Of a stretch of DNA of 38,710 nt, positions 1-38,710 are shown in pieces. Under the pieces are notes generated by a model. It saw nothing but the letters and a program-made list of their open reading frames with translations. It ran no database searches and was not told the origin of the DNA. Both the position numbers and the translations under genes were made by a program. This DNA comes from an uncultured Sulfurimonas sp. (GTDB taxonomy: Bacteria > Campylobacterota > Campylobacteria > Campylobacterales > Sulfurimonadaceae): NCBI GenBank assembly GCA_937900945.1, contig CALCGG010000002.1, positions 1-38,710 of the forward strand, written 5' to 3'. Numbering within the stretch: the stretch's first letter is position 1; each line of letters starts with the position of its first letter.

Positions 1-971
1 GTCCATACGCGGATGGTGTCATTTATGGATTTGTTAATAAAGAGTTTTGGGATTACTTTCTCTAAAGACTTAAATGCATCTGGGTCTCGAAAAAAATTTG
101 TCACACCAATGAGAAGTTCCTGAAAAAGAGCTTCTACCTCATCAGGCGTTTGCTGGAGATACTTTACGTACTCTTCTATCATCTCAATCTGATGCAGTGA
201 CATGCGCCTTGCGATGCGGCGGTTGATAGTATTTGCCTTATACTGTGAAAAATCATGTCCTACATGGGAGCGGAGTATGATAAATATTTTACTGAGTTCG
301 TTCTCATACTTTTGGCTTATGCTTAATTCGATTTTGTTTATGGCAGTAAAGGCATGAGTAGCATAGGCGATGAGCTTAGAGGGCATTTCAGCAGGAGGCA
401 ACTCGTAATCCACTAAACCGGTAGAAATCGCACTGCTTGGCATCCCGTCATATTCGGCAGTAATAGGCTTTTGAACAATCACCATGCCGCCTTCTTCTTT
501 AATGGCTTTGATACCCTGAGTACCGTCACTTCCTGTCCCTGAGAGTATGATGCCGATAGCGTTCTCGTGCTGATCTTGGGCCAAAGAGCGAAAAAAGAAA
601 TCGATAGGAAGACGGTGCCCTCTGGGAGTTGGAGGCTCTAACAGTTGGAGTTTTCCGTTTATAAAAGCCATGTCGAAGTTTGGCTGGATGATATAGGTAC
701 AGTTTGGCTGAACTTCCATTCCGTCTTGAACTTCATAGACTTTCATTTTTGTGTAGCGTTGGATGATTTCTGTGAGGATGCTTTTATGGTCTGGAGCGAG
801 ATGCTGGACTATGACAAAAGCCATGTTGGGATTTACTCCTGCAGGCATAGCGGAAAAAAAAGCTCCAAACGCTGAAATACCTCCAGCCGAAGCGCCTATG
901 CCGACTATGGGAAAATTTATTTGGCTTCCTTTTTCACTCCCATCAGAACTCTCTTTCTGTTTTTTATGCAT
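1..971 (-). CDS. CheB/CheR fusion chemotaxis-type protein (N-terminal 323 codons; 3' end outside window)
   Basis: I translated this by hand from the reverse strand; it runs off the left edge of the window. Residues about 20-200 form a CheB-type methylesterase domain with the whole catalytic triad visible: Ser28 in GASAGG, His57 in VQHLAPDH and Asp149 in GTGSDG. From about residue 215 it continues into a CheR methyltransferase N-terminal region (INRRIARRM, then LLIGVTNFFRDPDAF). There is no receiver domain in front of CheB, so the esterase is not set up for phospho-control as in classical CheB. The family usually continues into CheR catalytic, PAS and often kinase domains, which cannot be seen here. 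The ATG at 971 has a strong AGAAGGGG ribosome site 5 bases upstream. A histidine kinase lies behind it on the same strand. The role is probably signalling by methylation/demethylation, but no target can be inferred. Confidence 0.9.
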   Translation of the reverse strand, partial: MHKKQKESSDGSEKGSQINFPIVGIGASAGGISAFGAFFSAMPAGVNPNMAFVIVQHLAPDHKSILTEIIQRYTKMKVYEVQDGMEVQPNCTYIIQPNFDMAFINGKLQLLEPPTPRGHRLPIDFFFRSLAQDQHENAIGIILSGTGSDGTQGIKAIKEEGGMVIVQKPITAEYDGMPSSAISTGLVDYELPPAEMPSKLIAYATHAFTAINKIELSISQKYENELSKIFIILRSHVGHDFSQYKANTINRRIARRMSLHQIEMIEEYVKYLQQTPDEVEALFQELLIGVTNFFRDPDAFKSLEKVIPKLFINKSINDTIRVW

Positions 972-1010
972 GCCAACCCCTTCTAGCAATAATTGTCTAA
1001 ATATTACCAA

Positions 1011-1016
1011 TTTTAT
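1011..1016 (-). promoter_or_regulatory. Possible -10 box for the CheB/CheR gene
   Basis: On the minus strand the 158-base gap between the kinase gene and the CheB/CheR start contains TATAAA about 40 bases before the start codon. There is no clear -35 box, as is common in Campylobacterota. I see nothing else in this gap. Confidence 0.3.
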
Positions 1017-1129
1017 ACTTTTTAATCACTGATTTCATATGACTTTAAATATAGACACATATCTTAGGGATTTTTATTTAGAGAAGTATATGAAAAAAAG
1101 ATGGAGGAAGTATGGAGAAGAATGAGGGC

Positions 1130-2482
1130 TTAGTCTTTAGGAAACTTTATTGCAAATGTGGTTTGATTGTCTTGGCTCTCAACCGAGATAGTACAGTTGT
1201 TAACTTTTTCTATCATTTGTTTTGTCATATATAAACCCAGTCCTGTACCTTTTCCCTGTTCTTTGGTTGTAAAGTAAGGATTGAAAATTTTACCGATAAT
1301 ATCCCCAGCAATTCCGCCGGCATTATCTTCAACAAGCAGTAAAACAGTATCATCATCTTCTTTGGTATAAATATTTATCTCCCGTTTTTTAATATCCGGA
1401 TGTTCATCAAAAGCATCTCTGGAGTTCAGTAAAATATTTAACAAAGAATGCTCTAAAGCTCTTTTGTTATGAAAGATTTTTAAACTTTTATCAACATCTA
1501 TATTTACTACGATATTTTTGTCTTTAAATTGTGCTTCGATTATTGCATATGTTTTTTCAACGATGTTTAAAAGAGGAAATTTATTATCTTCTGATTTTTT
1601 ATTGAAATTCATAAAATCATCGATTATCTGAGACATTCTTTGTGTCATCTCTTGGATAAACTTAGTGCTTTTTGTAATATTTTCTTTGCTTACCTCACCT
1701 TGCATGTTCAATAAAGCGAGTTCTATGGATGCGCCGGAAATTGCATTGAGCGGTTGTCTCCACTGGTGCGCTATCATGTTAATCATCTCACCCATTTGTG
1801 CCAAAGTTGCCTGCTCCATGAGCAGTATATCTTTCTTTCTAATCTCTTCGAGTTGGCTGGCTATTTCAGTTTTCAGATTATCATTAAGCATTTGAATCTC
1901 TTCTTGTGCTTTTTTATTCTCTGTGATATCAATCATCATCAGTCTTATATATTGAAAACCATACTCATGTATCTCAGAAGTAGCGGATAAATGAGCCCAA
2001 AATTGTGTACCGTTATTTCTTATCATCCGAAGTTCGCAAGAAGTTTCCTCATTTGATTGAAGGAACTTTTTGCGGTAAAAGTAGTAGATATCCTGATCTT
2101 CTTTGAATATAAAGTTTGTGATTGGTTTTTGAATCAGCTCTTGACGCGTAACGCCAAGTAATTTTGAAGCAGTGAGGTTTCCTTCGAGTATGAACCCCTC
2201 TTTACTAATTGTACAATAGCCTATCGGAGCCATATTGTACAGATCATAATAACGCTTTTGAGAATCACGAAGGCTTTCTTGTGTCTTAAGCAGTTCGCTG
2301 TTTTGCATTTCCAGCTCAATTTGATGAACTTGCAGTTCATGCACTAACTCTTGAACTTTTTTTGGTGTCATTAGAGTAGTGGAAGCCAGCACTGTGTATT
2401 TTTTATCTCTGGCTAGTTTCTCAGCTTGTTTACGCAGGGAATCTTTGGAATTGTTTAAAGTAACATCATCATCATTTGGCAC
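1130..2482 (-). CDS. PAS-domain sensor histidine kinase, soluble
   Basis: This 450-residue protein has no membrane segment. Residues 40-75 form a coiled coil, 75-190 a PAS domain (ending in MMIDITENK), and 190-230 a second coiled coil. The dimerisation and phosphotransfer domain has His239 in MIAHQWRQPLNAIS, a form of the H-box common in Campylobacterota. The ATPase domain shows the N box (NILLNSRDAF, Asn353), the G1 box (EDNAGG, Asp386) and the G2 box (GKGTGLGLYMTK). The kinase therefore looks catalytically complete and probably senses a cytoplasmic signal through PAS. The start is GTG at 2482: AAGGAGGG lies 8 bases upstream, and the nearer ATG is out of frame. No response regulator is adjacent; the next gene on this strand is the CheB/CheR fusion 158 bases downstream, so any link between the two is only a guess. 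Confidence 0.93.
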   Translation of the reverse strand: MPNDDDVTLNNSKDSLRKQAEKLARDKKYTVLASTTLMTPKKVQELVHELQVHQIELEMQNSELLKTQESLRDSQKRYYDLYNMAPIGYCTISKEGFILEGNLTASKLLGVTRQELIQKPITNFIFKEDQDIYYFYRKKFLQSNEETSCELRMIRNNGTQFWAHLSATSEIHEYGFQYIRLMMIDITENKKAQEEIQMLNDNLKTEIASQLEEIRKKDILLMEQATLAQMGEMINMIAHQWRQPLNAISGASIELALLNMQGEVSKENITKSTKFIQEMTQRMSQIIDDFMNFNKKSEDNKFPLLNIVEKTYAIIEAQFKDKNIVVNIDVDKSLKIFHNKRALEHSLLNILLNSRDAFDEHPDIKKREINIYTKEDDDTVLLLVEDNAGGIAGDIIGKIFNPYFTTKEQGKGTGLGLYMTKQMIEKVNNCTISVESQDNQTTFAIKFPKD

Positions 2483-2596
2483 TTAATCATCCCTCCTTTT
2501 CTGCTTCTTTGGTAGTTCAACTTTTTCAATAGCTATAAGATTGTGCCACAAATTAAATTAAACTTTAACGAAAACATAAAAATTTCCTCATAATTC

Positions 2597-2618
2597 ATCC
2601 ATAATCTATGGATATAAT
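2597..2618 (+). promoter_or_regulatory. ppsA promoter with a perfect palindrome touching the -10 box
   Basis: A consensus TATAAT lies at 2613-2618, 29 bases before the ppsA start. A perfect inverted repeat, ATCCATA-ATC-TATGGAT (2597-2613), ends on the first base of the -10 box and fills the spacer toward the -35. A dyad in this place is typical of an operator. I do not recognise the binding protein. Confidence 0.55.
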
Positions 2619-2647
2619 ATTTTAGATTTTGATTAAAAGGGCTAGTG

Positions 2648-5065
2648 ATGAATGAAAAATACATTAAATGGTTTAAAGAAATAGGTTTAGATGATGTTGT
2701 ACATGTAGGCGGAAAAAATGCCAATTTAGGGGAGATGTATCAACATTTAAGCTCCTTACATGTAAAGGTTCCCAACGGATTTGCTGTTACTTCAGAAGCT
2801 TATCTCTACTTTTTAGAATACAACAATCTTTATGAGCCCTTGAGAGAACTTTTGTATGAAGAGATGCAGATAGACGACATGCAAAGTTTGCAAGAAGTTG
2901 GAAAAAAATGTCGTGAGCTGATTCAAAATGCTGAAATACCTGAGGATTTAAAGGCAAATATTTTTAGCGGATATGCCGGGCTCAAACATGAATATGGAGA
3001 TGATGTCCGTCTTGCGGTGCGTTCTTCTGCTACGGCTGAGGATTCCCCTGAAGCCTCGTTTGCCGGACAAAATGACTCCTATCTGAACATACAGGGGAGA
3101 GATGCGCTTCTTGATTCCTACAAAAGATGTCTTGCTTCAAACTTTACAGACAGAAGCATCCATTATAAATATGATAACAATTTTGATTATTTAAAAGTAC
3201 ACCTTTCTGTAGTCGTGATGAAAATGGTAAGAAGCGACATTGGCTCGAGCGGGGTGATGTTCAGTCTTGATACCGAAACCGGTTTTAATGACGTCGTGTT
3301 TCTAAATGCCGCGTATGGCATCTGTGAAAATATTGTGCAGGGAACCATTAATCCGGACAGTTTTTATATCCATAAACCGACCTATAAAAATGCTCACAGA
3401 GCTATTTTAAAAAGGGCTCTTGGCAAAAAACAGCAAAAAATGGTATTTTCTTCGGAGATAAACAAGGACAATATTGCAGTCGAATATACAAAAAACATCC
3501 CCACAACCGAAGAAGAGAGAAACAAGTTTTCTATAACGGATAAAGATGTGCTTACTTTGGCGGATTATGCTATGAAGATTGAAGATCATTATTCAAACTT
3601 GATTAAGCACAACAAACCTATGGATATGGAGTGGGCAAAAGATGGCATAGACGGAGAACTTTACATGGTTCAAGCCCGTCCTGAGACAGTTCAATCACGA
3701 AAAAAAGAAAATATCTTAGAGTTGTATCATTTGAAAGAGAGCTCAAAAGTGCTTGCACAAGGGCTTTCAGTCGGTATGAAGATAGGCGCAGGAAAAGTAC
3801 ATGTCATAACGGATGTAGCGCATTTGAAGGACTTTAAAGCGGGTGAAGTCTTGGTTGCAGATACTACTACTCCGGACTGGGAACCGATTATGAAAATCGC
3901 CTCGGCTCTTGTGACAAACCGAGGTGGACGTACATGTCATGCTTCCATCTTAAGCCGTGAACTCGGTATTCCTGCGATTGTCGGAGCTGAAAATGCAACC
4001 GAAATACTTAAAAGCGGGGATGAGGTAACGGTGAGTTGTGCAGAGGGTGAAAATGGTTTTGTCTATGAGGGGAAACTTGATTTTGAAATCGTCCAAACAG
4101 ATTTGAGCAAACTGCCAAAAACAAAAACAAAAATCATGATGAACCTTGGAAATCCTGACCTTGCGTTTTCGCTGGCTTCATTACCTGTGGACGGAATAGG
4201 GCTGGCTAGAATGGAGTTTATTATTAACGCATATATAAAAGCACATCCAATGGCGATTGCACATCCTGAGAGGCTAGATGAAGTGACCAGAAAAGAGCTT
4301 GAGACGTTAAGTTTTGCCTACGATTCCATGGAAGATTTTTTTGTTAAAACGCTCTCCGAGGGCGTTGCGACTATCGCCGCTTCTGTTTACCCTAAACCCT
4401 GTGTTGTCAGGATGAGCGACTTTAAAACCAACGAATATGCAACTCTGTTGGGCGGCAAGGTTTTTGAGCCTGATGAACCAAATCCGATGATAGGTTTTCG
4501 GGGAGCCGCACGTTATGCGCATCCAAATTATGAAGACGGTTTTGCACTGGAATGTGAGGCTATGAAGCGGGTGCGAAATGAGATGGGATTTACAAATGTC
4601 ATTTTGATGATACCGTTTTGCAGAAGAGTAAAAGAGGGACAACTCGTACTTGACACCATGGAAAAATACGGTTTAAAACGCGGCGAAAACTCCCTCGAAG
4701 TGTATGTCATGTGTGAGATTCCAAACAATGTTATCTCAATAGACGGATTCAGTGAAATATTTGATGGTTTCAGTATAGGAAGCAATGACCTGACACAGCT
4801 TACACTTGGAGTGGATCGTGACAGCGAGATTGTTGCATTTGATTATGACGAGAGAGACCCCGGAGTTTTGAAGATGATAGAGATGGCAGTAGTCGGTGCA
4901 AAACGAAATAACCGCCACAGCGGAATCTGTGGACAGGCGCCATCGGATTATCCCGAAGTTGCCGAATATCTTGTAAAACTCGGTATCGATTCGATAAGTC
5001 TCAATCCTGACAGTGTTCTAAAAACTATACAAAATATTGGTAAACTTGAAGAAAATATTTCTTGA
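2648..5065 (+). CDS. ppsA: Phosphoenolpyruvate synthase (pyruvate, water dikinase)
   Basis: PpsA makes PEP from pyruvate with ATP going to AMP plus Pi, the committing step of gluconeogenesis and a key carbon step in autotrophs using the reductive TCA cycle. The 805-residue length is normal for the family. In order it shows the N-terminal PEP/pyruvate-binding ATP-grasp domain (VGGKNANLGEMYQ near residue 25, LAVRSSATAEDSPEASFAGQ near 125), the swivelling phosphohistidine domain (GGRTCHASILSRELGIPAIVG, catalytic His431) and the C-terminal TIM barrel (GSNDLTQLTLGVDRDS, then SGICGQAPSD with the acid/base Cys761). I chose ATG 2648 rather than GTG 2645 because AAAAGGG then sits 6 bases away. It is transcribed divergently from the histidine kinase. 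A pyruvate kinase 3 kb downstream runs the opposite reaction. The promoter carries an operator-like palindrome. Confidence 0.97.
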   Translation: MNEKYIKWFKEIGLDDVVHVGGKNANLGEMYQHLSSLHVKVPNGFAVTSEAYLYFLEYNNLYEPLRELLYEEMQIDDMQSLQEVGKKCRELIQNAEIPEDLKANIFSGYAGLKHEYGDDVRLAVRSSATAEDSPEASFAGQNDSYLNIQGRDALLDSYKRCLASNFTDRSIHYKYDNNFDYLKVHLSVVVMKMVRSDIGSSGVMFSLDTETGFNDVVFLNAAYGICENIVQGTINPDSFYIHKPTYKNAHRAILKRALGKKQQKMVFSSEINKDNIAVEYTKNIPTTEEERNKFSITDKDVLTLADYAMKIEDHYSNLIKHNKPMDMEWAKDGIDGELYMVQARPETVQSRKKENILELYHLKESSKVLAQGLSVGMKIGAGKVHVITDVAHLKDFKAGEVLVADTTTPDWEPIMKIASALVTNRGGRTCHASILSRELGIPAIVGAENATEILKSGDEVTVSCAEGENGFVYEGKLDFEIVQTDLSKLPKTKTKIMMNLGNPDLAFSLASLPVDGIGLARMEFIINAYIKAHPMAIAHPERLDEVTRKELETLSFAYDSMEDFFVKTLSEGVATIAASVYPKPCVVRMSDFKTNEYATLLGGKVFEPDEPNPMIGFRGAARYAHPNYEDGFALECEAMKRVRNEMGFTNVILMIPFCRRVKEGQLVLDTMEKYGLKRGENSLEVYVMCEIPNNVISIDGFSEIFDGFSIGSNDLTQLTLGVDRDSEIVAFDYDERDPGVLKMIEMAVVGAKRNNRHSGICGQAPSDYPEVAEYLVKLGIDSISLNPDSVLKTIQNIGKLEENIS

Positions 5066-5108
5066 CAATTTGAAAGATTTTAAAGATGTTGATAGAATAA
5101 AATTGTAA

Positions 5109-5125
5109 TATACTATACGTGTATA
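5109..5125 (+). promoter_or_regulatory. Possible promoter for the helical protein gene
   Basis: TATACT at 5109-5114 is a plausible -10, with TTGATA at 5089-5094 as a poorly spaced -35. A small dyad, TATAC-GT-GTATA (5114-5125), follows at once. AGGAG then precedes ATG 5148. The assignment is uncertain. Confidence 0.35.
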
Positions 5126-5147
5126 AATTATTTTCTAGGAGAAAATT

Positions 5148-6299
5148 ATGTTAGAAACCATGAAAAGTGAGATATCTGAAGGTATCAAAAAGGCTTATGC
5201 ATCAGGCAGCATCAAAGTGGAAGAGATTGAGAATATCGTCTCCATTGCTGTCTCGAAAGTAGCGCAAAGCGCAAAAAATGAAGCTATAGATATTAATAAT
5301 ATTGCAAAAGAGGCTATTCAAACTGCAGTTGCAGAATTGAAATCTATTGCAAGTATTAAAAAAGCACAAATGGAAGCTGTTATTAACGGCACAATAAACG
5401 GTATAAGCAAAGATACCAGAGAACTTATCAGCAACATAGATATGGAACTTTTAAAAACAAAATATAGACTTCAAGAGCAGGAAGATATACTCTCTGTGCA
5501 TCTTAAAGAAGTGTTAGCTGGTGCCAAAGAAGCCGCGGCTATTTTTTCTGATGACACGCAGTCTGCACTCGAAGATATAGTAACGGAGACAAAGCTAAAA
5601 AGCATAGAGGCATTAGGTTTGATGCAAGACACTATTAAACATAGTGTACATGCTACTATAAACGAAGGCAAAGATATTGAAGCAAGGGTTGAACATATCG
5701 TCAGAAAGGCTGTAGAAAATGCTTTAGATGCAGGGCGATTAAGTGCACAAAAAGTAAAAGAAGTATCCCAAACGGTTATTTTAGCTGCAATAGAAGCGGC
5801 CGAGGAGTCTGGAAAGAAGGTTAAAGAAACAACAAAAGGCGCTATTAAAGGTGCCATGAATGCTGTTACTTCCAGTATAGAAAAATCAAAACTTAAACTT
5901 CAAAAATTAGAAAAGACGACAGAAGGCATAATTGAGGAGGACTATAAACAAACCGTTGAAACTCTTGAAGCTATGAATGGCAGTTTTATTGAAGCACTTA
6001 GCAATATTGCAAATCGTGTTGAAAAATCTGCAAGAAATATTCTTCAAAAGAGTATTGCCGAAATGAAAGAGTATGGTTCTATTATTGAGAAAAATTCTAA
6101 AGAAAAAGTAAGTATGGCTATTGGATATTTAAAAGAAAAAGGCTCTGTTGCTACACATGCTGCTACAGAAACAACCAAGAACATAGCTAAAACAGCAAAA
6201 GAAGAGATTAACGACTTGTCAGAAAAAATGATTACAATAGCCAAAGGTACAGTCTCTGGTGTGGTGAAAACTACAAAAAAAGATAAGAAGAAGAAATGA
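5148..6299 (+). CDS. Long amphipathic-helical protein without Pro, Cys or Trp; function unknown
   Basis: This 383-residue protein consists almost wholly of Ala, Lys, Glu, Ile, Ser and Thr. I find no proline, cysteine or tryptophan in it. It has no signal peptide and no membrane segment; heptad- and 11-residue-like spacing of Ala/Ile against Lys/Glu runs through nearly its whole length. It ends in a basic tail (TTKKDKKKK). This is the make-up of an extended amphipathic helix bundle, as in apolipoproteins, phasins and LEA-type proteins. It may belong to a DUF family of long helical proteins found in Campylobacterota, but I cannot name it with certainty. ATG 5148 has AGGAG 9 bases upstream. It sits alone between ppsA and the nitrilase fusion, with its own likely promoter. 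Granule- or membrane-coating is one idea, given the glycogen genes nearby, but nothing in the sequence proves it. Confidence 0.8.
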   Translation: MLETMKSEISEGIKKAYASGSIKVEEIENIVSIAVSKVAQSAKNEAIDINNIAKEAIQTAVAELKSIASIKKAQMEAVINGTINGISKDTRELISNIDMELLKTKYRLQEQEDILSVHLKEVLAGAKEAAAIFSDDTQSALEDIVTETKLKSIEALGLMQDTIKHSVHATINEGKDIEARVEHIVRKAVENALDAGRLSAQKVKEVSQTVILAAIEAAEESGKKVKETTKGAIKGAMNAVTSSIEKSKLKLQKLEKTTEGIIEEDYKQTVETLEAMNGSFIEALSNIANRVEKSARNILQKSIAEMKEYGSIIEKNSKEKVSMAIGYLKEKGSVATHAATETTKNIAKTAKEEINDLSEKMITIAKGTVSGVVKTTKKDKKKK

Positions 6300-6378
6300 T
6301 TTAAAAAATCTTGAAATATTGTGGAGTTTTGAAGAAAATAATGAAGTTTAAGCCATCTATTTCGTTATATAATTCAGC

Positions 6379-6384
6379 TATAAT
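6379..6384 (+). promoter_or_regulatory. Likely -10 box for the GNAT-nitrilase gene
   Basis: A consensus TATAAT lies 79 bases before the start codon. It predicts an mRNA start near 6391 and a 5' leader of about 70 bases that would hold the hairpin at 6399-6429. Confidence 0.5.
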
Positions 6385-6398
6385 TCTTAATCAAAAAA

Positions 6399-6429
6399 TT
6401 TAAAGCTTGACCTATTTTTAAGCTTTAAA
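6399..6429 (+). other. Perfect 10-bp hairpin in the 5' leader of the GNAT-nitrilase gene
   Basis: The arms TTTAAAGCTT (6399-6408) and AAGCTTTAAA (6420-6429) are exact reverse complements around an 11-base loop. No U-run follows, so it is not a standard terminator. It lies between the likely -10 and the ribosome site. It could be an mRNA-stability or regulatory stem, or a protein-binding dyad. Confidence 0.45.
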
Positions 6430-6462
6430 ATCATATAAATTTTTAGGAATAGTTGGAGAAAA

Positions 6463-7998
6463 ATGGAAACACAAATAAAAGAAAATATTGAATTAAAATT
6501 TCTCAGCATGGATGACTACGAAGAACTTAAAGAAGTTATGCTTTTATCATATGAGACGATGCCGGATGCATATTGGAAAACAGCTCAAATAAAAACACTT
6601 ATAGATAAGTTTCCGGATGGGCAGGTAGTTATCAAAATAGATGGAGAAATAGCTGCATGTGCATTTTCTATCATTGTAAAGTATGATGAATTTGCAAATC
6701 ACCATACTTACAAAGAGATAACAGGTAACTATACTTTTAATACACACACAGACAAGGGAGATATACTCTATGGAATTGATGTATTTGTAGCACCAAAATT
6801 TAGAGGTCTCAGACTTGGCAGACGTCTGTATGACTATAGAAAAGAGTTGTGTGAAAACCTTAACCTCAAAGGGATTGCTTTTGGCGGGCGAATACCAAAC
6901 TACCACAAATTTGAAAATGAGATGTCACCAAAAGAATATATTGAAAAAGTAAAGAGAAAAGAGGTTCATGACCCTGTTCTCAATTTTCAAATATCTAATG
7001 ATTTTCACCCGTCAAAAATTTTAAAGGGATATTTAGAAGGGGATCAAGCATCCGGAGAGTTTGCAGTTTTACTTGAATGGGACAATATCTATTATGAAAA
7101 ACCAAGCAAAATCACTTCTGCGAAGAAAAAAATAGTTCGTTTGGGTCTAATCCAATGGCAGATGCGACCTTATAAAAACCTCGCAGAGTTACTACAGCAA
7201 GCTGAATATTTCATAGATACAGTTTCAGGATACCGTTCAGACTTTGCGCTATTTCCGGAATTTTTCAATGCACCTTTGATGGCTGAGAATAACCACCTCT
7301 CAGAGCCGGATGCTATTAGAGAACTAGCGAAACATACACATGATATCATTCAGAAATTCTCAGAGTTTGCTATCTCTTACAATATCAATATCATCTCTGG
7401 AAGTATGCCTGAGATAAAAGACGGGCACTTATACAATGTTGGATATTTATGTAGACGTGACGGCACAATAGACCGTTATGAAAAGATACATGTAACGCCG
7501 GACGAAGCAAAAGTATGGGGAATGCAAGGTGGACATGGAGTCAAAACCTTTGATACGGACTGTGGAAAAATAGGGATACTTATCTGTTATGATTCTGAAT
7601 TTCCGGAACTCAGCAGACTACTTGCAGAAGAGGGTATGGATATTTTGTTCGTTCCATTTTTGACAGACACACAAAACGGCTATTCAAGGGTAAGACATTG
7701 CTCTCAAGCCAGAGCAATTGAGAATGAATGTTATGTTGCCATCGCAGGAAGCGTAGGCAATCTGCCAAATGTTCATAACATGGATATGCAGTTCGCTCAG
7801 TCCATGGTTTTTACCCCTTGTGATTTTGCTTTTCCGACAAACGGAATAAAAGCAGAAGCCACTCCAAACACTGAAATGGTTTTGATAGCCGATGTTGACA
7901 TAGACCTCTTAACAGAACTGCATGAATTTGGAAGTGTTAAAAACCTTAAAGATAGAAGAACAGATATATTTGAAGTAAAGAGAACCTCTAAAATTTAG
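6463..7998 (+). CDS. GNAT acetyltransferase fused to a carbon-nitrogen hydrolase (nitrilase superfamily)
   Basis: This is a two-domain fusion of 511 residues. Residues 1-220 form a GNAT N-acetyltransferase domain (FLSMDDYEELKEV at the start, the acetyl-CoA loop near FRGLRLGRRLYDYRKEL around residue 125). Residues 227-505 form a nitrilase-superfamily amidohydrolase with the full catalytic triad: Glu266 (LFPEFF), Lys341 (YEKIHVTPDEAKVWG) and Cys375 (ILICYDSEFPEL). Fusions of this shape are known across bacteria as one branch of the nitrilase superfamily, but to my knowledge their substrate is not established. An enzyme that acetylates an amine and hydrolyses an amide could work in N-acyl metabolite repair or polyamine/amino acid metabolism; that is inference. 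GGAG precedes ATG 6463. The gene appears to be monocistronic, with its own promoter and a hairpin pair downstream. Confidence 0.93.
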   Translation: METQIKENIELKFLSMDDYEELKEVMLLSYETMPDAYWKTAQIKTLIDKFPDGQVVIKIDGEIAACAFSIIVKYDEFANHHTYKEITGNYTFNTHTDKGDILYGIDVFVAPKFRGLRLGRRLYDYRKELCENLNLKGIAFGGRIPNYHKFENEMSPKEYIEKVKRKEVHDPVLNFQISNDFHPSKILKGYLEGDQASGEFAVLLEWDNIYYEKPSKITSAKKKIVRLGLIQWQMRPYKNLAELLQQAEYFIDTVSGYRSDFALFPEFFNAPLMAENNHLSEPDAIRELAKHTHDIIQKFSEFAISYNINIISGSMPEIKDGHLYNVGYLCRRDGTIDRYEKIHVTPDEAKVWGMQGGHGVKTFDTDCGKIGILICYDSEFPELSRLLAEEGMDILFVPFLTDTQNGYSRVRHCSQARAIENECYVAIAGSVGNLPNVHNMDMQFAQSMVFTPCDFAFPTNGIKAEATPNTEMVLIADVDIDLLTELHEFGSVKNLKDRRTDIFEVKRTSKI

Positions 7999-8002
7999 CT
8001 TT

Positions 8003-8041
8003 GGATGTCGCTTCTACAAGCGCATCCTGAGTATCCCTCAG
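8003..8041 (+). terminator. Double hairpin after the GNAT-nitrilase gene
   Basis: The first stem is GGATG/CATCC plus CGCTT/AAGCG with one bulged T and a CTAC loop (8003-8027). The second is CTGAG/CTCAG around five bases (8027-8041), sharing one base with the first. Only a weak run of T follows (AACTTTT). I read it as a transcript-end structure, but a small repeat of the REP type is possible. Confidence 0.45.
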
Positions 8042-8089
8042 TAACTTTTCGCATTTCATCCGCGATAACTAAACCCTCACTGCTGATTT

Positions 8090-8124
8090 GTAACTATCAT
8101 GTAATACAATCACGATAAAGTTAC
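8090..8124 (+). promoter_or_regulatory. Promoter of the pyruvate kinase gene within a dyad
   Basis: TACAAT at 8104-8109 is the likely -10 box. It lies between the exact inverted arms GTAACT (8090-8095) and AGTTAC (8119-8124). The dyad straddles the -10 and the expected transcription start, where a repressor could bind. The motif is short and could be chance. Confidence 0.4.
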
Positions 8125-8148
8125 CTATTGACAAACAAGGGAATAACA

Positions 8149-9996
8149 ATGTTAGATAAAAATCTGATGGAAACAACACTGCATGACATAGATAATATTA
8201 GGGCTGATATACTTGGAGTGAATGAGAGTGTAGACATGAATCATCCGCACTATAAAAGCTTACTGAACCTGAAACAGTATTTGGCTTTGCGCTCTAAAGA
8301 TAGAACAAAAGTACAGGAAAAACTATTTTTATTATCATTATCCTCTCTTGGCAGATCATATGCTCATGTTGCGGGAAGTGTAGAAACTTTGTACGAACAG
8401 TTAAATAGCTCTCTTTATGGTCATTCAACAACACCTCAAGATATAAACTCTCTTCCTCATCTCAATATACAAGAAGCAATCGAACTTGCATCTAAAAACT
8501 CTACTCGCATGTTTGGAGGCAAAGTCAGCTCAAAACTTAGCAAGCAGACTACCGCAATCATGGTGACACTTCCCTCTAATGCCGCCGATGATGATGGAAA
8601 ACTCATCTATGAGTTGGCACATGCAGGTGTGAACGCTTTTAGAATAAACACAGCCCATGATGATGCTCTTACATGGAAAGGGATGGCTGATGTCATTGCC
8701 AAAATAAATATCCCTAGGGAAGAAAACAATAAAATAAAAATATTTGTTGATTTGGGCGGGCCGAAAATTCGTACAGGCAGTATCAGAAAACTCGAGATTC
8801 CTGTAGTCATGGGAAGTAACAAAGTGCAAAAAGAGGTGCTGATTTATCATTCAAAAGAGATAAATACTGTTGCAGAAACTACCGATGAAGTAACACAAAA
8901 AAAAGAACCTGCACATATAGTCATAAATAATAAGTTTTTTAAAAGGCTCAAAGAAGGTACTGTTTTTAGAGTAGTGGATGTAAACGAGAAAAAAGTTTTA
9001 ATTACTGTTTCTCAAATCAATGGCACTTATGCCAAAGCTTACATAGATAAAAAAGTTTATTTGGATAAGTCTTCAAGACTTTATAAAAAGAAACATGAGG
9101 GATTTATTTTAAACATCGAGATGCAGGTTGAACCGATACGCCTCTTTAAAGGGGATATTCTTAATATTACTGAAGAAGATATTCCTGGACATGCAGCTAT
9201 TTATGATGATAAAACAAATAGTGTAGATTATGCATTGATAAGCTGCAGTTTTAACGGTATAGCAGAGCATATTGACATCGGCGAAAAAATCTACATAGAT
9301 GACGGCAAGATTGGTTTGGTTGTGATTGAAAAAAAAGACAAACTGATTACATGCAAGGTCATACTTGCAAAGGGAAATGGAACTGTTCTCAAAGAGGAAA
9401 AAGGAATCAACTTTCCAGACTCACATGTAAAGACCGCAGCATTGACAGATACAGACCGCATAAATGCGCTTTCTGTTATGGATTTTGTTGATACATTGAG
9501 CCTTTCATTTTGTCAAACAGCCGAAGATGTCCGTGACCTTCAAAATTTACTGAGAGAAAATAACCGCACCGACATCGGGATAGTTACAAAAATTGAAACG
9601 AAACAGGCTGTTGTAAATATGCCGGAAATTCTGGAAGAACTTTTAAACTGGGAAAAAAGCGGTGTCATGATTGCCAGAGGCGACTTGGCAATAGAAGTCG
9701 GATTTCAAAATATGGCGCACATTCAAGAAGCCTTGCTGGACATTTGTGATGCCGCTCACATGCCCGTTATCTGGGCAACACAGGTTCTGGAGAGTCAGAT
9801 GAAAACAAACCTCCCCAGCCGTGCCGAGATAACCGATGCTGCAATGTCAGGAAGAGCTGACTGTGTTATGCTGAACAAAGGCGCTTTTGCTACAGACACA
9901 ATAGGGGTTTTGATTCACATCTTAGATGACATGCACAACATCTTTAAGAAAAATAGACAACTACTCAGTAGAGAGATGCTGTGGCAAGCTGTTTAG
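8149..9996 (+). CDS. Divergent pyruvate kinase with a 130-residue N-terminal extension
   Basis: Pyruvate kinase turns PEP and ADP into pyruvate and ATP, the last step of glycolysis. This 615-residue protein carries about 130 helical residues of unknown role before the enzyme core. The core shows TTAIMVTLPSN, FRINTAHDD (family form R-L-N-F-S-H), FVDLGGPKIRTG (family form DTKGPEIRTG), a large B-domain (about residues 210-420), IVTKIETKQAV with catalytic Lys481, MIARGDLAIEVG, and WATQVLESQ followed by PSRAEITDAA. The usual C-terminal allosteric domain is missing, so it is unlikely to respond to fructose-1,6-bisphosphate in the usual way. Lys206 stands where K+-dependent enzymes have Glu117 (muscle numbering), which fits the K+-independent class. 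Start: ATG 8149 with AAGGGA 7 bases upstream, not the upstream TTG. It converges on the OmpA-like gene with 2 bases between the stop codons. Confidence 0.88.
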   Translation: MLDKNLMETTLHDIDNIRADILGVNESVDMNHPHYKSLLNLKQYLALRSKDRTKVQEKLFLLSLSSLGRSYAHVAGSVETLYEQLNSSLYGHSTTPQDINSLPHLNIQEAIELASKNSTRMFGGKVSSKLSKQTTAIMVTLPSNAADDDGKLIYELAHAGVNAFRINTAHDDALTWKGMADVIAKINIPREENNKIKIFVDLGGPKIRTGSIRKLEIPVVMGSNKVQKEVLIYHSKEINTVAETTDEVTQKKEPAHIVINNKFFKRLKEGTVFRVVDVNEKKVLITVSQINGTYAKAYIDKKVYLDKSSRLYKKKHEGFILNIEMQVEPIRLFKGDILNITEEDIPGHAAIYDDKTNSVDYALISCSFNGIAEHIDIGEKIYIDDGKIGLVVIEKKDKLITCKVILAKGNGTVLKEEKGINFPDSHVKTAALTDTDRINALSVMDFVDTLSLSFCQTAEDVRDLQNLLRENNRTDIGIVTKIETKQAVVNMPEILEELLNWEKSGVMIARGDLAIEVGFQNMAHIQEALLDICDAAHMPVIWATQVLESQMKTNLPSRAEITDAAMSGRADCVMLNKGAFATDTIGVLIHILDDMHNIFKKNRQLLSREMLWQAV

Positions 9997-9998
9997 TG

Positions 9999-10712
9999 TT
10001 ATTTAATAGTGACTTCTACTCTTCTGTTTTGTTCATTAGCAACACCATCTTCTGTCGGGACAATCGGATTTTCTTCTCCGTAATAATCTAATGCAATAAG
10101 TTTATTATCTATCCCTTTACTTTCTAAAAGCTTTACAACCTTTTGTGCACGTTTCATAGAAAGGATTTTATTATAAGCATCATCTCCTGCCCTGTCGGTA
10201 TAGCCGATAACATCCACTTTCAAAGTAGGGTTTGATGTTATATCTTCAACAATCTGCATAAGTATCTTTGAATCACCTACAATATCAGTTGAATCATATT
10301 TAAAATACATACGATAATTATTTGGCTCTTCTGGCATGGCTTCTAGTAAATCTCTGTATTTAGATTCAACGATTTCTTTAGATAAAATTTCTTTTTTATC
10401 AAGATGCTTTGTTTCTACTTTCTGCCATGCCTGATCGAGCATTGTTGTTTTGTCATCATCCGAAACAACAACTTTCCCAACTTTGCCGTCAGCCTGAGGC
10501 AGTGATATGACATCAACTTTGATTACAGCAGGTGCAGGAACAACAATAGGGGTAGGAGCAACTTTAGGTGCCGGAACAGTTTCAATAGCGACGGTACTTA
10601 ACCACCCATTTGTGTCAATAGTACTCACGCCGAGATTTGTCTCTTTAGCACTGGAACATCCACTAAAAATCAACATAATAGTCAATCCGCTAACTGCAAT
10701 AAATCGTTTCAT
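9999..10712 (-). CDS. OmpA-family outer-membrane lipoprotein
   Basis: This 237-residue protein starts with a lipoprotein signal peptide (MKRFIAVSGLTIMLIFSGC, lipobox Cys at residue 19), so it should be lipid-anchored in the envelope. A Pro/Val-rich stretch follows (near residues 35-60), then a middle region without clear homology. The C-terminal 105 residues form an OmpA peptidoglycan-binding domain (YFKYDSTDIV, DVIGYTDRAGDDAYNKILSMKRA, NEQNRRVEVTIK). It would anchor the outer membrane to the cell wall or act as an assembly partner. I chose ATG 10712 over ATG 10718 and the longer frame because AAGGG lies 7 bases away. The FecR-domain gene ends 13 bases upstream, so the two genes are almost certainly cotranscribed. 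Confidence 0.92.
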   Translation of the reverse strand: MKRFIAVSGLTIMLIFSGCSSAKETNLGVSTIDTNGWLSTVAIETVPAPKVAPTPIVVPAPAVIKVDVISLPQADGKVGKVVVSDDDKTTMLDQAWQKVETKHLDKKEILSKEIVESKYRDLLEAMPEEPNNYRMYFKYDSTDIVGDSKILMQIVEDITSNPTLKVDVIGYTDRAGDDAYNKILSMKRAQKVVKLLESKGIDNKLIALDYYGEENPIVPTEDGVANEQNRRVEVTIK

Positions 10713-10725
10713 ATTCATACCCTTT

Positions 10726-11151
10726 TTAATTGACATCAACAATAAAATGTGTTCCACGGATTCCCATGGTTGCAGTTTTTGCTTTGAGTTGAAATGCTTT
10801 TGGATTAATTTTAGAAATGAGTCCTGTTACGCATTCCAAACTGCCCTTTGATAAATTAGTAGTAAAGACTTCTTTCTTTTCACTAAGATTAAACATGTAT
10901 TCCTCAACTGTGAATTCACTATTGGATCCAACAGATATACGTGTATTATCTTTAAAAATCAAGCCGACTGAACTGCTTGCTCGTGTAATGATTTTATCTT
11001 TTTCAAGCACTTTTGTACCAACTCCTATAGCAAGCTCTTTACCCTCTCTTACTATATGTGCGTTACCTTTAAGCTTCTTTACCAGTGCAGCTTCATTTGC
11101 TAAAATAAACGAGAACATGCCTAACAAAATTATCAAATTGAAAATTTTCAT
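10726..11151 (-). CDS. Secreted FecR-domain protein
   Basis: The protein has 141 residues with a Sec signal peptide (MKIFNLIILLGMFSFILANEA). The rest is one FecR domain: LKGNAHIVREGKEL, then VGTKVLEKDKIITRASSSVGLIFKDNTRISVGSNSEF and ATMGIRGTHFIVDVN. True FecR proteins are membrane-spanning anti-sigma regulators. This one has no transmembrane anchor and no sigma factor gene beside it, so it belongs to the periplasmic stand-alone group, which often sits beside OmpA-like or autotransporter-like proteins; its role there is unclear to me. ATG 11151 is preceded by AAAGGGG at 5 bases, whereas GTG 11157 would lie inside that site. It is the first gene of a two-gene unit with the OmpA lipoprotein. Confidence 0.88.
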   Translation of the reverse strand: MKIFNLIILLGMFSFILANEAALVKKLKGNAHIVREGKELAIGVGTKVLEKDKIITRASSSVGLIFKDNTRISVGSNSEFTVEEYMFNLSEKKEVFTTNLSKGSLECVTGLISKINPKAFQLKAKTATMGIRGTHFIVDVN

Positions 11152-11252
11152 ACCCACCCCTTTATCTAAATTGTTTTTATTTCATTATCTTAACCAAGTT
11201 TAGATGAATGTATTATTATTTTATTTTATTTAATGTAAATTATTCCTTTCAG

Positions 11253-11274
11253 ATTACCGTTTAAAAGCGGTAAT
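11253..11274. promoter_or_regulatory. Inverted repeat in the divergent FecR/GAPDH gap
   Basis: ATTACCG (11253-11259) and CGGTAAT (11268-11274) are exact reverse complements around 8 bases; T-A and T-G pairs could extend the stem inward. It lies about 85 bases upstream of the -10 box of the glycolysis operon and 100 bases from the FecR start. It may be an operator for either side. The rest of this 245-base gap is AT-rich with no gene. Confidence 0.4.
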
Positions 11275-11356
11275 TCGTGCAGCCGCTTCATTAGCCTATT
11301 ATATAATTTGGTGAAAATAAAAGCATTTTTGTAATTAAATATCATGAAATTTATAG

Positions 11357-11362
11357 TATAAT
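11357..11362 (+). promoter_or_regulatory. -10 box of the 19 kb glycolysis-glycogen operon
   Basis: A consensus TATAAT stands 34 bases before the GAPDH start, in AT-rich DNA with no clear -35. It predicts an mRNA start near 11369 and a leader of about 28 bases carrying AAGGA before ATG 11397. I see no other strong promoter before 30743. Confidence 0.6.
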
Positions 11363-11396
11363 CAGGGATAAACAATATTTAATTCAAGGAAATGTT

Positions 11397-12392
11397 ATGT
11401 CATTAAAAGTAGCTATAAATGGAACCGGTCGTATTGGTGTCATTGTAACAAAAATTGTAAGTGCAAGAGACGATATGGAGCTAGTAGCAATAAATACAAC
11501 TTCAAAGCCGGCGATGCTTGAGTATTTACTAAAATATGATTCAGTTCATAAGGGTGTTAGTGCAAAAGTTATTGATGCGGATACGATTGAAATTAATGGC
11601 AAAAATGTAAAAATGTTCAGCCAAAGAGATCCAAAGAATATTGATTTCGGCGGTGCTGGAGCTGAAGTAGTAATCGAATGCACGGGTGCATTTTTAACAA
11701 CTGAAGCATGTAAAGCATATTTGCATAATGGTGTAAAAAAAGTAGTCATGTCGGCACCTGCAAAAGATGATACGCCAACATATGTTTTAAACATCAATAC
11801 AGATGCCTATAAAGGTGAAGAGATTATCTCAAATGCAAGTTGTACAACAAACTGTTTAGCGCCTATCTGTAAAGTTTTAGATGATGAGTTTGGCATTGTT
11901 AACGGTCTTATGACAACTATTCATTCATATACAAATGATCAAAATATACTCGATGTAAAACATAGTTCTGATTTTAGAAGAGCAAGAGCTGCTGCGGTTA
12001 ATATGATCCCCACTACAACCGGTGCTGCTAAAGCGATTAGTTTAGTTATGCCACAACTTAAAGGCAAGTTAAATGGTTATGCTATGAGAGTTCCGACTCC
12101 GGATGTATCTGTAGTTGATTTAACTGTAAACTTGGCTAAAGATGTAACTGTCGAAGATATTACTGCTGCAATGGTAAAAGCTTCAAATGGCACTTTTAAA
12201 GGATTATTGGAAGTTGACTTTGATAAAAGAGTTTCCAGTGATTTTATAGGCAGTACATACAGTTCAACTTTTGTGCCGGACATGACAAGTGTTGTTGAGG
12301 GAAAAACAGTAAAAGTTTTAGCTTGGTATGATAATGAGTGGGGATACAGTTCAAGACTTGTAGATATGGTGAAATTTGTAGGAACAAGATAA
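11397..12392 (+). CDS. gap: Glyceraldehyde-3-phosphate dehydrogenase, divergent cofactor site
   Basis: This 331-residue enzyme, of normal length, oxidises and phosphorylates glyceraldehyde-3-P to 1,3-bisphosphoglycerate. Catalytic Cys149 lies in SNASCTTNCLAP and the partner His in TTIHSYTNDQ; the C-terminus has WYDNEWGYSSRLVD. The Rossmann start is NGTGRIGV instead of NGFGRIGR. At the end of the second strand the family reads V-N-D-L; here it is AINTTSKP, so the Asp that holds the NAD ribose is Thr34. The loop that normally reads L-P (187-188 in Bacillus numbering) is Val187-Lys188. Together these changes suggest use of NADP or of both cofactors; this is inference from known GapB-type and engineered enzymes. 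It is first in the operon; its stop codon overlaps the next start by one base (TAATG). Confidence 0.95.
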   Translation: MSLKVAINGTGRIGVIVTKIVSARDDMELVAINTTSKPAMLEYLLKYDSVHKGVSAKVIDADTIEINGKNVKMFSQRDPKNIDFGGAGAEVVIECTGAFLTTEACKAYLHNGVKKVVMSAPAKDDTPTYVLNINTDAYKGEEIISNASCTTNCLAPICKVLDDEFGIVNGLMTTIHSYTNDQNILDVKHSSDFRRARAAAVNMIPTTTGAAKAISLVMPQLKGKLNGYAMRVPTPDVSVVDLTVNLAKDVTVEDITAAMVKASNGTFKGLLEVDFDKRVSSDFIGSTYSSTFVPDMTSVVEGKTVKVLAWYDNEWGYSSRLVDMVKFVGTR

Positions 12393-13636
12393 TGCTCTCA
12401 TTTCATAGCCATGTTCCAGTTGCTGGAACTCTTGAAGCTAAAAATAGAATGCAGCATGCTTTTGAAGTTTTAAAGGATGAGATGACTAGTGATAAAGTTG
12501 GTTACTACAAGTTGCCAACGCTTTCACTTGAGCATCTTCAAACATTGAAAGCTATAGATACAAGTTCTTTTGAGCAAATAGTAGTTATCGGAATAGGCGG
12601 CTCAACTTTGGGCACAAAAGCGATAGACTCTATTCTTAGTTTAAATACGCCGGATGCAAAAGAGATGATATTTTTTGAAAATTCAGATCCTTTGACTATT
12701 TCAAGAAATCTTTCAAAAATAGACAAAGACAAAGCCTGTTTTTTCATTATCTCAAAATCAGGCGGGACTATTGAGACGACTTCTATTTTCAAAACTATCA
12801 TAAACCATTTTAAATTAGATCTTGACGGTGAAGATAATGGTCGTGTTTTTGCGATTACAGATCATGGTTCACCACTTTCTAGATTTGCTAAGCACCATAA
12901 GTTACAGGAATTTAATATTCCGGATAATGTTGGTGGAAGATTTTCAGTTTTAAGTGCGGTAGGAGTTGTTCCTCTAGCTATGGCAGGGTATGATATGAAT
13001 GCTGTCTTAGACGGTGCGCAGGAACTTATAGAGAGCTTTTTTAAAGAGGAAGAGAATCACCTTTTACAAAAAGCAAATTCATTTTATGAGAATCGTCAAA
13101 ACCAAACTATAAATGTTCTTTTTTCTTATGCTGACAGCTTGGAAAACTTTACAAAATGGTATGTGCAGCTTTGGGGTGAATCTTTAGGGAAAATAGATAT
13201 AGAAGGGGATAGAGTAGGACTTACTCCGATAGGTTTGATCGGTTCAGTTGACCAACACTCATTTTTACAACTCATCATAGAAGGACCAAAAGATAAAACT
13301 GTTACCTTCATAAAAATTGATGATTTCGAAAATGAGCTTACTATTCCTGATATCTCACTGTACGCGATTGAGAGTACAAATTTTATAAACAACAAAAGTT
13401 TTAATACTTTAATAGGTGCGCAATGTGATGCAACAATGCAAAGTCTTGTTGAATCTGGAGTAAATGTAGACTCTATAAGCTTAGATAAGATATCTGAAAA
13501 AAATATTGGTGCACTGATAATTAATTTTGAACTTTTAACATCTTTGGTAGGTGCAATGCTTAAGGTAAATACTTACAATCAGCCCGGTGTTGAACTCGGC
13601 AAACAAATTTTATACAAAAATCTAGAAAACATTTAA
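12392..13636 (+). CDS. pgi: Glucose-6-phosphate isomerase
   Basis: This enzyme interconverts glucose-6-P and fructose-6-P, linking glycogen breakdown or synthesis to glycolysis. At 414 residues it is of the short bacterial type (E. coli Pgi is about 550). Visible motifs: VVIGIGGSTLGTKAI (near residue 65), IISKSGGTIETTSIF (sugar-phosphate loop, near 120), GGRFSVLSAVGVVPLAMAG (near 185), WGESLGKIDIEGDRVG (catalytic Glu), DQHSFLQLIIEGP (catalytic His) and YNQPGVELGKQ (catalytic Lys). All expected catalytic groups are present. The ATG at 12392 overlaps the GAPDH stop by one base; a longer reading from 12338 would lie inside the GAPDH gene and has no ribosome site. The phosphorylase-like gene follows after 8 bases. 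Confidence 0.95.
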   Translation: MLSFHSHVPVAGTLEAKNRMQHAFEVLKDEMTSDKVGYYKLPTLSLEHLQTLKAIDTSSFEQIVVIGIGGSTLGTKAIDSILSLNTPDAKEMIFFENSDPLTISRNLSKIDKDKACFFIISKSGGTIETTSIFKTIINHFKLDLDGEDNGRVFAITDHGSPLSRFAKHHKLQEFNIPDNVGGRFSVLSAVGVVPLAMAGYDMNAVLDGAQELIESFFKEEENHLLQKANSFYENRQNQTINVLFSYADSLENFTKWYVQLWGESLGKIDIEGDRVGLTPIGLIGSVDQHSFLQLIIEGPKDKTVTFIKIDDFENELTIPDISLYAIESTNFINNKSFNTLIGAQCDATMQSLVESGVNVDSISLDKISEKNIGALIINFELLTSLVGAMLKVNTYNQPGVELGKQILYKNLENI

Positions 13637-13644
13637 GGGCAATA

Positions 13645-15309
13645 ATGAAACTTCATTCATACGATATCAATAAAAAATACAGTACAAGCGTAGCATACTT
13701 TTCTATGGAATTTGCAATAGACCAAGCTCTTAAAATATACTCAGGCGGATTGGGGTTTCTAGCAGGTTCTCACATGAGAAGTGCTTATGATTTAAAGCAA
13801 AATGTTGTGGGTATAGGTCTTTTATGGAGTTTTGGTTACTATGACCAAGAACGAAATGAAGATCGTACACTTCAGCCACGCTACACAAGAAAATTTTACT
13901 ATTTTTTAGAAGAGCTTCCTGTAACAGTAAGTGTAAAGGTTGATGGTAAAGATGTACATGTAAAAGCTTTTTTACTTCGTGCTGAAGTATTTGGTACTGC
14001 TCCTATGATTTTACTCTCAACAGATACAGATGAAAATGACTATCTCTCAAGAACAATTACACATAAGCTTTATGACGGTAATCAAAAAACCCGCGTAGCC
14101 CAAGAAATGGTTTTAGGTATCGGCGGTGTTAAAGTTTTAGAGGCGATGAAACAAAATATTGAAATTTATCATATGAATGAAGGTCATTCGTTACCACTTG
14201 TTTATCAACTGTATAACCGTTATCAAGATATGGCGGAGTTGAAAAAACATGTTGTTTTTACAACGCATACTCCTGAAGCTGCCGGCAATGAAATCCATAA
14301 TATTCATTTTTTACATGAGATGGGATTTTTTAATGAGCTTGATTTAAATACGGTGAGAACTATTAGCGGCTATGAGCATGATGATAATTTCAGTTTAACA
14401 GTCGGTGCTCTTCGCAGCGCAAAAAGAGCTAATGCTGTTTCTAAGATACATGGAACAGTATCTAATGAGATGTGGGGAAAAGTTGAAAACAGATGCGAGA
14501 TTATCTCTATTACTAATGCTCAAAATAAAAAATACTGGACAGATAAAACACTTATCCGTGCCTTGGATGAGCATGAAGACTATGAACTTGTAGCTCGAAA
14601 AAAACACCTTAAAAAAATTCTTTTTGATGAGGTTGCAAATCAAACCGGAAAAATGTTTGATCCTGAGATTTTGACGATTGTATGGGCTAGACGATTTGCT
14701 GAGTATAAGCGTCCAGGATTACTGAAATATGATTTTGAAAGATTTATTAAATTGATAGAAAACAAGGAAATGCCGGTACAGATTATATGGGCTGGAAAAC
14801 CTTATCCTACTGATTTTGGTGCCATTGAAATATTTAACGAACTTATACACATAAGCCGTAGATATCCAAATATTGCCGTTATTGTCGGATATGAACTGAC
14901 TTTATCCAGACTTCTAAAACAAGGGAGCGACATTTGGCTCAATACACCAAGAATCACAAGAGAAGCAAGCGGGACAAGTGGTATGACTGCGAGCATGAAT
15001 GGTTCAATTCACTTTTCTATTGATGATGGATGGCATCCGGAGTTTGCAAGAGACGGTAAAAATTCTTTTACAATTCCTGCTCTTGATCATAATCTTAGTA
15101 TTGCAGAACAAGACAGAATTGATAATATAAATATGATGGATATTTTAGAAAATACCATTCTTCCAACATACTACAATGAACCGACAAAATGGGTGAAAAT
15201 AATGAAAAGTGCACTCTCTGATATAGAACATGAATTTGATTCAGCAAGAATGGTGGACCAATATTATGATCTTATGTTTAACTATAAGCCAAAAACAGAG
15301 GCGAAATAA
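13645..15309 (+). CDS. GT35 alpha-glucan phosphorylase-like protein lacking the PLP lysine
   Basis: This 554-residue protein belongs to the short glucan-phosphorylase branch (GT35). It has VAYFSMEFAIDQALKIYSGG at the N-terminus, YHMNEGHSLPL (near 175), TTHTPEAAGNE, and the phosphate-site loop WARRFAEYKRPG (near 350). Near the C-terminus phosphorylases read SGTSGMKAALNG, where the Lys carries pyridoxal phosphate. Here it is SGTSGMTASMNG: the codon at 14986-14988 is ACT, so residue 448 is Thr. Without that Lys the usual PLP Schiff base cannot form, although the Arg and Lys of the phosphate loop are kept. It may still act as a glucosyltransferase with another donor, bind PLP non-covalently, or have a regulatory or glucan-binding role. 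I cannot rule out that a whole subfamily carries Thr here. AAGGG lies 6 bases before ATG 13645; pgk begins directly at the stop codon. Confidence 0.88.
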   Translation: MKLHSYDINKKYSTSVAYFSMEFAIDQALKIYSGGLGFLAGSHMRSAYDLKQNVVGIGLLWSFGYYDQERNEDRTLQPRYTRKFYYFLEELPVTVSVKVDGKDVHVKAFLLRAEVFGTAPMILLSTDTDENDYLSRTITHKLYDGNQKTRVAQEMVLGIGGVKVLEAMKQNIEIYHMNEGHSLPLVYQLYNRYQDMAELKKHVVFTTHTPEAAGNEIHNIHFLHEMGFFNELDLNTVRTISGYEHDDNFSLTVGALRSAKRANAVSKIHGTVSNEMWGKVENRCEIISITNAQNKKYWTDKTLIRALDEHEDYELVARKKHLKKILFDEVANQTGKMFDPEILTIVWARRFAEYKRPGLLKYDFERFIKLIENKEMPVQIIWAGKPYPTDFGAIEIFNELIHISRRYPNIAVIVGYELTLSRLLKQGSDIWLNTPRITREASGTSGMTASMNGSIHFSIDDGWHPEFARDGKNSFTIPALDHNLSIAEQDRIDNINMMDILENTILPTYYNEPTKWVKIMKSALSDIEHEFDSARMVDQYYDLMFNYKPKTEAK

Positions 15310-16530
15310 ATGACTTCTAATATAAGTTATATGAGTGGAGTAAAAAGTCTTAAAGATATTGATATTGAAGGCAAAAAAGTATTAATTCGTGTTGACTTTA
15401 ACGTTCCCGTTGATTCTAATGGCAATATCTCAGATGATCGCCGTATCCGTTCTGCACTTCCGACTATCAACTACTGTATAGATCATAATGCATGTTCTAT
15501 AACTTTGGTATCACACTTTGGCAATCCAAAAGGCGGGTATGAGGAGAAATATTCTCTTAAGGGTGTTCGTAAACGATTAGAAAGACTTCTGAATAAAAAA
15601 GTTGAGTTTGTAGAGGATTTTGAAGCTTCTAAGGATGAAATTGCTGCATGCTCACTAGAGAGAGTTTTTTTACTTGAAAATATCCGTTTTCATGAAGGTG
15701 AGAAAAAAAATGATGAAGAGCTTTCAAAAAAACTGGCTTCGATATGTGATGTGTATGTAAATGATGCTTTCGGAACTTCTCATAGAGCACATGCTTCAAC
15801 ACATGGGATAACCAAATATGTACAAACAAAAGTAGCCGGTTTTTTAATGATGAAAGAGGTGGAAGCATTTTCTAAAGCCTTAGAAGAACCGGTTCGCCCA
15901 ATTGCTTTAGTGGTTGGCGGTGCTAAAATCTCTTCTAAAATCACTTTGTTGGAAGCTGTATTGCAAAAAGTGGATAAGCTTATAATCGGTGGAGCAATGA
16001 GCAACACATTTTTAAAAGCTTTAGGTTATGACATGATGGACTCCTTATATGAAAAAGAGTATGTTGAAACTGCCTCACATGTACTCACTCATGCCAGAGA
16101 AAATGGAGTAAAAGTTTATTTACCTGTGGATGTAGTGATTACTGACTCTATAGAAAAGCCTGTTGATGTTAAAGTTGTTCCGGCTCAAGATGTTTTAGAA
16201 GGTTTCAGGGCTGTTGATATCGGTCCTGCAACCGTAAAACTCTTCAGTGAAGCAATAGAGTTGTCAAATACTATTATCTGGAATGGTCCTATGGGAATTT
16301 ACGAGATTGATAAATTTTCAAAAGGTACTTTCAAAATAGCAGCTGCTATGGGTGATTGTTATGCTTATACTATCGTTGGCGGTGGTGATACTGCCGATGC
16401 TGTTGATAAATGTGGAGAATCTGAAAATTTTAGCTTTATATCTACGGGTGGTGGAGCATCCCTTGAACTTTTAGAAGGGAAAATATTGCCGGGCTTTGAA
16501 AATTTAGACCGTAAAGTTGAGGTGAATTAA
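15310..16530 (+). CDS. pgk: Phosphoglycerate kinase with one altered substrate residue
   Basis: PGK transfers phosphate between 1,3-bisphosphoglycerate and ADP. This 406-residue protein has the usual fold markers: VLIRVDFNVPVD, DDRRIRSALPTI, LLENIRFHEGEKKND, NDAFGTSHRAHAST, a nucleotide site with WNGPMGIYE, and GGGASLELLEGK. Most arginines of the 3-phosphoglycerate patch are present. The exception is SHFGNPKGG: the family motif is SHLGRPKG, and its Arg is Asn72 here (codon AAT at 15523). Loss of one patch Arg should weaken 3-PG binding unless it is compensated. The organism may have a second, standard PGK elsewhere. The start follows the upstream stop directly (TAAATG) with GAGGCG at 8 bases; a later in-frame ATG at 15340 is a weaker choice. 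The stop overlaps the pfk start by one base. Confidence 0.94.
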   Translation: MTSNISYMSGVKSLKDIDIEGKKVLIRVDFNVPVDSNGNISDDRRIRSALPTINYCIDHNACSITLVSHFGNPKGGYEEKYSLKGVRKRLERLLNKKVEFVEDFEASKDEIAACSLERVFLLENIRFHEGEKKNDEELSKKLASICDVYVNDAFGTSHRAHASTHGITKYVQTKVAGFLMMKEVEAFSKALEEPVRPIALVVGGAKISSKITLLEAVLQKVDKLIIGGAMSNTFLKALGYDMMDSLYEKEYVETASHVLTHARENGVKVYLPVDVVITDSIEKPVDVKVVPAQDVLEGFRAVDIGPATVKLFSEAIELSNTIIWNGPMGIYEIDKFSKGTFKIAAAMGDCYAYTIVGGGDTADAVDKCGESENFSFISTGGGASLELLEGKILPGFENLDRKVEVN

Positions 16531-17489
16531 TGGCATTGGCAATCATGTGCTCAGGCGGTGATGCGCCTGGGATGAATCCGGCAATAAAAAAGTTCGTTGA
16601 TTACAGTTACAAACTAGGACATGAGGCATATCTGATATATGACGGATTGGAAGGTTTAATAGACAATAGGATTAAAAAAGCAAGTCATCAGGATGTAGCT
16701 GGAATAGTTCATATTGGCGGAACGATTATCCGTTCATCTCGTTCAAAGCGCTTTTTTGAACATGAGTATCGTCTTAAAGCCTTTAATAATCTTAAATCTC
16801 ATGGTATACAGGGAGTTGTTGTTTTAGGTGGTGATGGTTCGTTTCGCGCTATGGAAAAGTTTAGTTCAGAATTTGATATCAATTTTGTTGGAATTCCAAC
16901 GACCATAGACAATGATATTTACGGAACAGAGTACTGCTTAGGCGTTGATACCGCACTCAATGTAATAAGAGATGCACTGGATAAGATTAGAGATACGGCA
17001 TCATCTTTTAATCGCGCTTTTATAGTAGAAGTTATGGGCAGAGACTGTGGTTACTTAGCTGTTGTCTCAGCTATGATCAGCGGAGCTGAAATTTGTATCA
17101 TTCCGGAAGTAGAGTTTAATACAGAAGAAGTTGAAAAAAGATTAGTTCAAGAGATTAAAGAAGGTAGAAATTATATTCTTGCTATAATATCTGAAGGTTC
17201 TAAAAACACATCAGAGGTTCATTCTTGGATACAAGAAAAGCTTGGACTTGAAACTAGGGTGAGTATCTTGGGACACATTCAAAGGGGTGGTAATCCAACT
17301 GTTTACGACCGCTTGATGGCTTTTGACTTTACTATTAAAGCCGTTGATTATTTACTTTCTCATAGTGATTCCAATAAAGTTGTAGTTTACCAAAAAGGTG
17401 AATTCAGTTTTATGGAGATAGAAGAAGTAGTATCGAACAAATATCAGTTACCACAGCATTATTTAGACGCAATAAATTATTTAGATTAA
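16530..17489 (+). CDS. pfkA: 6-phosphofructokinase, probably ATP-type
   Basis: PFK phosphorylates fructose-6-P to fructose-1,6-bisphosphate, the committing step of glycolysis. The protein has 319 residues, the same length class as E. coli PfkA. Motifs: CSGGDAPGMN (residues 7-16), VVVLGGDGSFRAM (Gly103, the ATP-type residue where PPi enzymes have Asp), GIPTTIDNDI with catalytic Asp127, VEVMGRDCGYLA and ILGHIQRGGNPTVYDR. Residue 124 is Thr; ATP enzymes normally have Gly and PPi enzymes Lys, so donor preference is not fully settled. PFK is absent from many Campylobacterota (Campylobacter and Helicobacter lack it), so its place in this operon points to real forward glycolysis, probably from stored glycogen. 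ATG 16530 overlaps the pgk stop by one base; the next gene follows after 28 bases. Confidence 0.95.
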   Translation: MALAIMCSGGDAPGMNPAIKKFVDYSYKLGHEAYLIYDGLEGLIDNRIKKASHQDVAGIVHIGGTIIRSSRSKRFFEHEYRLKAFNNLKSHGIQGVVVLGGDGSFRAMEKFSSEFDINFVGIPTTIDNDIYGTEYCLGVDTALNVIRDALDKIRDTASSFNRAFIVEVMGRDCGYLAVVSAMISGAEICIIPEVEFNTEEVEKRLVQEIKEGRNYILAIISEGSKNTSEVHSWIQEKLGLETRVSILGHIQRGGNPTVYDRLMAFDFTIKAVDYLLSHSDSNKVVVYQKGEFSFMEIEEVVSNKYQLPQHYLDAINYLD

Positions 17490-17517
17490 ATATCAATTAT
17501 ATAAAAGGGAGACAGAG

Positions 17518-20019
17518 ATGAAAGCAGTAGTTATGGCAGGCGGGTTTGGAACTAGGATTCAACCACTTACACATTCAAGACCAAAGCCAATGTTGCCAAT
17601 TATAAATAAGCCTATGATGGAGCATACAATGATGATGCTCAAAGATTTGGGTATTACAGAGTTTATAGTTCTTTTGTACTTTAAACCTGAAATAATTCAA
17701 GATTATTTTAAAGATGGAAGTGAGTTTGGGATTAAAGTTAGTTACGTTGTCCCAGATGCTGACTATGGCACTGCCGGTGCTGTAAAATTGGCGCAAGAGT
17801 ACATCGGCGATGAAAATTTCATTATCGTTAGTGGAGATCTTGTGACAGACTTTGATTTTAAAAAGTTATTTGATTTTCATGCTGATAAAAAATCACAGTT
17901 ATCTATTGGTCTGACTTCTGTTGAAAATCCCCTGCAGTTTGGTGTTGTAATAGCAAACGAAGATAATGTAATCGAGAAATTTTTAGAAAAACCGAGCTGG
18001 GGTGAGGTCTTTAGCGATACTATAAACACTGGAATATATATAATTGAACCGGAAATTTTGGATTTTATCCCTAGGGGTGAGAATTTTGATTTTGCAAAAG
18101 ATCTGTTTCCCCTACTTATGAAAAAAGATATCGAATTGATGGGCTTAAACCTTAGCGGATACTGGCGAGATGTAGGTAATCCTGAAAGTTATAGAGAAGT
18201 TTTTGAAGATATCTTAAACGGCAAAGTGAAGCTGCATATATCCGGTAAGAAGAAAGAATATCCAGATGGAGTATTGTATTCTCATGGCAAAAATGAATTA
18301 GACCACTCTGTTGATATAATTGGCACAGTAATCTTAGGTGAAAATATAAAAATCGGCAAAAATACAAAACTAAACAATGTTGTCATCGGCAATAATGTTA
18401 CTATAGGAAGTTCTTGTAAGATAAGAAACAGTGTCTTATGGGAAGATATAGTCATTGAGAAAAATGTGCATTTAGATAATAGTGTGATTTGTAACAACAA
18501 TTTTATCGGTAAGAATGTAACTGCCAAAGCAGGTTTGATTTTAGCACAAGGCTGTGAAATAGGGCAGTTGGCTTCTTTTAATCAGGATGTTACAATTTGG
18601 CCGGACAAAAAAGTCGAACCGGCATCCATTATAAATCACAATCTTGTCTTAGGTAATAAATATAAAAATTCTATTTTTGAAAATGGAAGTGTTGCTGGTA
18701 AAAGTAACATAGAGTTGTCATGTGAAATGACTACTAAACTTGCAGAAGCATTCGCAGCTCAACTGCCTGTAGGCTCTACTGTTATAGTCGGTCGTGATCA
18801 TGACAAAAGCTCTCGTATGCTCAAGCGTGCATTTTTAGGCGGTTTACTCTCTGCCGGAATAAATGTCGTAGATATAAAAAGTGTGCCATCTTCAGTGCTT
18901 AGATATACGCTGGCAAATGATGATAATTTAGTGGGCGGAGCTCATTTTAAAAGATGTACCTCTGATACTACAGATTCTATAATTACATTATTTAATGAAG
19001 AGGCCATAAGAATTGATTCTAACTCGGCGAAAAGTGTTGAAAAATCATTTTTCACAGAAAAATTCCGTCGTGTTGATTTTACGCAGATCGGTACAATTCA
19101 TGAAACTACAAACCACATTGAATGTGTAAGCTATAAAGAAGCTATTGAGAATAACATTGATCATGGAATTATGAAGTGTGGAAATTTTAAAGTAGCGGTT
19201 GATTTAATGCATGGCGTTGTTGCTGACCTTTTTCCTCAAGTACTCAATCATTTGGGTGTTGAAAATATAGTCTTAAATTCCTACTATGATGAGAAAAAAT
19301 TATTCAATATATCAATGCTGGAGAAGAATGCTCATACAAATATATCTGCAATTGTAACAAGTTTAGAATATGACATGGGTTTGATTATATATCCAAATGC
19401 TCAGCAATTAAGCTTGGTAAGCGAAGACGGAGTAGTTCTAAATAAAATAATAGGCCTATACAGTGTACTTGAACTTTTAAACATTGATTCAAAAGATAGA
19501 AAAAAAAGAGTATTTTTACCTTCATGGGCACCGGATATAAAATATTTTGAAAATTTAGAAATCCAAAGAGGAAAATACTCTAATTTTAAAGCTTCACAAC
19601 TGAAGCAGTATGATCTTATTGCTACAGTAGACGGCAATTTTGCTTTTACAGAATTTGGATATACCCGTGATGCCATGTATGCGAGTTTAAAAATTATGGA
19701 GCTTTTAAGCTGTCATAATATAAAACTTTCCGAGCTTGCAAAAAGTATTGATGAGTTCTATTATAAAGCTTTTGAAATATCTTGTTCTCAAGCCCTAAAG
19801 GGAAAAATGATGAGAAAATTCCTTGAAGATTCAAAAGGTAAAAAGTCATCTTCAGCGGATGGTGTTAAGATTTGGGAAGATGAAAATGATTGGATTTTAA
19901 TGATTCCAGATCAGTATAGGGATAGTTTAAATATATATATTCAAGCAACAGATGAAAAGAATGGTGAAGCTATTTATGAAAAATATACATCTAAAATAGC
20001 CGTATGGTCACAAGAATAA
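17518..20019 (+). CDS. Sugar-phosphate nucleotidyltransferase fused to a degenerate phosphohexomutase
   Basis: The protein has 833 residues in three parts. Residues 1-235 form a nucleotidyltransferase domain (MKAVVMAGGFGTRIQPLT, RPKPMLPI, FIIVSGDLVTDFD, the metal loop near GYWRDVGNP), so it should make an NDP-sugar from sugar-1-P and NTP. Residues 255-370 form a left-handed beta-helix of hexapeptide repeats (IKIGKNTKLNNVVIGNNVTI). Residues 385-830 have the phosphohexomutase fold, but its sites are gone: where the catalytic Ser loop should be one finds GGAHFKRCTSDTTD (473-486), and where the metal motif DGDADR should be one finds YPNAQQ (625-630). Such fusions are usually annotated as mannose-1-P guanylyltransferase/phosphomannomutase. 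With two glycogen synthases and no GlgC nearby, this protein is a good candidate for the glucosyl-nucleotide supplier; the base it uses is unknown. GGGAG precedes ATG 17518. Confidence 0.88.
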   Translation: MKAVVMAGGFGTRIQPLTHSRPKPMLPIINKPMMEHTMMMLKDLGITEFIVLLYFKPEIIQDYFKDGSEFGIKVSYVVPDADYGTAGAVKLAQEYIGDENFIIVSGDLVTDFDFKKLFDFHADKKSQLSIGLTSVENPLQFGVVIANEDNVIEKFLEKPSWGEVFSDTINTGIYIIEPEILDFIPRGENFDFAKDLFPLLMKKDIELMGLNLSGYWRDVGNPESYREVFEDILNGKVKLHISGKKKEYPDGVLYSHGKNELDHSVDIIGTVILGENIKIGKNTKLNNVVIGNNVTIGSSCKIRNSVLWEDIVIEKNVHLDNSVICNNNFIGKNVTAKAGLILAQGCEIGQLASFNQDVTIWPDKKVEPASIINHNLVLGNKYKNSIFENGSVAGKSNIELSCEMTTKLAEAFAAQLPVGSTVIVGRDHDKSSRMLKRAFLGGLLSAGINVVDIKSVPSSVLRYTLANDDNLVGGAHFKRCTSDTTDSIITLFNEEAIRIDSNSAKSVEKSFFTEKFRRVDFTQIGTIHETTNHIECVSYKEAIENNIDHGIMKCGNFKVAVDLMHGVVADLFPQVLNHLGVENIVLNSYYDEKKLFNISMLEKNAHTNISAIVTSLEYDMGLIIYPNAQQLSLVSEDGVVLNKIIGLYSVLELLNIDSKDRKKRVFLPSWAPDIKYFENLEIQRGKYSNFKASQLKQYDLIATVDGNFAFTEFGYTRDAMYASLKIMELLSCHNIKLSELAKSIDEFYYKAFEISCSQALKGKMMRKFLEDSKGKKSSSADGVKIWEDENDWILMIPDQYRDSLNIYIQATDEKNGEAIYEKYTSKIAVWSQE

Positions 20020-20028
20020 GGAGCTTTT

Positions 20029-22050
20029 TTGAAACTTAGTTTTATATGGCATATGCATCAGCCTGATTATCGTGATGTAAGCGGAATAATGCAAATGCCT
20101 TGGGTATTTTTGCATGCTATAAAAGATTATTATGATATGCCTTGGATGTTGGCGAGACATGAAACACTCAAAGCAACCTTTAATATAACAGCACCTCTTA
20201 TCCAGCAGCTAAAGCTCTATTATAACCATCCAGAGGAGTCAGATAAATTTTTGGCTCTGTGGCTGAGAAATCCGTCAACCTTAGAAGAAGATGAACGTAA
20301 GTGGATTATAAAGCTTTGTAAAAGTACTCAGTATGAGACTATGGCAAAACCATTTGAGCGCTATGTTGAACTTTATGCGCAGGAACATTTTAACAATACA
20401 GAGCTTATGGATTTGGAAGTTTTGTTTATCTTATCTTGGTGTGGTGTTTATTTACGCAATAACAGTCAGATTATAAAAGATTTGATAGAACAGAAAAAAA
20501 ATTATAGCTATGAAGATAAAACTTTGCTTTTAAATGAGTTGTCAAATTTTGTATCCGGTATATTTGAGTATTATGCAAAACTTCAAAAAGACGGTATTAT
20601 AACTATTTCGACAACTCCATTAAACCATCCTATTTTACCACTTCTTATGGATATGCAAAACGCTACCAGAGCAAATATAAATACACACATGCCAAAAGAG
20701 TATGAAAAACTCGAGGATGATGCTCTTTTGCAAGTACTAAGAGCAAAAGATCTTTTTATAGATACTTTTGGTTTTGAACCTGATGGTTTTTGGCCTGCGG
20801 AAGGTGCAGTTGATGAGAGTAGTGTGAAGCTTCTCCAGTCGTGCGGGATAAAGTGGATAGCAACAGATGAAGAAATATTATTTAAGTCTTTAAAAACGAA
20901 TAATAGAGATGCTCTTTACACCCCTTATAACTATGATGGCATGTGTATCGGATTTAGAGATCATTATTTAAGTGATTTGATAGGTTTTACCTATAGGCAT
21001 CAAGATTCCTATAGTGCATCGAAACATTTCATTGGAGAATTGTCAAAAATCCAGCATGTAAATCCAGACGCTACAGTTTTTGTAATTTTGGACGGTGAAA
21101 ATGCCTGGGAATTCTTCAAAAATAACGGTTTTGATTTTTTCAATGCCCTCTATAGCGATTTTAGATCTTGTTCATGGTGTCAAACTGTACACATGGATGA
21201 TGTTTTAAAGCTGCCTTCCAAAGAACTTACGTACATAGCGCCTGGAAGTTGGATACATGGCTCGTTTAATACTTGGGTAGGTCACAGTGAAAAAACAAGA
21301 GCTTGGGAGTTGATATTTCTTACAAAAAGAGACTACGAGCACCATTCAGATACAGTGGATGAACATATAAAATCAAAAATAGTGGATCATTTTTTAGCAG
21401 CTGAGTGTTCTGACTGGTTCTGGTGGTATGGTGATGATCATTACACAGAATTCGGAGCTGAATTTGATGAGTTGTTTCGTTCGCATTTGATTAATATTTA
21501 TGATCTTATCGGGATAACCCCTCCGGCTGACTTATTTGTACCAATCATCAAAAATAAAAGCGCAGAAAGCTTTTGGCTTAAACCTCAGTCGGATATATCT
21601 CCGTCCATTAATGGGCATCATGACTCATTTTTTGAATGGATTGGCTGTGGCGTAGTGGATGAGACTAAACTTTTTTCAACCATGGATAAGCAAAGAGGTC
21701 CAATAAAAAAGATATATTATGGTCAGGATAACGAAAAACTCTATTTTGCATTTGAGGGCAAAATCAAAAAGATGTGTTTAAGTGATTCTTTGACTGTTAT
21801 CATTGATCCTATTGATGTAAGAGGAACAATCCCCTTTGGGGCAAATGAAACTTTTATTGACAATTTAAAAGTGAGCGTAGCCTGCGGTGATTGGTTTGAG
21901 ATTTGCATTGACAGAAGTAAAATTTTCAATGATGAGATATCTATAAGATTTGAACTTGAAAAAGATGGAAAAGTAATTCAGACTCTTCCCGGCTTTGGTG
22001 AACTTAAAATAGATTTAGGTGATGATTACAGCCATAATTGGTTTGTGTAG
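20029..22050 (+). CDS. GH57 glycoside hydrolase (amylase/amylopullulanase-like)
   Basis: This 673-residue cytoplasmic protein (no signal peptide) has the GH57 catalytic barrel. Conserved regions: HMHQP at residues 8-12, FWPAEGAVD with the nucleophile Glu258, and ILDGENAWE with the acid/base Asp355. The C-terminal 150 residues (from about 520) form a beta-rich part resembling the accessory domain of GH57 alpha-amylases and amylopullulanases. It should hydrolyse alpha-1,4 (perhaps also alpha-1,6) links in glycogen or maltodextrin. The start is TTG at 20029: AAGGAG (20018-20023) sits 5 bases before it, and the residues MKLSFIWHMHQP fit the family start, so the rare start codon is well supported. 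It follows the nucleotidyltransferase by 9 bases. The next gene is another GH57 enzyme of a different type. Confidence 0.92.
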   Translation: MKLSFIWHMHQPDYRDVSGIMQMPWVFLHAIKDYYDMPWMLARHETLKATFNITAPLIQQLKLYYNHPEESDKFLALWLRNPSTLEEDERKWIIKLCKSTQYETMAKPFERYVELYAQEHFNNTELMDLEVLFILSWCGVYLRNNSQIIKDLIEQKKNYSYEDKTLLLNELSNFVSGIFEYYAKLQKDGIITISTTPLNHPILPLLMDMQNATRANINTHMPKEYEKLEDDALLQVLRAKDLFIDTFGFEPDGFWPAEGAVDESSVKLLQSCGIKWIATDEEILFKSLKTNNRDALYTPYNYDGMCIGFRDHYLSDLIGFTYRHQDSYSASKHFIGELSKIQHVNPDATVFVILDGENAWEFFKNNGFDFFNALYSDFRSCSWCQTVHMDDVLKLPSKELTYIAPGSWIHGSFNTWVGHSEKTRAWELIFLTKRDYEHHSDTVDEHIKSKIVDHFLAAECSDWFWWYGDDHYTEFGAEFDELFRSHLINIYDLIGITPPADLFVPIIKNKSAESFWLKPQSDISPSINGHHDSFFEWIGCGVVDETKLFSTMDKQRGPIKKIYYGQDNEKLYFAFEGKIKKMCLSDSLTVIIDPIDVRGTIPFGANETFIDNLKVSVACGDWFEICIDRSKIFNDEISIRFELEKDGKVIQTLPGFGELKIDLGDDYSHNWFV

Positions 22051-22061
22051 AGGAAAATAGA

Positions 22062-24104
22062 ATGAAAAAAGTATCTTTACTGTTTGGTGTTCACATGCAT
22101 CAACCGGTTGACAATTTTGGTGAATCAGTGGATGAAGCTATAGAATTATGCTATAAGCCATTTTTTGAGACAATGATTAAGTATCCTGATTTTAAATTTG
22201 CTGTTCATTGCAGCGGATGGTTGCTTGATAAAATTAGAGTAGAACATTCTGATACATTTGAAAATATGAAATCATTAACAAAAAATGGTTCTATCGAGTG
22301 GATTGGAGCGGGTTATTATGAACCGGTTTTAAGTGCTATCCCCTCAACGGACCGTCGTGCTCAAATTAAAAAACTAAGCTCTTATTTACATAAATATTTT
22401 GGTGTAAAACCAAAAGGTTTATGGCTGACAGAAAGGGTTTGGGAATCGGCTTTGATCCCTGACTTGGCAGCATCTGGAATTGACTATACGGTTGTTGATG
22501 ATTATCACTTTTTAAGCAGCGGATATGATGCTTCAAAGATGGATGGCTTTTATACTACAGAGGAAAACGGTGCGGATTTGTCTCTCTTTCCTATTGCCAA
22601 GTCACTTCGATATGCATTGCCCTTCTATAGTGTTAAAAGAGCAGTTGATTCTATTTTAGCATGTTCTCAAAATGAAAATTCAGCAGCTATAATCTTTGAT
22701 GATGCAGAAAAGTTTGGTCTTTGGCCTCAGACTCATGCTTGGGTTTATGAAAAAAAATGGCTTGAAGGTTTTGTTGAAGCAGTTTTAGCAAATGAAAGGA
22801 TTAAGACAGAGCATTACAGTTCCTATATGAAAAATAACCGTTCACTGGGAATCGCTTACCTGAACAATACATCTTATTTTGAGATGGGAGAGTGGAGTCT
22901 TAAAAGCAGACAAACCATAGCTCTTGAAGAGTTAAAGCAAAAAATGGGTGATGATTATTTTAATGATGTCGGAGTCTCATTTATAAAAGGCGGGATTTGG
23001 AAAAACTTTTTTATAAAATACCATGAGAGCAACTATCTTCATAAAAGAATGCTGCATCATAGTTTACAGCAGGACTCTTTAGATAAAAACTCACTTGAGT
23101 CGCTCTATAAGCTTCAAACAAATGATGTTTTCTGGCATGGCGTTTTCGGTGGGTTGTATCTTCCAAATCTTCGCGATAATGCTTATAAGTATTTGCTTGA
23201 AATTGAAAAATCAAAAGCTAAAAAAGAAACAAGTTTTGAAGTTTTAGATATAGATAAAGATGGCTTTGATGAACTTAAAGTTTTAACCCAAAATCTCAGC
23301 CTTGTTTTTTCAACAAAGTTTGGCGGACAGATGGTGGAATTTGGTTCACTAGATACTCTTTTTAATTGGCAAAACACTCTCATGAGAAGAGAAGAAGCTT
23401 ACCATGACAAAATACTTCATCCAAAAGAGAGTGACCATGTGCATAAAGAGACTAAAGATGAGATAGCTACAATTCATAATGAGTCTTTAGTTATAGATGA
23501 AGCCCTAAAGGCTGAACTGATTTATGACTGGCATCCAAAAAATTCATTTATAGACCATTTTAGTGACGAAGAGTTTACGCAAGAGAATTTTAAAAGTTTA
23601 ACATTTAAAGAGGTTGGTGATTTTGCAAATCAGCCTTTTGAATTAAATAAGAAGAAAAATATATTTCTCAGAAATGGTGGAATATTTTTGGATAATGCAT
23701 ATAGAAATTATGCAACTACTTTAGAGAAAGAGTATACATTTTCTGCGAACTCAATCACTTTAGATACAAAATGTAAAAGCGAATATGAGGAAAAACTCTT
23801 TTTTGCTCAGGAGTTTAATTTTCACTTTGCACATCCGGATAAGGTGACATTTAACTCTAAAAACTTAAGCAATGGTTTTAGCCAACATGGCACAGACGAA
23901 CTTTTAATCATAGATGATTTTACAAATAAGACTTTAAAAATTAAAGTGAATCAGAAATGTAGTATTTTTGCTTTTATTTTAAATACAATTTCTCAAAGTG
24001 AGAGCGGTTTTGATAGAGTGGCACAGGGGGTAAGTTTTATATTTACAACCCCATTCGAATCAAAACTGAAATTAAAATTTTCTTTGGAGTTAGCAGATGT
24101 CTGA
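22062..24104 (+). CDS. GH57 4-alpha-glucanotransferase-like enzyme
   Basis: The protein has 680 residues with no signal peptide. The N-terminus reads VSLLFGVHMHQPVDNFGES, as in the 4-alpha-glucanotransferase branch of GH57. The nucleophile Glu124 lies in GLWLTERVWE and the acid/base Asp in IIFDDAEKFGLWP (Asp213/Asp214). From memory, these positions match Glu123 and Asp214 of the Thermococcus litoralis glucanotransferase closely. The C-terminal half (about 390-680) is a beta-sandwich of the kind found in that branch. Likely role: moving glucan segments between chains so that maltodextrins left by breakdown can be re-used, a MalQ-like function. ATG 22062 has AGAGGAA 7 bases upstream; the longer frame from TTG 22038 lies in the previous gene. 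The end overlaps the GalT-like gene by 8 bases, which implies coupled translation. Confidence 0.92.
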   Translation: MKKVSLLFGVHMHQPVDNFGESVDEAIELCYKPFFETMIKYPDFKFAVHCSGWLLDKIRVEHSDTFENMKSLTKNGSIEWIGAGYYEPVLSAIPSTDRRAQIKKLSSYLHKYFGVKPKGLWLTERVWESALIPDLAASGIDYTVVDDYHFLSSGYDASKMDGFYTTEENGADLSLFPIAKSLRYALPFYSVKRAVDSILACSQNENSAAIIFDDAEKFGLWPQTHAWVYEKKWLEGFVEAVLANERIKTEHYSSYMKNNRSLGIAYLNNTSYFEMGEWSLKSRQTIALEELKQKMGDDYFNDVGVSFIKGGIWKNFFIKYHESNYLHKRMLHHSLQQDSLDKNSLESLYKLQTNDVFWHGVFGGLYLPNLRDNAYKYLLEIEKSKAKKETSFEVLDIDKDGFDELKVLTQNLSLVFSTKFGGQMVEFGSLDTLFNWQNTLMRREEAYHDKILHPKESDHVHKETKDEIATIHNESLVIDEALKAELIYDWHPKNSFIDHFSDEEFTQENFKSLTFKEVGDFANQPFELNKKKNIFLRNGGIFLDNAYRNYATTLEKEYTFSANSITLDTKCKSEYEEKLFFAQEFNFHFAHPDKVTFNSKNLSNGFSQHGTDELLIIDDFTNKTLKIKVNQKCSIFAFILNTISQSESGFDRVAQGVSFIFTTPFESKLKLKFSLELADV

Positions 24105-25110
24105 GATAAGATTAGACCGTGTTCATAACCAGTATGTACTCATAGCACCGGAGAGACTGCATCGCCCAAGTTTAGGACACCATCATGTTAAAAATCTTTC
24201 AAGTGCCAAATGTCCGTTTTGTGAGGGAAATGAGGAGTTAACACCTCATGAAGTCTTTGCTATAAGAGATAATGAGCCAAATGCACAATCTTGGAAAACA
24301 AGAGTCATTCCAAATCTTTACAAAGCTGTTCAAATTGAGCTTGAGGATACATCTAAAAGAGACGGGATGTTTGAATCTATACCCGGCGTCGGCGCACATG
24401 AGATACTGATAGACTCACCGTTACATGATAGTAATTTAGTTGATCTTGGAAAAGAGGGTATTGAAAATTGGCTTAGAAGTATGATTATCCGTATTGAAGA
24501 TTTGAGCAAAGATAAGAGATTGATTCATCTAAGTATATTTAAAAACTATGGACAGAATGCCGGTTCAACTCAAGATCATCCTCATACGCAATTATTGGCT
24601 CTGCCTGTTATGCCTCAGAATGAGTTGGTCTTTTTAGAAAGAAATATGAAGTACTATCGCCGTCATGGGCGGGGAATAGTTGAGGATGTCGTTTATAACG
24701 AAAAAATTGCTAAAGAGAGATTGCTTTATGAAATTGGTGAGTTTATAGCTTATTGTCCATTTGCAAGTGCTTTTCCTTTTGAAGTTATGATAGCACCAAG
24801 AAGAAGTATCCCTAGTTTAAATATGTGCAGCAGAAAAGAGATTGGCGATCTGGCTCTTATAATTAAAGAAGTCTTCGGGATGTTAGAATCTCAACTGGGC
24901 TCTTTTGATTACAACCTATATTTTCACTTAGCGCCAATAAATTATAATTTTGAAAATGAAGAGTATATGAAACATATAGATAGGTGTTACAGCTTTAGTG
25001 TAAGGATAACTCCCCGTATATTTCGTTTAGGCGGTTTTGAAGTTTCTACGGGAATGGCTATAAATAGTGTAGTTCCCGAAGAGTGTGCTAAATTATTACG
25101 AGGAGATTGA
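24097..25110 (+). CDS. GalT-like nucleotidyltransferase (HIT superfamily)
   Basis: The 337 residues resemble galactose-1-phosphate uridylyltransferase. A zinc pair CPFC is at residues 39-42, followed by EGNEELTPHEVFAIR; the active-site triad HPHTQ has His161 and nucleophile His163; PFEVMIAPRRSIPSL lies near 230. Classical GalT swaps UMP between UDP-glucose and galactose-1-P, but there is no galK, galE or galM nearby. Plant homologues of this fold are ADP-glucose phosphorylases (ADP-glucose plus Pi), and their motif HPHSQ is closer to the HPHTQ here than to the HPHGQ of GalT. In a glycogen operon, a role in making or recycling ADP- or UDP-glucose is the best inference. The ATG at 24097 overlaps the previous gene by 8 bases, and its product ends just before glgA1. 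Confidence 0.88.
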   Translation: MSEIRLDRVHNQYVLIAPERLHRPSLGHHHVKNLSSAKCPFCEGNEELTPHEVFAIRDNEPNAQSWKTRVIPNLYKAVQIELEDTSKRDGMFESIPGVGAHEILIDSPLHDSNLVDLGKEGIENWLRSMIIRIEDLSKDKRLIHLSIFKNYGQNAGSTQDHPHTQLLALPVMPQNELVFLERNMKYYRRHGRGIVEDVVYNEKIAKERLLYEIGEFIAYCPFASAFPFEVMIAPRRSIPSLNMCSRKEIGDLALIIKEVFGMLESQLGSFDYNLYFHLAPINYNFENEEYMKHIDRCYSFSVRITPRIFRLGGFEVSTGMAINSVVPEECAKLLRGD

Positions 25111-25114
25111 TAGC

Positions 25115-26506
25115 ATGAAAGTGCTTTTTGCATCAAGTGAGATATATCCATTTGCTAAAACCGGCGGTTTGGCAGATGTAGCTGATGCTCTTCCCTATGC
25201 CTTAACAAGCCTTGTTGATATTTCAAGGGTAATGCCATTTTATGGCTTTATGAAGAAGAAAGATTTTAAATTTCATGATAATTTTACTATTACAATTGAT
25301 AGAATTGATTATAACATAGAGATTTTCACTAAAACAACAGATGCTTTAATAACATATTTTGTGAAGGCTCCTCTTCTTAGCACCACGGAAAACCTTTATG
25401 GTGATAAAGGGATTGATTATTTAAATAATGACTTGCGTTTTGGCTTATTTTGTAAAGCAATTGTGAAGCTTAGTGCTAGACTTGGGATTGAAGTTTTACA
25501 CCTTAATGATTGGCACACGGCTTTGAGTGCACTTTTTATAAAAGAGTCAAATTTAAATATAAAAACAATTTTTACAATTCATAATCTTGCATATCAGGGA
25601 GTATTTGATAAAAGTTCACTTAAGAGATTGTCTATTAATAAAAAATATTATCATATGGATGGTTTAGAATTTTATACAAATGTGAATTTTTTAAAAGCAG
25701 GGATAGCGTATAGTGACCATGTGACTACGGTAAGTCCAGCGTATGCCAAAGAGATTTTAACTAAAGAATTTGGATGCGGTTTGGATGGTTTTTTAATACA
25801 TCATAAGAAGAAGTTGAGCGGAATTTTAAACGGAATAAATTATGATGTTTTTAACCCTTCAACTGACAAGGCGCTTGAGTTCACCTACGATAAAGACAGC
25901 TTTGAAAACAAATATAAAAATAAACTCTCTTTCATAAAACAGTCAACACTCAAAGACCCGAGAACTCCGCTGTTTGTCATGATTACCCGTTTAGTGGAAC
26001 AAAAGGGCGTTGATTTATTAATGGAATCCATTGAAGATTTATTGGTAAAGAAAGTGAATCTTTTTGTTTTAGGCGAGGGTCCTGCCAAGATTTGCAAGAA
26101 ACTAAACATACTCTCAAAAAAATATGATAATTTTGAGTTTTTTGAGGGGTATAATGATACTGTGTCACATCAGACTTATGCAGTAGCAGACTTTTTGCTT
26201 ATGCCTTCAGTGTTTGAACCATGCGGATTAAACCAGTTTATAGCTATGCGCTATGGAGCTGTTCCTATCGTTCATGCAGTCGGCGGCTTAATAGACAGCG
26301 TATATGAAGATAGTATGCTTTGTGGAGCCGGTCTAGTTTTTGAGAATCAAACTAAAGAAGAATTTCTTTTTGCAATAGAGAGAGCTCTCGAACTTAAAAA
26401 GAACAGTAAAAAGTTTAAGTCAGTTATGAAGTTTAACATGGAATGTGATTTCTCTTTTGCAAAGAGTGCCTTAGAATATTTAAAATTGTATAAGAGTTTA
26501 TCATGA
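25115..26506 (+). CDS. glgA: Glycogen synthase, GT5 (first of two paralogs)
   Basis: GlgA adds glucose from an NDP-glucose to the non-reducing ends of glycogen. The protein has 463 residues. The N-terminal GT5 domain begins MKVLFASSEIYPFAKTGGLAD with Lys15-Thr-Gly-Gly, the nucleotide-sugar diphosphate loop. Further on are VLHLNDWHTALSALF, IFTIHNLAYQGVF, and in the C-terminal domain TRLVEQKGVDLL and SVFEPCGLNQFIAMRYG, with the conserved Glu and the Arg/Lys pair. It is complete but diverged from the second copy: the stretch after KTGGLADVADALPYAL is ISRVMPFYGFMKKK rather than IIVVMPRYYKIDK. The two may differ in donor (ADP- versus UDP-glucose) or in priming. The start is ATG 25115 with AGGAG 9 bases upstream, not an upstream frame inside the GalT-like gene. 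The stop overlaps the ROK kinase start (ATGA). Confidence 0.93.
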   Translation: MKVLFASSEIYPFAKTGGLADVADALPYALTSLVDISRVMPFYGFMKKKDFKFHDNFTITIDRIDYNIEIFTKTTDALITYFVKAPLLSTTENLYGDKGIDYLNNDLRFGLFCKAIVKLSARLGIEVLHLNDWHTALSALFIKESNLNIKTIFTIHNLAYQGVFDKSSLKRLSINKKYYHMDGLEFYTNVNFLKAGIAYSDHVTTVSPAYAKEILTKEFGCGLDGFLIHHKKKLSGILNGINYDVFNPSTDKALEFTYDKDSFENKYKNKLSFIKQSTLKDPRTPLFVMITRLVEQKGVDLLMESIEDLLVKKVNLFVLGEGPAKICKKLNILSKKYDNFEFFEGYNDTVSHQTYAVADFLLMPSVFEPCGLNQFIAMRYGAVPIVHAVGGLIDSVYEDSMLCGAGLVFENQTKEEFLFAIERALELKKNSKKFKSVMKFNMECDFSFAKSALEYLKLYKSLS

Positions 26507-27345
26507 CTCTTGGTTTAGACGCTGGGGGAACCTACTTACGTTATGAGTTGCGTAATCAAAATAAAATAATAAAAGCTTCGTCTGTAAAAAGTTCAGAAAT
26601 AGGGCTGAGTCAGTATATAGAAAATATTTTGTCATTTGAGAAAAATATAAAAAATATTTGTATCTCTTTTGCCGGACAGGTTAAAGATGGTGTTATTTCC
26701 TCTTCTCCAAATATTGTTGTAGACAGGCATAATATAAAAGAATATTTTGAACTCAAGTATGATGTAAACTTTTTTATAGAAAATGATTTAAACTGCGCTG
26801 TTTTGGCAGAGGCTAAAGCGCATAAAAGTGACAACATCTGTGCCTTGTATATTGGAACCGGCTTGGGTCTGGGAGTTTTAAGTTCTTCTACACTTATAGA
26901 GGGCGCTAACAGTGTTGCTGCAGAACTTGGGCATATTCCGTATAAAGAAACGCCTTTCGCATGTGGCTGCGGTAAAAGCAACTGCATAGAATTATTTGCT
27001 TCGGGTACTGCACTGAAGATGTGGAAAAGTTACTATGATGTTGATGAGTCTTTAACACTCAAAGAGCTTAAAAACAGTAGCAATAAAAATGAAAATAAAA
27101 TTTATGAAGAGTTTGAAAAAGCTTTACTGTATGCAGCTGGAACTGCCATAACACTCTTTAATCCGGAATTTTTGGTATTGGGTGGCGGTATTATGATGAG
27201 TAACAGTGATCTGTGTGATACAGTGATTTCCAAAATGCAGGATTACGCTATGCCGATAGCTCTGCAAAAGCTTAAAATACAAAATACAAAAATACAAAAT
27301 GCGTCATTAGAAGGTGCATTTTTACTGAAGGATTATCATGCTTAA
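26503..27345 (+). CDS. ROK-family sugar kinase, probably glucokinase
   Basis: This 280-residue ROK protein lacks the DNA-binding domain of ROK repressors, so it is an enzyme. It starts with the phosphate loop LGLDAGGTYLRY (Asp6), has the sugar-site FIENDLNCAVLAEA, the glycine loop YIGTGLGLGVL, and the ROK zinc site: GH followed by CGCGKSNCIE (His and three Cys, near residues 145-165). The C-terminal nucleotide loop is NPEFLVLGGGI. Glucose freed by the GH57 enzymes would need such a kinase to enter glycolysis as glucose-6-P, so glucokinase is the likely role; substrate choice cannot be read from the sequence. The ATG overlaps the glgA1 stop by 4 bases, and its end overlaps the glgA2 start by 8 bases, so the three products are probably made in fixed ratio. 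Confidence 0.9.
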   Translation: MTLGLDAGGTYLRYELRNQNKIIKASSVKSSEIGLSQYIENILSFEKNIKNICISFAGQVKDGVISSSPNIVVDRHNIKEYFELKYDVNFFIENDLNCAVLAEAKAHKSDNICALYIGTGLGLGVLSSSTLIEGANSVAAELGHIPYKETPFACGCGKSNCIELFASGTALKMWKSYYDVDESLTLKELKNSSNKNENKIYEEFEKALLYAAGTAITLFNPEFLVLGGGIMMSNSDLCDTVISKMQDYAMPIALQKLKIQNTKIQNASLEGAFLLKDYHA

Positions 27346-28810
27346 AAATAAGTTAAAGATTTTATTTGCGGCTGCTGAAGTTGTGCCGTTTGCAAAAACA
27401 GGCGGACTTGCCGATGTTGCGGGAGCTCTTCCAAAAGCGCTGAAAGAGCTAGGACATGACATCATTGTTGTGATGCCGAGATATTACAAAATTGATAAGT
27501 CAAAACTTACCAAACTACCTGCTCCGTTGGGAGTTCCGATGGGAGTAATGGGTGAGCTTTGGGCGGCAGTTTATACTACAACTCTGCCTCAAAGTGATGT
27601 GCCGATTTACTTTATAGACTATGAAGAGTATTTTGGAAGACATGGACTTTATGAAGATGAAAATGACGGATATCACGATAACGATAATCGCTTTATATTT
27701 TTCTCAAAAGCAGCGTTGCAGCTTTGTAAAATGTTGCAGTTTACACCTGATATCATCCATGCAAATGACTGGCATACGGCTGCAATGCCGCTTCTTAGCA
27801 GAACCAGATTTGTTCATGACTTTGCACATACTGCGTCAGTTTTAACTATTCATAATTTACAACATCAAGGAAACTTTTTTAAAGGCATTATGGATGTTAT
27901 GGAAGTTGGTTGGGGACATTTTAATTCGCATGAGTTTGAGGATTTTGACAGAGTAAACCTTTTAAAAGGGGCAATTGAACAAGCTGATGCCGTAACAACT
28001 GTTTCAAAAAAATATGCACAGGAAATCCAAACTGAAGAATTTGGATTTGGACTTGAGAAGCATATACAAGCACATGCAAAAAAGCTCTTTGGTATTTTAA
28101 ACGGAGTGGATTATAACGAGTGGAATCCATCACTGGATAATGCTTTGGCTAAAAAATATGATTTGGATGACATGTCAGGCAAGTTGGAGTGTAAAAGAGA
28201 TATTCAAAAACATTTTAACTTAGAAGTTCGTGATGATGTAGCACTCATAGGCTTTGTGGGGCGTTTTGCTGAGCAAAAAGGGATAGGATTGATTGCCGGC
28301 GTCATCAACGGTATTTTAGATTTGGATGTTCAAATCGTTATGCTCGGAGCCGGTGAAAAATGGGCAGAGGGATTTTTTAGCGATGTAGCGCATCATAGAG
28401 CAAATTTTGGTTTACATGTAGGTTATTCTGATGCACTGGCTCATAAAATAGAAGCTGGAAGCGACATGTTCCTAATGCCGTCTATATTTGAACCTTGCGG
28501 ATTAAACCAGATATACAGCCTTCGTTATGGAACTTTGCCGATTGTAAGAGCAGCTGGCGGACTTGACGACACAATCATTAATTTTGATGAAAATCATAAA
28601 AACGGAAATGGATTTAAATTTTATGAAGCATCACAAGATGCGCTTTATAATACAGTTTTATGGGCTGTAGATATATATAACAATGACAAAACAGAATTTA
28701 AGATTATGCAAAAGACAGCCATGAAAGAGCATTTTAGCTGGATAGATTCGGCAAAAGGCTATGAGGCAGTGTACGAATATGCTTTGAGTAAAAAACGCGT
28801 ATCAAAATAA
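27338..28810 (+). CDS. glgA: Glycogen synthase, GT5 (second paralog)
   Basis: A second complete GlgA of 490 residues, closer to the standard bacterial form. It shows ILFAAAEVVPFAKTGGLADVAG (Lys20 in the donor loop), HANDWHTAAMP, LTIHNLQHQGNF, TTVSKKYAQEIQ, FVGRFAEQKGIG and SIFEPCGLNQIYSLRYG. The order and length match ADP-glucose-type GlgA of about 480 residues. It differs from the first copy across the whole protein, so this is an old duplication or separate acquisition, not a recent repeat. The start lies inside the ROK kinase gene with 8 bases of overlap. The branching enzyme follows after 10 bases with AAAGGAAAAACG before its ATG. Two synthases in one operon are unusual; one may extend and the other prime, or each may use its own donor. 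Confidence 0.95.
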   Translation: MLKNKLKILFAAAEVVPFAKTGGLADVAGALPKALKELGHDIIVVMPRYYKIDKSKLTKLPAPLGVPMGVMGELWAAVYTTTLPQSDVPIYFIDYEEYFGRHGLYEDENDGYHDNDNRFIFFSKAALQLCKMLQFTPDIIHANDWHTAAMPLLSRTRFVHDFAHTASVLTIHNLQHQGNFFKGIMDVMEVGWGHFNSHEFEDFDRVNLLKGAIEQADAVTTVSKKYAQEIQTEEFGFGLEKHIQAHAKKLFGILNGVDYNEWNPSLDNALAKKYDLDDMSGKLECKRDIQKHFNLEVRDDVALIGFVGRFAEQKGIGLIAGVINGILDLDVQIVMLGAGEKWAEGFFSDVAHHRANFGLHVGYSDALAHKIEAGSDMFLMPSIFEPCGLNQIYSLRYGTLPIVRAAGGLDDTIINFDENHKNGNGFKFYEASQDALYNTVLWAVDIYNNDKTEFKIMQKTAMKEHFSWIDSAKGYEAVYEYALSKKRVSK

Positions 28811-28820
28811 AGGAAAAACG

Positions 28821-30743
28821 ATGAGACATGAAATATTTTATGATGTGACACTTTTTAGCGACCTCGATATTTACTTCTTTAAAGAAGGTTCTCACTCAAA
28901 ACTTTATAACCATTTAGGCTCACATGTACTTCTTAGAGAGGGAGTTGAAGGGGTTTATTTCGCTCTTTGGGCACCAAACGCAAATTCTGTATCTGTCAGA
29001 GGTGATTTTAATGATTACAACCATGATTCTCATCAGCTAAAAAAACGTACAGATGAGTCTGGCATCTGGGAAGGTTTTATAGTTGGTGTTGAACAGGGCA
29101 TGACATATAAATACCATATAAAATCGGAGCAAGAAAATGCAAATCAGGATAAAATTGACCCATACGCTTTTCATTCTGAAGTAGCTCCAGCCTCTGCTTC
29201 AAAAGTTTGGAGTTTGGATAAGCATCAGTGGAATGATGAAAGCTGGATGAAGTCACGCCATAAAAACAACTCCCACAAAGCTCCTATCTCCATATATGAA
29301 GTTCACTTGGGCTCATGGAGAAGAAAAGTTGAAGAGGGCGGGCGTTTTTTAACTTACCTCGAATCAGCTCATGAACTGGCCGCTTATTTAAAAGATATGA
29401 ACTTTACCCATGTGGAACTTATGCCAATTACGGAGTTCCCATTTGAGGGTTCCTGGGGTTATCAGGTAACAGGTTATTTTGCCCCGACTGCCAGATATGG
29501 AACTCCTGAAGAATTTATGAGTTTTGTGGATATTATGCATGCCAATGGGCTCGGAGTTATTTTGGACTGGGTTCCATCACACTTTGTAACAGACGGACAT
29601 GGTCTTATGAACTATGACGGAAGCTGTCTTTATGAGCATAAGGACCCACAAAAAGGATACCATCCGCAGTGGAAAAGTGCAATATTTAACTATGACAGAA
29701 ATGAAGTCCGAGCCTTTTTAATCAGCTCAGCAATGTTCTGGCTTGAAAAGTATCATATTGATGGCATCAGAGTAGATGCAGTAGCTTCTATGCTTTACTT
29801 GAATTATGCAAGAGAAGAGGGTGAGTGGACACCTAACGAAGATGGCAGCAATGTAAATCGTGGTGCTGTGAAATTCTTAAAACAGCTAAATACAACTACT
29901 TATGAAGCATTTAGTGACACTATGATGATGGCAGAAGAGTCTACAAACTATTCCATGGTTACTGGTCCTGTAAATCAAGGTGGTTTGGGTTTTGGCTATA
30001 AATGGAATATGGGTTGGATGCATGACATACTCAAATATATGAAGTTTGACCCATTCTTTCGACAGCATCACCATGAGCATTTGACTTTTAGTTTTGTGTA
30101 TATGTTCAATGAAAATTATGTCCTTCCTCTCAGTCATGACGAAGTGGTTCACATGAAGGGTTCTTTAGTCAATAAAATGCCTGGGGACAACTATAAAAAA
30201 TTTGCAAATTTAAGAACTCTTTTTGCCCTTATGATAGCGCATCCAGGTAAAAAACTTCTTTTTATGGGTGGTGAGTTTGCCCAGTTTGCAGAATGGAATT
30301 ATGAACAAAGTCTTGATTGGCATCTTCTGGAATATCCGGAGCATAGAGGAGTACAACATACTCTAAGAACTCTCAACAAGCTGTACCGAGATGAACCGGC
30401 ACTTCACAAAAATGATGTAGAAAAAGATGGTTTTGAGTGGATAGATGAAAATGACTACAATGCAAATGTCATCTCCTTTATCCGCAAGGGTGCAAAAAAC
30501 CAAAAGCCTGTTATAGTTATATGCAACTTCTCAGACAAAGAACATGTGGACTATCCGGTAGGATTGCCAAGTAAAGGTTCGTATGAAGAGATTTTTAACT
30601 CTAACGATGAAGCGTTCGGCGGTTTTTCTAAAAAAAGAGATGAGCCTATAAAATCGATACCGCAAGAGCAACATGGAAGAAAAGATATGTTAAAAATAAC
30701 CTTGGCGCCACTGAGTGTTGTATATTTAAAAAAGATTAAATAG
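28821..30743 (+). CDS. glgB: 1,4-alpha-glucan branching enzyme
   Basis: GlgB (GH13) cuts alpha-1,4 chains and re-attaches them as alpha-1,6 branches in glycogen. The 640-residue length is normal for forms without the extra N-terminal domain. A CBM48 domain (about 30-125; VYFALWAPNANSVSVRGDFN) comes before the barrel. Barrel motifs: IYEVHLGSWRR, GVILDWVPSHF, GIRVDAVASML with the nucleophile Asp319, MMAEEST with the acid/base Glu372, and LPLSHDEVVH with Asp440. The C-terminal beta domain ends with LAPLSVVYLKK. All catalytic residues are present. It is the last gene of the operon that begins with GAPDH; the strand continues with an unrelated gene that has its own promoter. I see no strong intrinsic terminator right after it. 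Confidence 0.97.
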   Translation: MRHEIFYDVTLFSDLDIYFFKEGSHSKLYNHLGSHVLLREGVEGVYFALWAPNANSVSVRGDFNDYNHDSHQLKKRTDESGIWEGFIVGVEQGMTYKYHIKSEQENANQDKIDPYAFHSEVAPASASKVWSLDKHQWNDESWMKSRHKNNSHKAPISIYEVHLGSWRRKVEEGGRFLTYLESAHELAAYLKDMNFTHVELMPITEFPFEGSWGYQVTGYFAPTARYGTPEEFMSFVDIMHANGLGVILDWVPSHFVTDGHGLMNYDGSCLYEHKDPQKGYHPQWKSAIFNYDRNEVRAFLISSAMFWLEKYHIDGIRVDAVASMLYLNYAREEGEWTPNEDGSNVNRGAVKFLKQLNTTTYEAFSDTMMMAEESTNYSMVTGPVNQGGLGFGYKWNMGWMHDILKYMKFDPFFRQHHHEHLTFSFVYMFNENYVLPLSHDEVVHMKGSLVNKMPGDNYKKFANLRTLFALMIAHPGKKLLFMGGEFAQFAEWNYEQSLDWHLLEYPEHRGVQHTLRTLNKLYRDEPALHKNDVEKDGFEWIDENDYNANVISFIRKGAKNQKPVIVICNFSDKEHVDYPVGLPSKGSYEEIFNSNDEAFGGFSKKRDEPIKSIPQEQHGRKDMLKITLAPLSVVYLKKIK

Positions 30744-30798
30744 TGTTACTAAAAACTTATAAAATACTTATGCTTTTTTCTTGAATGGCAAAAGTAAC

Positions 30799-30827
30799 AT
30801 AAATATTATTTATCTTTGTGCTACAAT
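30799..30827 (+). promoter_or_regulatory. Promoter of the first KCG-repeat peptide gene with adjoining dyad
   Basis: TACAAT at 30822-30827 is the likely -10. The palindrome ATAAATA-T-TATTTAT (30799-30813) ends 8 bases before it. The promoter at 33480-33516 has a different dyad at the same distance. The AT-only repeat could be chance. Confidence 0.4.
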
Positions 30828-30856
30828 CTTTTCAACTTAATTTTAAAGGAAAAATA

Positions 30857-31138
30857 ATGAAAAAACTAAATCTTACAGCACTTTTACTAGGTGCAGCTCT
30901 TTTTACAGGACTAGGTGTAACATCTGCGAGTGCAGAAGGTATGAAATGTGGTGCAGGTAAATGTGGAAAAGGTATGATTAAGCCTATTGAGGCTGAGGGA
31001 AAGTGTGGCGTAAAAAAGGATGATGCAATGGAAGCTGGAAAATGTGGTGCTGAGAAAAAAGCTGCAATGGAAGCTGGAAAGTGCGGAACAGAGAAAAAAG
31101 ATGCAATGGAAGCCAAAAAGTGTGGTAGTAATAAATAG
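30857..31138 (+). CDS. Secreted KCG-repeat peptide, HvfA-like RiPP metallophore precursor (copy 1)
   Basis: This 93-residue precursor has a Sec signal peptide (residues 1-26, cut likely after SASA). The mature part is Lys/Glu/Ala/Gly-rich with six Cys, each in KCG: positions 31, 36, 50, 63, 76 and 89. The last four are exactly 13 residues apart. One is in the form EGKCG (47-51), two in AGKCG. HvfA of Haemophilus, as I recall, is a secreted peptide with EGKCG motifs whose Cys are turned into copper-binding oxazolone/thioamide groups by a DUF692 iron enzyme. I see no DUF692 gene in this window, so modification is uncertain; the peptide could also bind metal as plain thiols. AAAGGA precedes ATG 30857 by 7 bases. 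A strong terminator follows, so it is its own transcript. A paralog lies at 33056 and a DoxX gene at 33544. Confidence 0.82.
   Translation: MKKLNLTALLLGAALFTGLGVTSASAEGMKCGAGKCGKGMIKPIEAEGKCGVKKDDAMEAGKCGAEKKAAMEAGKCGTEKKDAMEAKKCGSNK
31022..31135 (+). repeat. 39-bp tandem repeat encoding the 13-residue KCG units
   Basis: Three consecutive units (31022-31060, 31061-31099 and 31100-31135, the last 3 bases short) each encode a version of DAMEAGKCGAEKK. A degenerate earlier unit encodes the Cys50 segment. It is in frame, so unit number can change without breaking the gene. Confidence 0.85.
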
Positions 31139-31155
31139 TTCTCTTTAAAATCTAT

Positions 31156-31193
31156 AAAAAACAGATGGAAACACAGGTTTCTCTCTGTTTTTT
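31156..31193. terminator. Strong intrinsic terminator, two-way
   Basis: The arms AAAAAACAGA (31156-31165) and TCTGTTTTTT (31184-31193) are exact reverse complements, and an inner stem GAAAC/GTTTC closes a 4-base ACAG loop. It has a T-run on both strands. It lies 17 bases after the first KCG peptide gene and separates it from the antiporter gene. Confidence 0.85.
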
Positions 31194-31298
31194 AAAATGT
31201 ATGGTTTTTATCTCAATATCAGTCTTAACCTTCAGTAAAAATAATTGAATCTATCGGAACATATCAAAAAACTTATAAAAAAATAAATAGGAGTGCTC

Positions 31299-32894
31299 AT
31301 GTTAGGTGTTATTGTCGCAACACTTTTTATCTCCCTAATTGCCAATATTTTTTTAAAAAAGTTTGCTCTTCCAACGATTATTGGTTACATATTTACCGGA
31401 ACAACAATATCTTACCTTTTTGACTTACATTCGGTCGTAAATAATCAGCAGCTCAAAGATGTTGCAGAATTTGGTATAGTTTTTTTAATGTTTACTATAG
31501 GGCTGGAATTTTCTGTTAAGCATTTAAAAGAGATGAAGTATGAAGTATTTGTAGTTGGTTCTTTACAAATTTTAATCACAACTTTTGTCATCTTTATAAT
31601 CTCTTTCTTTCTTTTTGGCTTAGACAAATACAGTGCACTGGTAATCTCTATGGCTGTTGCCATGTCTTCGACAGCTATAATCCTAAAAACGTTTAATGAA
31701 ACAGGCGAAATAAATAAACAATACGGGAAAAATGCCCTTGGTATTTTAATCATGCAAGATATCGCAGTAATCCCTGTATTAATTATTATAGGTGTCATTA
31801 GTTCTAAAGCTAGCAATCTCGAAAGTGTTGCATCTGGGATTATATTCGGTGTAGCTATTTTGCTTGTTTCATTATACATCATTGGAAAATACTTACTCGA
31901 GCCATTTTTTACCCAGATTGTAAAAACTCATTCAGATGAGTTGTTTATTGGGTCTATTCTTTTTTTAGCTATCGGAGCATCATACGGTGCGCATGCACTT
32001 GGATTTTCATACTCTTTGGGTGCTTTTATAGCGGGTATGCTTATAGCTGAAACAAAATATAAACATCAGGCAGAAGCGGATTTGATTCCATTTAGAGATT
32101 TACTCTTAGGCGTTTTCTTTGTTACTGTGGGGATGCAGATAAAGTTCAATATTATATTCGAGTATGCGCACCTCATTATTTTCTTACTTCTATCTATTAT
32201 GCTCATTAAATTTATTATAATATTTTTAATTGCAAAGATGAGCAAGGATAACAATAGAAGAACGACACTCAAAACAGCCTTTTCATTGATACAGATAGGT
32301 GAATTTGCATTGGCAATTTTGGAACTTGCTCGCGCATATTCACTTGTACAACCTCCTTATGGGCAAGTGATGATTATTACAATAGTGATTTCAATGATTT
32401 TGACACCTTTTATCTTAAAGAATTTAAGCGCAATTGCTGATTTTTTTATCAAAGAAGAAGGCATTGAGTCAGAAGAGAAGCTATATAGTCCATCCATTAG
32501 TGAGCATGTAGTCATTCTTGGATATGGTGAATTTGGACAAAGTATTGCAGAAAAATTAAAAAGTTATGAAGAGTTTTATATTATTATTGAAAATAATATT
32601 GACAGATATCAGCTGGCAACACTTAACAAAGAACCTGTAATCTATGGCAATGCCGCAAATCGAGAGATACTGAAAAAAGCGAATATAGACAAAGCTAAAA
32701 AAATAATTGTTGCTATTGATAATACAAAAAAACTTCACTTAGTTTGTCAAATACTGCAAAAGATTGTCCATTATGATAAAGTTATCGTAAAAGTACACTC
32801 CATAAAAGAAAAAAATTCATTGGTGGAGCTTGGATTGAAACATATCATAGTTGAAAATGAAGAAACTACAAGAGCAATAGCGCAGTTTATATGA
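31299..32894 (+). CDS. CPA2 cation:proton antiporter with RCK domain (KefB/KefC-like)
   Basis: An inner-membrane protein of 531 residues. Residues 1-375 hold about a dozen hydrophobic segments of the Na+/H+ exchanger fold, including GYIFTG near 27, IGLEFSVKHLKEM, and ILIMQDIAVIPVL. The QD pair there is the KefB/C form; Na+/H+ exchangers of the NhaA/NapA type have DD, so K+/H+ exchange is the better guess. Residues 400-531 form a cytoplasmic RCK (TrkA-N) domain with the nucleotide loop VVILGYGEFGQS (Gly408, Gly410, Gly413). It may regulate K+ or pH on a signal from NAD(H) or a thiol adduct. ATG 31299 follows AGGAG at 5 bases; GTG 31293 would overlap that site. It lies between the two KCG peptide genes, but the terminator before it argues against sharing their transcript. 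Confidence 0.93.
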   Translation: MLGVIVATLFISLIANIFLKKFALPTIIGYIFTGTTISYLFDLHSVVNNQQLKDVAEFGIVFLMFTIGLEFSVKHLKEMKYEVFVVGSLQILITTFVIFIISFFLFGLDKYSALVISMAVAMSSTAIILKTFNETGEINKQYGKNALGILIMQDIAVIPVLIIIGVISSKASNLESVASGIIFGVAILLVSLYIIGKYLLEPFFTQIVKTHSDELFIGSILFLAIGASYGAHALGFSYSLGAFIAGMLIAETKYKHQAEADLIPFRDLLLGVFFVTVGMQIKFNIIFEYAHLIIFLLLSIMLIKFIIIFLIAKMSKDNNRRTTLKTAFSLIQIGEFALAILELARAYSLVQPPYGQVMIITIVISMILTPFILKNLSAIADFFIKEEGIESEEKLYSPSISEHVVILGYGEFGQSIAEKLKSYEEFYIIIENNIDRYQLATLNKEPVIYGNAANREILKKANIDKAKKIIVAIDNTKKLHLVCQILQKIVHYDKVIVKVHSIKEKNSLVELGLKHIIVENEETTRAIAQFI

Positions 32895-33007
32895 TATCTA
32901 TGATGTTCAAGTTCTTTTAACAGCCTGCTTATAACTTCTCTTGAAGTTCCCAAGTGTGATGCTAATTTGTTATGAGTTATATTTATGACAGTAGTGTTTA
33001 AGTATTT
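32895..33007 (-). pseudogene. Remnant of a Crp/Fnr-type regulator (HTH only)
   Basis: On the minus strand this stretch reads VINITHNKLASHLGTSREV then ISRLLKELEHH, which is the helix-turn-helix of Crp/Fnr-type regulators (typical form ITHQELASLLGTSREVVSRLLKELE). A TAG stop codon stands just before it in frame (33008-33010), there is no ATG/GTG start before the motif, and the cAMP/effector-binding domain is absent; downstream the frame runs into the 3' end of the antiporter gene, antisense. It is the decayed end of a lost regulator gene. What that gene controlled is unknown; its neighbours today are the antiporter and KCG peptide genes. Confidence 0.75.
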
Positions 33008-33020
33008 CTATTTCTTATGT

Positions 33021-33026
33021 TACAAT
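33021..33026 (+). promoter_or_regulatory. Likely -10 box of the second KCG-repeat peptide gene
   Basis: TACAAT preceded by ATGT, as in the DoxX promoter (ATGTTACTAT). It lies 30 bases before ATG 33056, which has AAGGA at 8 bases. The promoter lies beside and partly within the Crp-type remnant. Confidence 0.5.
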
Positions 33027-33055
33027 TCTCTCAATTTAAAATATAAGGATATCAA

Positions 33056-33367
33056 ATGAGAAAACTTAACCTTACAGCACTTTTACTAGGTGCAGCTCTT
33101 TTTACAGGACTGGGTGTAACATCTGCCAGTGCAGAAGGCATGAAATGTGGTGCCGGTAAATGTGGGAGTTCTATGACAAAGCCTGTTGAGGCTGCCGGAA
33201 AGTGCGGTGCTTCAAAAAAAGGTGTAGAAAAATCAGCAAAGTTCGGAGCTGAAGAAGAGGGTACAATGGAACCGGCAAAATGTGGTGCTGCAAAAAAAGG
33301 TGTAGAAAAATCAGCAAAATGCGGTGATGCTAAGTCTGAAGCAGCTCCGAAGTGCGGACATAAATAA
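33056..33367 (+). CDS. Secreted KCG-repeat peptide, HvfA-like RiPP metallophore precursor (copy 2)
   Basis: The 103-residue paralog of the peptide at 30857. Signal peptide and first mature residues are almost the same (through GMKCGAGKCG). The rest diverges but keeps the spacing: Cys at 31, 36, 50, 76, 89 and 100, with the unit centred on residue 63 reading KFG instead of KCG (codon TTC, one base from TGC). Units are rich in Lys, Glu, Ala, Gly and Ser. The peptide should be exported and bind soft metals, with copper the best guess from HvfA, but modification is unproven because no DUF692 enzyme gene is in the window. A large hairpin ends the transcript before the DoxX gene. Confidence 0.8.
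   Translation: MRKLNLTALLLGAALFTGLGVTSASAEGMKCGAGKCGSSMTKPVEAAGKCGASKKGVEKSAKFGAEEEGTMEPAKCGAAKKGVEKSAKCGDAKSEAAPKCGHK
33071..33111 (+). repeat. 41-bp exact direct repeat of 30872-30912
   Basis: The signal-peptide coding DNA of the two KCG peptide genes is identical for 41 bases, including silent positions, although the 3' halves have diverged. This suggests recent copying or gene conversion of the 5' part. The two copies are 2.2 kb apart in direct orientation and flank the antiporter gene. Confidence 0.85.
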
Positions 33368-33382
33368 CTGCTTCAAAAACAC

Positions 33383-33436
33383 TACATGTAAAGAGCTGTG
33401 TTGAAGCTTGTTTTCTTTACATGTACGCAATTTTTC
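33383..33436 (+). terminator. Terminator-like hairpin after the second KCG peptide gene
   Basis: The arms TACATGTAAAGA (33383-33394) and TCTTTACATGTA (33414-33425) are exact 12-base complements; an inner AGCT/AGCT pair may shorten the loop. A T-rich run (ATTTTTCT, 33429-33436) follows. Confidence 0.6.
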
Positions 33437-33479
33437 TAAAAATACTTTAGTCATTAAGTTTGTTTCTTATCTCTGTGAC

Positions 33480-33516
33480 AAGTATTACATACTTTAATAC
33501 TTAGATATGTTACTAT
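33480..33516 (+). promoter_or_regulatory. Promoter of the DoxX-GMC operon with perfect dyad
   Basis: AAGTATT (33480-33486) and AATACTT (33496-33502) are exact inverted arms 9 bases apart. The likely -10, TACTAT (33511-33516), lies 8 bases beyond. The dyad covers the -35 region, where a repressor or activator could bind. Single half-sites (AATACTT at 30763, AAGTATT at 33000) lie near the two KCG peptide promoters. Confidence 0.45.
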
Positions 33517-33543
33517 GCTCTTAATAAACTAAAGGAGTCTATT

Positions 33544-33984
33544 ATGAAATACAAGCAAATGTATATGGAATTTTCCCGTTTAAGCGAGTATGGCAAGTCA
33601 CTCTCTTTATTGTTGGCACGACTAGTGGTAGCCTATGGTTTTTATGAACCGGCTAAGATGAAATGGAGCGACATCGGCTCAGTTGCTGAGTGGTTCGGCT
33701 CAATGGGTATACCATTTCCGACACTCAATGCTTACATGGCAGCGAGCACGGAGGCTGTAGGTGTGATTTTACTTACACTTGGACTGTTGACCCGTTTTAT
33801 ATCTTTGCCTCTTATAGTCGTGATGATAGTGGCGATTGTAACGGTACATTTGCCGCATGGATTTTCATCTGGGGATAACGGATTTGAAATACCACTCTAT
33901 TACATGCTGTTTTTATTTCTGTTTGTAACAAATGGAGCAGGAAAATTCAGTCTTGACAGATTGATTTTTGGTGAAAAAAACTAA
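33544..33984 (+). CDS. DoxX-family membrane protein, HvfX-like
   Basis: An integral membrane protein of 146 residues with four hydrophobic segments (about 20-36, 65-84, 88-104 and 118-133), the DoxX fold. Markers: LLLARLVVAYGFYEPAKMKW, EWFGSMGIPFPTLNAY, and HLPHGFSSGDNGFEIPLYYM. DoxX proteins are regular partners of HvfA/bufferin-type metallophore operons, where the DoxX member is called HvfX, as I recall. Here it stands beside two HvfA-like peptides, which supports that reading, but it is in a separate transcript with oxidoreductase genes downstream. AAAGGAG lies before ATG 33544. The next three genes follow at gaps of 11 and 13 bases and an overlap of 4. Confidence 0.85.
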   Translation: MKYKQMYMEFSRLSEYGKSLSLLLARLVVAYGFYEPAKMKWSDIGSVAEWFGSMGIPFPTLNAYMAASTEAVGVILLTLGLLTRFISLPLIVVMIVAIVTVHLPHGFSSGDNGFEIPLYYMLFLFLFVTNGAGKFSLDRLIFGEKN

Positions 33985-33995
33985 AGGAGAATATT

Positions 33996-34184
33996 ATGTG
34001 TATCCCTCATGGAGCGACCGGAACTGTAAGTAACAGTTTTGTTAAAGAAAGTCGACCAAAAAAGAGTATAAAAAAAGTTTCTCAAGAGAAGTTTGAAAAG
34101 GGCGACCCTGATTTTATGGATGAGAGAACAAAACCTTATGAGCCAAAAAAGAAAGAATCTTTTCTTGACTCTTTATTGAAGTGA
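33996..34184 (+). CDS. Small charged protein, unknown
   Basis: I do not recognise this 62-residue protein. It begins MCIPHGATGTVSNSF and then is mostly Lys, Glu, Asp and Pro (EKFEKGDPDFMDERTKPYE) with a C-terminal FLDSLLK. It has one Cys and one His near the N-terminus, no signal peptide and no membrane segment. The ribosome site AAAGGAGAA at 7 bases and the tight position between the DoxX gene and the Tat-signal gene make it a real gene. It could be a small accessory or chaperone for the flavoprotein behind it; that is only a guess from position. Confidence 0.7.
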   Translation: MCIPHGATGTVSNSFVKESRPKKSIKKVSQEKFEKGDPDFMDERTKPYEPKKKESFLDSLLK

Positions 34185-34197
34185 TGTATATTTAGCT

Positions 34198-34689
34198 ATG
34201 TTTTTAAATTCACGCAGAACTTTTTTAAAAAGTACCTTTCTTACAACTGCTGTTATTGTGATGTCGGGAACTGAACTTTTTGGTGCAGTTTCTCCATTGC
34301 AGACAATTTCGGCAGTCCATGAGGACTTGTTTCCTTATGCCAAGAAATTGGGCATAAACAGTGCATCTTATTTGAAGCTTATTTTAAATCATAGCCGTAT
34401 AACAGAAAGGGAAAAAGCTTTTTTGCGAAACGGTGTGCAGTGGCTTAATGAAGAAGCCGTTTTACAATACAAACAAACCTATACAAAACTTTCAGCAAGT
34501 CAGCGACAAAATATACTCCAGATTATTTCAAAAGAGAGATGGGGTGAGAACTGGATAAATGCAATGCTGACTTACATCATGGAAGCTACACTTGGCGACC
34601 CTATTTATAGAGCAAATAAAAATGGTGCCGGCTGGACTTGGTTACATCACACTTCCGGACTGCCTCGCCCTACAAAGGTTTTTCTGTGA
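34198..34689 (+). CDS. Tat-exported gluconate 2-dehydrogenase subunit 3-like protein
   Basis: The 163 residues start with a twin-arginine signal: NSRRTFLKSTFL followed by a hydrophobic stretch to FGAVSPL, so the folded protein is likely exported by Tat. The mature part resembles the small subunit (subunit 3) of membrane-bound gluconate 2-dehydrogenase and related sugar dehydrogenases (FPYAKKLGINSASYLKLIL, then LGDPIYRANKNGAGWTWLHH). In these enzymes the small subunit carries the flavin subunit across the membrane, because the flavin subunit has no signal of its own; that fits here, since the next gene is a GMC flavoprotein without a signal. There is no good ribosome site before ATG 34198, so translation may be coupled to the gene before. 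The stop overlaps the GMC start by 4 bases. Confidence 0.85.
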   Translation: MFLNSRRTFLKSTFLTTAVIVMSGTELFGAVSPLQTISAVHEDLFPYAKKLGINSASYLKLILNHSRITEREKAFLRNGVQWLNEEAVLQYKQTYTKLSASQRQNILQIISKERWGENWINAMLTYIMEATLGDPIYRANKNGAGWTWLHHTSGLPRPTKVFL

Positions 34690-36341
34690 CTTACGATATT
34701 TGTATCATTGGAAGCGGAGCAGGCGGCTCACCTATAGCTTATGAACTCTCAAATGCGGGTTTTAATGTTGTTGTTTTGGAAAAAGGGAAGGACTATAAAG
34801 AGGAAGATTTCAACAAAGATGAACTGGCAGTTTGCAGAAGAGACATGTTCACCCCTCCTCTTAAAGAAGAGCAACATGTAATCAATCAGCGAAATGAAGA
34901 TGGGACTGTAACTCGTTTCGTAGGAAGCGAGTACAGCTGGAACTTTTGGAACGGTTCCATGGTCGGCGGTTCATCCAATCTCATGAGCGGTTACTTTCAC
35001 AGGATGAAGCCAAATGACTTCAAGCTCAAATCTGTTTATGGAAACATCAATGGTGCAAATGTTGTGGACTGGCCGATAAGTTACGAAGATTTGGAACCGT
35101 ATTATGCTAAAGTTGAAAAAGTTGTGGGAGTCTCAGGAAAGATAGTAAAACATAAATTTTCTGAACCTCGCTCCACTTTAAATTTTCCCTATTCTCCGCT
35201 GGAGGTCAACGGCGTTACAAAATGGTTTGACTCTGCATGTACAAAGTTGGGCTATGAGAGTATGCCTACACCAAGAGCGATTTTACCACATGCAGCGCTG
35301 GATAGAGATGGCTGTTCCTACTCAAACTTTTGCGGAAGTTATGGCTGTGCCACCGGAGCAAAAGGGAGTGCAAGAGCGGCACTTTTGCAAAAATGCAGCG
35401 CGAAGATAATTACAGAAGCTTTTGTGTATAAACTCGACAGTAATGATAAAAAAGTCACGCATGCACACTATTACGATAGAGATAAAACCTCACATGTGAT
35501 AAGCGCTAAAATCTTTGTCTTAGCCGCACAAGCCATAGAGAGTTCCCGTCTGCTTCTAAACTCGAAAAACAAAAACTTTCCAAATGGCTTGGCGAACAAT
35601 AGCGGACAAGTTGGGAAAAATTTAATCTTTTCTGCCGGCGGTGCAGGCGAAGGTCGTTTTACTTTCGAAAACTTGAGTGAAGAACAGCAAAAAGAGCTGA
35701 TACAGGCAGGGCTGTTTATTAACCGCTCCTTGCAAGATTGGTATGATTATGAAAAAGGTGGCAAAAAGTATAAAGGTGGAACAATTGACTTTTTATTTGA
35801 ACATGCAAACATTATATCTCGCGCAAAAAGAGAATTTTATAATGATGAGGGCAAACTCATCTGGGGAGAAGAACTTCAAAAAAAGATTTATAAAACTCTC
35901 ACCACTTCAAGAGTTTTGACATTTGAAGTTTTTAATGACTGGCTGCCGACTGATTATTGCTTTGTAAGCGTGGATGCTGAGGTGAAAGACAAGTTTAACA
36001 TGCCGGTAGGTGTAATAAATCTTTACGGACATCCTCATGATATAAAAGTGGGAACGCATCTCGCAAAAAAAGCCGTAAAAGTTTTGCAAGTGATGGGAGC
36101 AACTGAGATATCTATGAGTATATCTTCCTCTCCTCCGCCAAATTTGGTTGCAGGTGGATGTCGTTTCGGTGAGAACTCTGAAATGTCAGTCTTGGACAGG
36201 AACTGTAAAGCACATGAATTGGATAATTTGTATGTAACAGACGCTAGCTTTATGCCAACCGGAGGAAGCGTACCCTATACATGGACAATTTATGCAAACT
36301 CTTTTCGGGTTGCCGAGCATTTGTTGAGTGTTCTAAGTTAA
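34686..36341 (+). CDS. GMC-family FAD oxidoreductase (gluconate/sugar dehydrogenase large subunit-like)
   Basis: The protein has 551 residues. The FAD loop is at the very start: YDICIIGSGAGGSPIAYEL and VVVLEKG. Then come GGSSNLMSGYFHRM (GMC substrate and flavin region), a Cys-rich stretch (CSYSNFCGSYGCATGAKGS), and the GMC C-terminus NLYVTDASFMPTGGSVPYTWTIYANSFR. Bacterial relatives oxidise sugars, gluconate or alcohols in the periplasm and pass electrons to cytochrome c. The third, cytochrome subunit is not in this window. The start is GTG 34686 (GTGA overlap with the gene before; AAAGG 8 bases upstream); a longer frame from ATG 34638 lies within the previous gene. The substrate is unknown. 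It is the last gene of the DoxX operon. Confidence 0.9.
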   Translation: MTYDICIIGSGAGGSPIAYELSNAGFNVVVLEKGKDYKEEDFNKDELAVCRRDMFTPPLKEEQHVINQRNEDGTVTRFVGSEYSWNFWNGSMVGGSSNLMSGYFHRMKPNDFKLKSVYGNINGANVVDWPISYEDLEPYYAKVEKVVGVSGKIVKHKFSEPRSTLNFPYSPLEVNGVTKWFDSACTKLGYESMPTPRAILPHAALDRDGCSYSNFCGSYGCATGAKGSARAALLQKCSAKIITEAFVYKLDSNDKKVTHAHYYDRDKTSHVISAKIFVLAAQAIESSRLLLNSKNKNFPNGLANNSGQVGKNLIFSAGGAGEGRFTFENLSEEQQKELIQAGLFINRSLQDWYDYEKGGKKYKGGTIDFLFEHANIISRAKREFYNDEGKLIWGEELQKKIYKTLTTSRVLTFEVFNDWLPTDYCFVSVDAEVKDKFNMPVGVINLYGHPHDIKVGTHLAKKAVKVLQVMGATEISMSISSSPPPNLVAGGCRFGENSEMSVLDRNCKAHELDNLYVTDASFMPTGGSVPYTWTIYANSFRVAEHLLSVLS

Positions 36342-36377
36342 GGAATTATAGAAGAACTCGCAAAAGTTTACACTGTT

Positions 36378-36764
36378 TTATGGCTTTTTCTTATCAATAG
36401 TGACAATTAATAAACCATTTCTGTACTCATTTTTTAATGATTGAGTATCAGCGTCTTTTGGTAATATTACATCATGTTTATAGCTGCTAATATGGCGTTC
36501 ACGATGAAAGTATTTCGTAGTGTTGTCATCTTTTTCTGCTAAGACTTTAGCGTTTACCAAGAGCCTGTAATTTTCTATTTTAGTTTCGATGGCATCTTTT
36601 TTGGAGCCGGGAATTTCCATGCATACTACATATTTCCCCTGATGTTCTTTCATATCAAAACGCGGAGTACGGTAGATTTCACCACCTAAAGGTGAGAATC
36701 CAGTAACATTTTTTTTCTCCGATCCATCTACCTCTTTTAACAAATCATTTTTAGTAAGAAACAT
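36378..36764 (-). CDS. Hsp20-type small heat-shock protein
   Basis: A 128-residue alpha-crystallin-domain chaperone that holds unfolding proteins without ATP. The domain runs from about residue 35 (RTPRFDMKEHQGKYVVCMEIPGSKKDAIE) to the end, closing with the family motif NGLLIVTIDKKKP. The usual C-terminal I-x-I tail for oligomer contacts is absent or very short, so assemblies may be small. ATG 36764 has AAAGGGG 7 bases upstream; GTG 36767 is too close to it. It converges on the GMC gene and lies behind the phosphoglucomutase gene on the same strand. Confidence 0.9.
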   Translation of the reverse strand: MFLTKNDLLKEVDGSEKKNVTGFSPLGGEIYRTPRFDMKEHQGKYVVCMEIPGSKKDAIETKIENYRLLVNAKVLAEKDDNTTKYFHRERHISSYKHDVILPKDADTQSLKNEYRNGLLIVTIDKKKP

Positions 36765-36794
36765 CACAGAACCCCTTTTTTATTTTTATAATGA

Positions 36795-36800
36795 ATTGTA
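36795..36800 (-). promoter_or_regulatory. Possible -10 box of the Hsp20 gene
   Basis: On the minus strand TACAAT lies 31 bases before the Hsp20 start, with TATAAA at 36785-36790 as an alternative. I see no CIRCE or HrcA-type inverted repeat. Confidence 0.35.
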
Positions 36801-36856
36801 TAGAAAGAATATGAAGGAACTATGAAGAAGATTGAAAAATTAGTTTTAAATATGGC

Positions 36857-36875
36857 AAGCTGTTTAAAACAGCTT
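36857..36875 (-). terminator. Hairpin over the phosphoglucomutase stop codon
   Basis: AAGCTGTTT and AAACAGCTT face each other with one base between; a realistic stem is AAGCTGT/ACAGCTT. It includes the last codons and the stop of the gene, followed on the minus strand by AT-rich DNA with a short T-run. It is a probable transcript end. Confidence 0.5.
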
Positions 36876-38498
36876 ACTCACCATGTCTTGTGCTTCATCT
36901 TGAATCAGTTTAAGATGAGCCTCATCTATAAAACTCTCCGCGTAAATTTTGTAAATTGCTTCTGTTCCAGATGGACGAAGTGCAAACCATCCATTTTTTG
37001 CTACAACTTTAAGCCCGCCGATTGGAGCGTTATTTCCAGAGGCATTGGTTAAAATGGCTTCTATCGGTTCGCCTGCAAGCATAGTTTCTTTTACATTTTG
37101 GGGAGAGAGTTTTTTCAGAATAGTTCTTTGCGTGGCATCAGCCGGTGCATCTATGCGGGCATAGATCGGTGCGCCAAATTTTTGTGTCAATTCTTTGTAA
37201 TGTTCACCCGGGTCTCTCCCTGTAGTTGCCAAAATCTCAGCTGAGAGCAGGGTCATAATTATTCCGTCTTTGTCTGTACTCCAGACAGTTCCGTCTTTGC
37301 GTAAAAAACTCGCACCCGCACTCTCTTCACCGCCAAAGAATATTTTACCTTCCATCAGACCATCGACAAACCATTTGAAACCAACCGGTACTTCGATAAC
37401 TTTTTTGTTTAAAGAGTTGGCTACGCGGTCTATCATGGAACTGCTTACCAAGGTTTTACCAATTCCAAGATTCTCACTCCACTGTGGACGGTTTTGTGCC
37501 AAGTAGTTTATGGCAACACTCAGATAATGATTTGGATCCATCAGCCCGACACTTTTAGTCACTATCCCATGGCGGTCAAAGTCAGTATCATTTCCAAAGG
37601 CGATATCATACTTGTCTTTCATGGTGATGAGTCCAGCCATGGCATAAGCAGAGGAACAATCCATACGGATTTTTCCATCTTTGTCACAGTGCATAAAAGA
37701 GAAAGTCGAGTCAAGCGTATCATTGAATACTTCCATGTTAAGCTTGTATTTCTCTTTAATAGCACTATAGTAAGCCAAACCGGCGCCGCCCATAGCATCT
37801 GCACCTATGAAAATACCGGACTTGGCAATAGCCTCCATATCAAGAACATTTTGTAAATCTTCAACATAAGGAGTGACATAATCGTACTGTTTGATATTTT
37901 CAGCTTTTAATGCTTGGGCAAGAGTGAGTTTTTTTACATCTGCAAGATTATTTTTCATAATCTCATTGGCTCTGTTTTGAATCCAATCTGTTATATCCGT
38001 ATCAGCCGGTCCGCCATGTGGAGGGTTGTATTTAAATCCGCCATCTGTTGGAGGATTGTGTGATGGAGTGATAATGATACCATCGCATTGTGAAGAGCTG
38101 TTTTTGTTATGTGTCAAGATAGCATGTGAGATAACAGGAGTAGGCGTATAACCAAAATCTTTGGCTATATACACATTTACACCATTCGCACTCAGAACTT
38201 GCAAGGCTGTCAGTTGTGCCGGATAGGAAAGGGCATGTGTATCCATCCCCATAAATAGATAACCGTCCAGATTGGCTTGCTTGCGATAATCACAAACAGC
38301 TTGAGTCACTGCAAAAATATGTGTTTCATTGAAACTTGTTAGCAGCGAGGAACCTCTGTGACCAGAAGTTCCAAAGCTGACTTTTTGATTCTCAAAAGCA
38401 GTATCGGGAAATTTCGTATAATAAGCACTGATTAACTCAGGTACATTAATTAGTGTAGATTTCGGTGCCAGTTTTCCAGCGTTTTTATGTGTACTCAT
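36864..38498 (-). CDS. pgm: Phosphoglucomutase (alpha-D-glucose type)
   Basis: Pgm interconverts glucose-1-P and glucose-6-P, the link between glycogen and glycolysis. The 544-residue length is that of the E. coli Pgm type. It has FGTSGHRGS (42-50), ITPSHNPPTDGG with the phospho-carrier Ser146, the metal loop GNDTDFDRHG (Asp304, Asp306, Asp308), the sugar loop GGEESAGASF, and the phosphate loop ALRPSGTEAIYK. All active-site residues are present, in contrast to the degenerate mutase domain of the fusion at 17518. AAGG lies 7 bases before ATG 38498. It stands outside the large glycogen operon, on the other strand 6 kb away, but serves the same pathway. Confidence 0.96.
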   Translation of the reverse strand: MSTHKNAGKLAPKSTLINVPELISAYYTKFPDTAFENQKVSFGTSGHRGSSLLTSFNETHIFAVTQAVCDYRKQANLDGYLFMGMDTHALSYPAQLTALQVLSANGVNVYIAKDFGYTPTPVISHAILTHNKNSSSQCDGIIITPSHNPPTDGGFKYNPPHGGPADTDITDWIQNRANEIMKNNLADVKKLTLAQALKAENIKQYDYVTPYVEDLQNVLDMEAIAKSGIFIGADAMGGAGLAYYSAIKEKYKLNMEVFNDTLDSTFSFMHCDKDGKIRMDCSSAYAMAGLITMKDKYDIAFGNDTDFDRHGIVTKSVGLMDPNHYLSVAINYLAQNRPQWSENLGIGKTLVSSSMIDRVANSLNKKVIEVPVGFKWFVDGLMEGKIFFGGEESAGASFLRKDGTVWSTDKDGIIMTLLSAEILATTGRDPGEHYKELTQKFGAPIYARIDAPADATQRTILKKLSPQNVKETMLAGEPIEAILTNASGNNAPIGGLKVVAKNGWFALRPSGTEAIYKIYAESFIDEAHLKLIQDEAQDMVSKLF

Positions 38499-38625
38499 TT
38501 AATTGCCTTTTTAGAAAATAGATTAAAATATTTTATCATCTTAAAACTTTAGAGATGGCATTTATCACGATTCTTTCAAGAGATTTTTTGAGGGGTACAG
38601 CTTGTTTGCTAAATATTTTTTATTA

Positions 38626-38649
38626 GTTTAAAAATTAAACGGGTACAAT
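38626..38649 (+). promoter_or_regulatory. Promoter with dyad near the right edge
   Basis: The inverted repeat GTTTAA-AAA-TTAAAC (38626-38640) ends 3 bases before TACAAT (38644-38649), a likely -10. It would serve the gene starting at 38692. The 193 bases between pgm and 38692 hold no other gene. Confidence 0.4.
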
Positions 38650-38691
38650 TAAGACTAAATATTATATTGCTAATTTGAGGCTTGTAAAAGA

Positions 38692-38710
38692 TGAATACGA
38701 TGTTTAACAG
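38692..38710 (+). CDS. Possible start of a gene cut by the window edge
   Basis: ATG at 38692 opens a frame reading MNTMFN up to the last base. A promoter-like sequence lies 43 bases upstream and TTGAGG is a weak ribosome site. Too short to identify. Confidence 0.4.

Follow-up and report, generated by a model that had tools for sequence, protein, structure and literature searches.

A nucleotidyltransferase fused to a dead phosphohexomutase as a probable GlgC stand-in for glycogen synthesis in Campylobacterota

Our analysis of a 38,710-nucleotide stretch of DNA from an uncultured Sulfurimonas sp. (GCA_937900945.1, contig CALCGG010000002.1; hereafter the window) points to an 833-residue fusion protein as the probable glycogen glucose-1-phosphate nucleotidylyltransferase of Campylobacterota, a stand-in for GlgC that carries an ancient, probably regulatory or structural pseudo-mutase and would most likely make ADP-glucose. 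The window encodes a cluster for glycolysis and glycogen metabolism, inside which the fusion gene lies (Table 1).

Table 1. Features of the fusion gene and of its surroundings in the window
Feature	Position	Strand	Details and basis
alpha-glucan phosphorylase, GlgP-like	13645..15309	+	TIGR02094 over cut-off; synteny
6-phosphofructokinase-like gene, directly upstream of the fusion	16530..17489	+	ORF, synteny; family from inspection of the sequence
fusion gene	17518..20019	+	833 aa, ATG start; nucleotidyltransferase, left-handed beta-helix, pseudo-phosphohexomutase; ORF and homologues
nucleotidyltransferase domain	17521..18216	+	Pfam PF00483 1e-55, alignment; AGGFGTRIQPLT..PKPMLP, SGD (107), FLEKP (155-159), WRDVG (216-220) intact
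left-handed beta-helix, hexapeptide, EIF2B-epsilon type	18274..18627	+	residues 253-370; PF25084 2e-21; strands in full-length model
pseudo-phosphohexomutase half	18667..20016	+	residues 384-833; AlphaFold2 pLDDT 89.9; Foldseek and VIA matches to alpha-phosphohexomutases; active-site loops lost
former phospho-Ser loop (TASHNP in active enzymes)	18934..18996	+	now GGAHFKRCTSDTTDSIITLFN, residues 473-493
F516-R517-R518, conserved	19063..19071	+	R517-R518 common to actinobacterial fusions
former metal loop (DGDxDR)	19375..19410	+	now MGLIIYPNAQQL, residues 620-631
RVFLPSWAPD, family-conserved	19507..19536	+	residues 664-673
former sugar-binding loop (GEESGH)	19618..19677	+	now IATVDGNFAFTEFGYTRDAM, residues 701-720
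K761-G-K-M-M-R766	19798..19815	+	K-G-x-x-M-R common to actinobacterial fusions; absent from active mutases compared
former phosphate-binding loop (RxSxTEP)	19891..19920	+	now WILMIPDQYR, residues 792-801
GH57 enzyme, next gene after the fusion in cluster-type loci	20029..22050	+	PF03065; synteny
GH57 alpha-amylase/4-alpha-glucanotransferase-like	22038..24104	+	PF09095, PF03065
GalT-like protein	24097..25110	+	closest solved relative Arabidopsis At5g18200, 1z84, E 6e-48
glycogen synthase GlgA, copy 1	25085..26506	+	TIGR02095 489 bits
ROK-family sugar kinase	26503..27345	+	PF00480
glycogen synthase GlgA, copy 2	27338..28810	+	TIGR02095 535 bits
glycogen branching enzyme GlgB	28821..30743	+	TIGR01515
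intact phosphoglucomutase Pgm	36864..38498	-	TIGR01132 856 bits, cut-off 778; TPSHNP, DTDFDR, GGEES, RPSGTE present

The N-terminal domain belongs to the NTP_transferase family of Pfam (residues 2-233; 189 bits against a curated cut-off of 21.2) and is followed by an LbH_EIF2B match at residues 253-350. The GxGTR..PKP signature, the region of the catalytic Asp and the EKP motif are all present and nearly invariant among homologues, and this domain looks like a working sugar-activating enzyme. With GlgC it shares a presumed pathway role and the combination of a nucleotidyltransferase with a beta-helix; however, GlgC has no 450-residue pseudo-mutase, and the N-terminal half falls far below the GlgC equivalog model TIGR02091 (121 bits against a cut-off of 424.9). 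The top NCBIfam model for the protein is the Rv3264c-type mannose-1-phosphate guanylyltransferase, NF052502, at 236 bits and below the cut-off of 440.

The C-terminal half is dead as a mutase and complete as a four-domain fold. Pfam detects PGM_PMM_I (387-517, 5e-14) and PGM_PMM_II (539-638, 2e-9) above their curated cut-offs, while PGM_PMM_III scores under its own and mutase domain IV goes undetected by Pfam in the 833-residue protein. An AlphaFold2 model of this half, built with 27 sequences, finds its best PDB match in the archaeal phosphoglucomutase 9du5 (Z 38.9 over 437 residues, rmsd 2.8), and Foldseek matches it to the alpha-phosphohexomutases with an E-value of 1e-31; by its four-domain fold it is thus a member of the alpha-D-phosphohexomutase superfamily. 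The full-length model (pLDDT 78, pTM 0.72) is weak in its N-terminal half, and contacts between the halves were not taken from it. An initial sequence-only reading of the window had described a mutase half that keeps its length and fold and has lost the phospho-Ser loop and the DGDADR metal motif. Both observations hold up, the first by the model and its match to 9du5, the second in that T-x-S-H-N-P is replaced by GGAHFKRCTSDTTD at 473-486 and D-x-D-x-D-R by YPNAQQ at 625-630. That reading was silent on the two other catalytic loops, which are likewise lost: in the sugar loop (loop III) GEESGH has given way to VDGNFAFTEF, and in the phosphate loop (loop IV) RASGTEP has given way to MIPDQYR. 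None of the four canonical motifs (for the latter two, G-E-x-S-G and R-x-S-x-T-E) occurs in any of 62 near-full-length homologues from Campylobacterota, with identities down to 46%. Beyond this phylum, four actinobacterial fusions from a plasmid collection, 27-31% identical to the protein in alignments that cover 99% of it, are all dead at the same four loops, with different substitutions.

Across the 62 homologues the dead half evolves faster than the catalytic domain and is yet clearly constrained (mean entropy 1.43 against 0.75 bits). Its best-conserved stretches are F516-R518, V665-D673, K761-R766 and the phosphate-loop region W792-P797, and R517-R518 together with K-G-x-x-M-R (761-766) are common to both phyla and absent from the active mutases compared. 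The former sugar loop is conserved somewhat above the average C-terminal window; the Ser and metal loops do not exceed that average, and about 10% of random window sets are as conserved as the four loops combined. The search for a conserved pocket that the sequence-only reading had proposed thus gave a mixed result: the four stretches and, to a lesser degree, the sugar loop stand out in conservation, but the Ser and metal loops do not. A substrate pocket kept at the old catalytic loops is unsupported; a ligand site may exist, though one that does not merely coincide with the former active centre. The unremarkable conservation of the old Ser and metal loops counts against our preferred reading. 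A role of the pseudo-mutase as a sugar-phosphate sensor would be plausible, although the most conserved residues differ from the old Ser and metal loops.

We infer the nucleotide (ATP), the ligand and the allostery of the following scheme. The N-terminal domain would perform nucleotidyl transfer, with the beta-helix linking it to the C-terminal alpha-phosphohexomutase fold, whose four catalytic loops would all have been lost before the campylobacterotal copies parted from the actinobacterial ones. Through the four best-conserved stretches the dead half would bind a metabolite or a partner and relay a signal to the nucleotidyltransferase, confining glycogen synthesis to times of ample hexose phosphate. 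A more specific form of this scheme, in which the pseudo-mutase senses a hexose phosphate or bisphosphate at a re-made site and so controls the first committed step of glycogen synthesis in a non-GlgC enzyme, and in which the wider family mis-annotated as "bifunctional" shares this sensor, we advance tentatively and with less than even confidence. Somewhat unlikely, and still the strongest of the competing explanations, is that the dead half has a structural role or one in assembly, as a domain which sets the oligomeric state or docks to glycogen or to other enzymes of the cluster and binds no small ligand. The retained fold and the merely average conservation of the Ser and metal loops would agree with such a role, the conserved hydrophobic and aromatic stretches VFLPxWAPD and WILMIPDQY would suit an interface, and two genomes encode a stand-alone dead half lacking the nucleotidyltransferase; however, the invariant charged residues K761, R766, R518 and D718, common to Actinomycetota, resemble a site for a ligand or phosphate more than they do an interface. 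In either case the dead half probably contributes to the sugar-activation step of glycogen synthesis, by regulation or as a structural element.

The assignment to this step comes from genomic context, about which the sequence-only reading said nothing, as it did not touch on the cluster, on the perfect match in occurrence between fusion and GlgA, on the lack of GlgC or on the dead half in Actinomycetota. Besides the genes of Table 1, the cluster includes phosphoglycerate kinase; it contains no glgC. In cluster-type loci the fusion is followed by the GH57 gene wherever downstream sequence is available, and the fusion gene of Sulfurovum-type clusters is directly preceded by that of an intact Pgm. 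The cluster of the window has two glycogen synthases, and genomes of several other families have a single one.

An even sample of 200 genomes from Campylobacterota contains the fusion in 27, spread over 14 genera and 8 families, and GlgA (TIGR02095) in exactly the same 27. A canonical GlgC scoring over its cut-off was found in none of the 200. GalU is encoded by 196 of them, so that the fusion is dispensable for the general supply of UDP-glucose, and this supply does not account for its link with GlgA. The 79 near-complete genomes of the organism's own family repeat this agreement without exception, 46 having both fusion and GlgA and 33 having neither; when all 101 genomes of the family are taken, there are four mismatches, each in a genome that is 72-83% complete. 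The probability of such agreement by chance would be 5e-34 (200 genomes) and 5e-23 (79 genomes) if the genomes were independent, which they are not. The pattern of presence and absence also flips within the genus itself. These identical sets, together with the cluster, link the fusion genomically to glycogen synthase. The genome from which the window comes encodes GalU, MurU, GlmU and a CBS-linked enzyme as its other nucleotidyltransferases, none of which is a further candidate for the glycogen pyrophosphorylase. The CBS-domain protein (L003:1477-2520, contig C25) adjoins genes for a UDP-GlcNAc 2-epimerase-like and an oxidoreductase-like protein, which suggests a cluster of the nonulosonic-acid type. 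In two genomes we observed nucleotidyltransferases of about 390 residues (G264:C19:8647-9675 and G281:C159:8457-9485) with GlgC scores equal to those of the fusions and below the cut-off; the fusion is also present in both.

The probable product is ADP-glucose, as indicated by the similarity of the GalT-like neighbor to ADP-glucose phosphorylase and by the GlgAs being of the ADP-glucose type described by TIGR02095. The GalT-like protein matches Arabidopsis At5g18200 (Table 1) far better than E. coli GalT (3e-17), and At5g18200 phosphorolyses ADP-glucose (PMC11066809), a reaction by which the bacterial protein could recycle this sugar nucleotide. Among the 200 genomes its gene accompanies the fusion in 26 of 27 cases and occurs once without it. 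By homology it would be labeled a galactose-1-phosphate uridylyltransferase, and it tracks glycogen synthase in Campylobacterota. Specificity for ATP is indicated with no more than moderate strength, because the sequence of the N-terminal half is most like that of mannose-1-phosphate guanylyltransferases; this proximity to their models, and the distance from GlgC, count against our preferred reading. The enzyme might accordingly be viewed as a GDP-mannose or GDP-glucose pyrophosphorylase serving a mannose- or glucose-containing polymer, in which case its annotation as a mannose-1-phosphate guanylyltransferase would be right and its position in the glycogen cluster secondary. Such a function is favored by the Rv3264c-type model being the best curated one and by the listing of the Streptomyces coelicolor fusion SCO1388 as a GDP-mannose candidate (PMC5982138). 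We consider it improbable in view of the exact co-occurrence with GlgA in two samples, the lack of GlgC throughout and the ADP-glucose-phosphorylase-like neighbor. Moreover, although SCO1388 was described as apparently bifunctional, a disrupted SCO1388 brought no phage resistance, the sign of GDP-mannose loss that was looked for, and the activity was assigned to SCO3039 and SCO4238 (PMC5982138).

Strong purifying selection acts on the dead half, which is therefore in use. In close pairs (dS below about 1.1) its dN/dS is 0.04-0.08, much like the 0.04-0.05 of the N-terminal half, with values up to about 0.14 in more distant pairs in which dS is saturating. The comparison of non-silent with silent change, which the sequence-only reading had named as a check on its view that the half was retained for some 450 residues, thus sustains that view and excludes relaxed selection or decay. 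In a tree of mutase halves the dead ones form one clade apart from the active mutases (support 100/99), which is good but not final evidence for a single origin, as the outgroup consists of four active mutases, two of them long-branched. Trees of the N- and C-terminal halves recover the same main groups, implying that the halves mostly travelled together. By end-to-end homology and the monophyly of its mutase half, the protein belongs to a fusion family that Campylobacterota share with Actinomycetota, and the alignments indicate that loss of the active site is old and family-wide rather than a local decay. A complete fold under strong purifying selection might also be expected if the C-terminal half retained phosphotransfer or mutase activity through a new active site; this we regard as very improbable, given that no member has kept any of the four catalytic loops, the phospho-Ser and the three metal aspartates having gone with them, and that the genome has an intact Pgm, whose separate presence the sequence-only reading had correctly pointed out. 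The thought that loss of the active site marks the decay of a once bifunctional mutase-nucleotidyltransferase, whose leftover half is passively carried along, is for practical purposes refuted by the dN/dS of close pairs, by a reading frame that is open in nearly all of some 70 homologues and by a dead half older than the split between the family's campylobacterotal and actinobacterial branches. The dead half is better framed as an ancient pseudo-mutase fused to a probable NDP-glucose pyrophosphorylase for glycogen. We observed one in-frame stop within the matched stretch in each of two fusion genes (G042:C80:2043-4544 and G132:C1:957797-960310), and these could be sequencing errors or mark pseudogenes.

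Known proteins resemble the fusion in different respects. The actinobacterial fusions of the SCO1388 type, annotated as bifunctional guanylyltransferase/phosphomannomutase (GMP/PMM), have the same domain order and length; the four compared share the dead loops and K-G-x-x-M-R and, unlike the gene in the window, lie outside glycogen clusters, SCO1388 itself being likened by its description only. The closest relatives of the C-terminal half in fold and sequence are archaeal phosphoglucomutases/phosphomannomutases (9du5, 2f7l, 1wqa), whose four catalytic loops are those replaced here. By sequence, GMPPA/GMPPB and the Rv3264c type are the nearest family to the N-terminal half and its beta-helix. 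A working principle similar to that proposed here operates in GMPPA, an inactive protein that regulates its active pyrophosphorylase partner, but its dead part is itself a nucleotidyltransferase, whereas the fusion carries a dead mutase fold within one chain. PGM5, a vertebrate relative of phosphoglucomutase, is a non-catalytic member of the superfamily that keeps much of the active site; it has been solved with glucose-1-phosphate bound (6y8y), a precedent for ligand binding without turnover, though it is eukaryotic and unfused. A CDD family for nucleotidyltransferase-mutase fusions exists, as does a cyanobacterial member. The literature searched yielded no paper on this fusion in Campylobacterota or giving it a role in glycogen synthesis; vent-specific glycogen gene clusters have been reported in Epsilonproteobacteria, in a text that does not name the fusion gene (PMC3958643). 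The architecture was already known from SCO1388; its probable use as a GlgC substitute with a pseudo-mutase is new. It offers a candidate for a missing step, the supply of a sugar donor without GlgC in glycogen-making Campylobacterota, including chemolithoautotrophs of sulfidic habitats. In both phyla examined the mutase active site is missing from this type of fusion, which is often taken to be bifunctional; annotations to that effect, and metabolic models built on them, are therefore wrong. If our interpretation is true, a pseudo-mutase on a flux-controlling enzyme would provide a clear and testable example of a regulator derived from a dead enzyme.

The fusion family also extends beyond glycogen clusters. 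Some genomes, including that of the window, have a second fusion gene outside the cluster, which counts against our preferred reading in being unexplained by glycogen alone. These second genes fall within one of the two main groups of the tree and keep both the nucleotidyltransferase motifs and the dead loops. The copy in the same genome as the window is complete and 64% identical (L002, contig C203, 885-3389, minus strand); its product is possibly a hetero-subunit or has a second specificity, and its relatives adjoin hydrogenase-like (L064) or other unrelated genes (L065). The stand-alone dead mutase domains (L076:3864-5354 and L077:4226-5617) occur in genomes that also have a full fusion, and tblastn found no nucleotidyltransferase remnant upstream of either. 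A scan of genome contigs with the protein returned matches from Campylobacterota only, and a profile scan of viral contigs with the cross-phylum alignment of the C-terminal half gave no match. One fusion gene is borne on a plasmid, pSULKU01 of Sulfuricurvum kujiense (L091:12001-14538), where it is followed by genes for a patatin-like phospholipase and RND efflux.
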